Source: Pseudomonas sp. MM223
Lineage (GTDB): Bacteria > Pseudomonadota > Gammaproteobacteria > Pseudomonadales > Pseudomonadaceae
Assembly (NCBI GenBank): GCA_947090765.1
Contig: OX352322.1
Coordinates: 4,819,501 to 4,883,500, forward strand
DNA length: 64,000 nucleotides
Direction: 5' to 3'
Shown: one piece after another, positions 1 through 64,000 of the stretch
How the letters are laid out: each line of letters begins with the position of its first letter
How positions within the stretch are numbered: the stretch's first letter is position 1
Position numbers and translations under genes: made by a program
Notes under the pieces: generated by a model
Database searches by the model: none
What the model saw: the letters and a program-made list of their open reading frames with translations, nothing else
What the model was told of the DNA's origin: nothing

Positions 1-2257
1 CAGCAAGCGCGCTTCGCCCAGTTGTTCATGCTCCAGGGCACGCTGCTCTTCCAGCTCGGCCAGCTCTTCAAGCAGGCGCCGACGGCGCAACTCGACCTGC
101 TCGGCACGGGCACGGCTGGCCGACAGGCTGGCGTTCAGTTCGCCATGCAGGCGGTTTTCTTCCTGGGTGCGGCGGCGCAGCTGTTCGCGCTGCTCTTCCT
201 GGTCCAACTGCTGCTCGCGCAGGGCTTGCAGCTGTTGCTCCAGCTGCTCCAGCGCCGCTTCCTGCGCTTGTTGCTCCTGCCCCAGGCGCTCGATCTCCTG
301 GCCACGCGCCAGTACGCCGCCTTCGGCTTCACTACCACGACGCACCCGCAGGAAGTGCCGGCCAACCCAGTAGCCATCGCGGCTGACCAGGCTCTGCCCT
401 TCGCCAAGCGACGCGCGCTGCGCCAGCGCCTGGGCCAGGTCTTCCACAGGTTTTACCTGCCCCAGCCAGGGCGCCAGGTCGATACGGCCCTCGACCTTTT
501 CCAGCAGGCTGCCGGGCAATGACGAGCCATTGCCGCTGGCCTGCAGCAAACGGCTCACCTTGCTCCAGGCCAGCGAAATCGAGCGCATTGAAATCGTCCA
601 CCAGTACAGCCTGCAGATCGGCGCCAAGCACCGTTTCTACCGCCAGCTCCCAACCCGGCTCTACCCGCAAGCCTTCTGCCAGCCGTGGCTGCTGCTCAAG
701 TCCTTGGCCTTGCAGCCAGCTGGCAGCGCCAGCGCCCGGCTCCAGGGCGGCCTGCTGCAAGGCTTCGAGCGAAGCCAGACGCCCACCCAGGCGCTGCAGG
801 TCGCCCTGCGCCTGCTGTTGGGCCTGGGTGGCCTGTTGCAGTTGCGCGCGCGCGCCCTCAAGGCGCTCGACCACCTGCTCTTCGGACAGTTGCAGTTCTT
901 CCAGCAGCATTTCACTGCTGGCCAGTTGCTCGGCCAATTCGAGCATGGCGGCATCCTGCGGGTCGCTGCCCAGTTGCTCGCGCTCCTCGCCCAGCTTGCG
1001 CTGGCGCTCGGCCAAACGCTCCAGGCTGGCCTCCAGCTGTTGCAGGCGCGCCTGCTGCACTTCGGCCTGGCGGCGTGGTTCGGCGGAGCGGCTGTTGAAG
1101 CTGTCCCACTGTTCCTGCCAGCCGTGCATGCCCGACTCGGCCTCTTCAAGGGCCGCGGCGGCCTCTTCGGCGGCGGCCAGGGTCATGTCCTGCTCGGGCT
1201 CAAGCATGGCCAGCTCTTCGCCCAGGGTGGCCAGCAAGGTGCGGTCGTGGCCCAGGTGCGATTCGGTTTCCAGGCGCGTGCGCTCGGCTTCCTTGAAGTC
1301 GTCCTGCAACTGCCGCAGGCGCTGCTGGCCGTGCTGGATACTCTGTTCGACCCGGGCGATGTCACCGGCTACCGAGTAGAAGCGGCCCTGCACCTGGTTG
1401 AAGCGTTCGGACAATTCATGATGGCCATCGCGCAGGCGCTCGATGCTGGCATCGGCATTGCGCTGCTCGGCCACCAATGCCTCATGGGACACATCCTGGT
1501 CGCCAATCACCGACTCGCGCTGGCGCACCTGTTCGTCCAGGCCGCGCCAGCGCAAGGCCGACAGGCGTGCCTTCAGCTGGCGCTCCTGCGCTTTGTACTC
1601 GCGGTACTTTTCGGCCGCCTGGGCCTGACGGTGCAGGCGCTCCAGCTGGCGTTCCAGCTCTTCGCGCAGGTCGGTCAGGCGCGCCAGGTTTTCCTGGGTG
1701 CGGCGGATGCGGTTCTCGGTTTCACGGCGGCGCTCCTTGTACTTGGAGATGCCAGCGGCTTCTTCGATGAAATTGCGCAGCTCTTCGGGCTTGGCCTCGA
1801 TCAGCTTGGAGATCATGCCCTGCTCGATGATCGAGTAGCTGCGCGGCCCCAGGCCGGTCCCGAGGAAAATATCGGTGATGTCGCGCCGGCGGCATTTGGT
1901 GCCGTTGAGGTAATAGCTGTTCTGCCCGTCGCGGGTAACCTTGCGGCGGATCGAAATCTCGGCGTAGGCGGCATATTCGCCAACCAGGGTGGTTTCGCTG
2001 TTGTCGAACACCAGCTCGATGCTGGCCTGGCTGACCGGCTTGCGGCCGCTGGAGCCGTTGAAGATGACGTCGGTCATCGACTCGCCGCGCAGGTTTTTTG
2101 CCGAACTCTCGCCCATCACCCAGCGCACCGCGTCGATGATGTTGGACTTGCCGCAGCCGTTGGGGCCGACCACGGCCGCCATGTTGCTGGGGAAATTGAC
2201 CGTGGTCGGGTCGACGAACGACTTGAACCCGGCCAGGCGAATGCACTTCAGGCGCAT
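1..2257 (-). CDS. smc: chromosome segregation ATPase SMC, 5' part, with apparent frameshift
   Basis: Condensin subunit that organises and segregates the chromosome. The N-terminus is canonical: Walker A GPNGCGKSN at residues 31-39, the ABC head to about residue 165, then a long Glu/Gln/Arg-rich coiled coil running into a hinge-like stretch. The protein continues off the left edge, so about 750 of roughly 1,160 residues are present. The reading frame breaks near position 559: after ...FAGLEQ the frame changes by one base and the SMC-like sequence resumes as VSRLLQASGNGSSLPGSLLE and stays open to position 1. Either one base is extra or two are missing. A sequencing error is as likely as true inactivation; Pseudomonas often has the alternative condensin MksBEF, so loss would be tolerable. 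Its ATG lies 4 bp after the GntR stop codon. Confidence 0.9.
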
Positions 2258-2260
2258 CGG

Positions 2261-2920
2261 TCAGCCTCGGGCCAGCGCCGCCAGCACCAGTTCACAACTG
2301 CGCTGGCCGTAGGCAGTAAGCACCTCGCGAATGCGCGGCAGGTCGCGGGCGACCACGGCGTCGAGCAGGCGGGCGAACAGGTCCAGGTAGTCGATCATGT
2401 TGGCCTGTCGCTGGTCCAGCGACAGGTAGTAGGCGCGGCTCATGGCCGGTTGCAGGTTCTCCACGGTTTCCTGCAGGAACGGGTTGTCGGCAAACGGATA
2501 AGCCGCACGCATTACCGCGAAGCTGTCGGCGACAAACGTCTTGATGTCGAGCTGGTCATGGGCACGCTGCAGGCGCTGCTGAATATCCAGAAACGGGCGC
2601 AGGTCGGCATCGGTGCGCCATTTTTGCGCAACCGCGTTGCCCAGCAGGATGTAGAACTCGCCCATCAAGGAGCACAGGCTGCGCACGCTGCGCTCGTCCA
2701 GCACGGTCACGTGGGCACCGCGGCGCGGCAAGATCGCTACCAGGTGCCGGCGCTCGAGGATCAGCAACGCTTCGCGTACCGAGCCGCGGCTGACGTTGAG
2801 TGCCAAGGTCACCTTCTGCTCCTGGATACGCTCGCCTGGCGCCAGCTCGCCGCGGATGATGCGTTCGGCCAGGTAATCGGCAATCTGCTCGGAGAGGCTG
2901 TCCGGGGCCTTGAACGTCAT
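2261..2920 (-). CDS. GntR-family transcriptional regulator, FCD subfamily
   Basis: DNA-binding repressor or activator of 219 aa. Residues about 10-70 form the winged helix-turn-helix (LSEQIADYLAERIIRGELAPG, then NVSRGSVREALLILERRHLV), followed by an all-helical FCD ligand domain that normally binds small carboxylates or similar metabolites. It is divergent from xdhA with a 268-bp shared intergenic region that holds repeated TTGACC boxes, so control of xanthine dehydrogenase is the natural inference. It sits just upstream of smc on the same strand. The ligand cannot be read from sequence. Confidence 0.85.
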   Translation of the reverse strand: MTFKAPDSLSEQIADYLAERIIRGELAPGERIQEQKVTLALNVSRGSVREALLILERRHLVAILPRRGAHVTVLDERSVRSLCSLMGEFYILLGNAVAQKWRTDADLRPFLDIQQRLQRAHDQLDIKTFVADSFAVMRAAYPFADNPFLQETVENLQPAMSRAYYLSLDQRQANMIDYLDLFARLLDAVVARDLPRIREVLTAYGQRSCELVLAALARG

Positions 2921-3009
2921 GGTTTTCCTTCAAAATCATTGAACTGGGCACAAGGGGCGGATTGTAGCGTACTTGGGCGGTAATCGCGCAGAGGGGCCAG
3001 GCGGTTTAT

Positions 3010-3136
3010 TTGACCTGCCAGGCAGCCGCGCGCCCGGCGCGATCTATGCTTGTTCCATAGGCAATGATTTAGGCCGGGCGCTGACATGCGCATTTTCTTG
3101 ACCTTTGAGTCAGAAAAATATTGACCTGCTAGACAG
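3010..3136 (+). promoter_or_regulatory. xdhA upstream region with three TTGACC-type boxes
   Basis: Two near-identical imperfect palindromes, TTGACCTGCCAGGCAG at 3010-3025 and TTGACCTGCTAGACAG at 3121-3136, flank a third box, TTGACCTTTGAGTCAG, at 3098-3113. The last closely matches TTGACCCATGAGTCAA before the purine permease gene at 11316. They lie between divergent gntR and xdhA and are probably operators; which regulator binds is not known from sequence. Confidence 0.5.
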
Positions 3137-3188
3137 GTGTTGCTTAGAGTCCGCCCAACAACAATAAAACCATTGCGAGGCCATCCCC

Positions 3189-4635
<1,447 letters not shown>

Positions 4636-4643
<8 letters not shown>

Positions 4644-7035
4644 CCATCACGTAGCCAAGAGCCAGGCCGAGATGGCCGAGCTGTTCAGCCAGGACCTGAC
4701 CACCGGGGTTGGCCGCAGCGTCAAGCACGACAGCGCCGACAAGCATGTGTCTGGCGAGGCGCTGTACATCGACGACCGCCTGGAATTCCCCAACCAGCTG
4801 CACGTCTATGCGCGCACCGCCGACCGCGCCCATGCGCGCATCCTGCGCATCGACACCACGCCGTGCTATGCCTTCGAGGGTGTGCGCATCGCCATTACCC
4901 ACGAAGATATCCCCGGCCTGAAAGACATCGGCCCGGTGGTGGCCGGCGACCCGCTGCTGGCCATCGACAAGGTCGAGTTCTTCGGCCAGCCAGTACTTGC
5001 CGTCGCGGCCCGTGACCTTGAAACCGCACGCCGCGCCGCCATGGCCGCCATCGTCGAATACGAAGACCTGGAGCCGGTGCTGGATGTGGTCGATGCGCTG
5101 CGCAAGAAGCACTTTGTGCTCGACAGCCACACCCATCAGCGCGGCGATTCCGCTAGCGCCCTGGCCAGCGCCCCGCACCGCATTCAGGGCACCCTGCACA
5201 TCGGCGGCCAGGAACACTTCTACCTGGAAACGCAAATTTCCTCGGTGATGCCCACCGAAGACGGTGGCATGATCGTCTACTGCTCCACGCAAAACCCCAC
5301 CGAAGTGCAGAAGCTGGTTGCCGAAGTGCTCGACGTGCCGATGAACAAGGTGGTGCTGGACATGCGCCGCATGGGGGGCGGTTTTGGTGGCAAGGAAACC
5401 CAGGCCGCCAGCCCTGCCTGCCTGTGCGCGGTGGTGGCGCGCCTGACCGGGCAGCCGACCAAGATGCGCCTGCCACGGGTCGAAGACATGACCATGACCG
5501 GCAAGCGCCACCCGTTCTATGTCGAGTACGACGTGGGCTTCGACGACAACGGCCGGCTGCACGGCATCAACTTCGACCTGGCCGGCAACTGCGGTTACTC
5601 GCCCGACCTGTCGGGCTCGATCGTCGACCGCGCCATGTTCCACTCCGACAACGCCTACTACCTGGGCGATGCCACCGTGCATGGCCATCGCTGCAAGACC
5701 AACACCGCCTCCAACACCGCCTACCGCGGCTTTGGCGGCCCGCAGGGCATGGTCGCCATCGAGCAGGTGATGGACCATATCGCCCGCCACCTGGGCCGTG
5801 ACCCGCTGGCCGTGCGCAAGGCCAACTACTACGGCAAGACCGAGCGCAACGTCACCCACTATTACCAGACCGTCGAGCACAACATGCTCGAAGAGATGAC
5901 CGCCGACCTGGAGGCCAGCAGCGACTACGCCGAGCGCCGCGAGTCGATCCGCCGCTTCAATGCCAACAGCCCGGTACTGAAGAAAGGCCTGGCGCTGACG
6001 CCGGTCAAGTTCGGTATCTCGTTCACCGCCACCTTCCTCAACCAGGCCGGTGCGCTGATCCACATCTATACCGACGGCAGCATTCACCTGAACCACGGTG
6101 GCACCGAGATGGGCCAGGGCCTGAACACCAAGGTGGCACAGGTGGTGGCGCAGATCTTCCAGGTGGATTTCAGCCGTATCCAGATCACCGCCACCAACAC
6201 CGACAAGGTGCCCAACACTTCGCCGACCGCTGCCTCCAGTGGCGCCGACCTGAACGGCAAGGCGGCGCAGAACGCGGCCGAAATCCTCAAGCGGCGCCTG
6301 ACCGAGTTTGCGGCACGGCACTTCAACGTCACAGAGGAAGACGTCGAGTTCCGCAACGGCCATGTGCGCGTGCGTGACCAGATCGTCAGCTTCGAGCAAC
6401 TGGTGCAGCAGGCCTACTTCGCCCAGGTGTCGCTGTCCAGCACCGGGTTTTACCGCACGCCAAAAATCTTCTACGACCGCAGCCAGGCACGCGGCCGGCC
6501 GTTCTACTACTTCGCCTTCGGCGCCGCCTGCGTAGAAGTGGTCGTGGACACCCTGACCGGCGAATACAAGATGCTGCGCGCCGACATCCTGCACGACGTG
6601 GGCGACTCGCTTAACCCGGCCATCGACATCGGCCAGGTGGAGGGCGGTTTCATCCAGGGTATGGGCTGGCTGACCACCGAAGAACTGGTGTGGAACGCCA
6701 AGGGCAAACTGATGACCAACGGCCCGGCCAGTTACAAGATCCCGGCCGTCGCCGACATGCCGCTGGACCTGCGGGTGAAGCTGGTGGAAAACCGCAAGAA
6801 CCCGGAAGACACCGTGTTCCACTCCAAGGCCGTGGGCGAGCCGCCGTTCATGCTCGGCATTGCTGCCTGGTGTGCAATCAAGGATGCCGTGGCCAGCCTC
6901 GCCGACTACCGCGTACAGCCGAACATCGACGCACCAGCGACACCGGAGCGGGTGCTGTGGGGTTGTGAGCAGATGCGCAAGGCGGTGGCTGAAACCCAAC
7001 CTGCCGAACAGGAACTGGAAACCGTCACCCACTGA
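4636..7035 (+). CDS. xdhB: xanthine dehydrogenase large subunit (molybdopterin)
   Basis: Catalytic subunit of xanthine dehydrogenase, 799 aa, binding the molybdopterin cofactor at which purines are hydroxylated. Visible hallmarks are the glycine-rich RRMGGGFGGKETQ (about residues 245-257), the TAYRGFGGPQG segment, GGTEMGQGLNTKVAQ, and near the C-terminus VGEPPFMLGIA with the Glu expected to be the catalytic base. It overlaps xdhA and is followed, after a REP pair, by xdhC for cofactor sulfuration. A very long antisense open frame lies over it, a codon-bias artefact. Confidence 0.97.
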
Positions 7036-7055
7036 GGCTGGGTGGGCGCCTGTAC

Positions 7056-7152
7056 GGGCCCTATCGCCGGCAAGCCGGGCTCCCACAGGTACTGCACCGC
7101 CGGCAAGCCCTGTGTAGTACCTGTGGGAGCCTGGCTTGCCAGCGATAGGGCC
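7056..7152. repeat. REP pair, type A (inverted)
   Basis: Two inverted copies of the GCCGGCAAGCC...CTCCCACAGG palindrome, ending in matching CCTATCGC and GCGATAGG arms, fill the gap between xdhB and xdhC. This is the Pseudomonas extragenic palindromic type; four more pairs occur in the window. Confidence 0.85.
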
Positions 7153-7184
7153 AGAACAAGCCACCCGGAATGAGGAACTGCATC

Positions 7185-8030
7185 ATGCACCAATGGATCA
7201 ACGCCCTCGCCGACCACCAGTCCCGTGGCGAAGCCTGCGTACTGGTGACCATCATCGAGGAGCGCGGCTCGACCCCGCGCAACGCAGGCTCGAAGATGGT
7301 CGTCAGCGCAAATGGCCTGTTCGACACCATCGGCGGCGGCCACCTGGAATACAAGGCCCTGCACATCGCCCGGCAAATGCTCGAAGAGCAGCGCACCACC
7401 CCGCACCTGGAGCGCTTCAGCCTCGGCGCCAGCCTGGGCCAGTGCTGCGGCGGCGTGACCGTGCTGCTGTTCGAGCCCATGGCCGCCGTGCAGGCGCAAA
7501 TCGCCGTGTTCGGCGCGGGCCATGTCGGCCGGGCTCTGGTACCCTTGCTCGCCGCGCTGCCCTGCCGGGTGCGCTGGATCGACTCGCGCGAGCAGGAATT
7601 CCCCGAGCTCATCCCCAACGGGGTGACCAAGGTCGTCAGTGAGGAACCGGTCGACGAAGTCGCAGACCTGCCCCCAGGCTGCTACTGCATCGTCATGACC
7701 CACAACCACCAGCTCGACCTGGAGCTGACCGCCGCCATTCTCAAACGCAACGACTTCACCTGGTTCGGCCTGATCGGCTCGAAGACCAAACGGGTCAAGT
7801 TCGAGCATCGCCTGCGCGAGCGCGGCTACGACGATGCCGTGCTGGCACGCATGCGCTGCCCCATGGGCCTGCCCGAGGTAAAGGGCAAGCTGCCCATCGA
7901 GATCGCCGTGTCCATCGCCGGCGAAATCATCGCCACCTACAACGCCTGCTTCGGCCAGCACGACGCTGCTGCCAATGCCGGCCCCATTGCCCAGTTGCTG
8001 CCGCCCTCCCGGCGCAGCCAAGCTATTTGA
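7185..8030 (+). CDS. xdhC: xanthine dehydrogenase accessory protein XdhC
   Basis: Binds molybdenum cofactor, promotes its sulfuration and inserts it into XdhB. The XdhC/CoxI N-terminal domain shows ERGSTPRNAGSKMVV and the IGGGHLEYKA motif; the C-terminal Rossmann-like domain shows AVFGAGHVGRALVPLLA. The ATG at 7185 was preferred over the in-frame ATG at 7170 because TGAGGA stands 8 bp before it and homologues begin close to MHQWINALADHQ. It is followed 10 bp later by guaD, so both are probably expressed with xdhAB. Confidence 0.93.
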   Translation: MHQWINALADHQSRGEACVLVTIIEERGSTPRNAGSKMVVSANGLFDTIGGGHLEYKALHIARQMLEEQRTTPHLERFSLGASLGQCCGGVTVLLFEPMAAVQAQIAVFGAGHVGRALVPLLAALPCRVRWIDSREQEFPELIPNGVTKVVSEEPVDEVADLPPGCYCIVMTHNHQLDLELTAAILKRNDFTWFGLIGSKTKRVKFEHRLRERGYDDAVLARMRCPMGLPEVKGKLPIEIAVSIAGEIIATYNACFGQHDAAANAGPIAQLLPPSRRSQAI

Positions 8031-8040
8031 CGAGTGTGTT

Positions 8041-9345
8041 ATGACCGTTACCCGCAAAGCCTACCGTGCCGCCATCCTGCACAGCATCGCCGACCCGGCC
8101 GAGGTGGGCCTGGAGGCGTCCCATGAGTACTTCGAAGACGGCCTGCTGGTGGTCGACGATGGCCGCATCAGCGCCATTGGCCACGCCAGCGACCTGCTGC
8201 CGACCCTGGACGCCGATATCCCGGTAGAGCACTACCAGGACGCGCTGATCACCCCAGGCTTTATCGACACCCATATCCACTTCCCGCAGACCGGCATGAT
8301 CGGCTCTTACGGCGAGCAACTGCTGGACTGGCTGAACACCTACACCTTCCCGTGCGAAAAGCAGTTCGCCGACAAGGATCACGCTGACAAGGTGGCGAAG
8401 ATCTTCCTCAAGGAACTGCTGCGCAACGGCACCACCACCGCGCTGGTGTTCGGCAGCGTGCACCCGGAATCGGTCAATGCCCTGTTCGAAGAGGCCGAGC
8501 GCCTGGACCTGCGCCTGATTGCCGGCAAGGTGATGATGGACCGCAACGCGCCGGACTACCTGACCGACACTGCCGAGTCTGGCTATACCGAAAGCAAAGC
8601 GCTGATCGAGCGCTGGCATGGCAAGGGCCGCTTGCACTACGCGGTTACCCCGCGTTTCGCCCCGACCAGCACGCCTGAACAACTGACCCTGGCGGGCCAA
8701 TTGCTCAAGGAGCACCCAGGTGTGTACATGCACACGCACCTGTCGGAAAACCTCAAGGAAATCGACTGGGTCAAGTCGCTGTTCCCCGAGCAGAAGGGCT
8801 ACCTGGACGTCTACGACCACTTCGAACTGCTGGGCGAGCGCTCGGTGTTCGCCCACGGTGTGCACCTGTGCGACGACGAGTGCCAGCGCCTGGCCGAAAC
8901 CGGCTCGGCCGTGGCCTTCTGCCCCACTTCCAACCTGTTCCTGGGCAGCGGCCTGTTCAACCTGCCCCAGGCCGAGCGCTTCAAGGTCAACGTGGGCCTG
9001 GGCACCGACGTCGGTGCCGGCACCAGCTTCTCGCTGCTCAACACCCTGAACGAAGCGTACAAGGTGATGCAGCTGCAAGGCGCACGCCTGCACCCGTACA
9101 AGTCACTGTACCTGGCCACCCTCGGCGGCGCCCGCGCACTGCGCCTGGACGACCGCATCGGCAGCCTGCGCCCGGGCAACGATGCCGACTTCGTGGTGCT
9201 GGACTACAAGGCCACGCCGCTGCTGGACTACCGCATTCAGCAGTCCAACAGCATCGAAGAGACCCTGTTCGTGCTCACCACCCTGGGCGATGACCGCACT
9301 GTGCGCGAAACCTACGCTGCCGGGCGTTGCGTGCACCAGCGCTAA
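8041..9345 (+). CDS. guaD: guanine deaminase
   Basis: Zinc-dependent amidohydrolase, 434 aa, that deaminates guanine to xanthine and so feeds xanthine dehydrogenase. Metal ligands are visible as [11 protein letters not shown] (His78 and His80), HTHLSEN, FAHGVHL and the late [11 protein letters not shown] aspartate motif. The ATG at 8041 is 10 bp after xdhC; the open frame extends upstream into xdhC but without homology. It ends 4 bp beyond the convergent aquaporin gene's stop codon. Confidence 0.96.
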
Positions 9346-10040
9346 GGCTCTTTCGCAAGGCCCCGGTACAGCGCGCCGCCGATCGCAGCCCCGATCAGCG
9401 GCGCCACCCAGAACAGCCACAGCTGTTGCAGGGCCCAGCCGCCGACGAACAAGGCCGGCCCCGTGCTACGCGCGGGGTTGACCGAGGTATTGGTGATCGG
9501 GATCGAGATCAGGTGGATCAGGGTCAAGGCCAGGCCGATGGCGATGGGCGCAAACCCTGCCGGCGCACGGGGGTCCGTGGCGCCCATGATCACCACCAGG
9601 AACATCGCCGTCATCACCACTTCACTGATGAAACCCGCACCCAGCGTATAACCACCGGGCGAGTGGTCGGCGTAGCCATTCGAAGCCAACCCCGAAGACA
9701 GCTCGAAACCGGCCTTGCCGCTGGCGATGAGATAGATCACGCCCGCCGCCAGAATGGCGCCGATCACTTGTGCGATCACATAGGGCAGCAGCTCTTTGGC
9801 CGGGAAACGCCCGCCTACTACCAGCCCGAACGAGACAGCGGGGTTAAGGTGGCAGCCGGAGATATGGCCGATGGCAAACGCCATGGTCAGCACTGTAAGG
9901 CCGAAGGCGAAAGCAACACCGAGAACGCCGATACCGAGAGGGGAACTGGCTGCGAGTACCGCACTGCCACAGCCACCCAGGACCAGCCAGAAGGTGCCGA
10001 TCAATTCGGCACCCATGCGTTTACCAAGGGACATGCTCAT
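9342..10040 (-). CDS. aqpZ: aquaporin Z
   Basis: Inner-membrane water channel of 232 aa with six transmembrane helices. The two half-helix NPA signatures are present in HLNPAVSFG and [13 protein letters not shown], and the selectivity-filter context matches water-specific AqpZ. The ATG at 10040, giving [20 protein letters not shown], follows a TTGAGG ribosome site; the open frame runs further upstream without support. Its 3' end overlaps the guaD stop by 4 bp. A direct role in purine use is not evident. Confidence 0.95.
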
Positions 10041-10149
10041 GAATCCATTCCTCAAGAAGTTGAACGCAACGAATGCGCAAGCCCAACTGCTTGATGAAGG
10101 TTTGCTCACAAGAATTTAGCAGACCTTTGGTCAATGGCCAGAAATGACT

Positions 10150-10253
10150 GGGGCCGCTTCGCGCCCCATTCGCAGCACAAGGCTGCTCCTACAGGGATCG
10201 CATAACACCTGTAGGAGCAGCCTTGTGCTGCGAATGGGCTGCAAAGCAGCCCC
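10150..10253. repeat. REP pair, type B (inverted)
   Basis: Inverted copies of the CGCAGCACAAGGCTGCTCCTACAG palindrome core, each next to a small GGGGC...GCCCC hairpin, between aqpZ and the convergent-side GntR gene. Confidence 0.85.
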
Positions 10254-10275
10254 CTTCAATCACCTTGGCAAACGA

Positions 10276-11031
10276 TCAACCCTTGGCCGAAACCTTGGGC
10301 TTCTTCAACAGGTGCGAGAACACCGCATGCAGGTCGTCCGAGGCGCTTTCCTCGTCCAGGTTCAGCTTGCTGTCGATGTGGTCCATGTGGTGCATCATCA
10401 GGCTCACGGCCTGCTCGGCATCGCGCGCTTCGATGGCATCGATCAACTGCATGTGCTCGTCATACGAGCAGTGCGAGCGGTTGCCGCTTTCATACTGGGC
10501 AATGATCAGCGAAGTTTGCGATACCAGGCTGCGCTGGAAGCTCACCAGCGGCGCATTGCCCGCTGCTTCGGCCAATTTGAGGTGGAACTCGCCGGAAAGA
10601 CGAATACCGGCACCGCGGTCACCGCGCGAGAAGCTGTCGCGCTCTTCGCGCACCATCTGCCGCAGCTCGTTCAGCTGGTCGAGGGTGGCGTGCTGCACGG
10701 CCAGTTCGGTAATGGCCCGCTCCACCATGCGCCGCGAGAAAAACACCTGGCGCGCCTCTTCCACCGTCGGGCTGGCCACCACTGCACCGCGGTTCGGCCG
10801 CAGCAGCACCACGCTTTCATGGGCCAGGCGCGACAAGGCGCGGCGGATGATAGTACGGCTGACGCCGAAGATTTCGCCCAGCGCTTCCTCGCTCAACTTG
10901 GTGCCCGGCGCCAGGCGCTGCTCGAGGATTGCCTCGAAAATGTGCGCGTAGACGATGTCGTCCTGGGTACCGCTGCGGCCGGCCTTGCCGACACGTGCAG
11001 GTTTTTTCAGAGGTTGCAGCTGTTCGTTCAT
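10276..11031 (-). CDS. GntR-family regulator, FCD subfamily (candidate purine or ureide regulator)
   Basis: A 251-aa regulator. The N-terminal winged helix includes VYAHIFEAILEQRLAPGTKLSEEALGEIFGVSRTIIRRALSRLA; the C-terminal FCD domain has the metal-binding style FHLKLAEAAGN, Y-E-H-M-Q-L-I-D-A-I and MMHHMDHI histidines. The start at 11031 (MNEQLQPLKK) was chosen over the longer open frame. A TTGTACACAG box overlaps its own promoter region and TTGTACACAA lies before the divergent permease, so it is the best candidate to read the TTGTAYACAA palindromes found across the window. That link is an inference. Confidence 0.85.
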   Translation of the reverse strand: MNEQLQPLKKPARVGKAGRSGTQDDIVYAHIFEAILEQRLAPGTKLSEEALGEIFGVSRTIIRRALSRLAHESVVLLRPNRGAVVASPTVEEARQVFFSRRMVERAITELAVQHATLDQLNELRQMVREERDSFSRGDRGAGIRLSGEFHLKLAEAAGNAPLVSFQRSLVSQTSLIIAQYESGNRSHCSYDEHMQLIDAIEARDAEQAVSLMMHHMDHIDSKLNLDEESASDDLHAVFSHLLKKPKVSAKG

Positions 11032-11066
11032 GGGCTCTCGAGGCACGAAGAGAAAGTATGGCGCCA

Positions 11067-11076
11067 TTGTACACAG
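11067..11076. promoter_or_regulatory. TTGTAYACAA-type operator candidate (gntR side)
   Basis: TTGTACACAG, 36 bp upstream of the GntR start, matches nine of ten positions of the palindrome repeated elsewhere in the window; placement suggests autoregulation. Confidence 0.45.
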
Positions 11077-11165
11077 GCTGAGGCGATTCCGCAGGGGGCG
11101 TTTTACCTATATAGCCGTTGTACGACGCATTGCGCACACAAAACATAAAACATTATTTGCATTCT

Positions 11166-11175
11166 TTGTACACAA
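11166..11175. promoter_or_regulatory. TTGTAYACAA operator candidate (purine permease side)
   Basis: TTGTACACAA inside the larger near-palindrome TTTGTACACAAA, between divergent gntR and the NCS2 permease gene. Confidence 0.55.
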
Positions 11176-11199
11176 AAGCATAATCCACCGAGCAACTTC

Positions 11200-11215
11200 T
11201 TGACCCATGAGTCAA
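11200..11215. promoter_or_regulatory. RutR-like palindrome before the purine permease
   Basis: TTGACCCATGAGTCAA is a near-perfect palindrome resembling the RutR-type box TTGACCA-N2-TGGTCAA and closely matching 3098-3113 before xdhA. It lies about 100 bp before the permease start. Confidence 0.5.
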
Positions 11216-11315
11216 CAAAACGGTCAGACGTCTGCCTTCCCTCGTGGGGCCGCCAAGTGCATCGCTCAGGAAACTGGCCCCAACAACAACAAGAAAGACT
11301 TGAGGAGTACTCGCT

Positions 11316-12665
11316 GTGGAAAGCCGCAAATCCGAAGCCCCTACGCTGGATCTCGCGCCACCGCTCGAAACGAGTTGGCTGGAACGGATTTTCAAACTCA
11401 AGCAACACGGCAGCACCGTCAAAACCGAAATGATCGCCGGGGTGACCACCTTCATCACCATGGCCTACATCATTTTCGTCAACCCCAACATCATGGCCGA
11501 CGCCGGCATCGACCATGGTGCCGCCTTCGTCGCTACCTGCATTTCCGCCGCGCTGGGCTGCCTGCTGATGGGCCTGTACGCCAACTGGCCGGTGGGCCTG
11601 GCACCAGGCATGGGGCTTAACGCCTTCTTCACCTACACCGTGGTCGGCACCATGGGCTACAACTGGGAAACGGCGCTGGGGGCGGTGTTCGTCTCAGGCG
11701 TGCTGTTCATGTTCCTGACTTTGTCGAAAGTGCGCGAATGGCTGCTGAACAGCATCCCGGTCAGCCTGCGCCATGCCATGGGGGCCGGCGTCGGATTGTT
11801 TCTCGGGCTGATCGGCCTGAAGACGGCTGGCATCATCGTCGACAGCCCCGCTACGTTGATCAAGCTGGGCTCGCTGCATGAGCCGGGGCCGCTGCTGGCG
11901 GCGGTGTGCTTCCTGCTGATTGCCATCCTCAGCTACAAGCGGGTGTTCGGCGCGATCCTGATCAGCATCATTGGTGTCACCCTGGCAGGCTGGGGGCTGG
12001 GCCTGGTGAAGTTTGGCGGGGTGATGTCGATGCCGCCGAGCCTGGCACCGACCTGGATGGCCATGGATGTGGCTGGCGTGTTCAACGTCAGCATGATCAG
12101 TGTGGTGCTGGCGTTCTTGTTCGTGCACATGTTTGATACTGCTGGCACGCTGATGGGCGTGGCACAGCGGGCCAACCTGGTGGCGCCGGACGGGCGCATC
12201 GAGAACCTGTCGAAGGCGTTGAAGGCTGACAGTGCATCGAGCGTGTTCGGGGCCGTGGTAGGCGTGCCGCCGGTGACCAGTTATGTGGAGAGTGCCGCAG
12301 GCGTGGCCGCAGGTGGCCGTACCGGCCTCACAGCGGTGGTGGTCGGCCTGCTGTTCATCGCTGCGATGTTCTTCGCTCCGCTGGCCGGGATGATCCCAGC
12401 CTACGCAACGGCCGGTGCACTGATCTACGTGGCAATGCTGATGATGGGCAGCATGGCGCACATCCATTGGGATGAAGCCACCGACAGCATTCCGGCGATT
12501 GTCACGGTGATCATGATGCCGCTGACCTTCTCCGTTGCCGATGGTATTGCCCTGGGCTTCATCAGCTACGTCGCGCTGAAGGCAGGCACGGGCAAGTACA
12601 AGGAAATCTCGGCCAGCCTGTGGGTGCTGTGCGCGATCTTCATTGCCAAGTTTGTGTTCCTCTGA
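11316..12665 (+). CDS. NCS2-family (AzgA-type) purine permease
   Basis: Inner-membrane proton symporter of 449 aa, most like adenine/guanine/hypoxanthine permeases of the AzgA/PbuG branch. Diagnostic stretches are GVTTFITMAYIIFVNPNIM, LAPGMGLNAFFTY, and the MFDTAGTLMGVA and PPVTSYVESAAGVAAGGRTGL segments that line the substrate site. It starts with GTG preceded by TTGAGGAG. The position between the purine genes and a divergent GntR regulator, with two types of candidate operator upstream, fits import of a purine base for XdhAB or GuaD. Exact substrate is not decidable. Confidence 0.92.
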   Translation: MESRKSEAPTLDLAPPLETSWLERIFKLKQHGSTVKTEMIAGVTTFITMAYIIFVNPNIMADAGIDHGAAFVATCISAALGCLLMGLYANWPVGLAPGMGLNAFFTYTVVGTMGYNWETALGAVFVSGVLFMFLTLSKVREWLLNSIPVSLRHAMGAGVGLFLGLIGLKTAGIIVDSPATLIKLGSLHEPGPLLAAVCFLLIAILSYKRVFGAILISIIGVTLAGWGLGLVKFGGVMSMPPSLAPTWMAMDVAGVFNVSMISVVLAFLFVHMFDTAGTLMGVAQRANLVAPDGRIENLSKALKADSASSVFGAVVGVPPVTSYVESAAGVAAGGRTGLTAVVVGLLFIAAMFFAPLAGMIPAYATAGALIYVAMLMMGSMAHIHWDEATDSIPAIVTVIMMPLTFSVADGIALGFISYVALKAGTGKYKEISASLWVLCAIFIAKFVFL

Positions 12666-12684
12666 CACCCCAGTGCAAAAACCA

Positions 12685-12712
12685 AGGGCGCCTCGGCGCC
12701 CTTTCTTTATTT
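12685..12712 (+). terminator. rho-independent terminator after the purine permease
   Basis: GGGCGCC and GGCGCCC arms pair closely and are followed by CTTTCTTTATTT, 20 bp after the stop codon. Confidence 0.8.
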
Positions 12713-12723
12713 ACTGCCTGTAC

Positions 12724-12816
12724 TGGCCCTATCGCCGGCAAGCCAGCTCCCACAGGTACAGCACAGGCCGCAAACCTGATGTACCTGTGGTAGCTGGCTT
12801 GCCGGCGATAGGGCCA
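12724..12816. repeat. REP pair, type A (inverted)
   Basis: Inverted GCCGGCAAGCCAGCTCCCAC palindromes with CTATCGCC and GGCGATAG ends, between two convergent terminators. Confidence 0.85.
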
Positions 12817-12843
12817 GTGCAGGCAACACAAAAACAGCAGACG

Positions 12844-12872
12844 AAAAAAAGCCCGCCAGTGTGAGAGCGGGC
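12844..12872 (-). terminator. rho-independent terminator for uraH
   Basis: Read on the minus strand, arms GCCCGC and GCGGGC are followed directly by a run of seven T, 34 bp after the uraH stop. Confidence 0.8.
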
Positions 12873-12905
12873 CAAAGGACCTACGAAGATTCTTCTAGCG
12901 ACCAA

Positions 12906-13259
12906 CTAGCTTCCACGATAGGTCGAATAGCTGTACGGCGAGATCAGCAGCGGCACGTGATAGTGCTCTTGCGCCTCGTCGATGCCAAAACGCAGCACCA
13001 CAACATCCAGAAACGCCTGGGCCGGCAGTTGCACGCCACGGGCGCGGTAGTAATCGCCAGCGCTGAACTGCAACTGGTACACACCAGTGCGGTAGTCATC
13101 ACCCTGCAGCAGCGGCGCGTCAACGCGGCCATCGCTGTTGGTCAGGGCGGTGTTCACCAGCTCCAGCTGCTGGCCTTCGACACGGTACAGCTCGACCTTG
13201 ATCGAGCTGCCCGGGCAGCCATGTGCGGCATCCAGTACGTGTGTGGTCAAACGTCCCAT
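12906..13259 (-). CDS. uraH: 5-hydroxyisourate hydrolase (transthyretin-like)
   Basis: Hydrolyses 5-hydroxyisourate, the product of urate oxidation, to OHCU. The 117-aa protein shows the family N-terminal motif LTTHVLDAAHGCPG, a central arginine in the FRTG-like YRTGVYQL region, and the invariant C-terminal YRGS. The start at 13259 (MGRLTTHVLD) is preceded by AAGAGG. It is cytoplasmic (no signal peptide), divergent from puuE, and next to a TTGTACACAA palindrome. Confidence 0.95.
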   Translation of the reverse strand: MGRLTTHVLDAAHGCPGSSIKVELYRVEGQQLELVNTALTNSDGRVDAPLLQGDDYRTGVYQLQFSAGDYYRARGVQLPAQAFLDVVVLRFGIDEAQEHYHVPLLISPYSYSTYRGS

Positions 13260-13367
13260 TGCGTGTCGCCTCTTGTTCAATCTGTGGGCAAAAAATACTC
13301 AGCCATCGCACCAGCATAGCGCCTGCGGCAGGCGGGAATGACGCCATTAAGACATTCCATCGCAAAA

Positions 13368-13377
13368 TTGTACACAA
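13368..13377. promoter_or_regulatory. TTGTAYACAA operator candidate (uraH side)
   Basis: TTGTACACAA lies in AAAATTGTACACAATTTT, an almost perfect 18-bp palindrome about 105 bp upstream of uraH. The 399-bp uraH-puuE gap otherwise holds one further box at 13573 and no gene that I can see. Confidence 0.6.
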
Positions 13378-13572
13378 TTTTTTGAACCCACCCGTCGCAC
13401 CCGGCGTTTCTTGCCCATAAACGACCCACCGGTCGCAAATACAGGCGCCGTAACGAGGCAAACGTCATTAGCTGACCAACCAGGCAGGTTTCTTGCACTG
13501 TGTTTCCAGGTCGCTGCGAGGCGACAAAAGGGAAGAAATGCGGAAAAACAGGCTTACAAAAGATTTCAGAAG

Positions 13573-13582
13573 TTGTATACAA
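13573..13582. promoter_or_regulatory. TTGTAYACAA operator candidate (puuE side)
   Basis: TTGTATACAA, a perfect palindrome, 77 bp upstream of the puuE start; same sequence as the boxes at 25512, 25652 and 39428. Confidence 0.6.
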
Positions 13583-13658
13583 TCAGCCCATCCGGTGGTG
13601 CGACATACCGACGCGGCCCGCCCACCACCCGCACTAACGCACAAGAAGGAAGACTGCA

Positions 13659-14585
13659 GTGAGCGCTGACTACCCTCGCGACCTGATCGGTTACGGCAAC
13701 AACCCTCCTCACCCGCAATGGCCGGGCAACGCTCGCATCGCGCTGTCTTTCGTCCTCAATTACGAAGAAGGCGGCGAACGCAACATCCTGCACGGTGACA
13801 AAGAGTCCGAAGCCTTCCTGTCCGAGATGGTCGCTGCCCAGCCGCTGCAGGGCCAGCGCAACATGAGCATGGAGTCGCTGTACGAATACGGCAGCCGCGC
13901 CGGCGTGTGGCGCCTGCTGAAGCTGTTCAAGGACAGCGGCGTGCCACTGACCGTCTTCGCCGTGGCCATGGCCGCCCAGCGCCACCCTGACGTGATCCGC
14001 GCCATGGTCGAAGCCGGCCACGAAATCTGCAGCCACGGCTACCGCTGGATCGACTACCAGAACATGGACGAGGCGCAGGAGCGCGAGCACATGCTCGAAG
14101 CCATCCGTATCCTCACCGAACTCACCGGCGAGCGCCCGGTAGGCTGGTACACCGGCCGCACCGGCCCGAACACCCGCCGCCTGGTGATGGAAGAAGGTGG
14201 TTTCCTGTACGACAGCGACACCTACGACGACGACCTGCCCTACTGGGAGCCGAACAACCCCACCGGCAAGCCGCACCTGGTAATCCCCTATACCCTGGAC
14301 ACCAACGACATGCGCTTCACCCAGGTGCAGGGTTTCAACTGCGGCGAGCAGTTCTTCCAGTACCTGAAAGACGCGTTCGACGTGCTGTACGCCGAAGGCG
14401 CCGAAGCACCGAAGATGCTCTCCATCGGCCTGCACTGCCGCCTGGTCGGCCGCCCGGCGCGCCTGGCTGCACTGAAGCGCTTCGTCGATTACGCCAAGAG
14501 CCATGAACAGGTCTGGTTCGCCCGTCGTGCGGACATCGCCCGCCACTGGCACACCACCCACCCGTACAAGAAAGAGAACGCCTGA
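13659..14585 (+). CDS. puuE: allantoinase PuuE
   Basis: Cofactor-independent or metal-independent allantoinase of the polysaccharide-deacetylase fold, opening the hydantoin ring of allantoin to allantoate. The 308-aa protein matches PuuE throughout: DLIGYGNNPPHPQWPGNARIA near the start, then the NodB-like core with AGHEICSHGYRWIDY and GERPVGWYTGRTGPNT. It uses a GTG start with AAGAAGGAAG upstream. The stop overlaps the uraD start by one base (TGATG), indicating coupled translation. Confidence 0.96.
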   Translation: MSADYPRDLIGYGNNPPHPQWPGNARIALSFVLNYEEGGERNILHGDKESEAFLSEMVAAQPLQGQRNMSMESLYEYGSRAGVWRLLKLFKDSGVPLTVFAVAMAAQRHPDVIRAMVEAGHEICSHGYRWIDYQNMDEAQEREHMLEAIRILTELTGERPVGWYTGRTGPNTRRLVMEEGGFLYDSDTYDDDLPYWEPNNPTGKPHLVIPYTLDTNDMRFTQVQGFNCGEQFFQYLKDAFDVLYAEGAEAPKMLSIGLHCRLVGRPARLAALKRFVDYAKSHEQVWFARRADIARHWHTTHPYKKENA

Positions 14586-15100
14586 TGACCGCCTTCAACA
14601 CCCTCAAGCCCTCCGCCCTGGGCCGCGACGCCTTCGTCAAGGCCTTCGCCGACATCTACGAGCATTCGCCGTGGGTCGCCGAAAAAGCCTACGACCTGGG
14701 CCAACTGGGCGAGCTGGACGAGATCGAGGCGCTGCACCAGCGCATGAGCGACATCCTGCTCAGCGCCAACCACGCCGACCAGCTGGCGCTGATCAATGCT
14801 CACCCGGACCTGGCTGGCAAGGCTGCCATCCAGGGTGAGCTGACCGAATCGAGCACCAACGAACAGGCCGGCGCCGGTATCCACCAGTGCACCGCCGAAG
14901 AATTCGCCCGCTTCACCGAGCTGAACGATGCCTACAAGGCCAAGTTCCAGTTCCCGTTCATCATGGCGGTGAAGGGCAGCAACCGGCACCAGATCCTCGC
15001 CGCCTTTGAAAAACGCATCCACAACGATGCCGATGCCGAATTCAAGGAAGCCCTGGCGCAGATCAACCTGATCGCCCTGTTCCGCCTGCTGCAGTTGTAA
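14585..15100 (+). CDS. uraD: OHCU decarboxylase
   Basis: Decarboxylates 2-oxo-4-hydroxy-4-carboxy-5-ureidoimidazoline to S-allantoin, the last step of urate conversion. The 171-aa all-helical protein has the signature INAHPDLAGKAA and the downstream TEXSTNEQAGAG-type stretch. It acts between UraH and PuuE although its gene lies after puuE. The next gene, allA, follows after 49 bp. Confidence 0.96.
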   Translation: MTAFNTLKPSALGRDAFVKAFADIYEHSPWVAEKAYDLGQLGELDEIEALHQRMSDILLSANHADQLALINAHPDLAGKAAIQGELTESSTNEQAGAGIHQCTAEEFARFTELNDAYKAKFQFPFIMAVKGSNRHQILAAFEKRIHNDADAEFKEALAQINLIALFRLLQL

Positions 15101-15149
15101 GCAACAGCCGAACCTATTTCAGTACAACGAACATATAAGAGAGACCCGC

Positions 15150-15653
15150 ATGCGCACCCTGATGATCGAGCCCCTGACCAAAGAAGCCTTCGCCCAGTTC
15201 GGAGATGTGATCGAAACCGACGGCAGCGACCACTTCATGATCAACAACGGCTCGACCATGCGCTTCCACAAGCTCGCCACGGTCGAAACCGCCGAGCCCG
15301 AAGACAAGGCGATCATCAGCATCTTCCGCGCCGACGCGCTGGACATGCCGCTGACCGTGCGCATGCTGGAACGCCATCCGCTGGGCAGCCAGGCTTTCAT
15401 CCCGCTGCTCGGCAACCCCTTTCTGATCGTGGTCGCGCCCGTTGGCGATGCACCTGTATCAGGCTTGGTCCGCGCCTACCGCAGTAATGGCAGGCAGGGC
15501 ATTAATTACCATCGCGGCGTTTGGCACCACCCGGTGCTCACGATCGAAAAGCGGGATGATTTCCTGGTGGTTGATCGCAGTGGTTCTGGCAACAACTGCG
15601 ATGAGCATTACTTCACCGAGGAACAGATGCTGATCCTCAATCCCCACCAATAA
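15150..15653 (+). CDS. allA: ureidoglycolate lyase
   Basis: Cleaves ureidoglycolate to glyoxylate and urea, linking this cluster to the gcl-hyi-glxR genes and to the urea transporter further right. The 167-aa cupin-like protein shows FAQFGDVIETDGSDHFMIN at the start and the conserved NYHRGVWHHPVLTIEKRDDFLVVDR core. It is preceded by AAGAGAG. An allantoate amidohydrolase gene, needed between allantoate and ureidoglycolate, is not in this window. Confidence 0.95.
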   Translation: MRTLMIEPLTKEAFAQFGDVIETDGSDHFMINNGSTMRFHKLATVETAEPEDKAIISIFRADALDMPLTVRMLERHPLGSQAFIPLLGNPFLIVVAPVGDAPVSGLVRAYRSNGRQGINYHRGVWHHPVLTIEKRDDFLVVDRSGSGNNCDEHYFTEEQMLILNPHQ

Positions 15654-15696
15654 GAAAAGGTCGATCATCGCAAGGTGGTCGGCAGAGGTACATACT

Positions 15697-17025
15697 GTGG
15701 AAGCACACCTTCACGAATGGCTGAACCTGAGCATTCGCTGGGTTCACATGATCACCGGTGTCGCCTGGATCGGTGCATCGTTCTACTTCGTCTGGCTGGA
15801 GAACCACCTGAACCGAAGCAACCCGCGCGATGGGTTGTCGGGTGATCTCTGGGCGATTCACGGCGGTGGTATCTACCACCTGGAGAAATACAAACTCGCA
15901 CCCCCGAAAATGCCCGAGAACCTGCACTGGTTCAAATGGGAAGCCTACTTCACCTGGATGTCCGGTATCGCCCTGCTGTGCGTGGTGTTCTACTGGAACC
16001 CGGCCCTGTACCTGCTGGCCCCTGGCAGCACCCTCAGCGGTGCCGAAGGCGTGGCCATCGGTATCGGCTCGCTGATCGCTGGCTGGTTCATCTACGACTT
16101 CCTGTGCGACTCGCCCCTGGGCAAGAAGCCAGCGCTGCTCGGTGGTGTACTGTTCGTGCTGATCATTGCCGCCTGCTGGGGCTTCAGCCTGGTGTTCAGC
16201 GGCCGTGGTGCCTACCTGCACACCGGCGCGATCATCGGCACCATCATGGTCGGTAACGTGTTCCGCATCATCATGCCGGCCCAGCGCCAGCTGGTGGCAG
16301 CGATCGAGAACAACCAGACGCCGGACCCGGTACTGCCGGCCAAGGGCCTGCTGCGCTCGCGCCACAACAACTACTTCACCCTGCCGGTGCTGTTCATCAT
16401 GATCAGCAACCATTTCCCGAGCACCTACGGTAGCCAGTACAACTGGCTGATCCTGGCCGGTATCGCAGTAGCCGCGGTTCTGATCCGCCACTACTTCAAC
16501 ACCCGTCACGACAGCAACAAGTACGCCTGGACCCTGCCCGTCGGCGCCCTGGCAATGATTTGCCTGGCCTACGTCACCGGTCCGAAACCGATGGCCGTAA
16601 GCCCAGAGCAAGCCGCAGCGAAGGTCGAGTACCAGCCGTTGCCTGCAACTGCCGTCGGTGGCAAGACCGCTGCCGAGCAGCGTGCCGAGGACGCCGCCAA
16701 GGCTGCCGAAGCACCTGCCGCACCTGCCCAAGCACCGGCTCAGGCCGCGGCCCAGGCCGGTGGTGGTGACTTCGACAAGATCCACAATGTCATCCAGGAA
16801 CGCTGCACCGTGTGCCACTCGTCCAAGCCGACCAGCCCACTGTTCAGCGCCGCCCCTGCCGGCGTGATGTTCGACACCCCGCAGCAGATCCAGGCCCAGG
16901 CCGCGCGCATCCAGGCGCAAGCGGTCGCCAGCCAGATCATGCCGCTGGGCAACATCACCCAGATGACCACCGAAGAGCGCAAGCTCGTCGGCGACTGGAT
17001 CGCCAAAGGCGCCCAGGTCAACTGA
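15697..17025 (+). CDS. puuD: membrane urate oxidase PuuD with cytochrome c domain
   Basis: Integral-membrane urate oxidase fused to a periplasmic-type cytochrome c, coupling urate oxidation to the respiratory chain instead of releasing hydrogen peroxide. Residues 1 to about 290 contain roughly eight hydrophobic helices (for example MITGVAWIGASFYFVWL). An Ala/Pro-rich linker follows, then a C-terminal domain with heme-binding CTVCH at residues 370-374 and a distal methionine context IMPLGNITQMT. It starts with GTG 44 bp after allA. No soluble uricase is visible, so this is the only urate oxidase here. Confidence 0.94.
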   Translation: MEAHLHEWLNLSIRWVHMITGVAWIGASFYFVWLENHLNRSNPRDGLSGDLWAIHGGGIYHLEKYKLAPPKMPENLHWFKWEAYFTWMSGIALLCVVFYWNPALYLLAPGSTLSGAEGVAIGIGSLIAGWFIYDFLCDSPLGKKPALLGGVLFVLIIAACWGFSLVFSGRGAYLHTGAIIGTIMVGNVFRIIMPAQRQLVAAIENNQTPDPVLPAKGLLRSRHNNYFTLPVLFIMISNHFPSTYGSQYNWLILAGIAVAAVLIRHYFNTRHDSNKYAWTLPVGALAMICLAYVTGPKPMAVSPEQAAAKVEYQPLPATAVGGKTAAEQRAEDAAKAAEAPAAPAQAPAQAAAQAGGGDFDKIHNVIQERCTVCHSSKPTSPLFSAAPAGVMFDTPQQIQAQAARIQAQAVASQIMPLGNITQMTTEERKLVGDWIAKGAQVN

Positions 17026-17030
17026 CACAC

Positions 17031-17101
17031 CCTCCTACAAGGCGACTGAGTCCCCTGTAGGAGCGGCCTTGCGCCGCGAAGAGGCCGGTAAACCCGGCCT
17101 C
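17031..17101. repeat. REP-like element, type B
   Basis: One full TGTAGGAGCGGCCTTGCGCC palindrome with a partial inverted CTCCTACAAGG companion, in the puuD to permease gap. The rest of this 213-bp gap shows nothing recognisable. Confidence 0.75.
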
Positions 17102-17238
17102 AAACTTGAAGATTCACGCAACAAGCAAGCATCGAGCGCTCAGCCTCAAGCGGGAACCCCAGCCTCTCTTCACCGAGGGGCCTGCCGCTTGAAACCGACG
17201 CTTGGATCCGAGAATAAAAACAAAACTCGAGGTGCTGC

Positions 17239-18594
17239 ATGTCCGAGTCACGCAAGGCGTATATCCCCATTGCGCCGCCGCGCGAACCCTTGCCCTTGTT
17301 CCAACTGATTCTGGTTGGCCTGCAACACGTTCTGCTGATGTACGGTGGCGCGATCGCCGTGCCGTTGATCATCGGCCAGGCCGCTGGGTTGTCCCGTGAA
17401 GAAGTCGCTTTCCTGATCAACGCCGACCTGCTGGTCGCTGGCGTCGCCACCATCATCCAGTCGTTCGGTATCGGCCCGGTGGGCATTCGCATGCCGGTGA
17501 TGATGGGTGCCAGTTTCGCTGCCGTCGGCAGCATGGTGGCCATGGCCGGCATGCCCGGCGTAGGCCTGCAGGGAATTTTCGGCGCAACCATCGCTGCCGG
17601 GTTCTTCGGCATGCTGATCGCGCCGTTCATGTCCAAGGTCGTACGCTTCTTCCCGCCGCTGGTCACCGGTACGGTGATCACCTCGATTGGCCTGTCACTG
17701 TTCCCGGTGGCGGTCAACTGGGCCGGTGGCGGCCATGAAGCTGAAGCCTTTGGCTCGCCAATCTACCTGATGGTTGCGGGCCTGGTACTGGCGGTCATCC
17801 TGTTGATCAACCGCTTCATGCGTGGCTTCTGGGTCAACGTGTCGGTGCTGGTGGGCATGGGCCTGGGTTACATCCTGGCCGGTTCCATTGGCATGGTCGA
17901 CCTGTCCGGCCTGAACGAAGCACCGTGGCTGCAAGTGGTGACCCCGCTGCACTTCGGCATGCCGACCTTCAGCCTGGCGCCAATCCTGTCCATGTGCCTG
18001 GTGGTGGTGATCATTTTCGTCGAGTCCACCGGCATGTTCCTGGCCCTGGGCAAGGTGACTGATCGCGAAGTTACCCCAGGGATGCTGCGTCGCGGCCTGC
18101 TGTGCGATGCCGGTGCATCGTTCATTGCCGGCTTCTTCAACACCTTTACCCACTCCTCGTTCGCCCAGAACATCGGCCTGGTGCAGATGACCGGGGTACG
18201 CTGCCGCTTTGTCACCATCGTGGCCGGTGCACTGCTTATCCTGCTCAGCCTGCTGCCCAAGGCGGCCTTCCTGATTGCCTCGATCCCGCCTGCGGTACTG
18301 GGGGGCGCGTCCATTGCCATGTTCGGCATGGTCACCGCCACCGGGATCAAGATTCTTCAGGAGGCGGACATCGGCGACCGCCGCAACCAGCTGCTGGTGG
18401 CGGTAAGCGTCGGCTTCGGGTTGATCCCCGTGGTACGTCCGGAGTTCTTTGCCCAGATGCCGCAGTGGATGGAACCCATCACCCACAGTGGTATCGCCAT
18501 GGCCACGGTCAGTGCCCTGGTGTTGAACGTGCTGTTCAACATCCTCGGTGGCGCCGACCGCGCGGTGCACAACGACAGCTGTCACCAGCATTGA
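17239..18594 (+). CDS. NCS2-family uracil/xanthine/urate permease
   Basis: Inner-membrane proton symporter, 451 aa, of the UraA/XanQ/UacT branch. The conserved histidine-containing QHVLLMYGG near residue 30, the MPVMMGASFAAVGSM helix and the central FVESTGMFLALGKVTDRE motif with NTFTHSSFAQNIGLVQMTGVRCRF are clear. Its place next to puuD suggests urate or xanthine as substrate; the family alone does not prove it. Confidence 0.92.
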   Translation: MSESRKAYIPIAPPREPLPLFQLILVGLQHVLLMYGGAIAVPLIIGQAAGLSREEVAFLINADLLVAGVATIIQSFGIGPVGIRMPVMMGASFAAVGSMVAMAGMPGVGLQGIFGATIAAGFFGMLIAPFMSKVVRFFPPLVTGTVITSIGLSLFPVAVNWAGGGHEAEAFGSPIYLMVAGLVLAVILLINRFMRGFWVNVSVLVGMGLGYILAGSIGMVDLSGLNEAPWLQVVTPLHFGMPTFSLAPILSMCLVVVIIFVESTGMFLALGKVTDREVTPGMLRRGLLCDAGASFIAGFFNTFTHSSFAQNIGLVQMTGVRCRFVTIVAGALLILLSLLPKAAFLIASIPPAVLGGASIAMFGMVTATGIKILQEADIGDRRNQLLVAVSVGFGLIPVVRPEFFAQMPQWMEPITHSGIAMATVSALVLNVLFNILGGADRAVHNDSCHQH

Positions 18595-18599
18595 GCCAA

Positions 18600-18622
18600 G
18601 GGGGCGGCGCATTGCCGCCCCC
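18600..18622 (+). terminator. hairpin after the NCS2 permease
   Basis: Perfect 9-bp arms GGGGGCGGC and GCCGCCCCC around a 5-base loop, 6 bp after the stop codon. There is no T-run after it, so termination is probable but not certain. Confidence 0.6.
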
Positions 18623-18734
18623 TCACTCACACCTGCACTAACCGCTACGCCGTCGGCCCGCCGGAATGGGCCGCCCGGGGCGCCTGCGCGCCAAAAAAAC
18701 CGCCAACAAAAACAATAAGTCCGGGAATCACAAC

Positions 18735-19520
18735 ATGAAGCGCATCACCACGTCCCTGTTATTGGGCACCAGCCTGCTGGCCACCCTACCCTCGCATGCA
18801 GGCGAATGGCTGCAATGGCATGGCGAAAGCCTGACCTACCTGTATGGCAAGGACTTCAAGGTCAACCCTGATATCCAGCAGACCATCACGTTCGAGCACG
18901 CCAACAAATGGAAGTACGGCGACACCTTCATGTTCGTCGACAAAATTTTCTACAACGGCAAAGCCGACCCCAGCAAAGGCGTGACCACTTACTACGGCGA
19001 GTTCAGCCCGCGCCTGTCGTTCGGCAAGATCTTCGACCAGAAGCTTGCCTTCGGCCCGATCAAGGACGTACTGCTGGCCATGACCTACGAGCGTGGCGAA
19101 GGCGACAACGAAGCCTATCTGATAGGCCCCGGCTTTGACCTGGACATCCCCGGCTTCAACTATTTCACGCTGAACTTCTACGTACGCAACACCGAGGGCA
19201 GCCGCCCCGGTGACAACGTCTGGCAGATAACCCCCGGCTGGTCGTACACCATCCCTGTTGGCCGGTCAGACATTCTGATCGACGGTTACATGGACTGGGT
19301 CACCGACAACGATCAGACCCGTCGTGGTACCTATCACGCCAACCTGCACTTCAACCCACAGGTCAAATACGACCTGGGCAAGGCGCTGAACCTGGGCGCC
19401 AAGCAGCTGTACGTGGGCTTTGAGTACAGCTACTGGAAGGACAAGTACGGCATCGACAGCCGCGGCAACCTGGACAGCAACCAGAGTGTCGCCAGTGCGC
19501 TGATCAAAGTACACTTCTGA
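18735..19520 (+). CDS. Tsx-like nucleoside-specific outer-membrane channel, copy 1
   Basis: Predicted outer-membrane beta-barrel of 261 aa with a Sec signal peptide (MKRITTSLLLGTSLLATLPSHA, cleaved near residue 22). The mature protein alternates aromatic and polar residues and ends in Phe (LIKVHF), as outer-membrane porins do. It resembles Tsx-family channels (SLTYLYGKDF, FVDKIFYNG, EFSPRLSFGKI). A nearly collinear paralogue follows at 19875. Its place at the end of the purine cluster suggests uptake of purines or nucleosides across the outer membrane. Confidence 0.88.
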   Translation: MKRITTSLLLGTSLLATLPSHAGEWLQWHGESLTYLYGKDFKVNPDIQQTITFEHANKWKYGDTFMFVDKIFYNGKADPSKGVTTYYGEFSPRLSFGKIFDQKLAFGPIKDVLLAMTYERGEGDNEAYLIGPGFDLDIPGFNYFTLNFYVRNTEGSRPGDNVWQITPGWSYTIPVGRSDILIDGYMDWVTDNDQTRRGTYHANLHFNPQVKYDLGKALNLGAKQLYVGFEYSYWKDKYGIDSRGNLDSNQSVASALIKVHF

Positions 19521-19874
19521 AAAACTGACCAAACGCACAAGTTTGATACACCACGCTCCAGGACGGAGCACTTGAGGCGCGGCGCGCAAGCCAGTAATCT
19601 GCGCGCCCCCTCGATCAGGGCAGAACGGATTCTGCCTGCGTTTACTGACCGCTCAGTCAATGAATACGGGCGGTTGGCCAACGTGTTGCCAGCCTGAAAG
19701 ACCCTTTTCATCCGTTCAGAACGAAGTCGAGCAGGAAGGTTTTGCCAACCCGGAAAAGTTGGCTCAACCCTTGCCAAACAGCTGTGGCCTATCGAAAAAA
19801 GCTGACTCGCAAGACAACAAAAAGCGCCAATAACGAGCGCTGACAACAGATCAATCAAGGGAGCGACACTCGCA

Positions 19875-20657
19875 ATGCGTACCATCAACAGCCTGATCCT
19901 CGCCGGCGGCCTGCTGGCCTGCGGCACCACCTTCGGCGGCGACCTGCTGCAATGGCAGAACAACAGCCTGACCTACCTGTGGGGCAAGAACTTCAAGGTC
20001 AACCCCGAGACCCAGCAAACCTTCACCTTCGAGCACGCGGACGCGTGGAAGTACGGCGACAACTTCTTCTTCGTCGACAAGATTTTCTATCAGGGCAAGA
20101 AGGACGCCAGCAACGGCCCCAACACCTACTACGGTGAATTCAGCCCACGCCTGTCGTTCGGCAAGATCTTCGACCAGAAGCTGGAGTTCGGCCCGGTCAA
20201 GGACGTGCTGCTGGCCATGACCTACGAGTTTGGCGAGGGTGACACCGAGTCGTACCTGATCGGCCCAGGCTTCGACCTGGCCATTCCTGGCTTCGACTAC
20301 TTCCAGCTGAACTTCTACAACCGCACCACCGACGGTAGCCGCGCCGGCGACAACGTATGGCAGATCACCCCGGTGTGGTCGTACACCATTCCGGTGGGCG
20401 ATTCCGATGTACTGATCGACGGCTTCATGGACTGGGTGGTGGACAACGACGAAAACCGCCGCGGCACCTACCAGGCCAACCTGCACTTCAACCCGCAGAT
20501 CAAGTATGACCTTGGCAAGGCCCTGCACCTGGGCGAAAAGCAGCTGTACGTGGGTGTTGAGTACGACTACTGGAAGAACAAGTACGGCATCAAGGACAGC
20601 GATGCCTTCACGACTGACCAGAACACCATGAGCTTCCTGGTAAAAGTGCACTTCTGA
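19875..20657 (+). CDS. Tsx-like nucleoside-specific outer-membrane channel, copy 2
   Basis: Tandem paralogue of the preceding gene, 260 aa, with signal peptide MRTINSLILAGGLLACGTTFGG and C-terminal LVKVHF. Long identical stretches such as YYGEFSPRLSFGKIFDQKL show a duplication; the divergence is mainly in loops and signal peptides. Its own 354-bp leader contains ACTGACCGCTCAGT at about 19644 (a short inverted repeat) and no gene, so the two copies may be regulated separately. Confidence 0.88.
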   Translation: MRTINSLILAGGLLACGTTFGGDLLQWQNNSLTYLWGKNFKVNPETQQTFTFEHADAWKYGDNFFFVDKIFYQGKKDASNGPNTYYGEFSPRLSFGKIFDQKLEFGPVKDVLLAMTYEFGEGDTESYLIGPGFDLAIPGFDYFQLNFYNRTTDGSRAGDNVWQITPVWSYTIPVGDSDVLIDGFMDWVVDNDENRRGTYQANLHFNPQIKYDLGKALHLGEKQLYVGVEYDYWKNKYGIKDSDAFTTDQNTMSFLVKVHF

Positions 20658-20666
20658 TGCGCTGAA

Positions 20667-20704
20667 ACGTGACAGCGCGTTGTATATTCAACGCGCTGTC
20701 ACGT
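20667..20704. terminator. perfect 16-bp inverted repeat after the porin pair
   Basis: Arms ACGTGACAGCGCGTTG and CAACGCGCTGTCACGT with a 6-base loop form a strong hairpin 10 bp after the stop. No T-tract follows on the plus strand; it may terminate, or protect the porin mRNA 3' end. Confidence 0.6.
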
Positions 20705-20735
20705 GTAATTAAACGCGCAATGAGTAGGTAATTTC

Positions 20736-21050
20736 CTACAACTTATTCAGATAAAGCTTACCCACATTAAAACTTGCCTTGAAAGTCAGGGCAATCAGAC
20801 AAGGCAACAATACGCCAAACAGCACAAGGCCTGCCTCTACCTGCCAGTGCTCGATCAGACGAAAGATGTCCAGCACCAACATGATGCTGCTGATCATCAA
20901 TGCCAGGCCAAACATTGCACAGCACCTGTACAACGCCTCAACCCCCTCCCCTTGCAGCAACAGCCACAGGCCCAGCGCAACCCAGGCCACGGCCGTAGCC
21001 AGGTAGAGCGCCAGGTGGTACACATCGTAAGTCAACACATTTCCAAACAT
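20736..21050 (-). CDS. small integral membrane protein, unknown function
   Basis: A 104-aa hydrophobic protein with about three membrane segments (LALYLATAVAWVALGLWLLL, then AMFGLALMISSIMLVLDIFRL and LVLFGVLLPCLIALTF). I do not recognise the family. A GAGGG ribosome site stands before its ATG, and codon use looks genuine. It is divergent from the sulfatase gene, with a 157-bp AT-rich gap between them. Confidence 0.7.
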   Translation of the reverse strand: MFGNVLTYDVYHLALYLATAVAWVALGLWLLLQGEGVEALYRCCAMFGLALMISSIMLVLDIFRLIEHWQVEAGLVLFGVLLPCLIALTFKASFNVGKLYLNKL

Positions 21051-21207
21051 GGATTGATTTCCCCTCCTGACCTGTAGGAAAAATAAAGTACTGACTATAG
21101 GCGCAGTCCTTCCACCGGAACACTGCGAAATTTTGACAAAATTTTTGCACTTCGCCCTTTAGCATGCTTGTCTTCTGCATTCAAAAAAAAGAAAACAGGC
21201 CTACTTA

Positions 21208-23151
21208 ATGCGCACGCCCCTCGCCGCCCCGTGGCGGTATCTTCTGTTAGTTTGCTCGCTGTGGTTTGGCATCTTCCTGCTGACCCGCCTGATATTGCTG
21301 GCTACCCATCTGGATGAAGTTAATGGCGACTACATCTCGTTATTCTTCAGTGGCGCCCTGTACGACCTGAGCTTCCTCACCTACGCCGCACTGCCGCTGG
21401 GGCTGTACCTGGCCGTGTGCCCGGCAGCTTTGTGGCGCACGCGCTGGCATCGGCGGCTGATGAGCGGGGTACTGGTCGTCAGCCTGTTCGTGATGCTGTT
21501 CGTCGCGGTGGCCGAGTGGCTGTTCTGGGACGAATTCGGCGTGCGCTTCAACTTTATCGCGGTCGACTACCTGGTGTATTCCAAGGAAGTGCTGGACAAC
21601 ATCCGCGAGTCGTACCCCTTGCCTACCCTGCTAGGCAGCATCGCTGTCGTTGCCGTGCTGCTTGCCCTGGCCCTGCGCAAACCCCTGGCACAAGCGCTGG
21701 CAGCACCGGGCACCACCCTGCGCCAGCGCCTTGGCGGCATTGCCGTGCTGGCACTGCTGGGTGGCCTGAGTGTGCTGCTGGTCGACCAGCAGTTCCCCCG
21801 CGGCCAGGGCGGCAATGCCTACCAGCGCGAACTGGCCAGCAACGGCCCGTACCAGTTCTTTGCCGCGTTCCGTAACAACGAACTCGACTACACCCAGTTC
21901 TATGCCAACCTCGACGCTGCAGAAGCCGGTGCGCAGATGCACCAGGAACTGGCCGAGCCCAACGCCCGGTTCCAGGCCAGCGAAGCCGAGGATATTCGCC
22001 GCCATATCAGCGCCAACGGCACGCCTCGCAAACCAAACATCATCCTGGTCACCATCGAAAGCTTCAGCGCCAAGTACATGGGCAGCAACGGCGACCCACG
22101 CAACCTCACGCCTAACCTGGACGCCCTGCGCCGCGAGAGCCTGTACTTCAACAACTTCTACGCCACCGGTACCCGCACCGATCGCGGCCTGGAGGCCATT
22201 ACCCTGTCGATCCCGCCAACGCCGGGGCGCTCCATCGTCAAACGCATTGGCCGTGAAAGCGGCTACGGCAGCCTCGGCCAGCAACTGGCCGCGGTCGGCT
22301 ACGACCCTGTATTCGTCTATGGTGGGCGCGGCTACTTCGACAACATGAACGCCTTCTTCAGTGGCAACGGCTACCGCATCGTCGACCAAAGCAGCGTGGA
22401 TGAAAGCGAAATCAGCTTCAAGAACGCCTGGGGCATGGCCGATGAAGACCTTTATCGGCAGGCCCTGAAACTGGCCGATGCCGACCATGCCAAGCAGCAA
22501 CCGTTCTTGCTGCAACTGATGACCACCTCCAACCACCGCCCTTACACCTACCCGGACGGCCGTATCGACATCCCCTCGGGTGACGGCCGCGAAGGCGCAG
22601 TGAAATACACGGACCATGCCATCGCCCAGTTCCTGCGCGAGGCCAAGGGCAAGCCGTGGTTCGACAATACCCTGTTCGTCTTTGTCGCCGACCACACCGC
22701 CGGTAGCGCCGGGGTGGAAGACCTGCCGGTAAGCAATTACCAGATTCCGCTGTGGATCTATGCACCCAAGCTGATCGCACCACGCGAAGACGCACAACTG
22801 GCCAGCCAGATCGACCTTGCACCGACCTTGCTGGGCCTGCTCAACCTGAGTTACACCTCAACCTTCTTTGGCCGCGACCTGCTGCGCGAAGACAGCTTGC
22901 CGCCACGGGTAGTGATCGGCAATTACCAGCACCTGGGGCTGTTCGACGGCAAGGACCTGGCAATCCTCAGCCCACGCGGCGGCATGCGGGTGCATCAGGA
23001 TGCCCTGGGTAACAGCCGGGAAATGGCAGCCAGCACCGACAACCCGCTGGTCCGCCGGGCCATCGCCTACTACCAGAGTGCGGCCAACGACTTCAGCAAA
23101 GGGCTTCTGGCCTGGAAGCCACAGGAGCAAGGTGCGGTGGCCGAACAGTAA
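21208..23151 (+). CDS. LTA-synthase-type membrane sulfatase / phosphoethanolamine or phosphoglycerol transferase
   Basis: Inner-membrane enzyme of the alkaline-phosphatase superfamily, 647 aa. The N-terminal 190 residues hold about five transmembrane helices; the rest is a periplasmic sulfatase-fold domain. Metal and nucleophile signatures are ILVTIESFSAKYMG, the threonine in FYATGTRTDRGLEAI, and late VFVADHTAGSAG. Members of the family transfer phosphoglycerol or phosphoethanolamine to envelope glycans or lipids; the substrate here is unknown. No operon partners. Confidence 0.88.
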   Translation: MRTPLAAPWRYLLLVCSLWFGIFLLTRLILLATHLDEVNGDYISLFFSGALYDLSFLTYAALPLGLYLAVCPAALWRTRWHRRLMSGVLVVSLFVMLFVAVAEWLFWDEFGVRFNFIAVDYLVYSKEVLDNIRESYPLPTLLGSIAVVAVLLALALRKPLAQALAAPGTTLRQRLGGIAVLALLGGLSVLLVDQQFPRGQGGNAYQRELASNGPYQFFAAFRNNELDYTQFYANLDAAEAGAQMHQELAEPNARFQASEAEDIRRHISANGTPRKPNIILVTIESFSAKYMGSNGDPRNLTPNLDALRRESLYFNNFYATGTRTDRGLEAITLSIPPTPGRSIVKRIGRESGYGSLGQQLAAVGYDPVFVYGGRGYFDNMNAFFSGNGYRIVDQSSVDESEISFKNAWGMADEDLYRQALKLADADHAKQQPFLLQLMTTSNHRPYTYPDGRIDIPSGDGREGAVKYTDHAIAQFLREAKGKPWFDNTLFVFVADHTAGSAGVEDLPVSNYQIPLWIYAPKLIAPREDAQLASQIDLAPTLLGLLNLSYTSTFFGRDLLREDSLPPRVVIGNYQHLGLFDGKDLAILSPRGGMRVHQDALGNSREMAASTDNPLVRRAIAYYQSAANDFSKGLLAWKPQEQGAVAEQ

Positions 23152-23184
23152 ATCAACTGTGTGTATGGCACCGGCTTTGCAACC

Positions 23185-24099
23185 TTATGTGGCAGGCCGG
23201 ATCGCCCGCCACAATTTGCCGGCAACTGCCACCACCGCCAGCACCACGGCACCGGCCACCACCCCGGCCACGCCGTTGAGCAGCGCCCCGGTCAGCGCGC
23301 CACCGCGCCCCTCGCTGAACGCTTCGATGGCGTGATGCACGGGCGCAATGCCATGCACCAGAATGCCGCCACCGACCAGAAACATCGCCGCCGTGCCGAT
23401 CACCGACAGGCTCTTCATCATGTACGGCGCAGCCCGCAGGATGCCGTTACCGACGGCCTGAGTCAGGCTCGATGCTTTTTGGGTCATCCACAACCCCAGG
23501 TCATCAAGCTTGACGATGCCAGCCACCAGCCCGTAAACGCCGATGGTCATGACGATGGCAATGCCCGACAGCACGATGATCTGCTGGGTAAGCGGCGCAT
23601 CGGCCACGGTACCCAAGGTGATGGCGATGATTTCTGCTGAAAGGATGAAGTCGGTGCGCACGGCGCCTTTGATCTTGGCCTTCTCGAAAGCCACCAGGTC
23701 GACATTGGCGTCAGCCACGGCTGCCTTTCGGGCATTGCGCTGCGCGTCGTCCTCTTCCTTGCTGTGCAAGAACTTGTGCGCCAGCTTCTCGAAGCCCTCG
23801 AAGCACAAGTAAGCGCCACCGATCATCAACAACGGCGTAACCGCCCACGGAATGAACGCGCTGATCAGCAGCGCCGCCGGCACCAGGATTGCCTTGTTGA
23901 CGAACGACCCCTTGGCCACCGCCCACACCACCGGGATTTCGCGCTCGGCGCGTACACCAGTAACCTGCTGGGCATTCAGCGCCAGGTCGTCACCCAGCAC
24001 ACCCGCAGTCTTCTTCGCCGCGACTTTGGTCATGAGCGAGACATCGTCCAGCAGCGTGGCGATATCGTCGATCAGTACCAGTAGACTGCTTCCTGCCAT
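23185..24099 (-). CDS. DUF808 family inner-membrane protein (YedI-like)
   Basis: A 304-aa membrane protein of the DUF808 family: [43 protein letters not shown] is the typical N-terminus, followed by four or more hydrophobic helices and a soluble, lysine-rich middle loop. The function of the family is unknown. It is convergent with the sulfatase gene and divergent from the RutR-like regulator. Confidence 0.88.
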
Positions 24100-24231
24100 G
24101 TTTGCCTGTTTCCATTGAAATGAATGTGCCGGAGTCTAGCCGAAAGTCGCTGCCTTGAGCGTCCGTCAAGCCCGGTGCTACCATGCCCGATCCCTCATAG
24201 AGGTGGCCAGACACGAGGAAGATCCCTGACC

Positions 24232-24843
24232 ATGAGCACCATTCGCGAGCGCAACAAGGAACTGATCCTGCGCGCGGCCAGCGAGGAATTCGCCGACAAG
24301 GGCTTCGCCGCCACCAAGACCAGCGATATCGCGGCCAAGGCCGGCCTGCCAAAACCGAACGTGTATTACTACTTCAAGTCCAAGGACAACCTCTACCGCG
24401 AGGTCCTGGAAAGCATCATCGCGCCGATCATGCAGGCATCCACGCCGTTCAACGCCGACGGTGACCCCAAGGAAGTGCTGAGTTCATACATTCGTTCAAA
24501 GATACGCATTTCGCGTGACCTGCCACATGCGTCCAAGGTGTTTGCCAGCGAGATCATGCACGGCGCCCCCCACCTGTCGCCGAACCAGGTCGAGCAGTTG
24601 AACGAGCAGGCCCGGCACAACATCGAGTGCATCCAGCGCTGGATCGACCGCGGGCAGATCGCCCATGTGGACGCGCACCACCTGATGTTCAGCATCTGGG
24701 CGGCGACCCAGACGTATGCCGACTTCGACTGGCAGATTTCGGCGGTGACCGGTAAGGCCAAACTGGCCGACAGCGATTACGACGCGGCGGCCGAGACCAT
24801 CATTCGCATGGTCTTGAAAGGCTGTGAGCCTGAGGCAGCCTGA
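24232..24843 (+). CDS. TetR-family regulator, RutR-like
   Basis: A 203-aa repressor-type protein. Residues about 8-60 are the TetR helix-turn-helix (TKTSDIAAKAGLPKPNVYYYFKSKDNLY). The C-terminal half closely follows E. coli RutR, including SRDLPHASKVFASEIMHGAP and LMFSIWAATQTYADFDWQ, which in RutR form the uracil pocket. RutR senses pyrimidines and controls purine and pyrimidine breakdown in enterobacteria. That parallel, and the TTGACC-type palindromes before xdhA, the purine permease and the NCS1 gene, make a purine/pyrimidine role plausible. The start at 24232 follows GAGGAAG. Confidence 0.87.
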   Translation: MSTIRERNKELILRAASEEFADKGFAATKTSDIAAKAGLPKPNVYYYFKSKDNLYREVLESIIAPIMQASTPFNADGDPKEVLSSYIRSKIRISRDLPHASKVFASEIMHGAPHLSPNQVEQLNEQARHNIECIQRWIDRGQIAHVDAHHLMFSIWAATQTYADFDWQISAVTGKAKLADSDYDAAAETIIRMVLKGCEPEAA

Positions 24844-24853
24844 CAGCGCCAGT

Positions 24854-24975
24854 GGGGCTGCTTTGCAGCCCATTCGCGGCACAAGGCCGCTCCTACAGGG
24901 AACCGCGTTTGACCTGCGATCGCGGTTCCCTGTAGGAGCGGCCTTGTGCCGCGAAAAGGCCGCAAAGCGGCCCCG
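24854..24975. repeat. REP pair, type B (inverted)
   Basis: Inverted CGCGGCACAAGGCCGCTCCT palindromes with flanking GGGGC and GCCCC hairpins, plus a central GAACCGCG/CGCGGTTC inverted repeat. Confidence 0.85.
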
Positions 24976-24988
24976 GCCATATTGAGCG

Positions 24989-25429
24989 TTACGCCGCTAC
25001 CCCGGCATCCGCTTTCAACCCCACCGCCTCGATCGCACTGATCGCACACTGTTCGTCGATATCCGACGTATCCCCGCTGATCCCGACAGCACCCAGCACC
25101 TTGCCGTCCTGATCACGAATCAGCACCCCACCCGGTGCCGGCACCACCGGCCGCTCCCCCATCCCGTTCAGCGCGGCAAAAAAAGCCGGCCGCTGCTGCG
25201 CATCCAGCGCCAGCAGGCGCGAGCCCTTGCCCAGGGCAATCGCACCCCAGGCTTTGCCAGTGGCCACTTCAGGGCGGATCAGGCTGGCGCCATCCTCACG
25301 CTGCAGCGCCAGCAGGTGCCCGCCGGCATCCAGCACCGCCACGGTCAGCGGCGCGGCATTGATGTTGCGGCCCGCCGCCTGCGCGGCATTCACCAGGCTG
25401 ACAGCGACTTTCAGGTTCAAGACGTTCAT
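24989..25429 (-). CDS. GlcG/HbpS-like (DUF336) protein
   Basis: A 146-aa protein of the GlcG/HbpS family, often found beside glycolate or glyoxylate genes but of unsettled function; some members bind heme or corrinoid-like ligands. Recognisable parts are PLTVAVLDAGGHLLALQREDGASL, RPEVATGKAWGA and the GGVLIRDQDGKVLGAVGISGDTSDIDE turn. The start at 25429 is preceded by AGAGGACC. It is divergent from gcl across a 257-bp gap with two perfect TTGTATACAA boxes. Confidence 0.88.
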   Translation of the reverse strand: MNVLNLKVAVSLVNAAQAAGRNINAAPLTVAVLDAGGHLLALQREDGASLIRPEVATGKAWGAIALGKGSRLLALDAQQRPAFFAALNGMGERPVVPAPGGVLIRDQDGKVLGAVGISGDTSDIDEQCAISAIEAVGLKADAGVAA

Positions 25430-25511
25430 GGAAAGGTCCTCTTCTTGTTGTGAGAAGCCCTGAGGGCAGTTGAAAACCGATAGAACAAATAGAACACAAC
25501 GAAATGTATTT

Positions 25512-25521
25512 TTGTATACAA
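25512..25521. promoter_or_regulatory. TTGTAYACAA operator candidate (glcG-like side)
   Basis: TTGTATACAA, perfect palindrome, 83 bp upstream of the glcG-like start codon. Confidence 0.6.
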
Positions 25522-25651
25522 TATTTTGAAACGATCGTATGCGATGGCGCAAATAGCCGTTTTCATGGCCGCTCTGACGAAAGCTAGCCCACCCGATGAA
25601 AACCCATTGACCTAAGCCGCCAGCCGTGAATACACTCTGTCGCAAAGCAAG

Positions 25652-25661
25652 TTGTATACAA
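25652..25661. promoter_or_regulatory. TTGTAYACAA operator candidate (gcl side)
   Basis: TTGTATACAA, perfect palindrome, only 26 bp before the gcl start codon, so it would cover the promoter or the leader and block transcription when bound. Confidence 0.6.
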
Positions 25662-25686
25662 TTACAAAATCGATGAGGCACAAACC

Positions 25687-27462
25687 ATGAGCAAAATGAG
25701 AGCAATCGATGCAGCCGTTCTGGTCATGCGCCGTGAAGGTGTAGATACCGCGTTCGGCATCCCAGGGGCTGCCATCAACCCGTTGTACTCGGCCCTGAAG
25801 AAAGTCGGTGGCATCGATCACGTCCTCGCTCGCCACGTCGAAGGTGCCTCGCACATGGCCGAGGGCTACACCCGTGCCAACCCGGGCAATATCGGCGTGT
25901 GCATCGGCACTTCCGGCCCAGCCGGCACCGACATGGTCACCGGCCTGTACAGCGCCTCGGCAGACTCCATCCCGATCCTCTGCATCACCGGCCAGGCCCC
26001 GCGCGCCCGCCTACACAAAGAAGACTTCCAGGCTGTAGACATCACCAGCATCGTCAAGCCGGTGACCAAGTGGGCGACCACCGTTCTGGAACCAGGCCAA
26101 GTGCCTTATGCCTTCCAGAAGGCCTTCTATGAAATGCGCACCGGCCGCCCAGGCCCGGTACTGATCGACCTGCCGTTCGACGTGCAGATGGCCGAAATCG
26201 AATTCGACATCGACGCCTACGAGCCGCTGGCCGTCAACAAACCGTCCGCCACTCGCGTACAGGCTGAAAAAGCCCTGGCCCTGCTCAACGACGCCGAGCG
26301 CCCGCTGCTGGTAGCCGGTGGCGGCATCATCAACGCCGACGCCAGCGACAAGCTGGTCGAGTTCGCCGAACTGACCGGTGTGCCTGTGATCCCTACCCTG
26401 ATGGGCTGGGGCACCATCCCGGACGACCACGCGCAGATGGTCGGCATGGTCGGCCTGCAAACTTCGCACCGCTACGGCAACGCCACCCTGCTCAAATCCG
26501 ACCTGGTGTTCGGTATCGGTAACCGCTGGGCCAACCGCCACACCGGTTCTGTCGACGTCTACACCGAAGGCCGCAAGTTCGTGCACGTCGACATCGAACC
26601 GACCCAGATCGGCCGCGTGTTCACCCCGGACCTGGGTATCGTTTCCGACGCTGGCAAGGCGCTGGATGTGTTCCTGGAAGTGGCCCGCGAGTGGAAAGCC
26701 GCTGGCAAGCTGAAGTGCCGCAAGGCCTGGCTGGAAGACTGCCAGGAGCGCAAGGCCACCCTGCAGCGCAAGACCCACTTCGACAACGTGCCGGTCAAGC
26801 CGCAGCGCGTGTACGAAGAGATGAACCAGGTATTCGGCAAGGACACCACCTACGTCAGCACCATCGGCCTGTCGCAGATTGCCGGCGCGCAATTCCTGCA
26901 CGTGTACAAGCCACGCCACTGGATCAACTGCGGCCAGGCCGGCCCGCTGGGCTGGACCATCCCTGCCGCTCTGGGCGTTGTCAAAGCCGATCCAAAGCGC
27001 AAAGTGGTCGCGCTGTCGGGTGACTACGACTTCCAGTTCATGATCGAAGAACTGGCAGTGGGCGCGCAGTTCAACCTGCCCTACGTCCACGTGCTGGTGA
27101 ACAACGCCTACCTGGGTCTGATCCGTCAGGCGCAGCGTGGCTTCGACATGGATTACTGTGTACAACTGGCCTTCGAGAACATCAACTCGACCGACGCCGC
27201 CACCTACGGTGTCGACCACGTTGCCGTGGTCGAAGGCCTGGGCTGCAAGGCCATCCGTGTGTTCGAACCGGCCGAAATCGCCCCTGCCCTGCTCAAGGCG
27301 CAGAAGATGGCCGAAGAGTTCCGCGTACCGGTCGTGGTCGAAGTGATTCTCGAGCGTGTGACCAACATTTCCATGGGCACCGAGATCAACGCGGTCAACG
27401 AGTTCGAAGACCTGGCGCTGGTCGGCAACGACGCGCCAACCGCCATCTCGATGCTGGACTGA
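25687..27462 (+). CDS. gcl: glyoxylate carboligase (tartronate-semialdehyde synthase)
   Basis: Condenses two glyoxylate to tartronate semialdehyde and carbon dioxide, using thiamine diphosphate and FAD. The 591-aa protein has the three-domain ThDP-enzyme layout. At the site where most ThDP enzymes carry an activating Glu it has Val51 ([16 protein letters not shown]), the diagnostic feature of Gcl. The ThDP/Mg motif is [29 protein letters not shown]. It heads the row gcl-hyi-glxR-ttuD-pyk. Confidence 0.97.
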
Positions 27463-27471
27463 TCGCCTGAC

Positions 27472-27494
27472 GCCCCCAGGCACACCCTGGGGGC
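27472..27494 (+). terminator. hairpin between gcl and hyi
   Basis: Perfect 9-bp arms GCCCCCAGG and CCTGGGGGC with a 5-base loop. Only a weak CTTCAT tail follows, so it may lower rather than abolish read-through into hyi. Confidence 0.55.
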
Positions 27495-27516
27495 CTTCAT
27501 CGCAAGGAGACAACTC

Positions 27517-28299
27517 ATGCCTCGCTTCGCTGCCAACCTGTCCATGCTGTTCACCGAACAGGACTTCCTGGCCCGCTTCAAGGCTGCCGCCGACGCTGGT
27601 TTCAGTGGCGTCGAATACCTGTTCCCGTACGACTTCAGCGCTGCCGAAATCAAGCAGCAGCTGGAAGCCAACGGCCTGACCCAGGTGCTGTTCAACCTGC
27701 CTGCTGGCGACTGGGCCAAAGGTGAGCGTGGCATCACCTGCCACCCCGACCGCATCGAAGAATTCCGTGCCGGTGTCGACAAGGCCATCGAGTACGCCAA
27801 GGTGCTGGGCAACACCCAGGTCAACGCCCTGGCCGGCATTCGTCCGCAAGGCCCGGACTGCGCCACCGTGCGCAAAACCTTCGTCGAGAACCTGCGCTAC
27901 GCCGCCGACAAGCTCAAGGCCGCCGGTATCCGTCTGGTCATGGAAATGATCAACACCCGCGACATCCCGGGCTTCTACCTGAACACCACGAAACAGGCGC
28001 TGGAAATCCAGGCCGAGGTCGGCAGTGACAACCTGTTCCTGCAGTACGACATCTACCACATGCAGATCATGGAGGGTGACCTGGCTCGCACCATGGAAAC
28101 CAACCTGCAACTGATCAACCACATCCAGCTGGCCGACAACCCGGGCCGTAACGAGCCTGGTACTGGCGAGATCAACTACCGCTTCCTGTTCGAGCACCTG
28201 GACCGCATTGGCTACCAGGGCTGGATCGGCGCGGAGTACAAGCCCAAGACCACCACCGAAGCAGGCCTGGGCTGGCTGAAGACCCATAACGCAATCTAA
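27517..28299 (+). CDS. hyi: hydroxypyruvate isomerase
   Basis: Interconverts hydroxypyruvate and tartronate semialdehyde. The 260-aa TIM barrel of the xylose-isomerase-like family shows MPRFAANLSMLFTEQDFLARF, the metal-ligand glutamate in LVMEMINTRDIPGFYLN, QYDIYHMQIMEGDL, HIQLADNPGRNEPGTGEINY and the C-terminal GAEYKP glutamate. It starts with AAGGAGA upstream, 54 bp after gcl. Confidence 0.96.
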   Translation: MPRFAANLSMLFTEQDFLARFKAAADAGFSGVEYLFPYDFSAAEIKQQLEANGLTQVLFNLPAGDWAKGERGITCHPDRIEEFRAGVDKAIEYAKVLGNTQVNALAGIRPQGPDCATVRKTFVENLRYAADKLKAAGIRLVMEMINTRDIPGFYLNTTKQALEIQAEVGSDNLFLQYDIYHMQIMEGDLARTMETNLQLINHIQLADNPGRNEPGTGEINYRFLFEHLDRIGYQGWIGAEYKPKTTTEAGLGWLKTHNAI

Positions 28300-28312
28300 G
28301 AATGCACACGAT

Positions 28313-28431
28313 CCCTGTAGGAGCGGCCTTGTGCCGCGATGGGCTGCGCAGCAGCCCCGGCAATGGTTGAAATGGCCGAAATCGTGGGGCCGCTATGCGC
28401 CCCTTTCGCGGCACAAGGCCGCTCCTACAGG
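28313..28431. repeat. REP pair, type B (inverted)
   Basis: TGTAGGAGCGGCCTTGTGCC at the left and its inverted copy at the right, between hyi and glxR. Confidence 0.85.
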
Positions 28432-28475
28432 GGCCAAGTTGCCTGTTCATACAAATACAAAGAGGCAGATTTCTC

Positions 28476-29369
28476 ATGGCTAAAATCGGTTTCATCGGCA
28501 CCGGCATCATGGGCAAGCCCATGGCCCAAAACCTGCAAAAAGCAGGTCACAGCCTGTTCGTCTCCACTCACCACGACGCCGCGCCAGCCGACCTGATCGC
28601 AGCCGGTGCAGTGGCCCTGGCCAACCCGAAAGAGGTTGCCCAGGAAGCCGAATTCATCATCGTCATGGTGCCGGACACCCCACAGGTGGAAGCCGTGCTG
28701 TTCGGTGAAAACGGCGTTGCCGAAGGCGTGGGCCCGAACAAGGTCGTGATCGACATGAGCTCGATCTCGCCTACCGCCACCAAAGCGTTCGCCGAAAAAA
28801 TCAAGGCAACCGGCGCGGCCTACCTGGACGCCCCGGTGTCCGGCGGTGAAGTCGGCGCCAAGGCCGCAACCCTGAGCATCATGGTGGGTGGCTGCCCAAA
28901 AGCCTTCGAGCGCACCCTGCCGCTGTTCGAAGCCATGGGCAAGAACATCACCCGCGTGGGTGGCAACGGTGACGGCCAGACCGCCAAGGTCGCCAACCAG
29001 ATCATCGTCGCCCTGAACATCCAGGCCGTCAGCGAAGCGCTGCTGTTCGCCGCCAAAAACGGCGCAGACCCAGCCAAGGTGCGTGAAGCACTGATGGGCG
29101 GCTTTGCTTCGTCGAAAATCCTCGAAGTGCACGCCGAGCGCATGATCAAGGGCACCTTCGACCCAGGCTTCCGCATCAACCTGCACCAGAAAGACTTGAA
29201 CCTGGCCCTGCAAGGTGCCAAGGAACTGGGCATTAACCTGCCCAACACCTCCAATGCCCAGCAAGTGTTCAACACCTGCCAGGCCCTGGGTGGCGGCAAC
29301 TGGGACCACTCGGCGCTGATCAAAGGCCTGGAGCACATGGCCAACTTCTCGATCCGCGGCGACAAGTAA
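28476..29369 (+). CDS. glxR: tartronate semialdehyde reductase
   Basis: NADH- or NADPH-dependent reduction of tartronate semialdehyde to D-glycerate. The 297-aa protein of the beta-hydroxyacid dehydrogenase family has the Rossmann motif GFIGTGIMGKPMAQNL, the substrate-site DAPVSGGEVGAKAATLSIMVGG and the catalytic lysine in GQTAKVANQIIVALN. The ATG at 28476 was taken because the upstream part of the open frame is REP sequence. Confidence 0.95.
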   Translation: MAKIGFIGTGIMGKPMAQNLQKAGHSLFVSTHHDAAPADLIAAGAVALANPKEVAQEAEFIIVMVPDTPQVEAVLFGENGVAEGVGPNKVVIDMSSISPTATKAFAEKIKATGAAYLDAPVSGGEVGAKAATLSIMVGGCPKAFERTLPLFEAMGKNITRVGGNGDGQTAKVANQIIVALNIQAVSEALLFAAKNGADPAKVREALMGGFASSKILEVHAERMIKGTFDPGFRINLHQKDLNLALQGAKELGINLPNTSNAQQVFNTCQALGGGNWDHSALIKGLEHMANFSIRGDK

Positions 29370-29378
29370 TTCGAATTC

Positions 29379-29481
29379 GGGGGCTGCTGCGCAGCCCAAT
29401 CGCCGGCAAGCCAGCTCCCACAGGGACCGCACAATCCCTCAATCCTGTGCAGTACCTGTGGGAGCTCGGCTTGCCGGCGAT
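29379..29481. repeat. REP pair, type A (inverted)
   Basis: Inverted GCCGGCAAGCCAGCTCCCAC palindromes between glxR and ttuD. Confidence 0.85.
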
Positions 29482-29538
29482 GAATTCAACACCGATGCGC
29501 CTGCGACCACAGGCCCAAAGGTGACACCGAGCAACACC

Positions 29539-29584
29539 CGCCCCTGGTTCGGCCTGCACGGAGGCAGTTCCAGGGGCGTTTTTG
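29539..29584 (+). terminator. rho-independent terminator between glxR and ttuD
   Basis: Arms CGCCCCTGG and CCAGGGGCG, separated by about 22 bases, are followed by a T-run; it ends 34 bp before the ttuD start, so ttuD-pyk may have its own promoter or depend on read-through. Confidence 0.6.
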
Positions 29585-29617
29585 ATTCTGCAGAACAACA
29601 ATAATTGGGAGCCTGCC

Positions 29618-30892
29618 ATGTCGGTCGATCCGCAAAAAATTCTCCGCGAGCTGTTCGACACAGCCATCGCTGCCGCCCACCCTCGCCAAGTCCTCGAACC
29701 CTACCTGCCCGCCGACCGTAGCGGCCGGGTCATCGTCATCGGCGCCGGCAAGGCCGCAGCCGCCATGGCCGAAGTGGTCGAAAAAAGCTGGCAGGGCGAA
29801 GTCTCTGGCCTGGTCGTGACCCGTTACGGTCACGGCGCCAACTGCCAGAAAATCGAAGTGGTCGAGGCCGCTCACCCAGTCCCCGATGCCGCCGGCCTGG
29901 CCGTGGCCAAGCGCGTGCTGGAGCTGGTCAGCAACCTCAATGAAGACGACCGCGTCATCTTCCTGCTGTCTGGCGGTGGTTCCGCCCTGCTGGCACTGCC
30001 GGCCGAAGGCCTGACCCTGGCCGACAAGCAGCATATCAACAAGGCACTGCTCAAATCCGGCGCCACCATCGGCGAGATGAACTGCGTGCGCAAGCACCTC
30101 TCGGCGATCAAGGGCGGCCGCCTGGCCAAGGCCTGCTGGCCGGCCACCGTCTACACCTATGCCATTTCCGATGTACCGGGCGACCTTGCCACCGTGATCG
30201 CCTCTGGCCCCACCGTGGCCGACCCGAGCACGTCGGCTGATGCCCTGGCCATCCTCAAGCGCTACAACATCGAAGCGCCGAAAGCGGTCATCGACTGGCT
30301 GAACAACCCAGCCTCGGAAACCGTCAAGGCCGATGACCCGGCTCTGGCCCGCAGCCACTTCCAGCTGATCGCCAAACCCCAGCAGTCGCTCGAAGCGGCC
30401 GCGGTCAAAGCCCGCCAGGCCGGCTTCAGCCCGCTGATCCTCGGCGACCTGGAAGGCGAATCGCGCGAAGTGGCCAAAGTGCACGCCGGTATCGCCCGGC
30501 AAATTGTTCAGCACGGCCAGCCATTGAAGGCACCCTGCGTGATCCTGTCCGGCGGCGAAACCACCGTGACCGTGCGCGGCAATGGCCGTGGCGGGCGCAA
30601 CGCCGAGTTCCTGCTCAGCCTTACCGAAAGCCTGAAAGGCCTGCCAGGCGTGTACGCCCTGGCCGGCGACACCGACGGCATCGATGGCTCGGAAGAAAAC
30701 GCCGGTGCCTTCATGACCCCAGGCAGCTACGCCCGCGCCGAGGCCCTGGGCCTGTCGGCCAGCGACGAGCTGGACAACAACAACGGCTACGGCTATTTCG
30801 CCGCGCTGGATGCGCTGATCGTCACCGAGCCGACCCGTACCAACGTCAACGACTTCCGCGCCATCCTGATCCTCGAGACTGCCCAACCATGA
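29618..30892 (+). CDS. ttuD: TtuD/GckA-type protein: glycerate 2-kinase or hydroxypyruvate reductase
   Basis: A 424-aa protein of the glycerate kinase type II (DUF4147 plus MOFRL) family, traditionally named hydroxypyruvate reductase TtuD. Visible stretches are VIVIGAGKAAAAMAEVVE, the phosphate-binding-like LLSGGGSALLALP, GEMNCVRKHLSAIKGGRLA, and in the C-terminal MOFRL part LSGGETTVTVRGNGRGGRN and GDTDGIDGSEENAGAF. No NAD-binding Rossmann motif is obvious, which favours a kinase making 2-phosphoglycerate. The next gene, pyk, overlaps it by 4 bp, fitting glycerate to pyruvate flow. The start at 29618 follows TTGGGAG. Confidence 0.9.
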   Translation: MSVDPQKILRELFDTAIAAAHPRQVLEPYLPADRSGRVIVIGAGKAAAAMAEVVEKSWQGEVSGLVVTRYGHGANCQKIEVVEAAHPVPDAAGLAVAKRVLELVSNLNEDDRVIFLLSGGGSALLALPAEGLTLADKQHINKALLKSGATIGEMNCVRKHLSAIKGGRLAKACWPATVYTYAISDVPGDLATVIASGPTVADPSTSADALAILKRYNIEAPKAVIDWLNNPASETVKADDPALARSHFQLIAKPQQSLEAAAVKARQAGFSPLILGDLEGESREVAKVHAGIARQIVQHGQPLKAPCVILSGGETTVTVRGNGRGGRNAEFLLSLTESLKGLPGVYALAGDTDGIDGSEENAGAFMTPGSYARAEALGLSASDELDNNNGYGYFAALDALIVTEPTRTNVNDFRAILILETAQP

Positions 30893-32303
30893 CGCCTGAT
30901 AAAAAAGTAAAGATCCTCGCCACCCTCGGCCCTGCGATCAACGGCATCGACGACATCCGCCAGCTGGTCGAAGCCGGGGTGAACATCTTCCGCCTCAACT
31001 TCAGCCACGGCGAACACGCTGACCACGCCCTGCGCTACCAGTGGATCCGCGAAGTGGAGCAGCAACTGAACTACCCGCTGGGCATCCTCATGGACCTGCA
31101 AGGGCCAAAGCTGCGCGTGGGCCGCTTTGCCGAAGGCAAGGTGCAACTGCAACGCGGCCAGGCGCTGCGCCTGGACCTGGACAAGGCCCCGGGCGACAGC
31201 CGCCGGGTCAACCTGCCACACCCTGAAATCATCGCGGCCCTTGAGCCCGGCATGGACCTGCTGCTGGACGACGGCAAGCTGCGCCTGCGCGTCACCGCCA
31301 AGCACAGCGACGCCATCGACACCGAAGTGCTGAACGGTGGCGAGCTGTCCGACCGCAAGGGCGTCAACGTACCGCAAGCGGTACTCGACCTGTCCCCGCT
31401 CACCGAAAAAGACCGCCGCGACCTGGCCTTTGGCCTGGGCTGGGCGTGGACTGGGTGGCCCTGTCGTTCGTACAGCGCCCTGAAGACATCGTTGAAGCGC
31501 GCCAGCTGATCGGCGACCGCGCCTACCTGATGGCCAAGATCGAGAAGCCATCGGCGGTCGAACAACTGCAAGCCATCGCCGAACTGGCAGACGCGATCAT
31601 GGTGGCCCGTGGTGACCTGGGCGTGGAAGTGCCGGCCGAAAGCGTGCCGCAAATCCAGAAGCGCATCATCAACACCTGCCGCCAGCTGGGCAAACCGGTG
31701 GTGGTGGCCACGCAGATGCTCGAATCGATGCGCTTCTCGCCAGCACCCACCCGTGCCGAAGTCACCGACGTGGCCAACGCCGTGGCCGAAGGGGCCGATG
31801 CGGTGATGCTGTCGGCCGAGACGGCCTCGGGTGACTACCCGCTGGAAGCCGTGCAGATGATGAGCAAAATCATCCGCCAGGTGGAGAACGGCCCGGACTA
31901 CCAGGCCCAACTCGACGTTGGGCGGCCGAAGGCCGAAGCTACCGTGTCGGACGCCATCAGTTGCGCCATCCGTCGCATCAGCGGCATCTTGCCGGTGGCG
32001 GTGCTGGTCAACTACAGCGAGTCGGGCGCCTCGACCCTGCGTGCTGCGCGTGAGCGGCCACGGGCACCGATCCTCAACCTGACGCCAAACCTGAACACTG
32101 CTCGCCGCCTGAGCGTGGCCTGGGGCGTGCATTCGGTGGTCAACGACCGCCTGCGCCAGGTGGACGAGGTGGTTTCCACCGCGCTGGAGATCGCCCAGGC
32201 GCAAGGCATGGCCAGCCGCGGCGACACGCTGCTGATCACTGCCGGTGTGCCTTTTGGCAAGCCAGGGTCGACTAACACGCTGCGGATCGAAACCTTGATC
32301 TGA
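30889..32303 (+). CDS. pyk: pyruvate kinase, with apparent single-base frameshift
   Basis: Converts phosphoenolpyruvate and ADP to pyruvate and ATP. The N-terminal part has KVKILATLGPAINGIDDIRQLVEAGVNIFRLNFSHG and the downstream part has LMAKIEKPSAVEQLQ and IMVARGDLGVEVPAE, with a full C-terminal domain. The frame breaks near 31435-31446: the expected LAFGLGLGVDWVALSF needs one more C in GGCCTGGGCTGGGCGTGG. Upstream frame ends at 31509, downstream frame runs to 32303. Together they give about 471 residues, normal for the enzyme. Either a sequencing error in a G/C run or a recent mutation. Confidence 0.9.
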
Positions 32304-32310
32304 GATTGCC

Positions 32311-32434
32311 GGGGGCGCTTTGCGCCCCATTCGCAGCACAAGGCTGCTCCTACAAAAGCACCGCGAAACCTTCTGGCTGCGCGACGCTCTTGTAGGAGCA
32401 GCCTTGTGCTGCGAATGGAGGGCGCAGCCCTCCC
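32311..32434. repeat. REP pair, type B (inverted)
   Basis: Inverted CGCAGCACAAGGCTGCTCCT palindromes with GGGGGCGC/GCGCCCC and GGAGGGCGC/GCCCTCC companions after pyk. Confidence 0.85.
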
Positions 32435-32515
32435 CGTACACCGATCTACCTGAACTGCGGAAAACCGAGGCCCAAAGAGGCCCACCGCCCTCCCATCAAC
32501 CTCACTGACTGCCCC

Positions 32516-33388
32516 ATGTACACCAAAAATTTCGTCAACCCGTGCCCCGACTGGGCCACGGCGTTACTCAACGGCTTCAGCCAGGTGCTGCTGCTGCGCA
32601 ACCCCCTGTGCGGCCTGTGCTGCCTGCTGGCCATCCTGCTGACCGCCCCCAACCTGGTCGGCGGCGCCCTGCTCGGCGCCCTGGCCGGCCTGCTGACCGC
32701 CCAGGCCCGCGGTTACGACCGCGCCGACCGCCAGGCCGGGCTGTACTGCTACAACGGCGTGCTCATCGGCCTGCTGATCAGCGCCGTGCTGCCCTGGTCG
32801 GTCATTCTGCCGCCGCTGATCATCGCTGCCGGCGGCCTGTCCAGCATCATCACCCACCAGTGGCGCAAACGCGGCGGCAAACTGCTGATCGCCTACACCG
32901 CACCTTTCGTGCTGCTGGGCTGGGCCGCGCTTCTGTTCGCCAACCCCTCGCCCAGCGGCTTCGTCGAAGCCGACCCGCTGTACGCCCTGGCACGCGGTGT
33001 GGGCCAGATCTTCCTGCTCGACCAACCCCTGGCTGGCTTGCTGATCATCCTCGGCATGCTGATTGCCAACCCCTATGCAGCGCTGTGGGCGGTAATCGGC
33101 TCGGCCATTGGCGGTGGTGTAGCGCTGCTCGCAGACCAGGCACAGGCTGCGTGGCTGGGCCTGTATGGCTTTAACGCCGCACTGGCGGCATTGGCCTTCA
33201 GCCGCCAGGGTGAAAAACCTTGGGTAACGCTGCTGGCAATTGCCTTGGCGCTGTTGCTGCAACCGCTGTTCAAGCTGCTGCCGGTAGCCGGCCTGACCGC
33301 GCCCTTTGTCGCGGCCTGCTGGCTGATGCACCTGGGCAACCACCTGGCGCAGCCCAGGCAGCGCGACGCCCGCCGCTTGCACAGCTGA
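32516..33388 (+). CDS. urea transporter (UT family)
   Basis: Inner-membrane urea channel-type protein, 290 aa, with about ten hydrophobic segments arranged as two repeats. Family hallmarks are NGFSQVLLLRNPLCGL, GLYCYNGVLIGL and the second-half GLYGFNAALAALAF, the two pseudo-symmetric asparagine motifs. Urea is a product of AllA in this pathway, so the transporter may take up or release it. Start ATG with little Shine-Dalgarno sequence; no obvious operon partner. Confidence 0.88.
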   Translation: MYTKNFVNPCPDWATALLNGFSQVLLLRNPLCGLCCLLAILLTAPNLVGGALLGALAGLLTAQARGYDRADRQAGLYCYNGVLIGLLISAVLPWSVILPPLIIAAGGLSSIITHQWRKRGGKLLIAYTAPFVLLGWAALLFANPSPSGFVEADPLYALARGVGQIFLLDQPLAGLLIILGMLIANPYAALWAVIGSAIGGGVALLADQAQAAWLGLYGFNAALAALAFSRQGEKPWVTLLAIALALLLQPLFKLLPVAGLTAPFVAACWLMHLGNHLAQPRQRDARRLHS

Positions 33389-33432
33389 TACGCAGCCCCT
33401 AGGCTCTGCCCACTGCATTGTGGAACAAGCCA

Positions 33433-34257
33433 ATGAACAACCCTGCAAGCCTGCGCGAGCGGCTTTACGTGATCGTCTTCCAGACCGACACCGTGGCTGG
33501 AAGACGCTTCGACAAAATCCTCCTGCTGATCATCCTGGCCAGCCTGGTTACAGTGATTCTCGACAGCATCGACGAAGTGCACCAGGGCTACGCTGGCCTG
33601 CTCGCCGCCATCGAGTGGGGCTTCACTGCGATCTTCCTGGCCGAATACATCACCCGCCTGTACTGCTCGCCCAAGCCCTTGCGCTATGCGTTCAGCTTCT
33701 ACGGCCTGGTCGATTTGCTGGCGATCGTGCCGGGCATCATCGCCCTGTACTACAGCGACGCCCAGTACCTGCTGATTATCCGGGTGATACGGATGCTGCG
33801 GATTTTCCGCGTGCTCAAGCTCAGCCCGTACCTCAAGCAGGCCCATTACCTGCTGGAGGCACTGCGCGGCAGCAAGCAGAAGATCATCGTGTTTCTGGTG
33901 ACGGTATCGACCTTGGTGACGGTATTCGGCACCTTGATGTATGTGATCGAAGGGCCGGAGCATGGCTTTACCAGCATCCCCAAGGGCATCTACTGGGCCA
34001 TCGTCACCCTCACCACCGTGGGCTTTGGTGACATCGTGCCGAAGACGCCGCTGGGGCAGGTGCTGTCGTCGCTGGTGATGATTACCGGTTACTCGATCAT
34101 TGCGGTGCCGACCGGCATCTTTACCGCCGAGCTGGCCAATGCCATGCGTGGCGAGCAACTCAAGCATGACTGCCCTTCGTGTCACAAAGGCAGCCATGAG
34201 CATGGCGCAGCGTTCTGCTCACGCTGTGGCAGCGGGTTGTTTCGCAAGGTCGGCTGA
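33433..34257 (+). CDS. voltage-gated-type potassium channel
   Basis: A six-helix ion channel of 274 aa. The S4-like arginine helix LLIIRVIRMLRIFRVLKL lies near residues 114-130 and the selectivity filter TLTTVGFGD near 192-200. The C-terminus carries a small Cys/His cluster (CPSCHKGSHEHGAAFCSRCG) that looks like a rubredoxin-type zinc ribbon, known in some proteobacterial channels. Its 3' end overlaps the convergent alginate-lyase-like gene by 39 bp. Confidence 0.92.
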   Translation: MNNPASLRERLYVIVFQTDTVAGRRFDKILLLIILASLVTVILDSIDEVHQGYAGLLAAIEWGFTAIFLAEYITRLYCSPKPLRYAFSFYGLVDLLAIVPGIIALYYSDAQYLLIIRVIRMLRIFRVLKLSPYLKQAHYLLEALRGSKQKIIVFLVTVSTLVTVFGTLMYVIEGPEHGFTSIPKGIYWAIVTLTTVGFGDIVPKTPLGQVLSSLVMITGYSIIAVPTGIFTAELANAMRGEQLKHDCPSCHKGSHEHGAAFCSRCGSGLFRKVG

Positions 34258-35292
34258 AGTGCGGTCATTGCCGTGGGTGACATGGCCCCAGATGGGGAAC
34301 TCCTTCAGAAACCGCAACGGCCTCACCCCTGCGGCAAGAAACAGATCAGGTAATTGCAGGTTCTGGCCTTGATAGTAACGCACGGCCAACTCTGAATAGG
34401 TGCTCAACTTGGTGTGCGAACAATCAAAGCCCTCACCCGTGAGCACCGTCCTGGCCATGTACTGAAGCCCCATCGACAAGCGTGGCCGTACATCGTTCTT
34501 GTACTTGACCTCGTACAGTTCCGGGCTGCCCTGGTTGTACACGGTTTCCGCAGCTTCGACGAACGCACTCAGCGTGTACTGCGGGTGGTGGCAATCCTGG
34601 CGCCCCTCAAGCTCCGTCAAGCGCCCCGAGCCACTCAGGATCAGCCTCGGCATTGCCGTTTTGATCACCTCTACACCGGCGTCATAGCGTGCCCGATTAT
34701 CCTGAAACACCCCAACCGAGATCATCGCCAAACCCGCAGAAGCCCCCCAGTTGCTGTCAGTCCTGCCTTTGGCTTTCTCGGCTTCCACGTACAACTTGTC
34801 CAGAAACCGGTTGAACTGGGCCACCTTGTCCGCAGGCCAGCCGGCAGCACCCTGTGCATGGTGCTTGATGATCTCTGCTGCATTCGCCCACACCGGTGCG
34901 GACCAGGCGGATTCGAGCTGGGGCTGTACTGTGGATTTCGGGCTGTTCATGCGTTGGTATGTGGATGCCCAGCCATCCAGTATTTCGATGGCCCGGTCCC
35001 GGTAACGCGGGTCATTACTCTGAACCCAACGCAGCGCCAGCACGTAGGCCGCGGCCGAGTCCTCCTTGAATTGTTTCTCTGTCGGGGTCAACTCGCCGGG
35101 CAGTACTTCGATGATCGCATAAGGCTGGAAGGGGTAGCCCAGGCTGGCGTACTTCTCTTTGAGCATGGCCTCGTAGCCTGCCTTGATCGCGGAGGGTTCA
35201 GTGCTGTTGGCCTTGCTGGCAAAATCATGCAGGCGCGCTTGGCTGTTGAGCAAGCCTGGGTGAGCGAAGGTAGTTGATGTGGTGTGGGTCAT
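34219..35292 (-). CDS. alginate lyase-family protein
   Basis: A 357-aa all-helical protein resembling the alginate-lyase/(alpha/alpha) toroid family: the DSAAAYVLALRWVQSNDPRYRDRAIEILDGW repeat, WSAPVWANAAEIIKH, then SNWGASAGLAMISVGVFQDN and CHHPQYTLSAFVEAAE with catalytic-type Asn, His and Tyr. No signal peptide is visible, unusual for an alginate lyase, so it may be cytoplasmic or exported by another route. The 239-bp gap to the sulfate-binding gene shows no further gene. Confidence 0.75.
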   Translation of the reverse strand: MTHTTSTTFAHPGLLNSQARLHDFASKANSTEPSAIKAGYEAMLKEKYASLGYPFQPYAIIEVLPGELTPTEKQFKEDSAAAYVLALRWVQSNDPRYRDRAIEILDGWASTYQRMNSPKSTVQPQLESAWSAPVWANAAEIIKHHAQGAAGWPADKVAQFNRFLDKLYVEAEKAKGRTDSNWGASAGLAMISVGVFQDNRARYDAGVEVIKTAMPRLILSGSGRLTELEGRQDCHHPQYTLSAFVEAAETVYNQGSPELYEVKYKNDVRPRLSMGLQYMARTVLTGEGFDCSHTKLSTYSELAVRYYQGQNLQLPDLFLAAGVRPLRFLKEFPIWGHVTHGNDRTSADLAKQPAATA

Positions 35293-35531
35293 GGTCTCTC
35301 ATTCTCGTCTGCTGAAAGTGCGACCAACCGTCCTGGCCGCCAGACTGAAGGCTGACGTTGAAACCCGTGCCCAACTACTCGCAGAAATGCGAGTTGCCTG
35401 ACCCAATCACCACGCATGCAGCCGCGCGATCCGCATAAGCAAAGAGCCAATTCGTCTTTAAGTGCGTGATAACCAAACGCTATAGTCGCTGGCACACTGC
35501 CAAACCGTTGAACCACAACAAGGAATGCTTC

Positions 35532-36530
35532 GTGAAAAAGCTCTTCACCGCCTCGCTGCTCGCCGCAGGCCTGGCCCTGGGCAACCTCGCCCAGGCCGCC
35601 CCTACCCTGCTGAACGTTTCCTACGACGTGATGCGCGACTTCTACAAGGACTACAACCCGGCCTTCCAGAAGCACTGGGAAGCCGAGCACAAAGAGAAGG
35701 TCAACGTGCAGATGTCCTTCGGCGGCTCCAGCAAGCAGGCGCGTGCAGTGATCGATGGCCTGCCGGCCGATGTCATCACCATGAACATGGCCACCGACAT
35801 CAACGCCCTGGTCGACAATGGCAAACTGGTGCCGGACAACTGGGTAACCCGCCTGCCGAACAACAGCGCGCCGTTTACCTCGGCTACCGTGTTCATCGTG
35901 CGCAAGGGCAACCCGAAAGCCCTGAAAGACTGGCCCGACCTGCTCAAGGACGGTGTGCAGGTGATCGTGCCCAACCCGAAAACGTCGGGTAACGGCCGCT
36001 ACACCTACCTGTCGGCGTGGGGCTATGTGCTCAAGCAAGGCGGTGATGAAACCAAGGCCCGCGACTTCGTCGGCAAGCTGTTCAAGCAGGCACCAGTGCT
36101 GGACACCGGTGGCCGTGCCGCCACCACCACCTTCATGACCAACCAGATTGGTGATGTGCTGGTCACCTTCGAGAACGAAGCCGAGATGATCGCCCGCGAG
36201 TTCGGCCGCGACCAGTTCGAAGTGGTTTACCCAAGCGTGTCGGCTGAAGCCGAGCCGCCTGTCAGTGTGGTCGACAAAGTCGTGGCGAAGAAAGGTACCA
36301 AGGCGGTGGCCGAGGAATACCTGAAGTACCTGTGGTCGCCAGAAGCCCAGGAAATTGCCGCCAACAACTACCTGCGCCCACGCGATCCAGCAGTGCTGGC
36401 CAAGTACACCGACCGCTTCCCGAAAGTGGACTTCCTGTCGGTGGAAAAAACCTTTGGTGACTGGCGCACCGTGCAGAAGACCCACTTCAATGATGGCGGG
36501 GTGTTTGACCAGATCTATACCGGTCAGTAA
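35532..36530 (+). CDS. sulfate/thiosulfate ABC transporter substrate-binding protein
   Basis: Periplasmic binding protein of 332 aa with signal peptide KKLFTASLLAAGLALGNLAQA. Family motifs include LLNVSYDVMRDFYKDYN, MSFGGSSKQARAVIDGLPADVITMN, PNPKTSGNGRYTYL and PVSVVDKVV. It starts with GTG after AAGGAATG. No permease or ATPase genes adjoin, so it must serve a transporter encoded elsewhere. Confidence 0.93.
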   Translation: MKKLFTASLLAAGLALGNLAQAAPTLLNVSYDVMRDFYKDYNPAFQKHWEAEHKEKVNVQMSFGGSSKQARAVIDGLPADVITMNMATDINALVDNGKLVPDNWVTRLPNNSAPFTSATVFIVRKGNPKALKDWPDLLKDGVQVIVPNPKTSGNGRYTYLSAWGYVLKQGGDETKARDFVGKLFKQAPVLDTGGRAATTTFMTNQIGDVLVTFENEAEMIAREFGRDQFEVVYPSVSAEAEPPVSVVDKVVAKKGTKAVAEEYLKYLWSPEAQEIAANNYLRPRDPAVLAKYTDRFPKVDFLSVEKTFGDWRTVQKTHFNDGGVFDQIYTGQ

Positions 36531-36545
36531 TTGATGTAAACAGGC

Positions 36546-36645
36546 CCGGCCCTATCGCCGGCAAGCCAGCTCCCACATGGATTTGCACAATGCCCGAGGC
36601 GTGTACAGTACCTGTGGGAGCTGGCTTGCCGGCGATAGGGCCGGT
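36546..36645. repeat. REP pair, type A (inverted)
   Basis: GGCCCTATCGCCGGCAAGCC and its inverted copy, between the sulfate-binding gene and the convergent methyltransferase gene. Confidence 0.85.
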
Positions 36646-36655
36646 ACTGGCAACC

Positions 36656-37582
36656 TCAGGTCTGACTGAATACCAGAGCCTTCAGCCCCCCCGCCGGGTC
36701 CACATCCGGAAACTCCGGCGGGTTCTCCAGCCGCTCGACAAACGCCAGCGTCGGCGCGTGCTCAACCATCCCCTCAATCAGGAATTCCGGCCCGATACCC
36801 GGGTCGTTCACACACGCCAACACCGTCCCTCCCTCATTCAACAACTCCGGCAACCGCCGCAGGATCTTCGCGTAATCCTGGGTCAGCACAAAGCTGCCAC
36901 GCTGGAAGGTCGGCGGGTCGATGATGATCAGGTCGTAAGGCCCGTACTTGCGCACCTTGCCCCATGACTTGAACAGTTCATGCCCCAGGTAGGCTACCCG
37001 CGACGCATCGTGGCCATTGAGGCGATGGTTATCGCGCCCACGGGACAGCGCAGACTTGGCCATGTCCAGGTTCACCACCTGCTCGGCGCCCCCGGCAATG
37101 GCTGCCACCGAGAAGCCGCAGGTGTAGGCGAACAGGTTCAGCACACGCTTGCCCGCTGCCTGCTCGCGCACCCAGCGCCGGCCGTAACGCATGTCGAGGA
37201 ACAGGCCATTGTTCTGCCGCACGCCCAGGTCCAGCAGGTAGGTCAGGCCGTCTTCCACCACTTCACGCTGCTGGCACGGCTCGCCCAGCAGCCACTGGCC
37301 GGGGCTGTCGGGCAGGTAGCGGTGCTGGATGAGGATGGCTTGGCCAGCCCATTGCGGGGCCTGGGCCACGTTGCGCAGCATGGCTTCCAGCGCGGCCAGT
37401 TGGCCTTCGGGCAGCTCGCGGAACAGGGCTACCGACAGCACGCCTTGCAACCAGTCGACAGTGACCTGCTCCAGGCCTGCCCAGCAGCGGCCACGGCCAT
37501 GGAACAGGCGGCGGGTTTCCTGCGGGGCAGGGTCGAGGGCGGCGAGCAGGTGCTGCTCAAGGGTGTGGATCGGGGAGGTCAT
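36656..37582 (-). CDS. class I SAM-dependent methyltransferase (RlmI/RlmK-like)
   Basis: A 308-aa methyltransferase. The SAM-binding motif I is VLNLFAYTCGFSVAAIAGGA, motif II ends in VNLDMAKSALSRGRDNHRLNG, and motif IV is LIIIDPPTFQRG, characteristic of rRNA cytosine-5 methyltransferases of the RlmI group. The N-terminal region is short and lacks a clear PUA domain, so the target, RNA or other, is uncertain. Confidence 0.85.
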   Translation of the reverse strand: MTSPIHTLEQHLLAALDPAPQETRRLFHGRGRCWAGLEQVTVDWLQGVLSVALFRELPEGQLAALEAMLRNVAQAPQWAGQAILIQHRYLPDSPGQWLLGEPCQQREVVEDGLTYLLDLGVRQNNGLFLDMRYGRRWVREQAAGKRVLNLFAYTCGFSVAAIAGGAEQVVNLDMAKSALSRGRDNHRLNGHDASRVAYLGHELFKSWGKVRKYGPYDLIIIDPPTFQRGSFVLTQDYAKILRRLPELLNEGGTVLACVNDPGIGPEFLIEGMVEHAPTLAFVERLENPPEFPDVDPAGGLKALVFSQT

Positions 37583-37650
37583 GGTGGGTCGCAGGCTGGC
37601 AAAAACGGCATTCTACCTTGCTGGCCTCTTCGCGGGCACGCAAGGTCACC

Positions 37651-38547
37651 TCAAGGCTTGACTACAACCCGCGCCGGCCGAAACCACCACCCCTGCTGCA
37701 TCCCTGCTGCCGCCAGCAGTATCAATGCAACCCCAACCCATTGCAGCGGCGCCAAGCGATGCCCGAACGCCACCCAATCCACCAAAATTGCCGCAATCGG
37801 GTAAATGAACGACAGCGCCCCCGTCAACGCCGTGGGCAAACGCTGAATGGCACTGTACAGCAACACATACATAAGGCCGGTGTGGACCATGCCCAGTGTC
37901 AGCAAGCTGGCCAATGCCGGCATTTCGCCCGGTAACCCGCCGAGGTTGACCCAAGGCGCCAGCAACAGCACACCCGTCGTTACCTGAATCAACGCAATCA
38001 GGTGCGGTGGAGTGCCTTTCAGCCGCTTGATGATCAACGCCGCAATGGCATACAAAAACGCCGCGCCCAGTGCCAGGGCAATGCCCAGCAGGTAATCTTC
38101 GCCACCGCCCTGCCCCGCACCATGGGCGCTGACGATGGCCAACATGCCGAGGAACGCCACGCTCAGCCAGGCAAGCTTGGCCAGGGTGATCTTCTCGCCG
38201 AGGAACAACGCCGCCAGCCCCACCAGCATGAATGGCTGTACGTTGTACACCGCCGTGCCAATGGCAATCGATGCACGTGAATACGAGGCAAACAACAACA
38301 GCCAGTTACCGACAATCGCCACCCCGCTGGCAATCGCCAGCAGAAACGCCGTGCGGCTGATCACACCCGCCCGCAAAAAACCGAAAGCGGCGCAAATCAC
38401 CAGCAAGGTCACGGCACCGAACACGCAACGCCAGAACACAACGTCCAGTACCGGCTGGCCGGACACCAGCACGAACCAGCCAATGGTCCCGGAAATCAGC
38501 ATGGCGGCGACCATTTCCAGCGAGCCACGGCGCAACGAACTGTCCAT
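37651..38547 (-). CDS. EamA/DMT-family transporter
   Basis: A 298-aa inner-membrane protein with ten predicted helices and two EamA repeats, typical of exporters for amino acids or metabolites. Motifs include FWRCVFGAVTLLVICAAFG and the second-repeat ALSFIYPIAAILVDWVAFG. The ATG at 38547 is preceded by an excellent GGGAGGTG. It is divergent from an Lrp-family gene, the usual arrangement for a regulator of an amino-acid exporter. Confidence 0.87.
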   Translation of the reverse strand: MDSSLRRGSLEMVAAMLISGTIGWFVLVSGQPVLDVVFWRCVFGAVTLLVICAAFGFLRAGVISRTAFLLAIASGVAIVGNWLLLFASYSRASIAIGTAVYNVQPFMLVGLAALFLGEKITLAKLAWLSVAFLGMLAIVSAHGAGQGGGEDYLLGIALALGAAFLYAIAALIIKRLKGTPPHLIALIQVTTGVLLLAPWVNLGGLPGEMPALASLLTLGMVHTGLMYVLLYSAIQRLPTALTGALSFIYPIAAILVDWVAFGHRLAPLQWVGVALILLAAAGMQQGWWFRPARVVVKP

Positions 38548-38680
38548 CTCACACCTCCCGTTGTTGATGGCAACAGTATGCAAAGGTTGCCGCCGGGCCT
38601 TCCAGCGGATAACCAAGGCAAATTGGCAGCCTTGCCTTTACTATCAAGGCAAATAACGCCAATTACCTGATGAGGTGCCC

Positions 38681-39118
38681 ATGACCGATGCCATCGACCA
38701 ACTGTTGATCAATGCACTGATGGAGGACTCGCGCCGCTCGCTCAAAGCCCTGGCGCAAGTCAGCGGGTTGTCGGCGCCCAGCGTCAGCGAGCGCCTGCGC
38801 CGGCTGGAAGAGCGTGGCGTGCTGCGCGGTTACACGGTGGAGGTCGACCCGCGTGCCTTTGGTTACCAGTTGCAGGCCATCGTGCGCATTCGCCCGTTGC
38901 CGGGCCAGCTGCAGGAGGTGGAACGGCAGATCATTGCCATGCCCGAGTTCACCGAGTGCGACAAGGTCACCGGCGAGGACTGTTTCATTGCCCGGCTGCA
39001 TGTGCGCTCGATGGAGCAGTTGGACACCCTGCTCGACCGCATCAATGTGCTGGCCGAGACCAACACCGCCATCATCAAGAAAAGCCCGGTGAAGCGGCGG
39101 TTACCGCCGATGGATTGA
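38681..39118 (+). CDS. Lrp/AsnC-family transcriptional regulator
   Basis: A 145-aa regulator with N-terminal helix-turn-helix (IDQLLINALMEDSRRSLKALAQVSGLSAPSVSERLRRLEERGVL) and C-terminal RAM ligand domain (RIRPLPGQLQEVERQI, CDKVTGEDCFIARLHV). The ATG at 38681 has TGAGGTG upstream. It probably controls the divergent EamA exporter; the ligand is unknown. Confidence 0.9.
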   Translation: MTDAIDQLLINALMEDSRRSLKALAQVSGLSAPSVSERLRRLEERGVLRGYTVEVDPRAFGYQLQAIVRIRPLPGQLQEVERQIIAMPEFTECDKVTGEDCFIARLHVRSMEQLDTLLDRINVLAETNTAIIKKSPVKRRLPPMD

Positions 39119-39167
39119 TTTCGTCTGTACCCGCGAAGAGGCCTGCGCAGGAAAAGCTGACTATTTT

Positions 39168-39177
39168 TTGTACACAC
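39168..39177. promoter_or_regulatory. weak TTGTAYACAA-like box
   Basis: TTGTACACAC, followed by a mirrored TGTGTGCAC at 39200-39208. It matches nine of ten positions and lies 415 bp upstream of the NCS1 start, so it is less certain than the box at 39428. Confidence 0.3.
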
Positions 39178-39257
39178 AAATGTCACCATAAGTGCCATTT
39201 TTGTGTGCACTTTCTCCAACGGCGCCCCATTGCGTTACACACTCCCCGCCACTAATT

Positions 39258-39273
39258 TTGACCATTCGATCAA
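39258..39273. promoter_or_regulatory. RutR-like palindrome before the NCS1 transporter
   Basis: TTGACCATTCGATCAA, similar to the RutR box and to the palindromes at 3098 and 11200; a half-site TGGTCAA follows at 39309-39315. The 473-bp leader is AT-rich and holds no gene. Confidence 0.5.
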
Positions 39274-39337
39274 CTAACTAATCCATAAAAAATTTAAACC
39301 TGTTCATTTGGTCAACTTATAGCCCATTTATTTCATT

Positions 39338-39362
39338 AACTTATCTTTCAAAAAGATAAGTT
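39338..39362. promoter_or_regulatory. perfect 11-bp hairpin in the NCS1 leader
   Basis: Arms AACTTATCTTT and AAAGATAAGTT around a 3-base loop. It may be an operator or an attenuator; no T-run follows on the plus strand. Confidence 0.4.
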
Positions 39363-39427
39363 CGAAATTATCACCTGTAGAAACCTGCTTCCCCTTGGCA
39401 TGGAACTCGCTTTTGTGTGTTCGTGTT

Positions 39428-39437
39428 TTGTATACAA
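39428..39437. promoter_or_regulatory. TTGTAYACAA operator candidate (NCS1 transporter)
   Basis: TTGTATACAA, perfect palindrome, 155 bp before the NCS1 transporter start; same as the puuE and gcl boxes. Confidence 0.6.
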
Positions 39438-39591
39438 CTTAAACAAAACATAAATACACAAGAACCCGCGACGCCGGCCCAAAACCGGCCGCCGCGCCCA
39501 GAACCCTGTGATGCCAAGCTGCACCGACGAGATGGCGAGCCCGTGCGCATGCCCGCTCATCGCAGTCAACGTGCATCAGGAGCCCGCCGGA

Positions 39592-41124
39592 ATGAGTAGC
39601 AGCCTCGACCTTGCCCCTGAACTATCCGTCGCCAGCACCCACCCCGCTTCCAACCTCGTCGGCAACGCGCCGGAGCTGGCCCTGAGCCCGCGACTGCACA
39701 ACCGCGACCTTGCCCCGACACGCACCGAAGGGCGGCGCTGGGGTGGCTACAGCATCTTCGCGTTGTGGACAAACGATGTGCACAATATTGCCAACTATTC
39801 GTTCGCCATGGGCTTGTTCGCCCTTGGCCTGGGTGGCTGGCAGATCTTGCTGTCGCTGGCCATTGGCGCAGCACTGGTGTACTTCTTCATGAACCTGTCC
39901 GGCTACATGGGGCAGAAAACCGGGGTGCCGTTCCCGGTCATCAGCCGCATTGCCTTTGGCATCCACGGCGCACAGCTACCCGCGCTGATCCGTGCCGTCA
40001 TCGCCATTGCCTGGTTTGGCATACAAACCTACCTGGCCTCGGTAGTGCTACGCGTATTGCTCACCGCCGTATGGCCGCAAATGGCAACCTACGACCATGA
40101 CAGTATCCTTGGCCTGTCGAGCCTGGGCTGGGTGTGCTTCATATCCATCTGGCTGGTGCAGTTGGTGATTCTGGCCTACGGCATGGAGATGGTGCGCCGT
40201 TACGAGGCCTTCGCCGGCCCGGTGATCCTGCTGACCGTTGCCGCCCTGGCAGTGTTCATGTACTTCAAGGCCGATGCACGTATCGCCTGGTCGGTCGCCG
40301 AGCCACTGACCGGCGTTGAGATGTGGCGCAACATCTTCGCCGGCGGCGCACTGTGGCTGGCGATCTACGGCACCCTGGTGCTGAACTTCTGCGACTTCGC
40401 CCGCTCTTCGCCGTGCCGCAAAACCATCCGCGTCGGCAACTTCTGGGGCTTGCCGGTGAACATCCTGGTGTTCGCCGTCATCACCGTGGTGCTGTGCGGT
40501 GCGCAGTTCCAGATCAACGGCCAGATCATCGACAGCCCGACCCAGATCGTCGCCGCCATCCCCAGCACGCTGTTCCTGGTACTGGGCTGCGTGGCCTTCC
40601 TGATCGTTACCGTGGCGGTGAACATCATGGCCAACTTCGTCGCCCCGGCCTTCGTGCTCAGCAACCTGGCGCCACGCCACCTGAACTTCCGCCGCGCCGG
40701 GCTGATCAGCGCCACCCTGGCGGTGCTGATCCTGCCGTGGAACCTGTACAACAGCCCGCTGGTGATCGTGTACTTCCTGTCCGGCCTGGGTGCCCTGCTG
40801 GGCCCGCTGTACGGGGTGATCATGTCCGACTACTGGCTGCTGCGCAAAGGCTGCATCAACGTGCCAGAGCTGTACACCGAGCACCCGACCGGCGCCTACC
40901 ACTACAGCAAAGGCATCAACCTGCGTGCCGTGGCCGCCTTTGTGCCGGCCGCGCTGCTGGCCATCGTCCTGGCCCTGGTACCCAATTTCCACAGCGTGGC
41001 GCCGTTCTCCTGGCTGATTGGTGCCGGCATCGCCGCCGTCCTGTACCTGCTGATTGCACCACGCAACCGCCACTACCACGACGTCAGCGGCGAATGCATC
41101 GCCGTCGACCACAGCAGCCATTAA
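39592..41124 (+). CDS. NCS1-family nucleobase or hydantoin:cation symporter
   Basis: A 510-aa, about 12-helix inner-membrane transporter. NCS1 hallmarks include RRWGGYSIFALWTNDVHNIANYSFAMGL, PVISRIAFGIHGAQLPAL, AWFGIQTYLAS, and NFCDFARSSPCRKTI. The family carries allantoin, uracil, cytosine or hydantoins. The ATG at 39592 has AGGAG upstream and was preferred to 39508. The gene is followed 16 bp later by a racemase-family gene, so the pair probably handles a hydantoin- or allantoin-like compound. Confidence 0.9.
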   Translation: MSSSLDLAPELSVASTHPASNLVGNAPELALSPRLHNRDLAPTRTEGRRWGGYSIFALWTNDVHNIANYSFAMGLFALGLGGWQILLSLAIGAALVYFFMNLSGYMGQKTGVPFPVISRIAFGIHGAQLPALIRAVIAIAWFGIQTYLASVVLRVLLTAVWPQMATYDHDSILGLSSLGWVCFISIWLVQLVILAYGMEMVRRYEAFAGPVILLTVAALAVFMYFKADARIAWSVAEPLTGVEMWRNIFAGGALWLAIYGTLVLNFCDFARSSPCRKTIRVGNFWGLPVNILVFAVITVVLCGAQFQINGQIIDSPTQIVAAIPSTLFLVLGCVAFLIVTVAVNIMANFVAPAFVLSNLAPRHLNFRRAGLISATLAVLILPWNLYNSPLVIVYFLSGLGALLGPLYGVIMSDYWLLRKGCINVPELYTEHPTGAYHYSKGINLRAVAAFVPAALLAIVLALVPNFHSVAPFSWLIGAGIAAVLYLLIAPRNRHYHDVSGECIAVDHSSH

Positions 41125-41140
41125 TCAGGGAGGACTGCCC

Positions 41141-41869
41141 ATGCGTATTCTGATCGCCAACGTCAACACCACTGAAGCCATCACTGAAGCCATCGCCGAG
41201 CAGGCGCGCAGCGTGGCCGCTCCCGGTACCGAAATCGTCGGCCTGACGCCGTGGTTCGGTGCCGAGTCAGTGGAAGGCAACTTCGAAAGTTACCTGGCAG
41301 CCATTGCCGTCATGGACCGGGTACTTTCCTACGAAGGCCCGTACGACGCCGTGATCCAGGCCGGTTATGGCGAACACGGCCGGGAAGGCTTGCAGGAACT
41401 GCTGAACGTGCCGGTGGTGGACATTACCGATGCGGCCGCCAGCACGGCGATGTACCTGGGCCATGCCTACTCGGTGGTGACCACCCTGGACCGCACCGTG
41501 CCGCTGATCGAGGACCGGCTGAAGCTGTCCGGCCTGTATGACCGCTGCGCCTCTGTGCGGGCCAGTGGGCTGGCCGTGCTGGAACTGGAAGAAGACCCGC
41601 AACGGGCCGTGGAGGCCATTGTGGAGCAGGCTGAGCGCGCCGTGCGGGACGACAAGGCCGAGGTGATCTGCCTGGGTTGTGGCGGCATGGCCGGGCTGGA
41701 TGAGCAGATTCGCCAGCGCACCGGTGTACCGGTGGTGGATGGGGTGAGCGCGGCGGTGACCATTGCCGAGTCGCTGGTGCGCATGGGCTTGAGCACTTCC
41801 AAGGTGCGTACCTATGCCACGCCGCGGGCGAAAAAGGTGGTGGGTTGGCCGGTGCGGTTTGGCCGCTAA
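41141..41869 (+). CDS. Asp/Glu/hydantoin racemase-superfamily protein, first catalytic Cys replaced
   Basis: A 242-aa protein of the Asp/Glu racemase superfamily, similar overall to hydantoin and allantoin racemases (RILIANVNTTEAITEAI). The C-terminal catalytic cysteine is present (EVICLGCGGMAG, Cys180), but where the first cysteine is expected the sequence reads VIQAGYGEHGREG, with Gly75 in its place. A single-cysteine arrangement with Gly is known in arylmalonate decarboxylase, so racemase activity by the two-cysteine mechanism is doubtful. The ATG follows CAGGGAGGAC, 16 bp after the transporter. Confidence 0.82.
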   Translation: MRILIANVNTTEAITEAIAEQARSVAAPGTEIVGLTPWFGAESVEGNFESYLAAIAVMDRVLSYEGPYDAVIQAGYGEHGREGLQELLNVPVVDITDAAASTAMYLGHAYSVVTTLDRTVPLIEDRLKLSGLYDRCASVRASGLAVLELEEDPQRAVEAIVEQAERAVRDDKAEVICLGCGGMAGLDEQIRQRTGVPVVDGVSAAVTIAESLVRMGLSTSKVRTYATPRAKKVVGWPVRFGR

Positions 41870-41885
41870 AGGTGTTTAACTTGCT

Positions 41886-41983
41886 CCGGCCCTATCGCCG
41901 GCAAGCCAGCTCCCACAGGTGCTGCACAGGCTTCAATATGTGTGCGGTCCCTGTGGGAGCTGGCTTGCCGGCGATAGGGCCGG
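41886..41983. repeat. REP pair, type A (inverted)
   Basis: GGCCCTATCGCCGGCAAGCC and its inverted copy separate two convergent genes. Confidence 0.85.
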
Positions 41984-41989
41984 TACAGG

Positions 41990-43177
41990 TCAACCCATCA
42001 TCTCGACCAGGCGCTGCGCACTGCCACAGGCCAGGGTAAACCCCAAGGCCCCATGCCCCAGGTTCAACCACAGGTTGCGATACACCGTCCCGCCAATGAT
42101 TGGCACGCCGGTTGGAGTCGCCGGCCGCATCCCCGCCCACTCCACCGCCTGGCCATAATCTGCCGCCATCGGTAATGTCTCCAGCGCCAGCCGCCGCATG
42201 CTCTGCAACCTGCGCTGCTCCACCGACTCGTCGAACCCGACAATGTCCACCATCGCCGCCACCCGCAACTGCTGCCCCAAGCGGGCATAGACAACCTTGC
42301 GCTCATAGTCGGTAAGGCTCACCTCCGGCGCCTGGTGCCCGGCACTGATCGGTGCCGTCAGGCTATAGCCCTTCAACGGGTACACCGGTACCTGCACCCC
42401 AGGTAATGCCAAGCCTGGGCCACGATGCCCGGCACACAGCACCAACTGCTCCACATCCAGCTGTTCATCGCCCAGTTGCAGCGCTACAACCTGGTCCTGG
42501 CGCCGTACCAGTTGCGTCACCGGCCTGCCCAACAGGAAGCGGCATTGCCCGCAAGCACGCAACAGTGCCTCCAGGCGCTGGCAGAACAGGTGGCAGTCGC
42601 CAACCTCTTCATCCGCTGTAAACACGCCACCCACAAACGGTGCGCCCGCCAGGGCAGGTTCCAGCGCACGCAACTCGGCTGCCGCCAGCACCCGCTGGCT
42701 GGCCGGGTCAGTCAGTTGCGCCCGGGCATGGGCAAAGGCCCGTTCGCTGCGAAAAGCCACCAGCTTGCCATTGCGCCGCCAGTTGAAATCACCAAGGTGT
42801 TCGCGCCATTGCGTCAGAACGGCCTGGCTACGAAGCGCCAGCGCCAGCAGCTGCCCCGCATTGCGGCGATTGACACTGCGCCGGCAAGCCAAGGTAAATG
42901 CCAGCAACCAGCGCCATTGCGCAGGGTCCATGCGCAAGCGTAGCCGCAACGGCGACTCACCCTGCAACAACCAACCCAGCGCCTGCCACGGCACACCGGC
43001 ATCGGCCAGCGGCGCAACATAGCGATAGGACAGTTGCCCGCCATTGGCGAAGCTGGTGGCCGACGCCAGGCTGTCGCGGGCCTCGACCAGGTCAACCGAG
43101 CGCCCTTCAAGCACAAGCGCGTAGGCCGTCGCCAGGCCAATCACACCGCCACCAATTACCGTTACCCGCTGCTTCAT
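41990..43177 (-). CDS. FAD-dependent D-amino-acid dehydrogenase/oxidoreductase (DadA-like)
   Basis: A 395-aa flavoprotein of the DAO superfamily. The N-terminal dinucleotide fold is VTVIGGGVIGLATAYALVLEGRSVDLVEA, and the C-terminal half has PVYPLKGYSLT and WAGMRPATPTGVPIIGG, as in DadA. Such enzymes oxidise D-amino acids to keto acids and pass electrons to the membrane. It is convergent with the racemase-family gene; a shared role in amino acids from hydantoins is possible but unproven. Confidence 0.88.
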   Translation of the reverse strand: MKQRVTVIGGGVIGLATAYALVLEGRSVDLVEARDSLASATSFANGGQLSYRYVAPLADAGVPWQALGWLLQGESPLRLRLRMDPAQWRWLLAFTLACRRSVNRRNAGQLLALALRSQAVLTQWREHLGDFNWRRNGKLVAFRSERAFAHARAQLTDPASQRVLAAAELRALEPALAGAPFVGGVFTADEEVGDCHLFCQRLEALLRACGQCRFLLGRPVTQLVRRQDQVVALQLGDEQLDVEQLVLCAGHRGPGLALPGVQVPVYPLKGYSLTAPISAGHQAPEVSLTDYERKVVYARLGQQLRVAAMVDIVGFDESVEQRRLQSMRRLALETLPMAADYGQAVEWAGMRPATPTGVPIIGGTVYRNLWLNLGHGALGFTLACGSAQRLVEMMG

Positions 43178-43221
43178 CGCTCATCCCTGTTCCAAAGCCT
43201 TGCCGGAACAGTACCAGCGGA

Positions 43222-43885
43222 TCAGGTCGGGCAGCTATGCGCTCCGTCATTCAAACCCTGGCGCACGTTGCGGCTAAGCAGGCTGGCCTTACCGTCGTGC
43301 CAGGTCAGGGTCAGTACATAGAGGGTGTCGAAGTCATCGCCGCTCCAGTCCTCGGTGATCACCCGCTCTTCACCCAGGGCCTTGCCGGCCACAGTGTTGA
43401 TCAGTTCCGGCAGGTAGCCGTGGGACCAGGCGGTGTAGACGGTCGCATTGCGGTATTTTTCGCTCAGCAGGCTCATCGGCCAGTTCGTCGGTATCGTTGG
43501 CGCCATAGTCGATATTCACCGGCAGGCCAAGGCGGATGGCGCTGGGGGTAATGGTCATCAGCGGGCGGATGTAGCTGTAGCTTTCGTCCTTGCTGCCTTC
43601 CTCGACATGCCGCGAAGGGTTGGCGGCAAACACGTAGTCAGCGTTACCAAAACGCTCTGGCAGCAAGGTTGCCAGGTCCAGTGCGCGGTTGAGGCCCTGG
43701 CAGTTCAACTGGCCAAGCCCTTCACCCGGTTTTTCGGCATGGCGCAGGAACACCAGGGTCTGGGTGCCATCCACCGGTTCAGCCCGGCTTTCGACAGCCT
43801 CCAGCGCCAACGGTACGGCAACAGCCGTGAGTACCAGGCTCAGCAGCAAATGGCGACGACGGCGGAAGAATGTTGGCAACTTCAT
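43222..43885 (-). CDS. histidine phosphatase family protein, with apparent frameshift
   Basis: Exported phosphoglycerate-mutase-like phosphatase. The start MKLPTFFRRRRHLLLSLVLTAVAVPLALEA is a membrane anchor or signal peptide, followed by the catalytic TLVFLRHAEKPGEGLGQLNCQG with its RHG-type RHA motif. Near 43476 the frame changes by one base: DTDELA continues as MSLLSEKYRNATVYTAWSHGYLPELI, which includes the second catalytic histidine (WSHG). The two parts give about 220 residues. Sequence error or a recent mutation are both possible. Confidence 0.8.
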
Positions 43886-44118
43886 CAAGGCAGGCTCGTG
43901 TGGCAGAGAAATCGGGTTGACCCGCCACATCGCCCTGCCAGCTGCAGGGCGCCCTTGTAGTGAATGCCATCCTTGGCAACGAGTGAGGGTCAGAGTGCCC
44001 TGAACCCGTTTGGTTCCTCCCTGGAGGTGGATGCCGTTCCCTAGGCAAGGCCTAGATTAGGGGATGGGTGTTGCGCAATTGTGTAAGGTGCAAGAACCTG
44101 AGGTTGCAATGCAGCCAT

Positions 44119-44278
44119 TCAATCATCCCGCGTCAGCACTTCCAGCAATTCGATTTCAAAGGTCAGGTCCGAGCCCGGCGGTATCGCCCCCACACTGCGC
44201 TCGCCATAACCCAAATGTGCTGGAACCTGCAGCTTGCGCTTGCCCCCCACACGCATGCCCATCAGGCCTTGATCCCAG
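44119..44278 (-). pseudogene. FKBP-type peptidyl-prolyl isomerase, 3' fragment (split by the element)
   Basis: Encodes DQGLMGMRVGGKRKLQVPAHL and on to GYGERSVGAIPPGSDLTFEIELLEVLTRDD, the C-terminal half of a small FKBP. It lacks its start and stops being FKBP at the TCCCAG core at 44273-44278. The 5' half is at 53144-53347. Joined at the core they give an uninterrupted 112-residue protein with VIKGWDQGLMGM across the join. Confidence 0.9.
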
Positions 44279-44332
44279 ATTCTTTGAATGTGACCCTGAC
44301 CCTGCTATGCTTCCCGCCATCAAGGAGGCCAC

Positions 44333-45961
44333 ATGCCGAAAGCCATCTCTTACAAACGTTTCTCCAGCGTCCGCCAGAGCGGCAACACGTCACTAGAGCG
44401 CCAGACAACCATGCTTGTTGACTGGCTACAGTGCAACCCCGACTACACGTTGAGCGAGCTAAACTTCCAGGACCTAGCCAAGTCCGGCTACCACGGTGAT
44501 CACATCAAAGAAGGTGGCGGTTTCGCGAAACTGCTTGAAGCGGTCAAGGCTGGCGCCGTGGAAGAACATGATGCTGTGCTTGTCGAAGATATCGACCGAG
44601 TTGGCAGGATGGACACGGTGGATATGTTCAGCATCATCACGCCGATTTTGAAAGCCGGTGTATCCATCGTCACGCTCAGCAATGGCGCCGTTTACAACCG
44701 AGCCAGCCTACAAGGTTCGGGTATCTACTTGCTGGTGGCACAGATCCAAGCTGCCAACCAGTATTCCGAGAGCCTGTCCCGCCGAACAAAGGCGTCGTAT
44801 CGGATACGTGAACAGAAAGCAAAGGCTGGCGAGAAGGTAAAGCGCTGGACGCCCGTCTGGCTCACCACGGATGGCGCTGTAATCGACCGTATCGCCAAGC
44901 ACGTTAAAACCGCATTCGAGCTTTACGTCGCTGGTGTAGGCAAGGCCACTATTAGCGTCAGGATGCGGGAGACCGGGGAACCCGAATTGGCGACTTGTTC
45001 CGGCCCGACCGTCGAAGGGTGGCTTCGGAACAAAACTGCCATCGGCTACTGGAACGACATCCCGAACGCTTACCCGGCGATCATCGAACCCGAACTTTTC
45101 GTACTCGCCCAGCAACGCGGTAAAGACGCCAAGACCACCCGCCCTTCCAAGACTGCGAAGCATATGCTGGTAGGACTGGTGAAGTGCGGGCATTGCGGCG
45201 GCAACTACATTATGCAAAACAAGGACGGGCGCCCACACAGCATGCGGTGCTTGAACCGGCAGCGGCTGAAGGCCCTCGGTTGCGATAACACACGGACAAT
45301 CCCCAAGCCAGTACTTGACCACATCCGCGTCAATACATCGCTAGCTGCTGTCGAAGCCGCGTTCCAGCGTCAGCAACTGACCGTCAACCAGAAACGAATA
45401 CTCGCCATCGAGGGCGAGCTAGAAACAGTTGGTCAGAAAATAACAGCGCTAATACAGCTGGTTGACGGGACCGGGGATCTAGACGAAATCACGGCAAAGA
45501 TCAAAGAGCTGAAAGCCGAGCGGGAAAAACTGAACGCTGAACATGTGCTACTGGAACGCACCGAAAGCCCGGTAGATACGTTCGGTGCTATGCGTGTCGA
45601 AGATGACTTGCTAGAGAGCGACACCGTTAAGCTGAACGCACTGCTGAAGGGTGTAGGCTATTCCATCAATGTCTTCGTTGATGGACGGATGACAGTTAAT
45701 TGGCCGAATCAGCAAGGCCACAGCTGGGCGTACAAGGGGGTCGAGCGTTCGACCGGTTACTACATACTGCAAAGCTACGACGCCAACCCTGCAACCGATG
45801 AGGAAGGCTCCATGTGGCAAGAGCATTCCCCTTTGGATGGAACGATAATGATCAACCCGAAGCCACACCTCGCTCCCAAAACTGAAGAGACGATGGCAGA
45901 GATGACCCAAGCAAGCCAGATGAAGCTGACGGTAAAAAGATTGAGCCGACACCAACCGTAA
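44333..45961 (+). CDS. large serine recombinase (integrase)
   Basis: Site-specific recombinase of 542 aa that would integrate and excise this element. The resolvase-type catalytic domain spans about residues 3-145: AISYKRFSSVRQSGNTSLERQ with nucleophile Ser11 and the arginine motif VEDIDRVGR. It is followed by the recombinase domain (residues about 180-270), a zinc ribbon (CGHCGG near 285 and further Cys near 303 and 313), and a coiled coil (ILAIEGELETVGQKI, EITAKIKELKAEREKLNAEH). It lies beside the left att core, as expected. Confidence 0.93.
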   Translation: MPKAISYKRFSSVRQSGNTSLERQTTMLVDWLQCNPDYTLSELNFQDLAKSGYHGDHIKEGGGFAKLLEAVKAGAVEEHDAVLVEDIDRVGRMDTVDMFSIITPILKAGVSIVTLSNGAVYNRASLQGSGIYLLVAQIQAANQYSESLSRRTKASYRIREQKAKAGEKVKRWTPVWLTTDGAVIDRIAKHVKTAFELYVAGVGKATISVRMRETGEPELATCSGPTVEGWLRNKTAIGYWNDIPNAYPAIIEPELFVLAQQRGKDAKTTRPSKTAKHMLVGLVKCGHCGGNYIMQNKDGRPHSMRCLNRQRLKALGCDNTRTIPKPVLDHIRVNTSLAAVEAAFQRQQLTVNQKRILAIEGELETVGQKITALIQLVDGTGDLDEITAKIKELKAEREKLNAEHVLLERTESPVDTFGAMRVEDDLLESDTVKLNALLKGVGYSINVFVDGRMTVNWPNQQGHSWAYKGVERSTGYYILQSYDANPATDEEGSMWQEHSPLDGTIMINPKPHLAPKTEETMAEMTQASQMKLTVKRLSRHQP

Positions 45962-46293
45962 CATTACCCCGCTTTTAAAACCCGGCAACCTGCCCTTTTT
46001 CCACGCAGACCATCGCCCGCATTCGAATATCGGCTGTGAACAGGGGCTGATATATCAGATGGAATGACACTAATCTAAGCCATCAGCGGCTCAGTATTTA
46101 ATGCTTCTGGCTGACCCAAAGAGAGCCACATACTAAAACCCTGAATATCAGAGGAATGTTAGACACTTCCCCTCGCCGTCGCTGGGAACTGCTCACCATG
46201 AGCATAGAGATGGCTTACCAATTACCGTAGCCCGACGCCGCTGTATGTGCTGAATTACTAACGGCCAGCCGGGCATTTAGTAAGCAAAGTAGG

Positions 46294-47538
46294 CTATGGC
46301 TTGAAATGTATAGAACTACCTAGAATCTGACTAGCAAGGCGCCCATATTTTAGCTGATACTCAAGCATCGACAGCCTTGAAATCGTATCTTTTTCATAGT
46401 CTATTATGAAATATATCGGGTGCAGAGATTGGTAGGGGGGAGCATTCTCAGCAATAACGACTCTATGCGCCCCGCTGCCATAAAGCTTTGCAGCAAAATA
46501 TATATCATTGCCACCATCGTCATTAGGGATACCGCTTATCATAACGCAATGGCAGCCTTGCGGTGAATTGCCAAAAACATCCAGCACTGCTTCCTTTCCT
46601 TCTTCGCCAAAAAAAGAAATCGGAAGATCCGGCTTCCCACTTAATATGGATTTTTTAACTTTATCAAAGGCAGGATGCCGCACATACTCATGACCCATAG
46701 TGTGAGCAATAAAGTTCACAGCAATTTTTGCTAGCGCCCGCTCAGTCTCCTGCATATCAAACGCTAACTGCATATGTATTATGGGTTTATCTATCGTCTG
46801 AGGTCTGGCCTTAGATGCGCAATTTTCTAGTGATGGCAATGTCCTTCGCACACTTCTAAGAAACGCGAGTTGATCACCTTCAGGAACTATCTTTAAAACT
46901 ACCTGCCCACCAAGACGTTGGAAAATACGTGATGATAAGACAGGGTTCGACTCATTGAACGCTTCCAACCAAATGCCGTCCTTTGGCGGGACGCCCATTG
47001 TTTCTCGCGAGATCAAATGGTAGCTATCTTCATTCCACTGATAGCTGCTTACTTCAAACTGCTTAGCTTGAATCTTATGAATTAGCTTCACGATACTTTT
47101 GCCAAGTATTGATGACAAGGACATATAGAACGCCCCTAGAAGCTCACTATCTTTAGCTGTATATTTGAATTCAGGGTACTTCAGTATAAGCTGGGCAAGC
47201 ACCACCTCTTTACCTTGTTTATCGGATTCCGACTCTAAGAACTCCCCTGACTCATCGAGAATATATTGACCCCTCGCCTCAATACCTGGCTTCGATGTCT
47301 TGCTCCCCCTATCTCTGGTTCTGCTCTGCAAGAACTTTCGACCAAGTGCTGCCGGAGAGCGCCGCATCAAGGACAGCTCTAGTTTCGAAAATATGTTGGT
47401 ATTACAATTGCCACACACCAAGTCGACAAGTAAATAATTGCTATCATCACCACCCATTCCGGCCGGAAAAACATGCTCATCCGTGAAGGGACCGTTGCTT
47501 TTGCAATATATACACGTCGACTCTTGCTTGATCCCCAT
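46294..47538 (-). CDS. HNH-endonuclease-type protein of unknown role
   Basis: A 414-aa protein. The N-terminus has an HNH-like zinc module: CIYC at residues 9-12, EHVFPAGMGG at 21-30 and CGNC at 42-45, matching the pattern of HNH proteins of the CxxC...EH(I/V)xP...CxxCN type. The remaining 350 residues have no recognised domain. The gene is clearly AT-richer than its surroundings, and it is separated from neighbours by non-coding gaps of 332 and 247 bp in which I see no gene. Cargo of this kind is often defence-related; that is inference. Confidence 0.7.
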   Translation of the reverse strand: MGIKQESTCIYCKSNGPFTDEHVFPAGMGGDDSNYLLVDLVCGNCNTNIFSKLELSLMRRSPAALGRKFLQSRTRDRGSKTSKPGIEARGQYILDESGEFLESESDKQGKEVVLAQLILKYPEFKYTAKDSELLGAFYMSLSSILGKSIVKLIHKIQAKQFEVSSYQWNEDSYHLISRETMGVPPKDGIWLEAFNESNPVLSSRIFQRLGGQVVLKIVPEGDQLAFLRSVRRTLPSLENCASKARPQTIDKPIIHMQLAFDMQETERALAKIAVNFIAHTMGHEYVRHPAFDKVKKSILSGKPDLPISFFGEEGKEAVLDVFGNSPQGCHCVMISGIPNDDGGNDIYFAAKLYGSGAHRVVIAENAPPYQSLHPIYFIIDYEKDTISRLSMLEYQLKYGRLASQILGSSIHFKP

Positions 47539-47785
47539 TACACGTCCCCCTGAATTTCCATCTTCAATAGATTTATAATTTTAGCCGCTACTTCTATACC
47601 ACGCTTCATCGTCGCTTCCTTAGCTATCTACACCCTTAATCCAGTATCGTCGGCGGGATGATTCACTGAGCATCTGGAGAGCTATTATAATATGGGGCAG
47701 CTTTTAACCCCCACGCCGATCCGCTTACTACCCATACCGGCAAATTTCAGAATATCAAGGGCAGCAAAAAGCCGCCCGAGGGCGG

Positions 47786-48022
47786 CTACGTGCGAAGGCG
47801 TTCTATCGCTGAAGTGATGGCATCAGCGTTGGCATCAAGTGCCTGTAGGCAGGTCATGGTGTTTTCGTGTGCATTTACAGACCCACGCTGCCTGACCCAT
47901 GTACTTACTTCTTCGATGGCAGCCCTCAAGGCGGTCTGGTTTATATGCAGTGTCTCAAGGGCGTCCGCTATTGCCGCGTCCCGGTCTTCCATATGTGGGT
48001 TCTCGCTGTGGGCAGAAACCAC
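47786..48022 (-). CDS. small helical protein downstream of the resolvase, unknown
   Basis: A 78-aa acidic, mostly helical protein (MEDRDAAIADALETLHINQTALRAAIEEVSTWV). It starts 11 bp after the resolvase stop, so the two are probably co-transcribed. Its true start may be the internal MEDRD. No family recognised. Confidence 0.5.
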   Translation of the reverse strand: MVSAHSENPHMEDRDAAIADALETLHINQTALRAAIEEVSTWVRQRGSVNAHENTMTCLQALDANADAITSAIERLRT

Positions 48023-48033
48023 AGCGTAGGGCC

Positions 48034-48612
48034 TTACAGCGCCTTGTTCCAGTGTCGTTTGACGGTGGCGATACCGATGTCGAGTTCGGCTGCCACTTCC
48101 GCCTGTGTCATGTTCTTGGCCTTGGCCTTCTGCACCGCCTTAGTGGTATCAACCGCTTCAGGGCGCCCCAGCTTCTTACCTTCTGCCTTGGCACGCTTCA
48201 AGCCGGACTGTGTACGCTCGATCAGCAAATCACGTTCAAACTCTGCGACAGCGCCAAGCACCTGCATGGTCATCTTGCCCGCAGCACTGGTCAGGTCTAC
48301 GCCACCAAGGGCGAGGCAGTGAACTCGGATACCGGTTGCTGCCAGTTGCTCGACGGTCTGCCGTACATCCATAGCGTTGCGTCCAAGGCGGTCCAGCTTG
48401 GTGACGATCAGCACATCACCCGATTCCATCCGTTCAAGCAGCTTCTGGAAGCCGGGACGCTCGCTGGCAGGGACGCTGCCGGAAATGGTCTCTTCGATTA
48501 CCCGGCTGGCCTGTACATCGAAGCCAGCGTTCTTAACGTCCTGGACTTGGTTCTCGGTGAACTGGTTCGACGTGCTTACACGGCAGTAAAGGAAGGTACG
48601 AGACATCGGCAT
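48034..48612 (-). CDS. small serine recombinase (resolvase/invertase)
   Basis: A 190-200-aa serine recombinase of the Tn3 resolvase/Hin invertase type, distinct from the large integrase. The catalytic domain begins [15 protein letters not shown] with Ser11 and contains [14 protein letters not shown] and [28 protein letters not shown]; a C-terminal helix-turn-helix follows ([21 protein letters not shown]). The start is uncertain: 48627, 48612 and 48606 are in frame. A res-like site lies just upstream. Function may be dimer resolution of an excised circle. Confidence 0.88.
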
Positions 48613-48648
48613 CACCCAAGGGATCATTTAACGTGGGATCATAGTAAA

Positions 48649-48736
48649 GGTATCACCATATGATGTAAACCCTATTTTGTTGATACCTATACAAGCCAGA
48701 TTTGATGGCATCGTTTAACGGTCGTTTGCTGATACC
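48649..48736. promoter_or_regulatory. res-like resolvase binding region
   Basis: Arms GGTATCA at 48649-48655 and TGATACC at 48681-48687 form an inverted repeat, and a third TGATACC is at 48730-48736, all directly upstream of the resolvase gene where res sites usually lie. The rest of the 48628-49019 gap holds a terminator and no clear gene. Confidence 0.5.
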
Positions 48737-48764
48737 AGCTGGCGCCGCTGATCTAGGCACATGG

Positions 48765-48786
48765 AAAAGCCCGCACTAGGCGGGCT
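48765..48786 (-). terminator. rho-independent terminator of the leftward operon
   Basis: Read on the minus strand, arms AGCCCGC and GCGGGCT around a 5-base loop are followed by TTTTCC. It lies downstream of the gene ending at 49020 and would end the operon. Confidence 0.75.
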
Positions 48787-49019
48787 GATTGGACGGCCCC
48801 AAATCTGGGGCGTTGGCAAAAGGTAGGAATCCCGCCCTTTATTGGCAGTGGCTGGCGCCATTTCCATACAAACTTTGTGGGATATGCAAGAAAGTGGCGA
48901 TCTGCTTAACACCCTGTAGTGCAAGTCCCCGGAAACACTGGGCTGTAGCCGTGTAGCGGCATCCAGACGGGCCGGAATGGTGGCCAACTGGATTAGATAT
49001 AGCGTTAGTTTCCCATTAG

Positions 49020-49454
49020 TTATCTGGTGGCTGCTCGTTCTGCCTTGTACGCCCAGAACTCTTCCATCGTGTGCAGGGGTAGGCCATCCCTACGCTGGAA
49101 GAAATTATGCCACTTCAATTCGTAGTCTTGCGGGGTGATCTTGTATTCCACCCGCATTGCATCAAGGTCCAGATCGGCAGGCCAGTACTTGTGCCGCTTC
49201 TGTTCAAACCACCTGTGTATGCACCCATTGGTGCCATGCATATCCACTCGCTCTACAGAGCATTTGACCAGCCCTTGTGACACCAGGGATTTAAGAGTCC
49301 GGGTCAGGTTGGCCAGATCAAAGTCACCGTAGCCCAAGTCGTCTCTGAGTACTTCCTGTAGGCGTACAGCGTTGTACGGCGGGTACAGGTTATCGGTGGG
49401 GTCAATGTGGGCGAGTGCTTCGAGCACCCGCGCCTTGTTCTTCGTCATTCTCAT
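49020..49454 (-). CDS. possible winged-helix DNA-binding protein
   Basis: A 144-aa protein whose first 70 residues look like a winged helix: NKARVLEALAHI, LQEVLRDDLGYGDFDLANLTRTLKSLVSQGLVKCSV. The remainder is basic and rich in Trp and His. The family is not recognised. It is the last gene of the leftward operon and may regulate the element. Confidence 0.6.
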   Translation of the reverse strand: MRMTKNKARVLEALAHIDPTDNLYPPYNAVRLQEVLRDDLGYGDFDLANLTRTLKSLVSQGLVKCSVERVDMHGTNGCIHRWFEQKRHKYWPADLDLDAMRVEYKITPQDYELKWHNFFQRRDGLPLHTMEEFWAYKAERAATR

Positions 49455-49511
49455 GGAGTTGTTATCGTTGTTACTGACAAGTAGCGTGGTTCATCATAGG
49501 GAAAGCCACTC

Positions 49512-51047
49512 CTACGCCACCTTCGGCAATGGTTCTGCTGCTACTGGTGGGAATTCGAGGTGTGCCGGGTAGCCTTTAAAGCCCCACTGGTCGTAGTAGC
49601 GGCCTCGATAGATCCGCTTGAAGCGGGGCTGTGCCAAGTAGTCTTGACGGCCCTTTTCGATGGCGGCGTGCAGGCAATCAAGTAAGCCTGTGCGGGCAGC
49701 ATCAAGCTGTTCAGCGGTACATAGACCAAGTGCAAGCAATGGCTGCCACACCAGTTCGGCATCTGCGTACAGAGCAGCGATGTAATTAGGCCATGTACCC
49801 AGCTTCTTGAACCGCAGTTCATCAGGTACAAGCACCGTTGGCGCCAGCGTGGCCACATCAAGCCGCTTAAGCAGGCGGGCACGTAGCAGACCCTTAGGAA
49901 TGTCTGCACCCGATAGTGCGTGGTAACAGTGCTCGGTGATGCTCTCGATCAGCAAGCGGTGGTCAGCGTCTATAAGCTGCTGGCTGGGCTTGCCCCATGG
50001 CTGCTGCCAGTTCATATAGGTCAGCGGCTGCCATTCAAACCCCTTTTGCGGCAGAAAGGCTTTGTGGCCACCATCTACTGGGCATTCTCGCTGGGCGATA
50101 TAGATGCCAAGCACCCGTACCAGACCAAGCATAAAGGTGCAGTTGTCCCGGTGACGCTGTGATGGTGATGCCGCTGCCATCCGTTCCAGCTCATCCGCAT
50201 ATACGCACAGAGATACACGGGTGTGCTTATCGGACGCAAACCTGGTGAACGAATCTTTGCCCCGCTGGTGGGCGTCCATAAGCTCTAGCTGCTCTAGCGG
50301 TAGTTGCTCAAGCTGGCCAAGTGTACAGCGGTCTTCCAATTCCCGAACTGCTGTACCCTTCTGCTGCCGGTTGTAGATTTGCCGGGCCAAGGTGTGCAGT
50401 GTGTCCAGCTTCAAGGCAGCGGATTGGGCCAGATACTCGATGAATTCTGTGCCCAGCAGGGCGCGTACCTTCTTTGCCACCTGCTGATTAGTGTGGCCCA
50501 CGGCTACTTGCCACTTCTTTTGCAGCTTGTGGGCTGGGATGCTCAGCCCCGCATCTGCTGATACGAACTTGTTACCGGCTTGCTGATTAGGTCGCCAAAG
50601 GCCGATGAACAGGTTAATTGGGTGCAGTGCTCCCACTGAGCCATCTACGCCTATACGGGCTTGGATGTGGCAGCGGTGATACACTGACTTCTGTTCATCT
50701 GGGTTGAAGCCATAGCACTTGTAGTAGCGATTATGGAACTGTTCCAGCTCGAACAATGAAGCAGTGGTGTGGGTCATCATGATGCAGACGGTATTGGCCT
50801 TGATGCACTCTCTGATGATCCACTGCCCGAAGCTGCTCTTACAGAACCGGTTGAACTGGTCTTCTATGCGGGATTGCCGCTTTGTGGCCTTGTCGGGCTG
50901 TCTTGACTTGGCCTTTCTGCAACTATCCTTGCAGAAGCGTTTGGTCTTGTCCGCCTGTTCTCGGCGTCCAACATATGAACTGTTGCAGGTGTGGCAGGTG
51001 TAACTGTAGTTACGGGTGTTGCTCTTCTTGGTGTTGCTTGATGACAT
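49512..51047 (-). CDS. 511-aa zinc-finger protein of unknown function
   Basis: The largest cargo gene. Residues 18-43 hold a Cys4 pattern (CHTC, then FCKDSC) followed by a basic stretch. Around residues 115-160, KSVYHRCHIQARIGVDGSVGALHPINLFIGLWRPNQQAGNKF resembles a degenerate HNH fold (His, Asn-Leu, Asn), though the usual DH is CH. The remainder, rich in Leu, Gln and Arg, matches nothing I know. It may process element DNA or initiate replication, but neither is shown. Its start overlaps the upstream gene by 38 bp. Confidence 0.7.
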   Translation of the reverse strand: MSSSNTKKSNTRNYSYTCHTCNSSYVGRREQADKTKRFCKDSCRKAKSRQPDKATKRQSRIEDQFNRFCKSSFGQWIIRECIKANTVCIMMTHTTASLFELEQFHNRYYKCYGFNPDEQKSVYHRCHIQARIGVDGSVGALHPINLFIGLWRPNQQAGNKFVSADAGLSIPAHKLQKKWQVAVGHTNQQVAKKVRALLGTEFIEYLAQSAALKLDTLHTLARQIYNRQQKGTAVRELEDRCTLGQLEQLPLEQLELMDAHQRGKDSFTRFASDKHTRVSLCVYADELERMAAASPSQRHRDNCTFMLGLVRVLGIYIAQRECPVDGGHKAFLPQKGFEWQPLTYMNWQQPWGKPSQQLIDADHRLLIESITEHCYHALSGADIPKGLLRARLLKRLDVATLAPTVLVPDELRFKKLGTWPNYIAALYADAELVWQPLLALGLCTAEQLDAARTGLLDCLHAAIEKGRQDYLAQPRFKRIYRGRYYDQWGFKGYPAHLEFPPVAAEPLPKVA

Positions 51048-51192
51048 TCGTTCCGCTCTCTAGGGAATCAAGCCGCATGGCAGCTTCTTCAATCAATTGT
51101 TCTACCATGCGGGTAGGGTTAATGGCGCCTGTGTGTTCCATCAAGCGAAGCAACTTCGCTTGGTGCTCAGGCCGGTATACTGAGATACGCAT
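51010..51192 (-). CDS. short ribbon-helix-helix-like protein
   Basis: A 60-aa protein beginning MRISVYRPEHQAKLLRLMEH, with a helix pair TRMVEQLIEEAAMRLDSLE. The start at 51192 has CAGGA upstream and was chosen over the longer open frame. The beta-strand plus two helices suggests a ribbon-helix-helix DNA-binding protein, perhaps controlling the operon. Confidence 0.55.
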   Translation of the reverse strand: MRISVYRPEHQAKLLRLMEHTGAINPTRMVEQLIEEAAMRLDSLESGTNVIKQHQEEQHP

Positions 51193-51328
51193 ATGGGTTC
51201 CTGCTGGAATTGTGCATGGTCGATTGGGCTGAAGCCCTAGTGCCATGCGGGATTGAGCGATTAAGGCGGACAAGTTCTATACTACCTGTGGCCTTCACCG
51301 ATGTTGCCGGGCGAGTCGGAAGGGGCGA

Positions 51329-51505
51329 CTATTTCGCCCGCTTCGTCTCTTCGGTTGGCACAGTGTTAATGAAGCACTTCACCATCCAGCTCACGAACTT
51401 GCGTACGGGCATCTTGTGCTTGCGTGCCTGGCTGCACAGCACATCAAACTCGGCAGGGGTGAACGTTAGTCGCATCCCCTCGCCATGTACGTACTCGTCG
51501 TTCAC
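51329..51505 (-). CDS. 58-aa small protein, ribbon-helix-helix-like
   Basis: Starts at a GTG that overlaps the stop of the upstream gene (GTGTGA), the mark of translational coupling. MRLTFTPAEFDVLCSQARKH then MPVRKFVSWMVKCFI resembles the strand-helix-helix of Arc/MetJ-like proteins. Another possible start is the internal ATG at 51487. Confidence 0.55.
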   Translation of the reverse strand: MNDEYVHGEGMRLTFTPAEFDVLCSQARKHKMPVRKFVSWMVKCFINTVPTEETKRAK

Positions 51506-52050
51506 ACTGCCTTACCTTCTACTGTGGCCTCTACCGGTGTGGCGTAGGCTTTAAGCAGGTCAGCCAAGGCCGCTGCTTCCTGATCTTGTTCCAATGCTGC
51601 CGCTGCTTTGGCTGCTGCTTCTGCTGCCGCTGCATCTTCTGCACGCTTTACTTGATCTACGCTGAACTTCACCTGACGCTTAGTCTCAGCAAGATTCAAT
51701 TCAAAGCGAGACAGGTCATATTCTTTGCGAGCAGACTTTGCCACTTCAGCAAGTTCGGCTTTGATGGTCTTCTCTGGCTTGCGTAGCACAGCGAAAACAT
51801 CCAGCGGTGGGTTGAATGCCAGTTTTACCAGCGTATACCCCTTCGCCATCTCTTCGAAAAGTTCCACGACGGCAGGCTCTAGAGGCTTGCTGCGTTGCCA
51901 GTGGATATGGGCCGCTTTGTCTTTGTAGTGCAGTGTCTCGCTGCCTCTGTTATAGCCATCTTGCTTGGCTGCAATCAGCTTCTGCAAGTCTTCATCAGAG
52001 TGCGAGTAAAACTCTACAACGTTAACGCCGTATTGGTATTCTGTTATCAT
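51502..52050 (-). CDS. 182-aa coiled-coil protein, unknown
   Basis: Unrecognised protein with a globular N-terminal half (MITEYQYGVNVVEFYSHSDE, HIHWQRSKPLEPAVVELFEEM) and a highly charged, Ala/Glu-rich coiled coil from about residue 100 (KRAEDAAAAEAAAKAAAALEQ). It overlaps the upstream gene by 4 bp (ATGA) and the downstream GTG start, so it is firmly in the operon. Confidence 0.6.
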   Translation of the reverse strand: MITEYQYGVNVVEFYSHSDEDLQKLIAAKQDGYNRGSETLHYKDKAAHIHWQRSKPLEPAVVELFEEMAKGYTLVKLAFNPPLDVFAVLRKPEKTIKAELAEVAKSARKEYDLSRFELNLAETKRQVKFSVDQVKRAEDAAAAEAAAKAAAALEQDQEAAALADLLKAYATPVEATVEGKAV

Positions 52051-52418
52051 GATTGCTTCCGTTTTTTGTTAGCCATATCTTTAAAGATTCTTGCTGCATA
52101 CTTTGATTGTTTGTTGTCTGCCGCTGTAACGCTCTGGGAAGGCTTTTTAGCGACCTCTCGGGCTTGGGCGATATGTTGGGCTGCCTTAGCTGCTTTCGCT
52201 TCGTTTACGCGCTTCCTATGGCTTTCTAGGTGGGTTAGTGACACTACTGTACCGGCAGATAAGATGTAGTCTTCCAGGGCTGATAGGTAAGTTAGTTCGT
52301 CTCGTGTTGCTTCGACATAATCCACAGTAGCTGACTGGGCAGTTGGTCGTTCTAAGAAGTAGCTCAGGATTGCCCCGTCTGACTTCTGCACCTCTAGGTA
52401 CACTTTGTTGCTGGGCAT
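52047..52418 (-). CDS. 123-aa basic protein, unknown
   Basis: Begins with a beta-rich part (KVYLEVQKSDGAILSYFLERP) and ends in a strongly basic tail (YAARIFKDMANKKRKQS), consistent with nucleic-acid binding. Its start codon shares one base with the stop of the upstream gene. Family not recognised. Confidence 0.6.
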   Translation of the reverse strand: MPSNKVYLEVQKSDGAILSYFLERPTAQSATVDYVEATRDELTYLSALEDYILSAGTVVSLTHLESHRKRVNEAKAAKAAQHIAQAREVAKKPSQSVTAADNKQSKYAARIFKDMANKKRKQS

Positions 52419-52618
52419 TATGCCGCTTCCTTTTGATTGGTCTGTTCTTCTTGCTCTTGAGCCATATAAAGTTGCTCAAGCTCTTCTTGTGTTGCTCGGT
52501 TGTTCTGGCGCCAAGTGCGTGACTGGCAAGTTGACCCACAGAAGCGGGTAAGTGGGCTTCTGGAATAGTGGGTTCTTCCACAGGCTTCACAGGTATTACG
52601 GCGTAGCGGTCTTTGCAT
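52418..52618 (-). CDS. 66-aa zinc-finger protein, first gene of the operon
   Basis: Cys4 pattern at residues 10, 13, 27 and 31 (CEACGRTHYSR, RFCGSTCQSRTW), the same spacing style as the 511-aa protein's N-terminus. A Glu/Gln-rich tail follows. It has the form of small phage-type zinc-finger proteins. It begins the leftward operon; its promoter must lie in the 525-bp gap to its right. Confidence 0.65.
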   Translation of the reverse strand: MQRPLRRNTCEACGRTHYSRSPLTRFCGSTCQSRTWRQNNRATQEELEQLYMAQEQEEQTNQKEAA

Positions 52619-52814
52619 ATGATATTGCCTTCAATGAATTAAGAGTTTGCAGCAGACAAAATAAACCCGTCTCTCGGGTGTGAGTTTCGGGCTAATTAAG
52701 TCTTGAGCTGTAGTGTTGCGTACCTGCGTGAGCAAGTATGGTGCCGCCCCTTGCGGGCAAGCCTATAAGTAAGTGGCCAGTTTCGCTGCCCCACTGGCCG
52801 TGGGTATAACCATG

Positions 52815-52844
52815 ATATCAAGGTGGAATTACGGATCTTGATAT
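52815..52844. promoter_or_regulatory. inverted repeat in the element's right-end leader
   Basis: ATATCAAG at 52815-52822 and CTTGATAT at 52837-52844 form a perfect 8-bp inverted repeat in the otherwise gene-free 52619-53143 stretch. It could be the operator of the leftward operon or an integrase/excision factor site. The stretch is AT-rich near 53000-53100. Confidence 0.45.
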
Positions 52845-53143
52845 GCCGGTACAACTATCCTCGATTTTCAAATCTTCAGTCATATGCCCCGGACTGACAA
52901 CGGGGTAACCCCAGTAGGACCATTCCAAGTCTAACCATGTGCTGCATCTAGGAATTGGGGACGAGAGGTATTGCGTGGGAATCGAGACACTACTCGACTT
53001 GAAGTGAATGGTAACACGAAAATCAAACCTGTCAATACATATTCACGCATTCATTGCAAGTATTTTCTGATTATTTTAGACGAAAGGTAATCAAAGCCCT
53101 GCTAAAGCCCGGTAATACGCCTTAATGGCGCATCGGATCAAAC

Positions 53144-53347
53144 CTACATATGAAAAAGCTGCTCCCAGCCCTTGATCACCCGCCCCGTGCCGATCACGCA
53201 CTGGAACGGCTTGCCGCGTGACCACGACGAGTCGAACTCGCTGCCATCGGCCAGCCAGCCGGTGTACTGGGTGGTGATCAGGGCGCCTTTGACGGCGGCT
53301 TTGCCTTCACCTTCCACCAGGTCGATGATCTGCAGTTCTTGGCTCAC
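53144..53347 (-). pseudogene. FKBP-type peptidyl-prolyl isomerase, 5' fragment
   Basis: Encodes MSQELQIIDLVEGEGKAAVK... to VIGTGRVIKGW, the first 61 residues of a 112-aa FKBP, then four foreign residues (QLFHM after the junction Glu) and a stop supplied by the element. The start is the second of two in-frame GTGs, 7 bp after TTGGAG. The FKBP core strands and the VIKGW active-site segment are present but the substrate pocket is incomplete, so the product is probably inactive. Confidence 0.9.
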
Positions 53348-53386
53348 GGGCACACTCCAATACGGGGAAACAAAGCCGCCCTTTTC

Positions 53387-54328
53387 TCAGGAATGCACCG
53401 GTTTGGCAAGCTCACGTGGCGTATCGTGCTGGCGCATCGACCACAGCACACCGCCCACCACCAGCACGATTGCCGCGGCTTCCAGCAGGCTCGGCCCGGC
53501 CTGGCGCCAAAGAAAGGCATACAACAGCGCGAACAGCGTTTCGAACACGATCAGTTGCCCGCTCAAGGTCAACGGCAGGCGTTTGGACGCGGCGTTCCAC
53601 AACGCCATGGCCAGCCACGAGCCCAACACTGCGCAACCCAGGCTGGCAGCCCAGAACAACCACCAGCGCGACATTGGCGCCTCCACCTGGAGTTGCTGCG
53701 GTTGCCACAGTGCCAGCCCGGCGACCATAAGCAGGCTCGCCAGGCCAGTCATCACCCCGCACAGCACCGACCACTGATGGCTGTCGAAATGGCCGCACTG
53801 TTTCAGGTAACGGCTGTTCTGCACGGCATACCAGGTCCAGCAGGCCAGTGCCGCCAGTGCGTAGAACAGGCCCATCAGCTTGTCGCCGATATCGCCGGGG
53901 GCAAAGGCGAAGGTTTCCAGGTTGATGCACAGCATGCCGGCCAAAATCAGCGCCAACGGGCCGACCAGCCGCGCCAGGGGCACCGCGCCGCTGTCGTTGC
54001 GGCCGTACAGGGTGATAGTCAGCGGCAACACGCCAACGATCAACGAGGCCGGGGCAACACCCAGGCGCTGGATCGCCGCCACCAACAACACGAAGTACAC
54101 CAGGTTGCCGATCACGGCCAGGCGCAGCAGCATCCACGCATCGCGTGCCGTCAGCTGGCGCAACTGGCGCGCCATGGGCAGGGCCAGCAGCAGCGAAATC
54201 ACCCCCACCATCAGGTAGCGCACGCTGCTCAGCAGCATCGGGTTGAACTCGGGCAGCAGCTCGGGAACCATCAGCACCATGCCCCATAACGCACCGGCCA
54301 TGCCGGCGTACATCACACCGCGTTTCAC
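53387..54328 (-). CDS. EamA/DMT-family transporter
   Basis: A 313-aa membrane protein with about ten helices and two EamA domains: GALWGMVLMVPELLPEFNPMLLSSVRYLMVG at the start and LTLSGQLIVFETLFALLYAFLWRQ near the end. Unrelated in detail to the EamA protein at 37651. Likely a metabolite exporter; substrate unknown. It resumes the ordinary chromosome after the element. Confidence 0.87.
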   Translation of the reverse strand: MKRGVMYAGMAGALWGMVLMVPELLPEFNPMLLSSVRYLMVGVISLLLALPMARQLRQLTARDAWMLLRLAVIGNLVYFVLLVAAIQRLGVAPASLIVGVLPLTITLYGRNDSGAVPLARLVGPLALILAGMLCINLETFAFAPGDIGDKLMGLFYALAALACWTWYAVQNSRYLKQCGHFDSHQWSVLCGVMTGLASLLMVAGLALWQPQQLQVEAPMSRWWLFWAASLGCAVLGSWLAMALWNAASKRLPLTLSGQLIVFETLFALLYAFLWRQAGPSLLEAAAIVLVVGGVLWSMRQHDTPRELAKPVHS

Positions 54329-54405
54329 GTGTCTGCTCCTGTTTCAAGATGGGCGCAGGCTACCTGCATGCGGTGTGTTGGGCAAAGGATGAATACCCAG
54401 GTCAA

Positions 54406-54813
54406 TTAGCTGTTCTGCTCGAACACCTCTTGGCCGGTCAGCTCTTTGGTCTGGTTGGCAAAGCAGTACCAGGCCGGTTTCTGCTCCACAAATATCTGCA
54501 AGTCGAAATCCCATGCCTGGTCACCATCGAGCAGGCCGACCGGTACTGCATGGAAGTCGTTGGCTTTCAGCCGGTAATACAAGTGCGTGCCGCATTGGCC
54601 GCAAAACCCTCGCTGGGCCCAGTCGGACGAATCGTAGACACTGGGGGCACGCCCTTCGATCACCGGTGGCTGGCTGCAATGCACCACCAGCAACGGCCCG
54701 CCCGTCCACTTGCGGCACATGCTGCAATGGCAGGCGCTGATATGGGTGTTGTCGACGGTGACCTTGAGCGTGGTAGCGCCACACAGGCAGGTGCCTTGTT
54801 TTGCCAGGGCCAT
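54406..54813 (-). CDS. GFA family (glutathione-dependent formaldehyde-activating/CENP-V) protein
   Basis: A 135-aa zinc protein of the GFA family. The zinc ligands are CLCGATTLKV, ACHCSMCRKWTGG and RGFCGQCGTHLYYR, matching the family's CxCG...CxxC...CxxCG spacing. The start MALAKQG has AAGGAG upstream. Actual substrate of these proteins is mostly unknown. Confidence 0.9.
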   Translation of the reverse strand: MALAKQGTCLCGATTLKVTVDNTHISACHCSMCRKWTGGPLLVVHCSQPPVIEGRAPSVYDSSDWAQRGFCGQCGTHLYYRLKANDFHAVPVGLLDGDQAWDFDLQIFVEQKPAWYCFANQTKELTGQEVFEQNS

Positions 54814-54872
54814 GGCGGGCTCCTTGAGCGGAAGATGGGCCAGCAATTATAGATGCCAGGTACAGCATGGTC

Positions 54873-54991
54873 GGTGCAGGAGCGGCCTTGTGCCGCGATG
54901 GGCTGCAAGGCAGCCCCTTGGTTGAATGCATTAATGCAAACATCGAGGGGCCGCTTTGCGGCCCGATCGCGGCACAAGGCCGCTCCTACAA
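54873..54991. repeat. REP pair, type B (inverted)
   Basis: GGAGCGGCCTTGTGCCGCGA and its inverted copy with GGGGCCGCTTTGCGGCCC companion. It is the rightmost REP in the window. Confidence 0.85.
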
Positions 54992-55007
54992 GGGATCGCG
55001 TTCAGCT

Positions 55008-55796
55008 TCAGATGTACACAGTACCGCGCAGGTACAGCGCCGCCCGCCCGCTGATGATTACCCGGCCATTGCCCGGTACTTCACACAGCAGCTGCCCTTT
55101 GCGCGCCCCGCCCTGCTCGCAGCTCAGCACCTGCTTGCCCAGCCGCTGCGCCCACACAGGTGCCAGCGAGGTGTGTGCCGAACCGGTCACCGGGTCTTCA
55201 TTCACCCCCACCCGCGGGCCGAACCAGCGGGTGACGAAGTCAAAACCACGGCCTGCCACGGTCACGGCAATGCCGCGCACGTCGAAGGCGTTCAACGCAA
55301 CAAAGTCTGGCGTCAGGCCGTCGAGCAACAGGGCATCGTCAATCACCACCACATAGTCGTCGCTTTTGTACAACGCCTGTGCCTGGCTCAAGCCCAGCGC
55401 TTGCAGCAACCCCGCTGGCATGTCCACGGCAACCGGTTGTTTGGCCGGGAAGTCCATGGCCAGCAGCCCATCGGCGCCGCGGCTGACGCGCAACTCGCCA
55501 CTGCGGGTGTTGAAACGCAGCACCTGCGCCTGCTCGCCCAGTTGCTCGAACAGCACATAGGCCGACGCCAGGGTGGCGTGGCCGCACAGGTCAACTTCCA
55601 CGGTCGGGGTAAACCAGCGCAGGTCGAAGGTTTCGCCGTTGCGCACAAAGTAGGCGGTTTCCGACAGGTTGTTTTCTTCGGCGATGCGTTGCAGCACATC
55701 GTCCGGCAGCCAGGCTTCAAGCGGGATCACCGCCGCAGGGTTGCCACCGAACGGTTCAGCGGAAAAGGCATCGACCTGGAAGATTTCGAGTTGCAT
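55008..55796 (-). CDS. PhzF-family isomerase-type protein
   Basis: A 262-aa protein of the PhzF/diaminopimelate-epimerase fold. Typical features are QVDAFSAEPFGGNPAAVIPL, catalytic-type Glu in AEENNLSETAYFV, the DLCGHATLASAYVL turn and EDPVTGSAHTSLAP. The start MQLEIF has AAGGAG 8 bp upstream. Most members of this family outside phenazine clusters have no known substrate. Confidence 0.9.
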   Translation of the reverse strand: MQLEIFQVDAFSAEPFGGNPAAVIPLEAWLPDDVLQRIAEENNLSETAYFVRNGETFDLRWFTPTVEVDLCGHATLASAYVLFEQLGEQAQVLRFNTRSGELRVSRGADGLLAMDFPAKQPVAVDMPAGLLQALGLSQAQALYKSDDYVVVIDDALLLDGLTPDFVALNAFDVRGIAVTVAGRGFDFVTRWFGPRVGVNEDPVTGSAHTSLAPVWAQRLGKQVLSCEQGGARKGQLLCEVPGNGRVIISGRAALYLRGTVYI

Positions 55797-55847
55797 GCAC
55801 ACACTCCTTGTTGCCTGGGCGTTGCCAGGCAGATGGCTGAAATGGGT

Positions 55848-56786
55848 TTACTGGCTAACGGGGGTCAGTACGGGCTCACCGGCAAAGAACGCTTGCAGGT
55901 TGCGCAGCACCAGGGCCACGGTATCGTGCGCGGCCTCCGGCGACTGGCCGGCTACATGGGGCGTGAGCACCGTGTTGCCCAAGGCCTTGAGGGCATCAGG
56001 CACCGCCGGTTCGCCGTCGAAAACGTCCAGCGCGGCGCCAGCCAGCTGGCCCTGCTGCAACGCGGCCACCAGCGCGCCGGTGTCGACCACGCTGGCGCGG
56101 GCGATATTCACCAGGTAGCCCTTGGGCCCCAGCGCTTCAAGTACGCGGGCATCGACCAAGTGCCGGGTGTTGGCGCCACCCGGGGTGGCCACAACCAGGA
56201 TGTCGACAGCAGCTGCCAGGTGCAATGGGCTTTCGTACCAGGTGTAAGGCACAGTTTCACGCGGTGTGCGGCTGTGGTAGCTGACGGGCATGTCGAAGCC
56301 CAGGCTGGCGCGCTTGGCGATGGCCTGGCCGACTGCACCAAAGCCCAGGATGCCCAGGCGCTTGCCGCTTACCGAAGGGCTGATCACCCGGTTCCACTCA
56401 CCTTGGCGGGTACTGGCATCAGCACGGGGTATGTTGCGCAGCAACGCCAGCAACAGGGCCAGGGTATGGTCGGCGACCGCACTGGCATTGGCACCCGCGC
56501 CATTGGTCACAGTGATGCCCCGGGCTGCGGCGGCGGGCAGGTCGACTTGCTCATAACCGGCGCCGATCACACAGATGATCTTCAAGTTTGGCAACGCGTC
56601 GATTTCGGTAGCCGTCAGGCCCAAAGGGCCGCGAGTGAGCACGGCATCGACTTCACTGGCATGGCGCGCAATGGCGCTGGCACGCAATTGCGCCGTGGGG
56701 GCGCGGATCAGGCAGTAACCCGCCTGCTCCAGCAGCGGCAGGTAATCGTCGACGGTTTCCACAAGCACCAGGACTGTCTTGCGCAT
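55848..56786 (-). CDS. D-isomer-specific 2-hydroxyacid dehydrogenase
   Basis: A 312-aa NAD(P)-dependent dehydrogenase. The cofactor motif is LGILGFGAVGQAIAKRA; catalytic residues appear as NIARASVVDTGALVAAL (Arg), DVFDGEPAVP (Glu) and LTPHVAGQSPEA (His). Possibly a hydroxypyruvate/glyoxylate reductase-like enzyme. It lies upstream of the PhzF gene on the same strand (51 bp gap), so they may form an operon. A strong palindromic operator is found at its promoter. Confidence 0.9.
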   Translation of the reverse strand: MRKTVLVLVETVDDYLPLLEQAGYCLIRAPTAQLRASAIARHASEVDAVLTRGPLGLTATEIDALPNLKIICVIGAGYEQVDLPAAAARGITVTNGAGANASAVADHTLALLLALLRNIPRADASTRQGEWNRVISPSVSGKRLGILGFGAVGQAIAKRASLGFDMPVSYHSRTPRETVPYTWYESPLHLAAAVDILVVATPGGANTRHLVDARVLEALGPKGYLVNIARASVVDTGALVAALQQGQLAGAALDVFDGEPAVPDALKALGNTVLTPHVAGQSPEAAHDTVALVLRNLQAFFAGEPVLTPVSQ

Positions 56787-56830
56787 GCCACCTCCTCAGG
56801 TATCAGAGCGGCATTATGCGGAATCACCGG

Positions 56831-56876
56831 ACGGTACAGTCAATCGGTAAATCTGTATTCAACTGTACTGTACCGT
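56831..56876. promoter_or_regulatory. MocR/GntR-style operator upstream of the dehydrogenase
   Basis: Perfect 10-bp arms ACGGTACAGT and ACTGTACCGT, 26 bp apart, with an additional ACTGTA directly adjoining the second arm. Spaced TACAGT/ACTGTA repeats of this kind are usual for MocR-type regulators, but no mocR gene lies in the window. Confidence 0.5.
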
Positions 56877-56984
56877 TTCGCAGTAGGCCTCAGCACACCC
56901 GCCAAGTAGGGTGCTTTTTGGCCTACCAACCCTTGCGTTACCCACGCCACTGTAACTGCCAAGGCACCCTTGACAAACCACGGC

Positions 56985-57006
56985 CTAGTATTTTTACCAG
57001 TTGTTG
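56985..57006 (+). promoter_or_regulatory. 22-bp surface-locus motif, copy 1
   Basis: CTAGTATTTTTACCAGTTGTTG, the most diverged copy, ends 69 bp before the start at 57076. Consensus of the four copies is CTAGTATTTTTGCCAGGTTA plus CA. Confidence 0.5.
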
Positions 57007-57075
57007 AGGTCAATCTCACCTATTAACTTAAGTTTCCGAGCTAGTCATTCCGTTCCACGCTGAGGAGACTGTCAC

Positions 57076-58875
57076 ATGAGCACTGACCCCATTACGATCA
57101 CCACCAAGACCAAGAAGACTAAAAAGACCAAAACAGTTACCCGCGCTTCCACGGCCACGACTACGGCTGCCGGTAATTCTCCAGCCAACGCCGCATTGGT
57201 CCCTGGCGCGCCGAAAATTCTTGAAGCAAACTATCAAGACGAGCCAACAGGCTTGGGATATTTAGACCTAAAGCTGAACCCCCAAAAAAATCTAACTTTC
57301 TACACAGCGTACTATGAGTTCAACACAGTCGACGTAATCACCGTTTTCTGGAATGGCAAATTCATCGATGAGTTCATAGCCGGCAAAAACGGACATGATG
57401 CCATCCCGCGACTAATTACAGCAGAAACATTCACTATTGACTATGACCCTGGCTACTACAAGCTTCAATACTCGATCGTACCCACACCAAACCCATCGAA
57501 GAAAAAATCGACAAAAAAACAAGCCCCCATCTACTCACTTGAGGCCGATATATTTGTCAAAACCTCAATCCCCGGCGACCCTGACGACCCCACGCTAGAC
57601 CCTAACAACCCAAATAACAGAAACCCAAAACTTAAAGACCCCATATTTACACCAAACCCAGTCCTAGAAAGCACCGACGACCTTATATGCACCATTCCGA
57701 AATGGCCAAACCAAAGCGCCTATGATACGGTAACTATCAAAGTTGGCCCGTACAGCCAATCTGTAAACGTTAACGATGCAACCAAGGATGTAACCATCAC
57801 CATTACCGACGTCCGATCAAAGGTCCCTGCCGGCAGGGTTGATGTTACTTATTCCATTATAGACTGGGCCCGCAACTACTCGTTTAATTCACCGATCACC
57901 ACGCTGGACATGGATTATGGTGCTGGAGCCCCACCTCGCCCAGACTTCATCATCGATGGGGAGCCCGCCGACACTGTCAACTTGTCGCTCATCGCGATCG
58001 ATACACCAATCACCGTAGCGGTGAACTATTTCGACGGCCTGGAACGTGGCCAGCAAGTAGTCATGGAGGTGTACGGCTGGAAAGCCAATGGTGAAAAAGT
58101 TGAGTTCAGATCCCCAGCCAAAACAGTAGGCGACCCCCACGCCGGACTAGAATTTGAGATCCCCTATAACACGGTGAACGAGCTGCAGAACAGGGAAATC
58201 CGTGCCGCTTACATCATCGGAAAACAACTCTCCAGAATAAAAGTCGCCGAGGTAAAGCATGGTCCTTACAAAGCGCCCCACCTGACCGAATACGAAGGCG
58301 ACGAACTGGACTTCATAGATTACCTCGAAAGAAATGGCAACCGGTCGCTAGAAATTATTATCCCCCCTAATCCAAACACAAGATATTGGCACGATGTAGA
58401 ATTCATAGCCACCGGATCAAACTACGAAGAGTACAGGTTCAAGCCGTTCCTGATTAACCATGGAACCTTCACCATACCGTACCTGCTTGCCGCAAGTACC
58501 GATAAGGAATTCGACTTCAAGATAAGATACGAGCTTGGCTCGATTCGCTCTGAAGTGCGCACCTATAAAGTATTAGCCACACGCCCTGACCACCCCGTAC
58601 TTAGCGAGGCTGAAGTGGAATTCGAAGACGGGAAATGTCATGTACGCTGCAACGTATTGAACGAAGCTACTTTCTCAGGCTTCAATGCTCACTTCTCTAT
58701 CGGCAATACACATTGGTGGACACCTGCTCTGCCTCATTTATCCGAAAAACTAGACGCACTGATCCCCGATAACTGGATAGAACAATTCAAAGGCAACACC
58801 GTAATTATAACCATTGCAGCTTTACGTGGCACACGTACCGTGAGCTACGCCCCACCGAGAACTGTAACACTTTAA
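57076..58875 (+). CDS. large Ig-like repeat protein A, unknown function
   Basis: A 599-aa protein with a basic Lys/Thr-rich N-terminus (TTKTKKTKKTKTVTRAS) and no Sec signal. The rest is mainly beta-strands in repeats of about 100 residues, like bacterial Ig-like modules (VDVTYSIIDWARNYSF, FKIRYELGSI). A DPDDPTLDPNNPNNRNPKLKD stretch recurs in altered form in the protein at 61678, so the two are paralogues. Base composition is AT-richer than the core genes. The promoter motif is upstream. Function unknown; surface or phage-tail-like adhesion is conceivable. Confidence 0.7.
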   Translation: MSTDPITITTKTKKTKKTKTVTRASTATTTAAGNSPANAALVPGAPKILEANYQDEPTGLGYLDLKLNPQKNLTFYTAYYEFNTVDVITVFWNGKFIDEFIAGKNGHDAIPRLITAETFTIDYDPGYYKLQYSIVPTPNPSKKKSTKKQAPIYSLEADIFVKTSIPGDPDDPTLDPNNPNNRNPKLKDPIFTPNPVLESTDDLICTIPKWPNQSAYDTVTIKVGPYSQSVNVNDATKDVTITITDVRSKVPAGRVDVTYSIIDWARNYSFNSPITTLDMDYGAGAPPRPDFIIDGEPADTVNLSLIAIDTPITVAVNYFDGLERGQQVVMEVYGWKANGEKVEFRSPAKTVGDPHAGLEFEIPYNTVNELQNREIRAAYIIGKQLSRIKVAEVKHGPYKAPHLTEYEGDELDFIDYLERNGNRSLEIIIPPNPNTRYWHDVEFIATGSNYEEYRFKPFLINHGTFTIPYLLAASTDKEFDFKIRYELGSIRSEVRTYKVLATRPDHPVLSEAEVEFEDGKCHVRCNVLNEATFSGFNAHFSIGNTHWWTPALPHLSEKLDALIPDNWIEQFKGNTVIITIAALRGTRTVSYAPPRTVTL

Positions 58876-58886
58876 CCTCACCTCCT

Positions 58887-58920
58887 ACTGGGTAACCACG
58901 CAATTGTGGTGATACCCAAA
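58887..58920 (+). terminator. hairpin after gene 57076
   Basis: TGGGTAACCAC and GTGGTGATACCCA pair over most of their length around CGCAATT. There is no T-run. The remaining 347-bp gap to the autotransporter holds motif copy 2 and no gene. Confidence 0.45.
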
Positions 58921-59049
58921 CCTGACCCTGCAAGGATTTGCCTTCGCTCCTGCGGCCTGATAATCAACCTTCTGCTTGGTTGTTGGGCCGCAGCTTATGA
59001 ATAATTGCACCCCTTAAAACAAATGCAGTTCTCGCCAACCGCCTGCAAC

Positions 59050-59071
59050 CTATCATTTTTGCCAGGTTACA
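59050..59071 (+). promoter_or_regulatory. 22-bp surface-locus motif, copy 2
   Basis: CTATCATTTTTGCCAGGTTA followed by CA, 154 bp before the autotransporter start. Confidence 0.55.
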
Positions 59072-59225
59072 TCCCGGCCCCCTTGGACCATTGTACGCAC
59101 GAGGCAGGGAGCGAAGCCAATGCTCACACTATTCAAATCAGATTTTTCCTACATAAATTCCGGAAAATTACTCGTATTGTTTTGCGCTCAAATTTCTTCC
59201 TCAATACCCATATCCGGAGTTCATG

Positions 59226-61451
59226 ATGAAAAGAACCTCCCGCTTATCGGCGCGCGCACACTCCAAGTACGCCAGCTTGCTACTGCTCAGTTGCGCCTCT
59301 TTCGCCGCCCCTGCGGCTATCGTAGCCCCCGGCAACAGCCACACCGTGGAAGAAGGCGACCCGGCCGAGTTCTGGGAGGCCAGGTTTCGTGCAGAGTTGA
59401 TCATGAACGCAAACAGCGAGGCCACTTCACAGGGTAGCAGCGCAAACGCGGCCATCGTTCTGACGGGTAAAAGCCGCCTGATAGCCAAGGGCGCGACCAT
59501 CACTGCCGAAGGTACAGGCATTGTCATTAACGACAGCAGCGCTGAACTGACAGATGGGACCGTTGTGACGGCAACCGATAACAACCCCGGCAACATGAGG
59601 TCTGGCAGTGCGCTGGCCATGTTTGAAGGTAGCGCTACCGTGCGTGATTCAACGCTCAACGGTGAGCGACACGCCATCGCTGTCTTGAGCGACACGCGGG
59701 GCTTGGGCCGCCCCAGTGTGGAATCTGTTCTGGACATTTCCGGCAGCCGGCTGATCTCCACCACTGGCAGCGCCATCTATGTAGGCAAGCTCAATGCCAG
59801 AGAAGAACAAGCCGCCAAAGCCAACATCACCTTGAGAGATGGCACCGTTGTATCGGCCAGCAATGGTACCTTGCTGGAAGTGCAGGATGATTCGCTCGTC
59901 GATCTGGCCATCGAAAACAGCGATATCACAGGAAATATTATCTCCGCTGATGCTGCGACGACTAATGTGTTACTGAAACGCAATGCCATCCTGCGGGGTG
60001 CGATGAATGGCGTCGACAGCGTGGGCGTCGATACCACCGCCAGCTGGGTCGTGACCGCAGATTCGTCCATCGACCAACTGCGTAACAGCGGTACCGTGGC
60101 GTTCTCTGACGGCGAAGTCGGGCGCACCCTCACCGTGCACGGCGACTATGTGGGCGATAACGGTACGCTGGTTTTCAACTCGGTGCTTGGGGATGACGGT
60201 TCGTTGACCGACAAGCTGATCGTCGAAGGTGATACCAGCGGCAGCACCTCGGTAAAGGTCAACAACTTGGGTGGCAGCGGTGCCAAAACCCTCAACGGTA
60301 TCGAGCTGATCACCGTGGGCGGCAACTCAGATGGTAAGTTCACCCAGGCAGGCCGTATTGTTGCGGGCTCCTACGATTACAAACTGATAAAAGGAACGGA
60401 CGGCAATTGGTACCTGAGCAATGAATTGTGCGCTCCAGACTGCGAAGAACCGGGCCCAGGGCCGGGGCCTGACCCAGAGCCTGATCCAGTGCTGATCATA
60501 CGCCCGGAAGGTGGTGCTTACGCGGCCAACCTGTATGCCATGAACACGCTGTTCGATGCCAGTATTGGCCAACGAGGTGGCGATACCGTAGGTGCTGGCG
60601 CCCAGGCAAATGACGGCCATTCGAGCAACTTGTGGATGAAGAACAGCGGCGGGCATTCGCGCGCCACCGATGCCAGCGGGCAGCTCAACACCCATAGCAG
60701 CCGCTATGCCTTGCTGCTGGGCAGCGACCTCATGGGTGGCACCCTGCAGGATGGCAGTGCCTGGCGCGCCGGCGCGTTTGCCGGTTACGGCTACAGCAGC
60801 GGCAGCAGCACGTCGCAAATCACCAACTACCATGCCGGCCACCAGGTCAAAGGCTACACCACGGGTGTGTACGGCACCTGGTACGCCGATGGCAGCAGTG
60901 ACCAGGGCTTGTATACCGACGCCGTGCTGCAATACAGCTGGTTCGACGCGCAAGTCACCGGCGAGGGCGTGGCCAAGGAAAGCTACACAGCCAAGGGCGT
61001 TTCCACATCGCTTGAAGCCGGTTATGTGTTGCGCAACGAATTTGGCGAAGGCCATGCCTGGTACCTGCAACCCAAGGCCAAAGTGACGTGGTCGGGCGTG
61101 ACGCCAGACGACCACCGCGAAGACAATGGCACGATCGTTTCTGCCCAAGGCAGCGATACCCTCAGCATCAGCGTGGGAGCGCGGGCCTACCTGCAACTGG
61201 ACACCCACAGCAGCGACAGCTTCAAACCCTTTGTGGAAACGAACTGGATACACAATAACCGCCAGGCCGGTGTTTCGCTGGACGGCGTAAGTGTAAGCCA
61301 GGCAGGCACCCGCAATATTGGCGAGTTCAAGGTGGGTGCCGAAGGGCATATCAACCGCAACCTCAGCGTCTCGGCATCGCTGGCCCAGCAAGTGGGCAGC
61401 GACAGCTACACCGACACGGCCGCATCGCTGGCCCTGCGCCTGGCATTCTGA
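59226..61451 (+). CDS. autotransporter (type V secretion), pertactin-like
   Basis: An outer-membrane autotransporter of about 741 aa. The start MKRTSRLSARAHSKYASLLLLSCASFAAPAA is a signal peptide; the ATG at 59226 fits the GGAG site better than 59223. The passenger (to about residue 405) is a beta-helix with repeats such as SRLIAKGATITAEGTGIVI and SRLISTTGSAIYVG. A Pro-rich linker (EPGPGPGPDPEPDPV) leads to a pertactin-type barrel of about 310 residues ending in LALRLAF, with terminal Phe. The passenger is short and no protease triad is visible. Confidence 0.92.
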   Translation: MKRTSRLSARAHSKYASLLLLSCASFAAPAAIVAPGNSHTVEEGDPAEFWEARFRAELIMNANSEATSQGSSANAAIVLTGKSRLIAKGATITAEGTGIVINDSSAELTDGTVVTATDNNPGNMRSGSALAMFEGSATVRDSTLNGERHAIAVLSDTRGLGRPSVESVLDISGSRLISTTGSAIYVGKLNAREEQAAKANITLRDGTVVSASNGTLLEVQDDSLVDLAIENSDITGNIISADAATTNVLLKRNAILRGAMNGVDSVGVDTTASWVVTADSSIDQLRNSGTVAFSDGEVGRTLTVHGDYVGDNGTLVFNSVLGDDGSLTDKLIVEGDTSGSTSVKVNNLGGSGAKTLNGIELITVGGNSDGKFTQAGRIVAGSYDYKLIKGTDGNWYLSNELCAPDCEEPGPGPGPDPEPDPVLIIRPEGGAYAANLYAMNTLFDASIGQRGGDTVGAGAQANDGHSSNLWMKNSGGHSRATDASGQLNTHSSRYALLLGSDLMGGTLQDGSAWRAGAFAGYGYSSGSSTSQITNYHAGHQVKGYTTGVYGTWYADGSSDQGLYTDAVLQYSWFDAQVTGEGVAKESYTAKGVSTSLEAGYVLRNEFGEGHAWYLQPKAKVTWSGVTPDDHREDNGTIVSAQGSDTLSISVGARAYLQLDTHSSDSFKPFVETNWIHNNRQAGVSLDGVSVSQAGTRNIGEFKVGAEGHINRNLSVSASLAQQVGSDSYTDTAASLALRLAF

Positions 61452-61511
61452 ACCTGGCATGCACTGGGCTTTCCAGTGCATCCCACCACTTCCTGACAGC
61501 ACTGCCGGCTC

Positions 61512-61549
61512 ACGCGAACTAGTAATTTTGCCAGGTTACAAGTTCGCGT
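61512..61549. promoter_or_regulatory. motif copy 3 held as the loop of a 9-bp stem
   Basis: CTAGTAATTTTGCCAGGTTA plus CA at 61519-61540 is flanked by perfect arms ACGCGAACT (61512-61520) and AGTTCGCGT (61541-61549). The whole lies 60 bp after the autotransporter stop and 128 bp before the next start, so it could also be the terminator of one gene and operator of the next. Confidence 0.55.
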
Positions 61550-61677
61550 TTTATTACGACCATGAAGCAGCAAACGCTACCACCCGAGATAACAGGTGTA
61601 GAACTTGTCGCACTATGCAATGACAGGGTAAAGCGCTCCACCGTAATTGAAGCCCACGCAGACACAGGAAATTCAAC

Positions 61678-63693
61678 ATGCCTAAACCACCACGCGCTTC
61701 CGACAGGAATCGGTCTCACTCCAGGCCACAGCGAAGCAACAGCGGATGCAACCACAAGCCACTCGTGTACCTATCAGCCCCCTATATAGATGACCAGCCT
61801 GGGGCGGAGATAATCCTTTCCGAAATTAAATTTGACGACGCACACCTGGCACCACTCCCCCGCGGCGTACCCGCCGATAACTTGTTGCTGGCCGAGCTGG
61901 ACGGCAAAGAAATAACCGTGTCGACTACTGTAACAGGTGATTTCTATGATGATGACTTTGTTGAACTTTTAGTAAATGGAGTGTCCACTGGCACCACGGT
62001 CGATGTCGGCAGCGGAGTGGATATAAAATTTGACTTGCCCGCACACTTGCGCAGAACTGGCACAAACGTTATATACTACCTTTTCTACGTCAGGGGCGGT
62101 GTAGGTAACCCAACACAAAGTCCTCTAGCGTTTTTCAACGTCGACTTGACTTCGCCAGGACAGTTTGGCCTGCCCTCACTTGAAGTCAATTTCACCGCTG
62201 ATGATGAACTGACAGAGGACAAACTCGAAGGCATTAAACCTAATCGCTTCTTGGCGACTACCATCCCCGGCTATGAAGGATTGGCCGCTGGAGATGTTAT
62301 CAAAGCGTCGATAAGCGGAAACCTGGCTGACGGTAGCGTTTTTGAAATTCCCGCTATAACACCCAACCCGATCAGAATACTTTTCCCCGAAACAGCCTTT
62401 CAAGGTATTGAAGACGGCGAGCATGAATTCACATATACCGTTAAGGATCGCGCGGGTAATGTATCCCCTGCATCTCCACCGCTAAAACTCTATGTGCGCC
62501 TTAAGGGGGCTATTGGCGACCTTCGCAAGCCTGAGGTTCCGAAAGCCAACGACGGCATCATCAACGCTGCCGAAGCACGCGCCAAGCTACAAGTCATCAT
62601 TCCTGAGCACTTGGGAGAACGCCCGATTTTACCGGATGACCAAATAGTGTTGGTGTGGGGGCAATTCCAGTCTGAACCGATCGATATCCCGCCCGGGCAG
62701 GAAAACCGCCGAATCCCACTGACCATAGCATTCGAAGCACTTTACAAGGAGTGGAAAAGAGAAACAGACGGAGCCGACCGGGCAGTCGATACCGATGTTT
62801 ATTACAAGATCGTTCGCGACCAGCGTCCCGCAGGCACCTCTGAAAAACTGCAAGTCCGTATCAACCTGTTCCACGTGGGCGGCGACCCGAGCCTGGACCC
62901 GGACAACCTGCTGCACCCTAAACTCCTTGCAGCAGCGCTGGAATCGGCTTCTGGAAAGACTAACGAGATTCCGCCAGACGACTTCAATAACGCCAAAGAT
63001 GCCACAGTAAAAACGCCTTCAGTCAATTCGAACGGTGAGAGCATATTCTTAGCCGGAGACACGATAGACTTTTGGTATGGCAGTTACAATTTCAAACATC
63101 CTGTTAAAGCAGGGGAAGGTGTGAACGGAAAACCCATCGAGACAACATTACTGGGTAGCGCAATCAAAGCCGAGGGGACTGGCATCAAGTTCCTTGAGTA
63201 TGCCATTACTCGCGAAGTTGATGGCCCTACCGAAAATACTTCACAGGGTCCGCAGACACCGATATTTGTAGACGGCGATGGCGGCGGAACCGGGCCAGAA
63301 AAACCTCCAACTGGGAGTTACGACCCTCCCGAGTCCGCCACGCCCGAAGGCTATTACACCATACGCTTTATTAATGAACATGATATTTACTTCATCGCAC
63401 CCGCTTACGAAGGCAAGGCGGAAGGCGACATCATGACGCTTCAACTGATTCAGTACTGGGGTGCCCATCATGGTGAGGGGGAAACAAGATCGATTCCAGC
63501 TACGCTCATCACCGACAGAAAAACAGTCGAGAAAGGTGAAGAAGGGGAGGTTTGGAAAGTCTTGCTTCCCAAAGAAAAGTTATTGGCAGGTGAGGCGCTC
63601 AGTCACATGCACTCCATATGGACCGTTACCCGAAACGGTATTACCGAGCAGAGCGATTCACTCCCCCACATCCGGTTTCAAACCCAAGGATGA
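61678..63693 (+). CDS. large Ig-like repeat protein B, paralogue of 57076
   Basis: A 671-aa protein with a basic N-terminus (KPPRASDRNRSHSRPQRSN) and no signal peptide. Beta-rich modules such as EITVSTTVTGDFYDDDFVELLVNG and DGEHEFTYTVKDRAGNVSPAS are Ig-like. The GGDPSLDPDNLLHPKL segment corresponds to the DPDDPTLDPNN segment of the 57076 protein. The C-terminal part ends in SHMHSIWTVTRNGITEQSDSLPHIRF. Function unknown. Confidence 0.7.
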   Translation: MPKPPRASDRNRSHSRPQRSNSGCNHKPLVYLSAPYIDDQPGAEIILSEIKFDDAHLAPLPRGVPADNLLLAELDGKEITVSTTVTGDFYDDDFVELLVNGVSTGTTVDVGSGVDIKFDLPAHLRRTGTNVIYYLFYVRGGVGNPTQSPLAFFNVDLTSPGQFGLPSLEVNFTADDELTEDKLEGIKPNRFLATTIPGYEGLAAGDVIKASISGNLADGSVFEIPAITPNPIRILFPETAFQGIEDGEHEFTYTVKDRAGNVSPASPPLKLYVRLKGAIGDLRKPEVPKANDGIINAAEARAKLQVIIPEHLGERPILPDDQIVLVWGQFQSEPIDIPPGQENRRIPLTIAFEALYKEWKRETDGADRAVDTDVYYKIVRDQRPAGTSEKLQVRINLFHVGGDPSLDPDNLLHPKLLAAALESASGKTNEIPPDDFNNAKDATVKTPSVNSNGESIFLAGDTIDFWYGSYNFKHPVKAGEGVNGKPIETTLLGSAIKAEGTGIKFLEYAITREVDGPTENTSQGPQTPIFVDGDGGGTGPEKPPTGSYDPPESATPEGYYTIRFINEHDIYFIAPAYEGKAEGDIMTLQLIQYWGAHHGEGETRSIPATLITDRKTVEKGEEGEVWKVLLPKEKLLAGEALSHMHSIWTVTRNGITEQSDSLPHIRFQTQG

Positions 63694-63732
63694 AAACTAA
63701 CGCCTGACGTGTACAGCAGGCACCTTGAAGGT

Positions 63733-63769
63733 GTACTTCGATTTGTATCGAAGTACGCCTTTTTTTTCA
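63733..63769 (+). terminator. rho-independent terminator after gene 61678
   Basis: Perfect 10-bp arms GTACTTCGAT and ATCGAAGTAC with a 4-base loop, followed by GCC and a run of eight T, about 40 bp after the stop codon. Confidence 0.9.
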
Positions 63770-63907
63770 TAAACAGCGCCCCTGCCTAAAGGATGACGAC
63801 TGCATCAAGGTCGAAACTCTTGCAGGCTGCATAATGTGAGCGCGGCGGCGTTTGGCCATCACCGCTCGGCAATACACCTTCCCGACGCTACTGCAAGCGC
63901 ATACGAA

Positions 63908-63929
63908 CTAGTATTTTTGCCAGGTTACA
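63908..63929 (+). promoter_or_regulatory. 22-bp surface-locus motif, copy 4
   Basis: CTAGTATTTTTGCCAGGTTA plus CA, sharing CGAACTAGTA with copy 3. It lies 71 bp from the right edge, and no start codon follows within the window, so a further member of the locus probably begins just beyond. The rest of 63694-64000 shows only the terminator. Confidence 0.55.
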
Positions 63930-64000
63930 ACTGCACCATTTTTTTCCATCATCAACCTGCAATCGCGTCGACACGCCTCACCATCAAAAGCAAGCGCGAA

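Follow-up and report, generated by a model that had tools for sequence, protein, structure and literature searches.

PLEs are satellites of Vibrio cholerae that parasitize the lytic phage ICP1 (PMC12987554, PMC12409358). They bring a tape measure of their own and assemble chimeric tails; a 2026 report describes them as the first family found to manipulate tails (PMC12987554). Virulent phages carry PICMIs in concatemeric form (PMC10803314). For I55-type genomic islands of Pseudomonas, movement by jumbo phages is described in PMC12595487.

The locus considered here lies in a 64,000-nucleotide stretch of Pseudomonas DNA, the whole of which is called the window. It is a real mobile element, integrated site-specifically in an FKBP gene: 8,890 bp of low GC interrupt an FKBP-type isomerase gene, with a GC content of 0.518 inside the element (44275-53164) versus 0.613 and 0.632 outside. 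The cores TCCCAG of attL (44273-44278) and attR (53163-53168) are placed where the flank ends agree with intact sites in relatives. Six bases alone could match by chance, and the insertion is accepted because relatives show the empty site. The right flank was matched in 15 of the 23 other genomes searched, and all 11 relatives inspected (L054-L064, the ones with prepared loci) have the two flanks directly joined, forming an intact site. In this alignment the left flank reaches to about 44278 and the right flank begins at about 53159; seven printed intact sites read ...TGGTCCCAGCCC... or a near variant. The interrupted gene is assigned to FKBP-type peptidyl-prolyl isomerases because a 69-aa stump (53144-53353) matches solved FKBP/PPIase chains, with a best E of 2.9e-15. 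No tRNA was found within the window as a target, and an Rfam scan of 44000-53500 gave no match at E<=0.5. P. putida W15Oct28 has a related element in this FKBP site, in the opposite orientation, and comparison with it trims the bases in common at the core to TC. The attP centre is TC in the W15Oct28 element versus GA in the window element, read in the same frame; under the dinucleotide rule of serine integrases, such centres are expected for opposite orientations. TC at 44273-44274, repeated at 53163-53164 in attR, is thus the probable crossover dinucleotide.

Next to attL, the plus strand encodes a large serine integrase of 542 aa (44333-45961) matching Pfam Resolvase (6e-17), Zn_ribbon_recom (2.5e-10) and Recombinase (4e-5) as well as the phrog_95 integrases (3.6e-54). 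It is 66% identical to the W15Oct28 integrase, and its identity to phage integrases is 24-30% among the 8 of 33 matches listed. With a large serine recombinase and site-specific insertion at a short core, the locus is a serine-integrase integrative element. The slot beside the integrase is a cargo slot, which often holds defence genes in relatives (four of ten hand-picked cargo proteins match defence models) and here holds an accessory HNH-type protein of 414 aa (46294-47538, minus strand). This protein is HNH-like (HNH_5 1.9e-5; 24.9 bits, slightly under the 27.5 cut-off) and matches phrog_35254 (1.1e-21); it had no PADLOC match, and no relative of it was found in the other 34 loci of the comparison set described below. 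PADLOC gave no convincing match in 10 of the 11 element proteins, with one weak CARF-like score on the resolvase, and a reading of the element as a defence island only was rejected on this result. Further along the minus strand are the small conserved protein g78 (47786-48022; phrog_12397, 6.3e-20; family in 12 of the 35 loci, window counted) and, upstream of it, a small serine resolvase of 197 aa (48034-48627; Pfam Resolvase 2.6e-39). Inverted and direct repeats adjoining the resolvase gene (48620-48736), composed of repeated GGTATCA/TGATACC with GGGATCA/GGCATCG arms, form a putative res-like site upstream of it. The resolvase cassette is homologous to those of L067, L069 and L070 up to 48735-48738. 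A resolvase-type small recombinase is present in 34 of the 35 loci by raw count; three of the 34 are small tyrosine recombinases replacing serine ones, and none was found in L037.

The remaining genes form a leftward operon of seven, p66-p123-p182-p58-p87-p511-p144, all on the minus strand. At its head, p66 (52418-52618) is a small protein with a zinc-finger-like CxxC...C...C pattern, recognized by eye; its relatives, 43-79% identical, occupy the same position in other elements, and no Pfam model matched it at E<=0.01. The small proteins p123 (52047-52418) and p58 (51329-51505) belong to families found in nine and seven of the 35 loci, window counted. The second core protein, p182 (51502-52050; family in 30 of the 35 loci, window counted), is modelled with pLDDT 87 as a small alpha-beta domain together with a 78-residue coiled-coil helix, with no significant PDB fold and no match in 50,697 phage records. 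The small protein p87 (51010-51273; family in 20 of the 35 loci, window counted) overlaps p511, is RHH-like by eye and has no Pfam or PHROGs match, while p144 (49020-49454) is a variable small protein without a Pfam or PHROGs family above threshold, shared with one other locus of the 35 (L071, 59%). The original prediction had listed TCCCAG copies at both ends, the 542-aa integrase, a separate small resolvase with a res-like site, an HNH-type protein, this seven-gene operon and the lack of capsid, relaxase and recognized Rep, and in all these points it was borne out. As to the last, Pfam and PHROGs models revealed no capsid, portal or terminase in 10 of the 11 proteins, nor did any Rep, relaxase or conjugation model pass there, including in the test for an ICE or IME; weak sub-threshold scores were the only trace, such as a TraC-like score of the 78-aa protein (14.3 versus 27.7 bits required).

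The hallmark protein, p511 (49512-51047, minus strand; 511 aa), has an N-terminal zinc finger, an HNH-like finger and a helical C-terminal part. Residues C18, C21, C39, H127, N145 and N154 are invariant in 24 of 24 aligned rows, and C43 is kept in 22. The HNH (His-Me finger) motif consists of a conserved His, an Asn and a third Asn or His in a strand-strand-helix arrangement. In p511, H127, N145 and N154 follow this layout, and the AlphaFold2 model (pLDDT 83) places a strand-strand-helix within residues 123-157, so that p511 is by these features an HNH-type protein and a probable nuclease. No Pfam model matched it, those for HNH not even at E<=1; a fold search of the PDB gave nothing significant, and BFVD returned non-significant matches that included several HNH or zinc-finger proteins. 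The gene is present in 23 of 298 Pseudomonas genomes, own genome counted, in none of 50,697 phage records and in one of 72,556 plasmid records, the 6-kb plasmid pA6H2, where it adjoins a RepB gene. Scans of viral sequences with the p511 groups A5 and A7 gave no match, nor did element DNA against the phage collection.

The comparison set consists of 35 p511 loci, window included. L070, L072 and L074 (on the same contigs as L027, L029 and L030), G583 (94.8% identical to G584), the repeats L082-L084 and the short loci L002-L026 (covering positions already represented by L027-L049 and the window) were left out. The 35 are not fully independent because L046 and L049 share one genome, as do L066 and L067, and in the 20-kb loci a few neighbours may be host genes. 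Some small ORFs are labelled p511 on the locus maps because they have the same zinc finger; they were left out of the p511 count. In L038 p511 is broken, and L069 is cut by a contig end. A wider gene-order search found the arrangement in 3 of 293 genomes, own counted, with G418 and G480 outside the 35. Integrases are serine ones in 20 loci, tyrosine ones in 13 and absent from two. The family is therefore not defined by its integrase, which is exchangeable among p511 loci. Modules swap independently among elements, and the core of zinc-finger protein, p182, p511 and resolvase recurs with many integrases. In an element of P. juntendi, p511 is 36% identical to that of the window, versus 67-98% for the zinc-finger, p123, p182, p58 and resolvase genes. 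Judged by its sequence relatives, p511 marks a widespread, apparently unnamed family of Pseudomonas elements. The compact serine-integrase element originally put forward as the defining type does not hold for this family; conservation of the operon apart from the integrase at this site had been named beforehand as telling against the idea, and the operon does occur with tyrosine or distant serine integrases next to other flanking genes. The suggestion that the element is satellite-like or carries defence genes, and belongs to a type not yet described, pointed in the right direction, as the tail genes and defence cargo of relatives indicate, and no close homologue of the operon was found in a named phage within the phage collection.

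A tape-measure protein is encoded in 9 of the 35 loci, in the same gene cluster as p511; the window element has no tape measure or other tail genes, and 25 other loci are also without a tape measure. Two contigs of about 25 kb (G584, G585), both metagenomic, carry genes for Dit (38-41% identity), plug (56-59%), hub (49-50%), spike (47-48%) and Neck1 (38-42%) like those of the lytic Otagovirus VCM, and their tape measures have 752 and 785 aa versus 787 in VCM. The element tape measures are far from that of VCM: five of the nine loci match it at E<=1e-3, with 25-45% identity over 44-194 residues, and those of G585, L036, L040 and L048 gave no direct match. A profile of the integrated and L081 tape measures does match it (9e-22); this profile also picked up the coiled-coil p182 of L081, which was left uncounted. 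Sheath, wedge, chaperone, major head, portal and large terminase of VCM had no match in the 35 loci, and no Pfam model matched the candidate tail chaperones encoded upstream of the tape measure in L036, L040 and L048. A PHROGs scan of 20 G585 and 8 G584 proteins found no capsid, portal or large terminase; a 140-aa G584 protein had a weak small-terminase-like score (E 0.0024). G583 has exact 97-bp end repeats and is read as circular; G585 has no end repeat.

Because the larger relatives carry pieces of lytic-phage tails, the element is most likely a small phage parasite and not a phage, plasmid or conjugative element, and the window probably contains a minimal representative of a phage-satellite family of Pseudomonas that has no name. 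An integrating plasmid or mobilizable island, moved by a conjugative helper or by transformation instead of phage, is unlikely. In such an element, p87 and p511 would be a regulator and a replication initiator, the resolvase would keep the circle monomeric, and tail genes would have been gained later by some relatives only. Small regulators do adjoin plasmid Rep genes, resolvases are typical of plasmids, p87 overlaps p511 and tracks its allele among relatives, and pA6H2 carries p511. However, pA6H2 already has its own RepB gene and is the single plasmid record with p511, the window element lacks a relaxase, and the tape measures of nine loci lie inside the p511 gene cluster.

It is still more doubtful that two kinds of element share modules, the tail-bearing ones being satellites and the small ones defence or selfish islands exchanging p511, p182 and the resolvase. 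The extensive module swapping, the lack of a tape measure in 26 of the 35 loci and the defence genes among the cargo would suit this division, but small and large elements are alike in p182, p511, resolvase, mostly also integrase, and have a similar layout. A decayed prophage remnant, to which low GC, an integrase with an HNH protein and the tail genes of relatives might point, is very improbable given the compact architecture recurring in 35 loci with core ORFs mostly open and the absence of p511 and p182 from the phage records.

The reading that fits best is a new satellite family resembling PLEs, whose members ride lytic myophages, perhaps in concatemeric form, with the window element as a stripped member. 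Since the window copy has no tail genes, we infer its life cycle. Infection by a lytic myophage would trigger integrase-driven excision, and the excised circle would replicate and be packaged in the helper's particle. At 8.9 kb and without recognizable head-resizing genes, the element would fill the helper head as a concatemer; in the new cell the resolvase would cut multimers to monomers and the integrase would reinsert one copy. p511 may act on DNA: it would either nick the genome of the helper, in the manner of NixI of PLE, or initiate replication of the element itself. Relatives with tail genes would build chimeric tails as PLEs do, while the window copy would rely wholly on the helper tail. 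A more specific version can be offered tentatively: Pseudomonas-wide satellites of lytic myophages that travel as concatemers and are defined by an HNH-zinc-finger protein and by an almost always present multimer resolvase, either of the serine type or with a small tyrosine recombinase in its place. The larger forms would bring a replacement tail-initiation set of tape measure, Dit, plug, hub, spike and Neck1 for chimeric tails. Here p511 would be a new HNH nickase that starts replication or attacks the helper and has diversified in an arms race, as its divergence in P. juntendi relative to its neighbours might suggest. If true, this would be a second tail-manipulating satellite family, in a tractable genus and with a larger tail set and small tail-less members; it would reveal which parts of the tail have to come from the satellite, a question that could then be tested in laboratory pseudomonads, and would account for a class of small Pseudomonas islands that have no visible transfer genes.

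Among phages, lytic myophages of the Otagovirus/Pakpunavirus type are the closest match to the tail block of the 25-kb relatives, but they are phages of about 90-100 kb with heads, and p511 and p182 were not found in the phage collection. I55-type islands (PMC12595487) are likewise Pseudomonas islands without their own transfer genes and with defence cargo; those are at tmRNA with IntY and AlpA, whereas the window element is in the FKBP gene with a serine integrase. PICMIs of Vibrionaceae (PMC10803314) are similar in small size, lack of a recognized capsid-remodelling gene, defence cargo and a virulent helper, here inferred. Their core, however, is integrase, AlpA and primase (PMC10803314), and no AlpA or primase model matched 10 of the 11 element proteins at E<=1, nor p66 at E<=0.01. 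The likeness to PLEs, drawn from published descriptions of them, includes an integrase, a probable nuclease and, in some members, their own tape measure and baseplate hub, as described in PMC12987554 and PMC12409358, together with a lytic myophage as helper, which here is only probable. Unlike PLEs, the Pseudomonas family belongs to another host genus, its window member lacks the tape measure that nine of the 35 loci have, its 25-kb relatives carry a larger tail block (Dit, plug, hub, spike, Neck1), and nearly all of its members have a resolvase.

The element spans 8,890 bp (44275-53164) and is bounded by TCCCAG copies at 44273-44278 and 53163-53168. Its GC content is 0.518, versus 0.613 in the left flank and 0.632 in the right. 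The two flanks are contiguous in all 11 relatives inspected (the sequence being read at seven of these sites). The interrupted gene encodes an FKBP-type peptidyl-prolyl isomerase, of which a 69-aa N-terminal remnant is left. In P. putida W15Oct28, a related element (L029, on the same contig as L072) with a 66% identical integrase occupies the same site in the inverted orientation. In the window, the integrase-proximal arm of attP, the attachment site on the element side, adjoins the left half-site; in W15Oct28 it adjoins the right one. Read from the integrase side, attP carries GA at its centre in the window, and the W15Oct28 attP carries TC there. For serine integrases, the central dinucleotide sets the orientation of insertion. 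The opposite orientations and the GA and TC centres agree with this rule and place the crossover at TC, as expected if the central dinucleotide governs orientation here. A second low-GC stretch (approximately 0.48-0.49 at 57-59 kb) is located at 56950-63700 of the window; its first protein (599 aa) has no Pfam hit. Next come two ORFs, one of 742 aa that resembles an autotransporter by eye and one of 671 aa.

In the element, the integrase gene (542 aa) is directed rightward. The leftward genes are, in order, p66, p123, p182, p58, p87, p511 and p144, named by protein length, and then those of a 197-aa resolvase, the 78-aa protein g78 and a 414-aa HNH-type protein. Scans with Pfam, PHROGs and PADLOC recognised the two recombinases and assigned g78 to a family of unknown function. 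The 414-aa protein scored just under the cut-off for HNH_5 and matched phrog_35254, with no match in PADLOC. Repeated arms lie upstream of the resolvase at 48620-48736, and three other elements are homologous to the resolvase cassette up to 48735-48738, which is the repeat edge.

C18, C21, C39, H127, N145, N154 and R289 are invariant across 24 p511 sequences, while position 43 is occupied by Cys in 22 of them and by His in the other two. In the AlphaFold2 model of p511 (23 sequences, mean pLDDT 83), strands occupy 123-127 and 146-150 and residues 151-157 form a helix; the modelled strand-strand-helix order is that of an HNH finger, predicted to be located behind the zinc finger. Comparison of p511 with PDB folds gave no significant match. 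None was significant among viral structures either, where several of the matches, spanning approximately 35-50 residues, were to HNH, endonuclease VII or zinc-finger proteins. The second core protein, p182, is modelled (26 sequences, pLDDT 87) as a small alpha-beta domain followed by a single 78-residue helix and likewise had no significant match among PDB folds.

Relatives of p511 were found in 23 of 298 genomes of the genus Pseudomonas and in 3 of 293 genomes sampled from the order, the genome under study being included in both counts. They were absent from the 50,697 records of the phage collection. Of 72,556 plasmid records a single one had a p511 relative, the 5,999-bp plasmid pA6H2 of Pseudomonas sp. 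ANT_H6 (L001), which also has RepB, resolvase and RelBE-type genes. A scan of genome contigs yielded 10 p511 loci with named hosts, three of which duplicate loci already compared. The p511 of P. entomophila 6C6 is 86% identical to that of the window; the other loci belong to Pseudomonas sp. R5(2019) (two loci), CM27, RIT-PI-S and RIT-PI-q, P. juntendi BML3, P. kielensis MBT-1, P. putida W15Oct28 and P. mosselii SC006. Two p511 elements occur within one genome both in Pseudomonas sp. R5(2019) (L066 and L067) and in a further case (L046 and L049), so members of the family are not mutually exclusive.

The comparison set comprised 35 loci, the window included. The integrase is a large serine enzyme in 20 loci and a tyrosine enzyme in 13; pA6H2 and contig L081 have none. 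Five tyrosine-integrase loci (L032, L034, L035, L040, L048) have flanking gene families in common, which suggests an insertion hotspot. Besides p511, the set contains p182 in 30 loci, p87 in 20, g78 in 12, p123 in nine and p58 in seven. All loci but one (34) have a small resolvase-type recombinase; in L044 it sits 6 kb from p511. It is a serine enzyme in 31, and in L036, L040 and L068 an unrelated tyrosine recombinase of 184-203 aa replaces it. This replacement suggests that selection may act on multimer resolution as such. In L038, a fragmented p511 remnant adjoins a resolvase 97% identical to that of the window.

The element is modular. Versus P. juntendi (L069), DNA identity is 81% over 51313-52931, the p66-p123-p182-p58 block, whose proteins are 67-89% identical; the resolvase is 98% identical, while identity falls to 36% for p511 and 31% for the integrase. 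Versus P. entomophila (L065), p87-p511 has 87.6% DNA identity over 49509-51295, with p182 48% and the resolvase 32% identical. The junction of the two blocks lies between p58 and p87; p511 alleles have thus been swapped within otherwise similar operons. Such exchange is as expected for an arms-race protein, and other causes are possible. Ten larger cargo proteins were chosen by hand from variable regions of the loci. Four matched defence models, namely a type IV restriction enzyme (L031), an OLD/Gabija-like ATPase (L039), a type III-like methyltransferase (L044) and an FRG protein (L035), and six had no match.

A tape-measure family is found within the p511 gene cluster in nine of the 35 loci, split into two ORFs in L045. 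The 759-aa protein of L041 is above the Pfam cut-off for the tape-measure family TMP_3 (53.6 vs 41 bits), and its relative in L036 is slightly under it (37.9 bits). Three IMG/VR contigs, G583-G585 (24,974, 25,084 and 25,189 bp), each contain p511, p182, a resolvase, a tape measure and a serine integrase approximately 43% identical to that of the window. G583 has exact direct end repeats of 97 bp; G584, 94.8% identical to G583, has a 133-bp, 99% repeat close to its ends, and G585 has no end repeat. The gene order of G584 is a circular permutation of that of G585. From the end repeats and the permuted order, these contigs are read as probably circular DNA.

The lytic Otagovirus myophage VCM has contiguous genes for tape measure (787 aa), Dit, plug, hub and spike. 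The G584 and G585 counterparts are 49-50% identical to VCM for the hub (307 aa in all three), 56-59% for the plug (113-115 aa), 47-48% for the spike, 38-41% for Dit and 38-42% for Neck1. Their tape measures are 752 and 785 aa long. The G584 protein has 29% identity with VCM over 194 residues; the G585 protein, with no direct VCM match, is 48-54% identical to that of G584. The VCM sheath, wedge, chaperone, major head protein, portal and large terminase had no match in the 35 loci. PHROGs found an anti-repressor, and neither capsid, portal nor large terminase, among 20 proteins of G585 and eight of G584, small uncertain ORFs being left out. The use of their own small terminases is known from satellites; a 140-aa G584 protein (L076:129-551, minus strand) scores weakly as small-terminase-like in PHROGs (E 0.0024). 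The 15.9-kb predicted viral contig L081 (IMGVR_UViG_2627853747_000007) contains p182, tape measure, p511, hub pieces, spike, Dit and resolvase genes in a third order. The differing gene orders of the 25-kb elements, L081 and VCM, and the location of the plug gene among core genes, argue against a recent chimera.

The literature search covered Pseudomonas satellites with serine integrase, tape measure, resolvase or Otagovirus/Pakpunavirus, with preprints and most subscription journals outside its scope; among the matches listed, no published description of the p511 family was recognised. Most likely, this Pseudomonas family is a PLE-like satellite family, the likeness being in the way of life and not a claim of common descent, and the window element is most likely a minimal member of it. 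Excision, replication and packaging, and what p511 does, are inferred parts of the satellite reading. According to PMC12987554, the PLEs of V. cholerae are satellites of the lytic phage ICP1 that bring a tape measure, a chaperone and in some cases a baseplate hub of their own and make chimeric tails; its authors know of no earlier family that does this. Predicted tmp genes are mentioned there for other putative satellites, cf-PICIs among them (PMC12987554), and relatives of the p511 family could be included. The PLE nicking enzyme NixI is described as acting against the phage genome in PMC12409358, and PICMIs, in PMC10803314, as small satellites of virulent vibriophages packaged as concatemers. 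Traits of the PLE and PICMI kind are united in the Pseudomonas p511 family.
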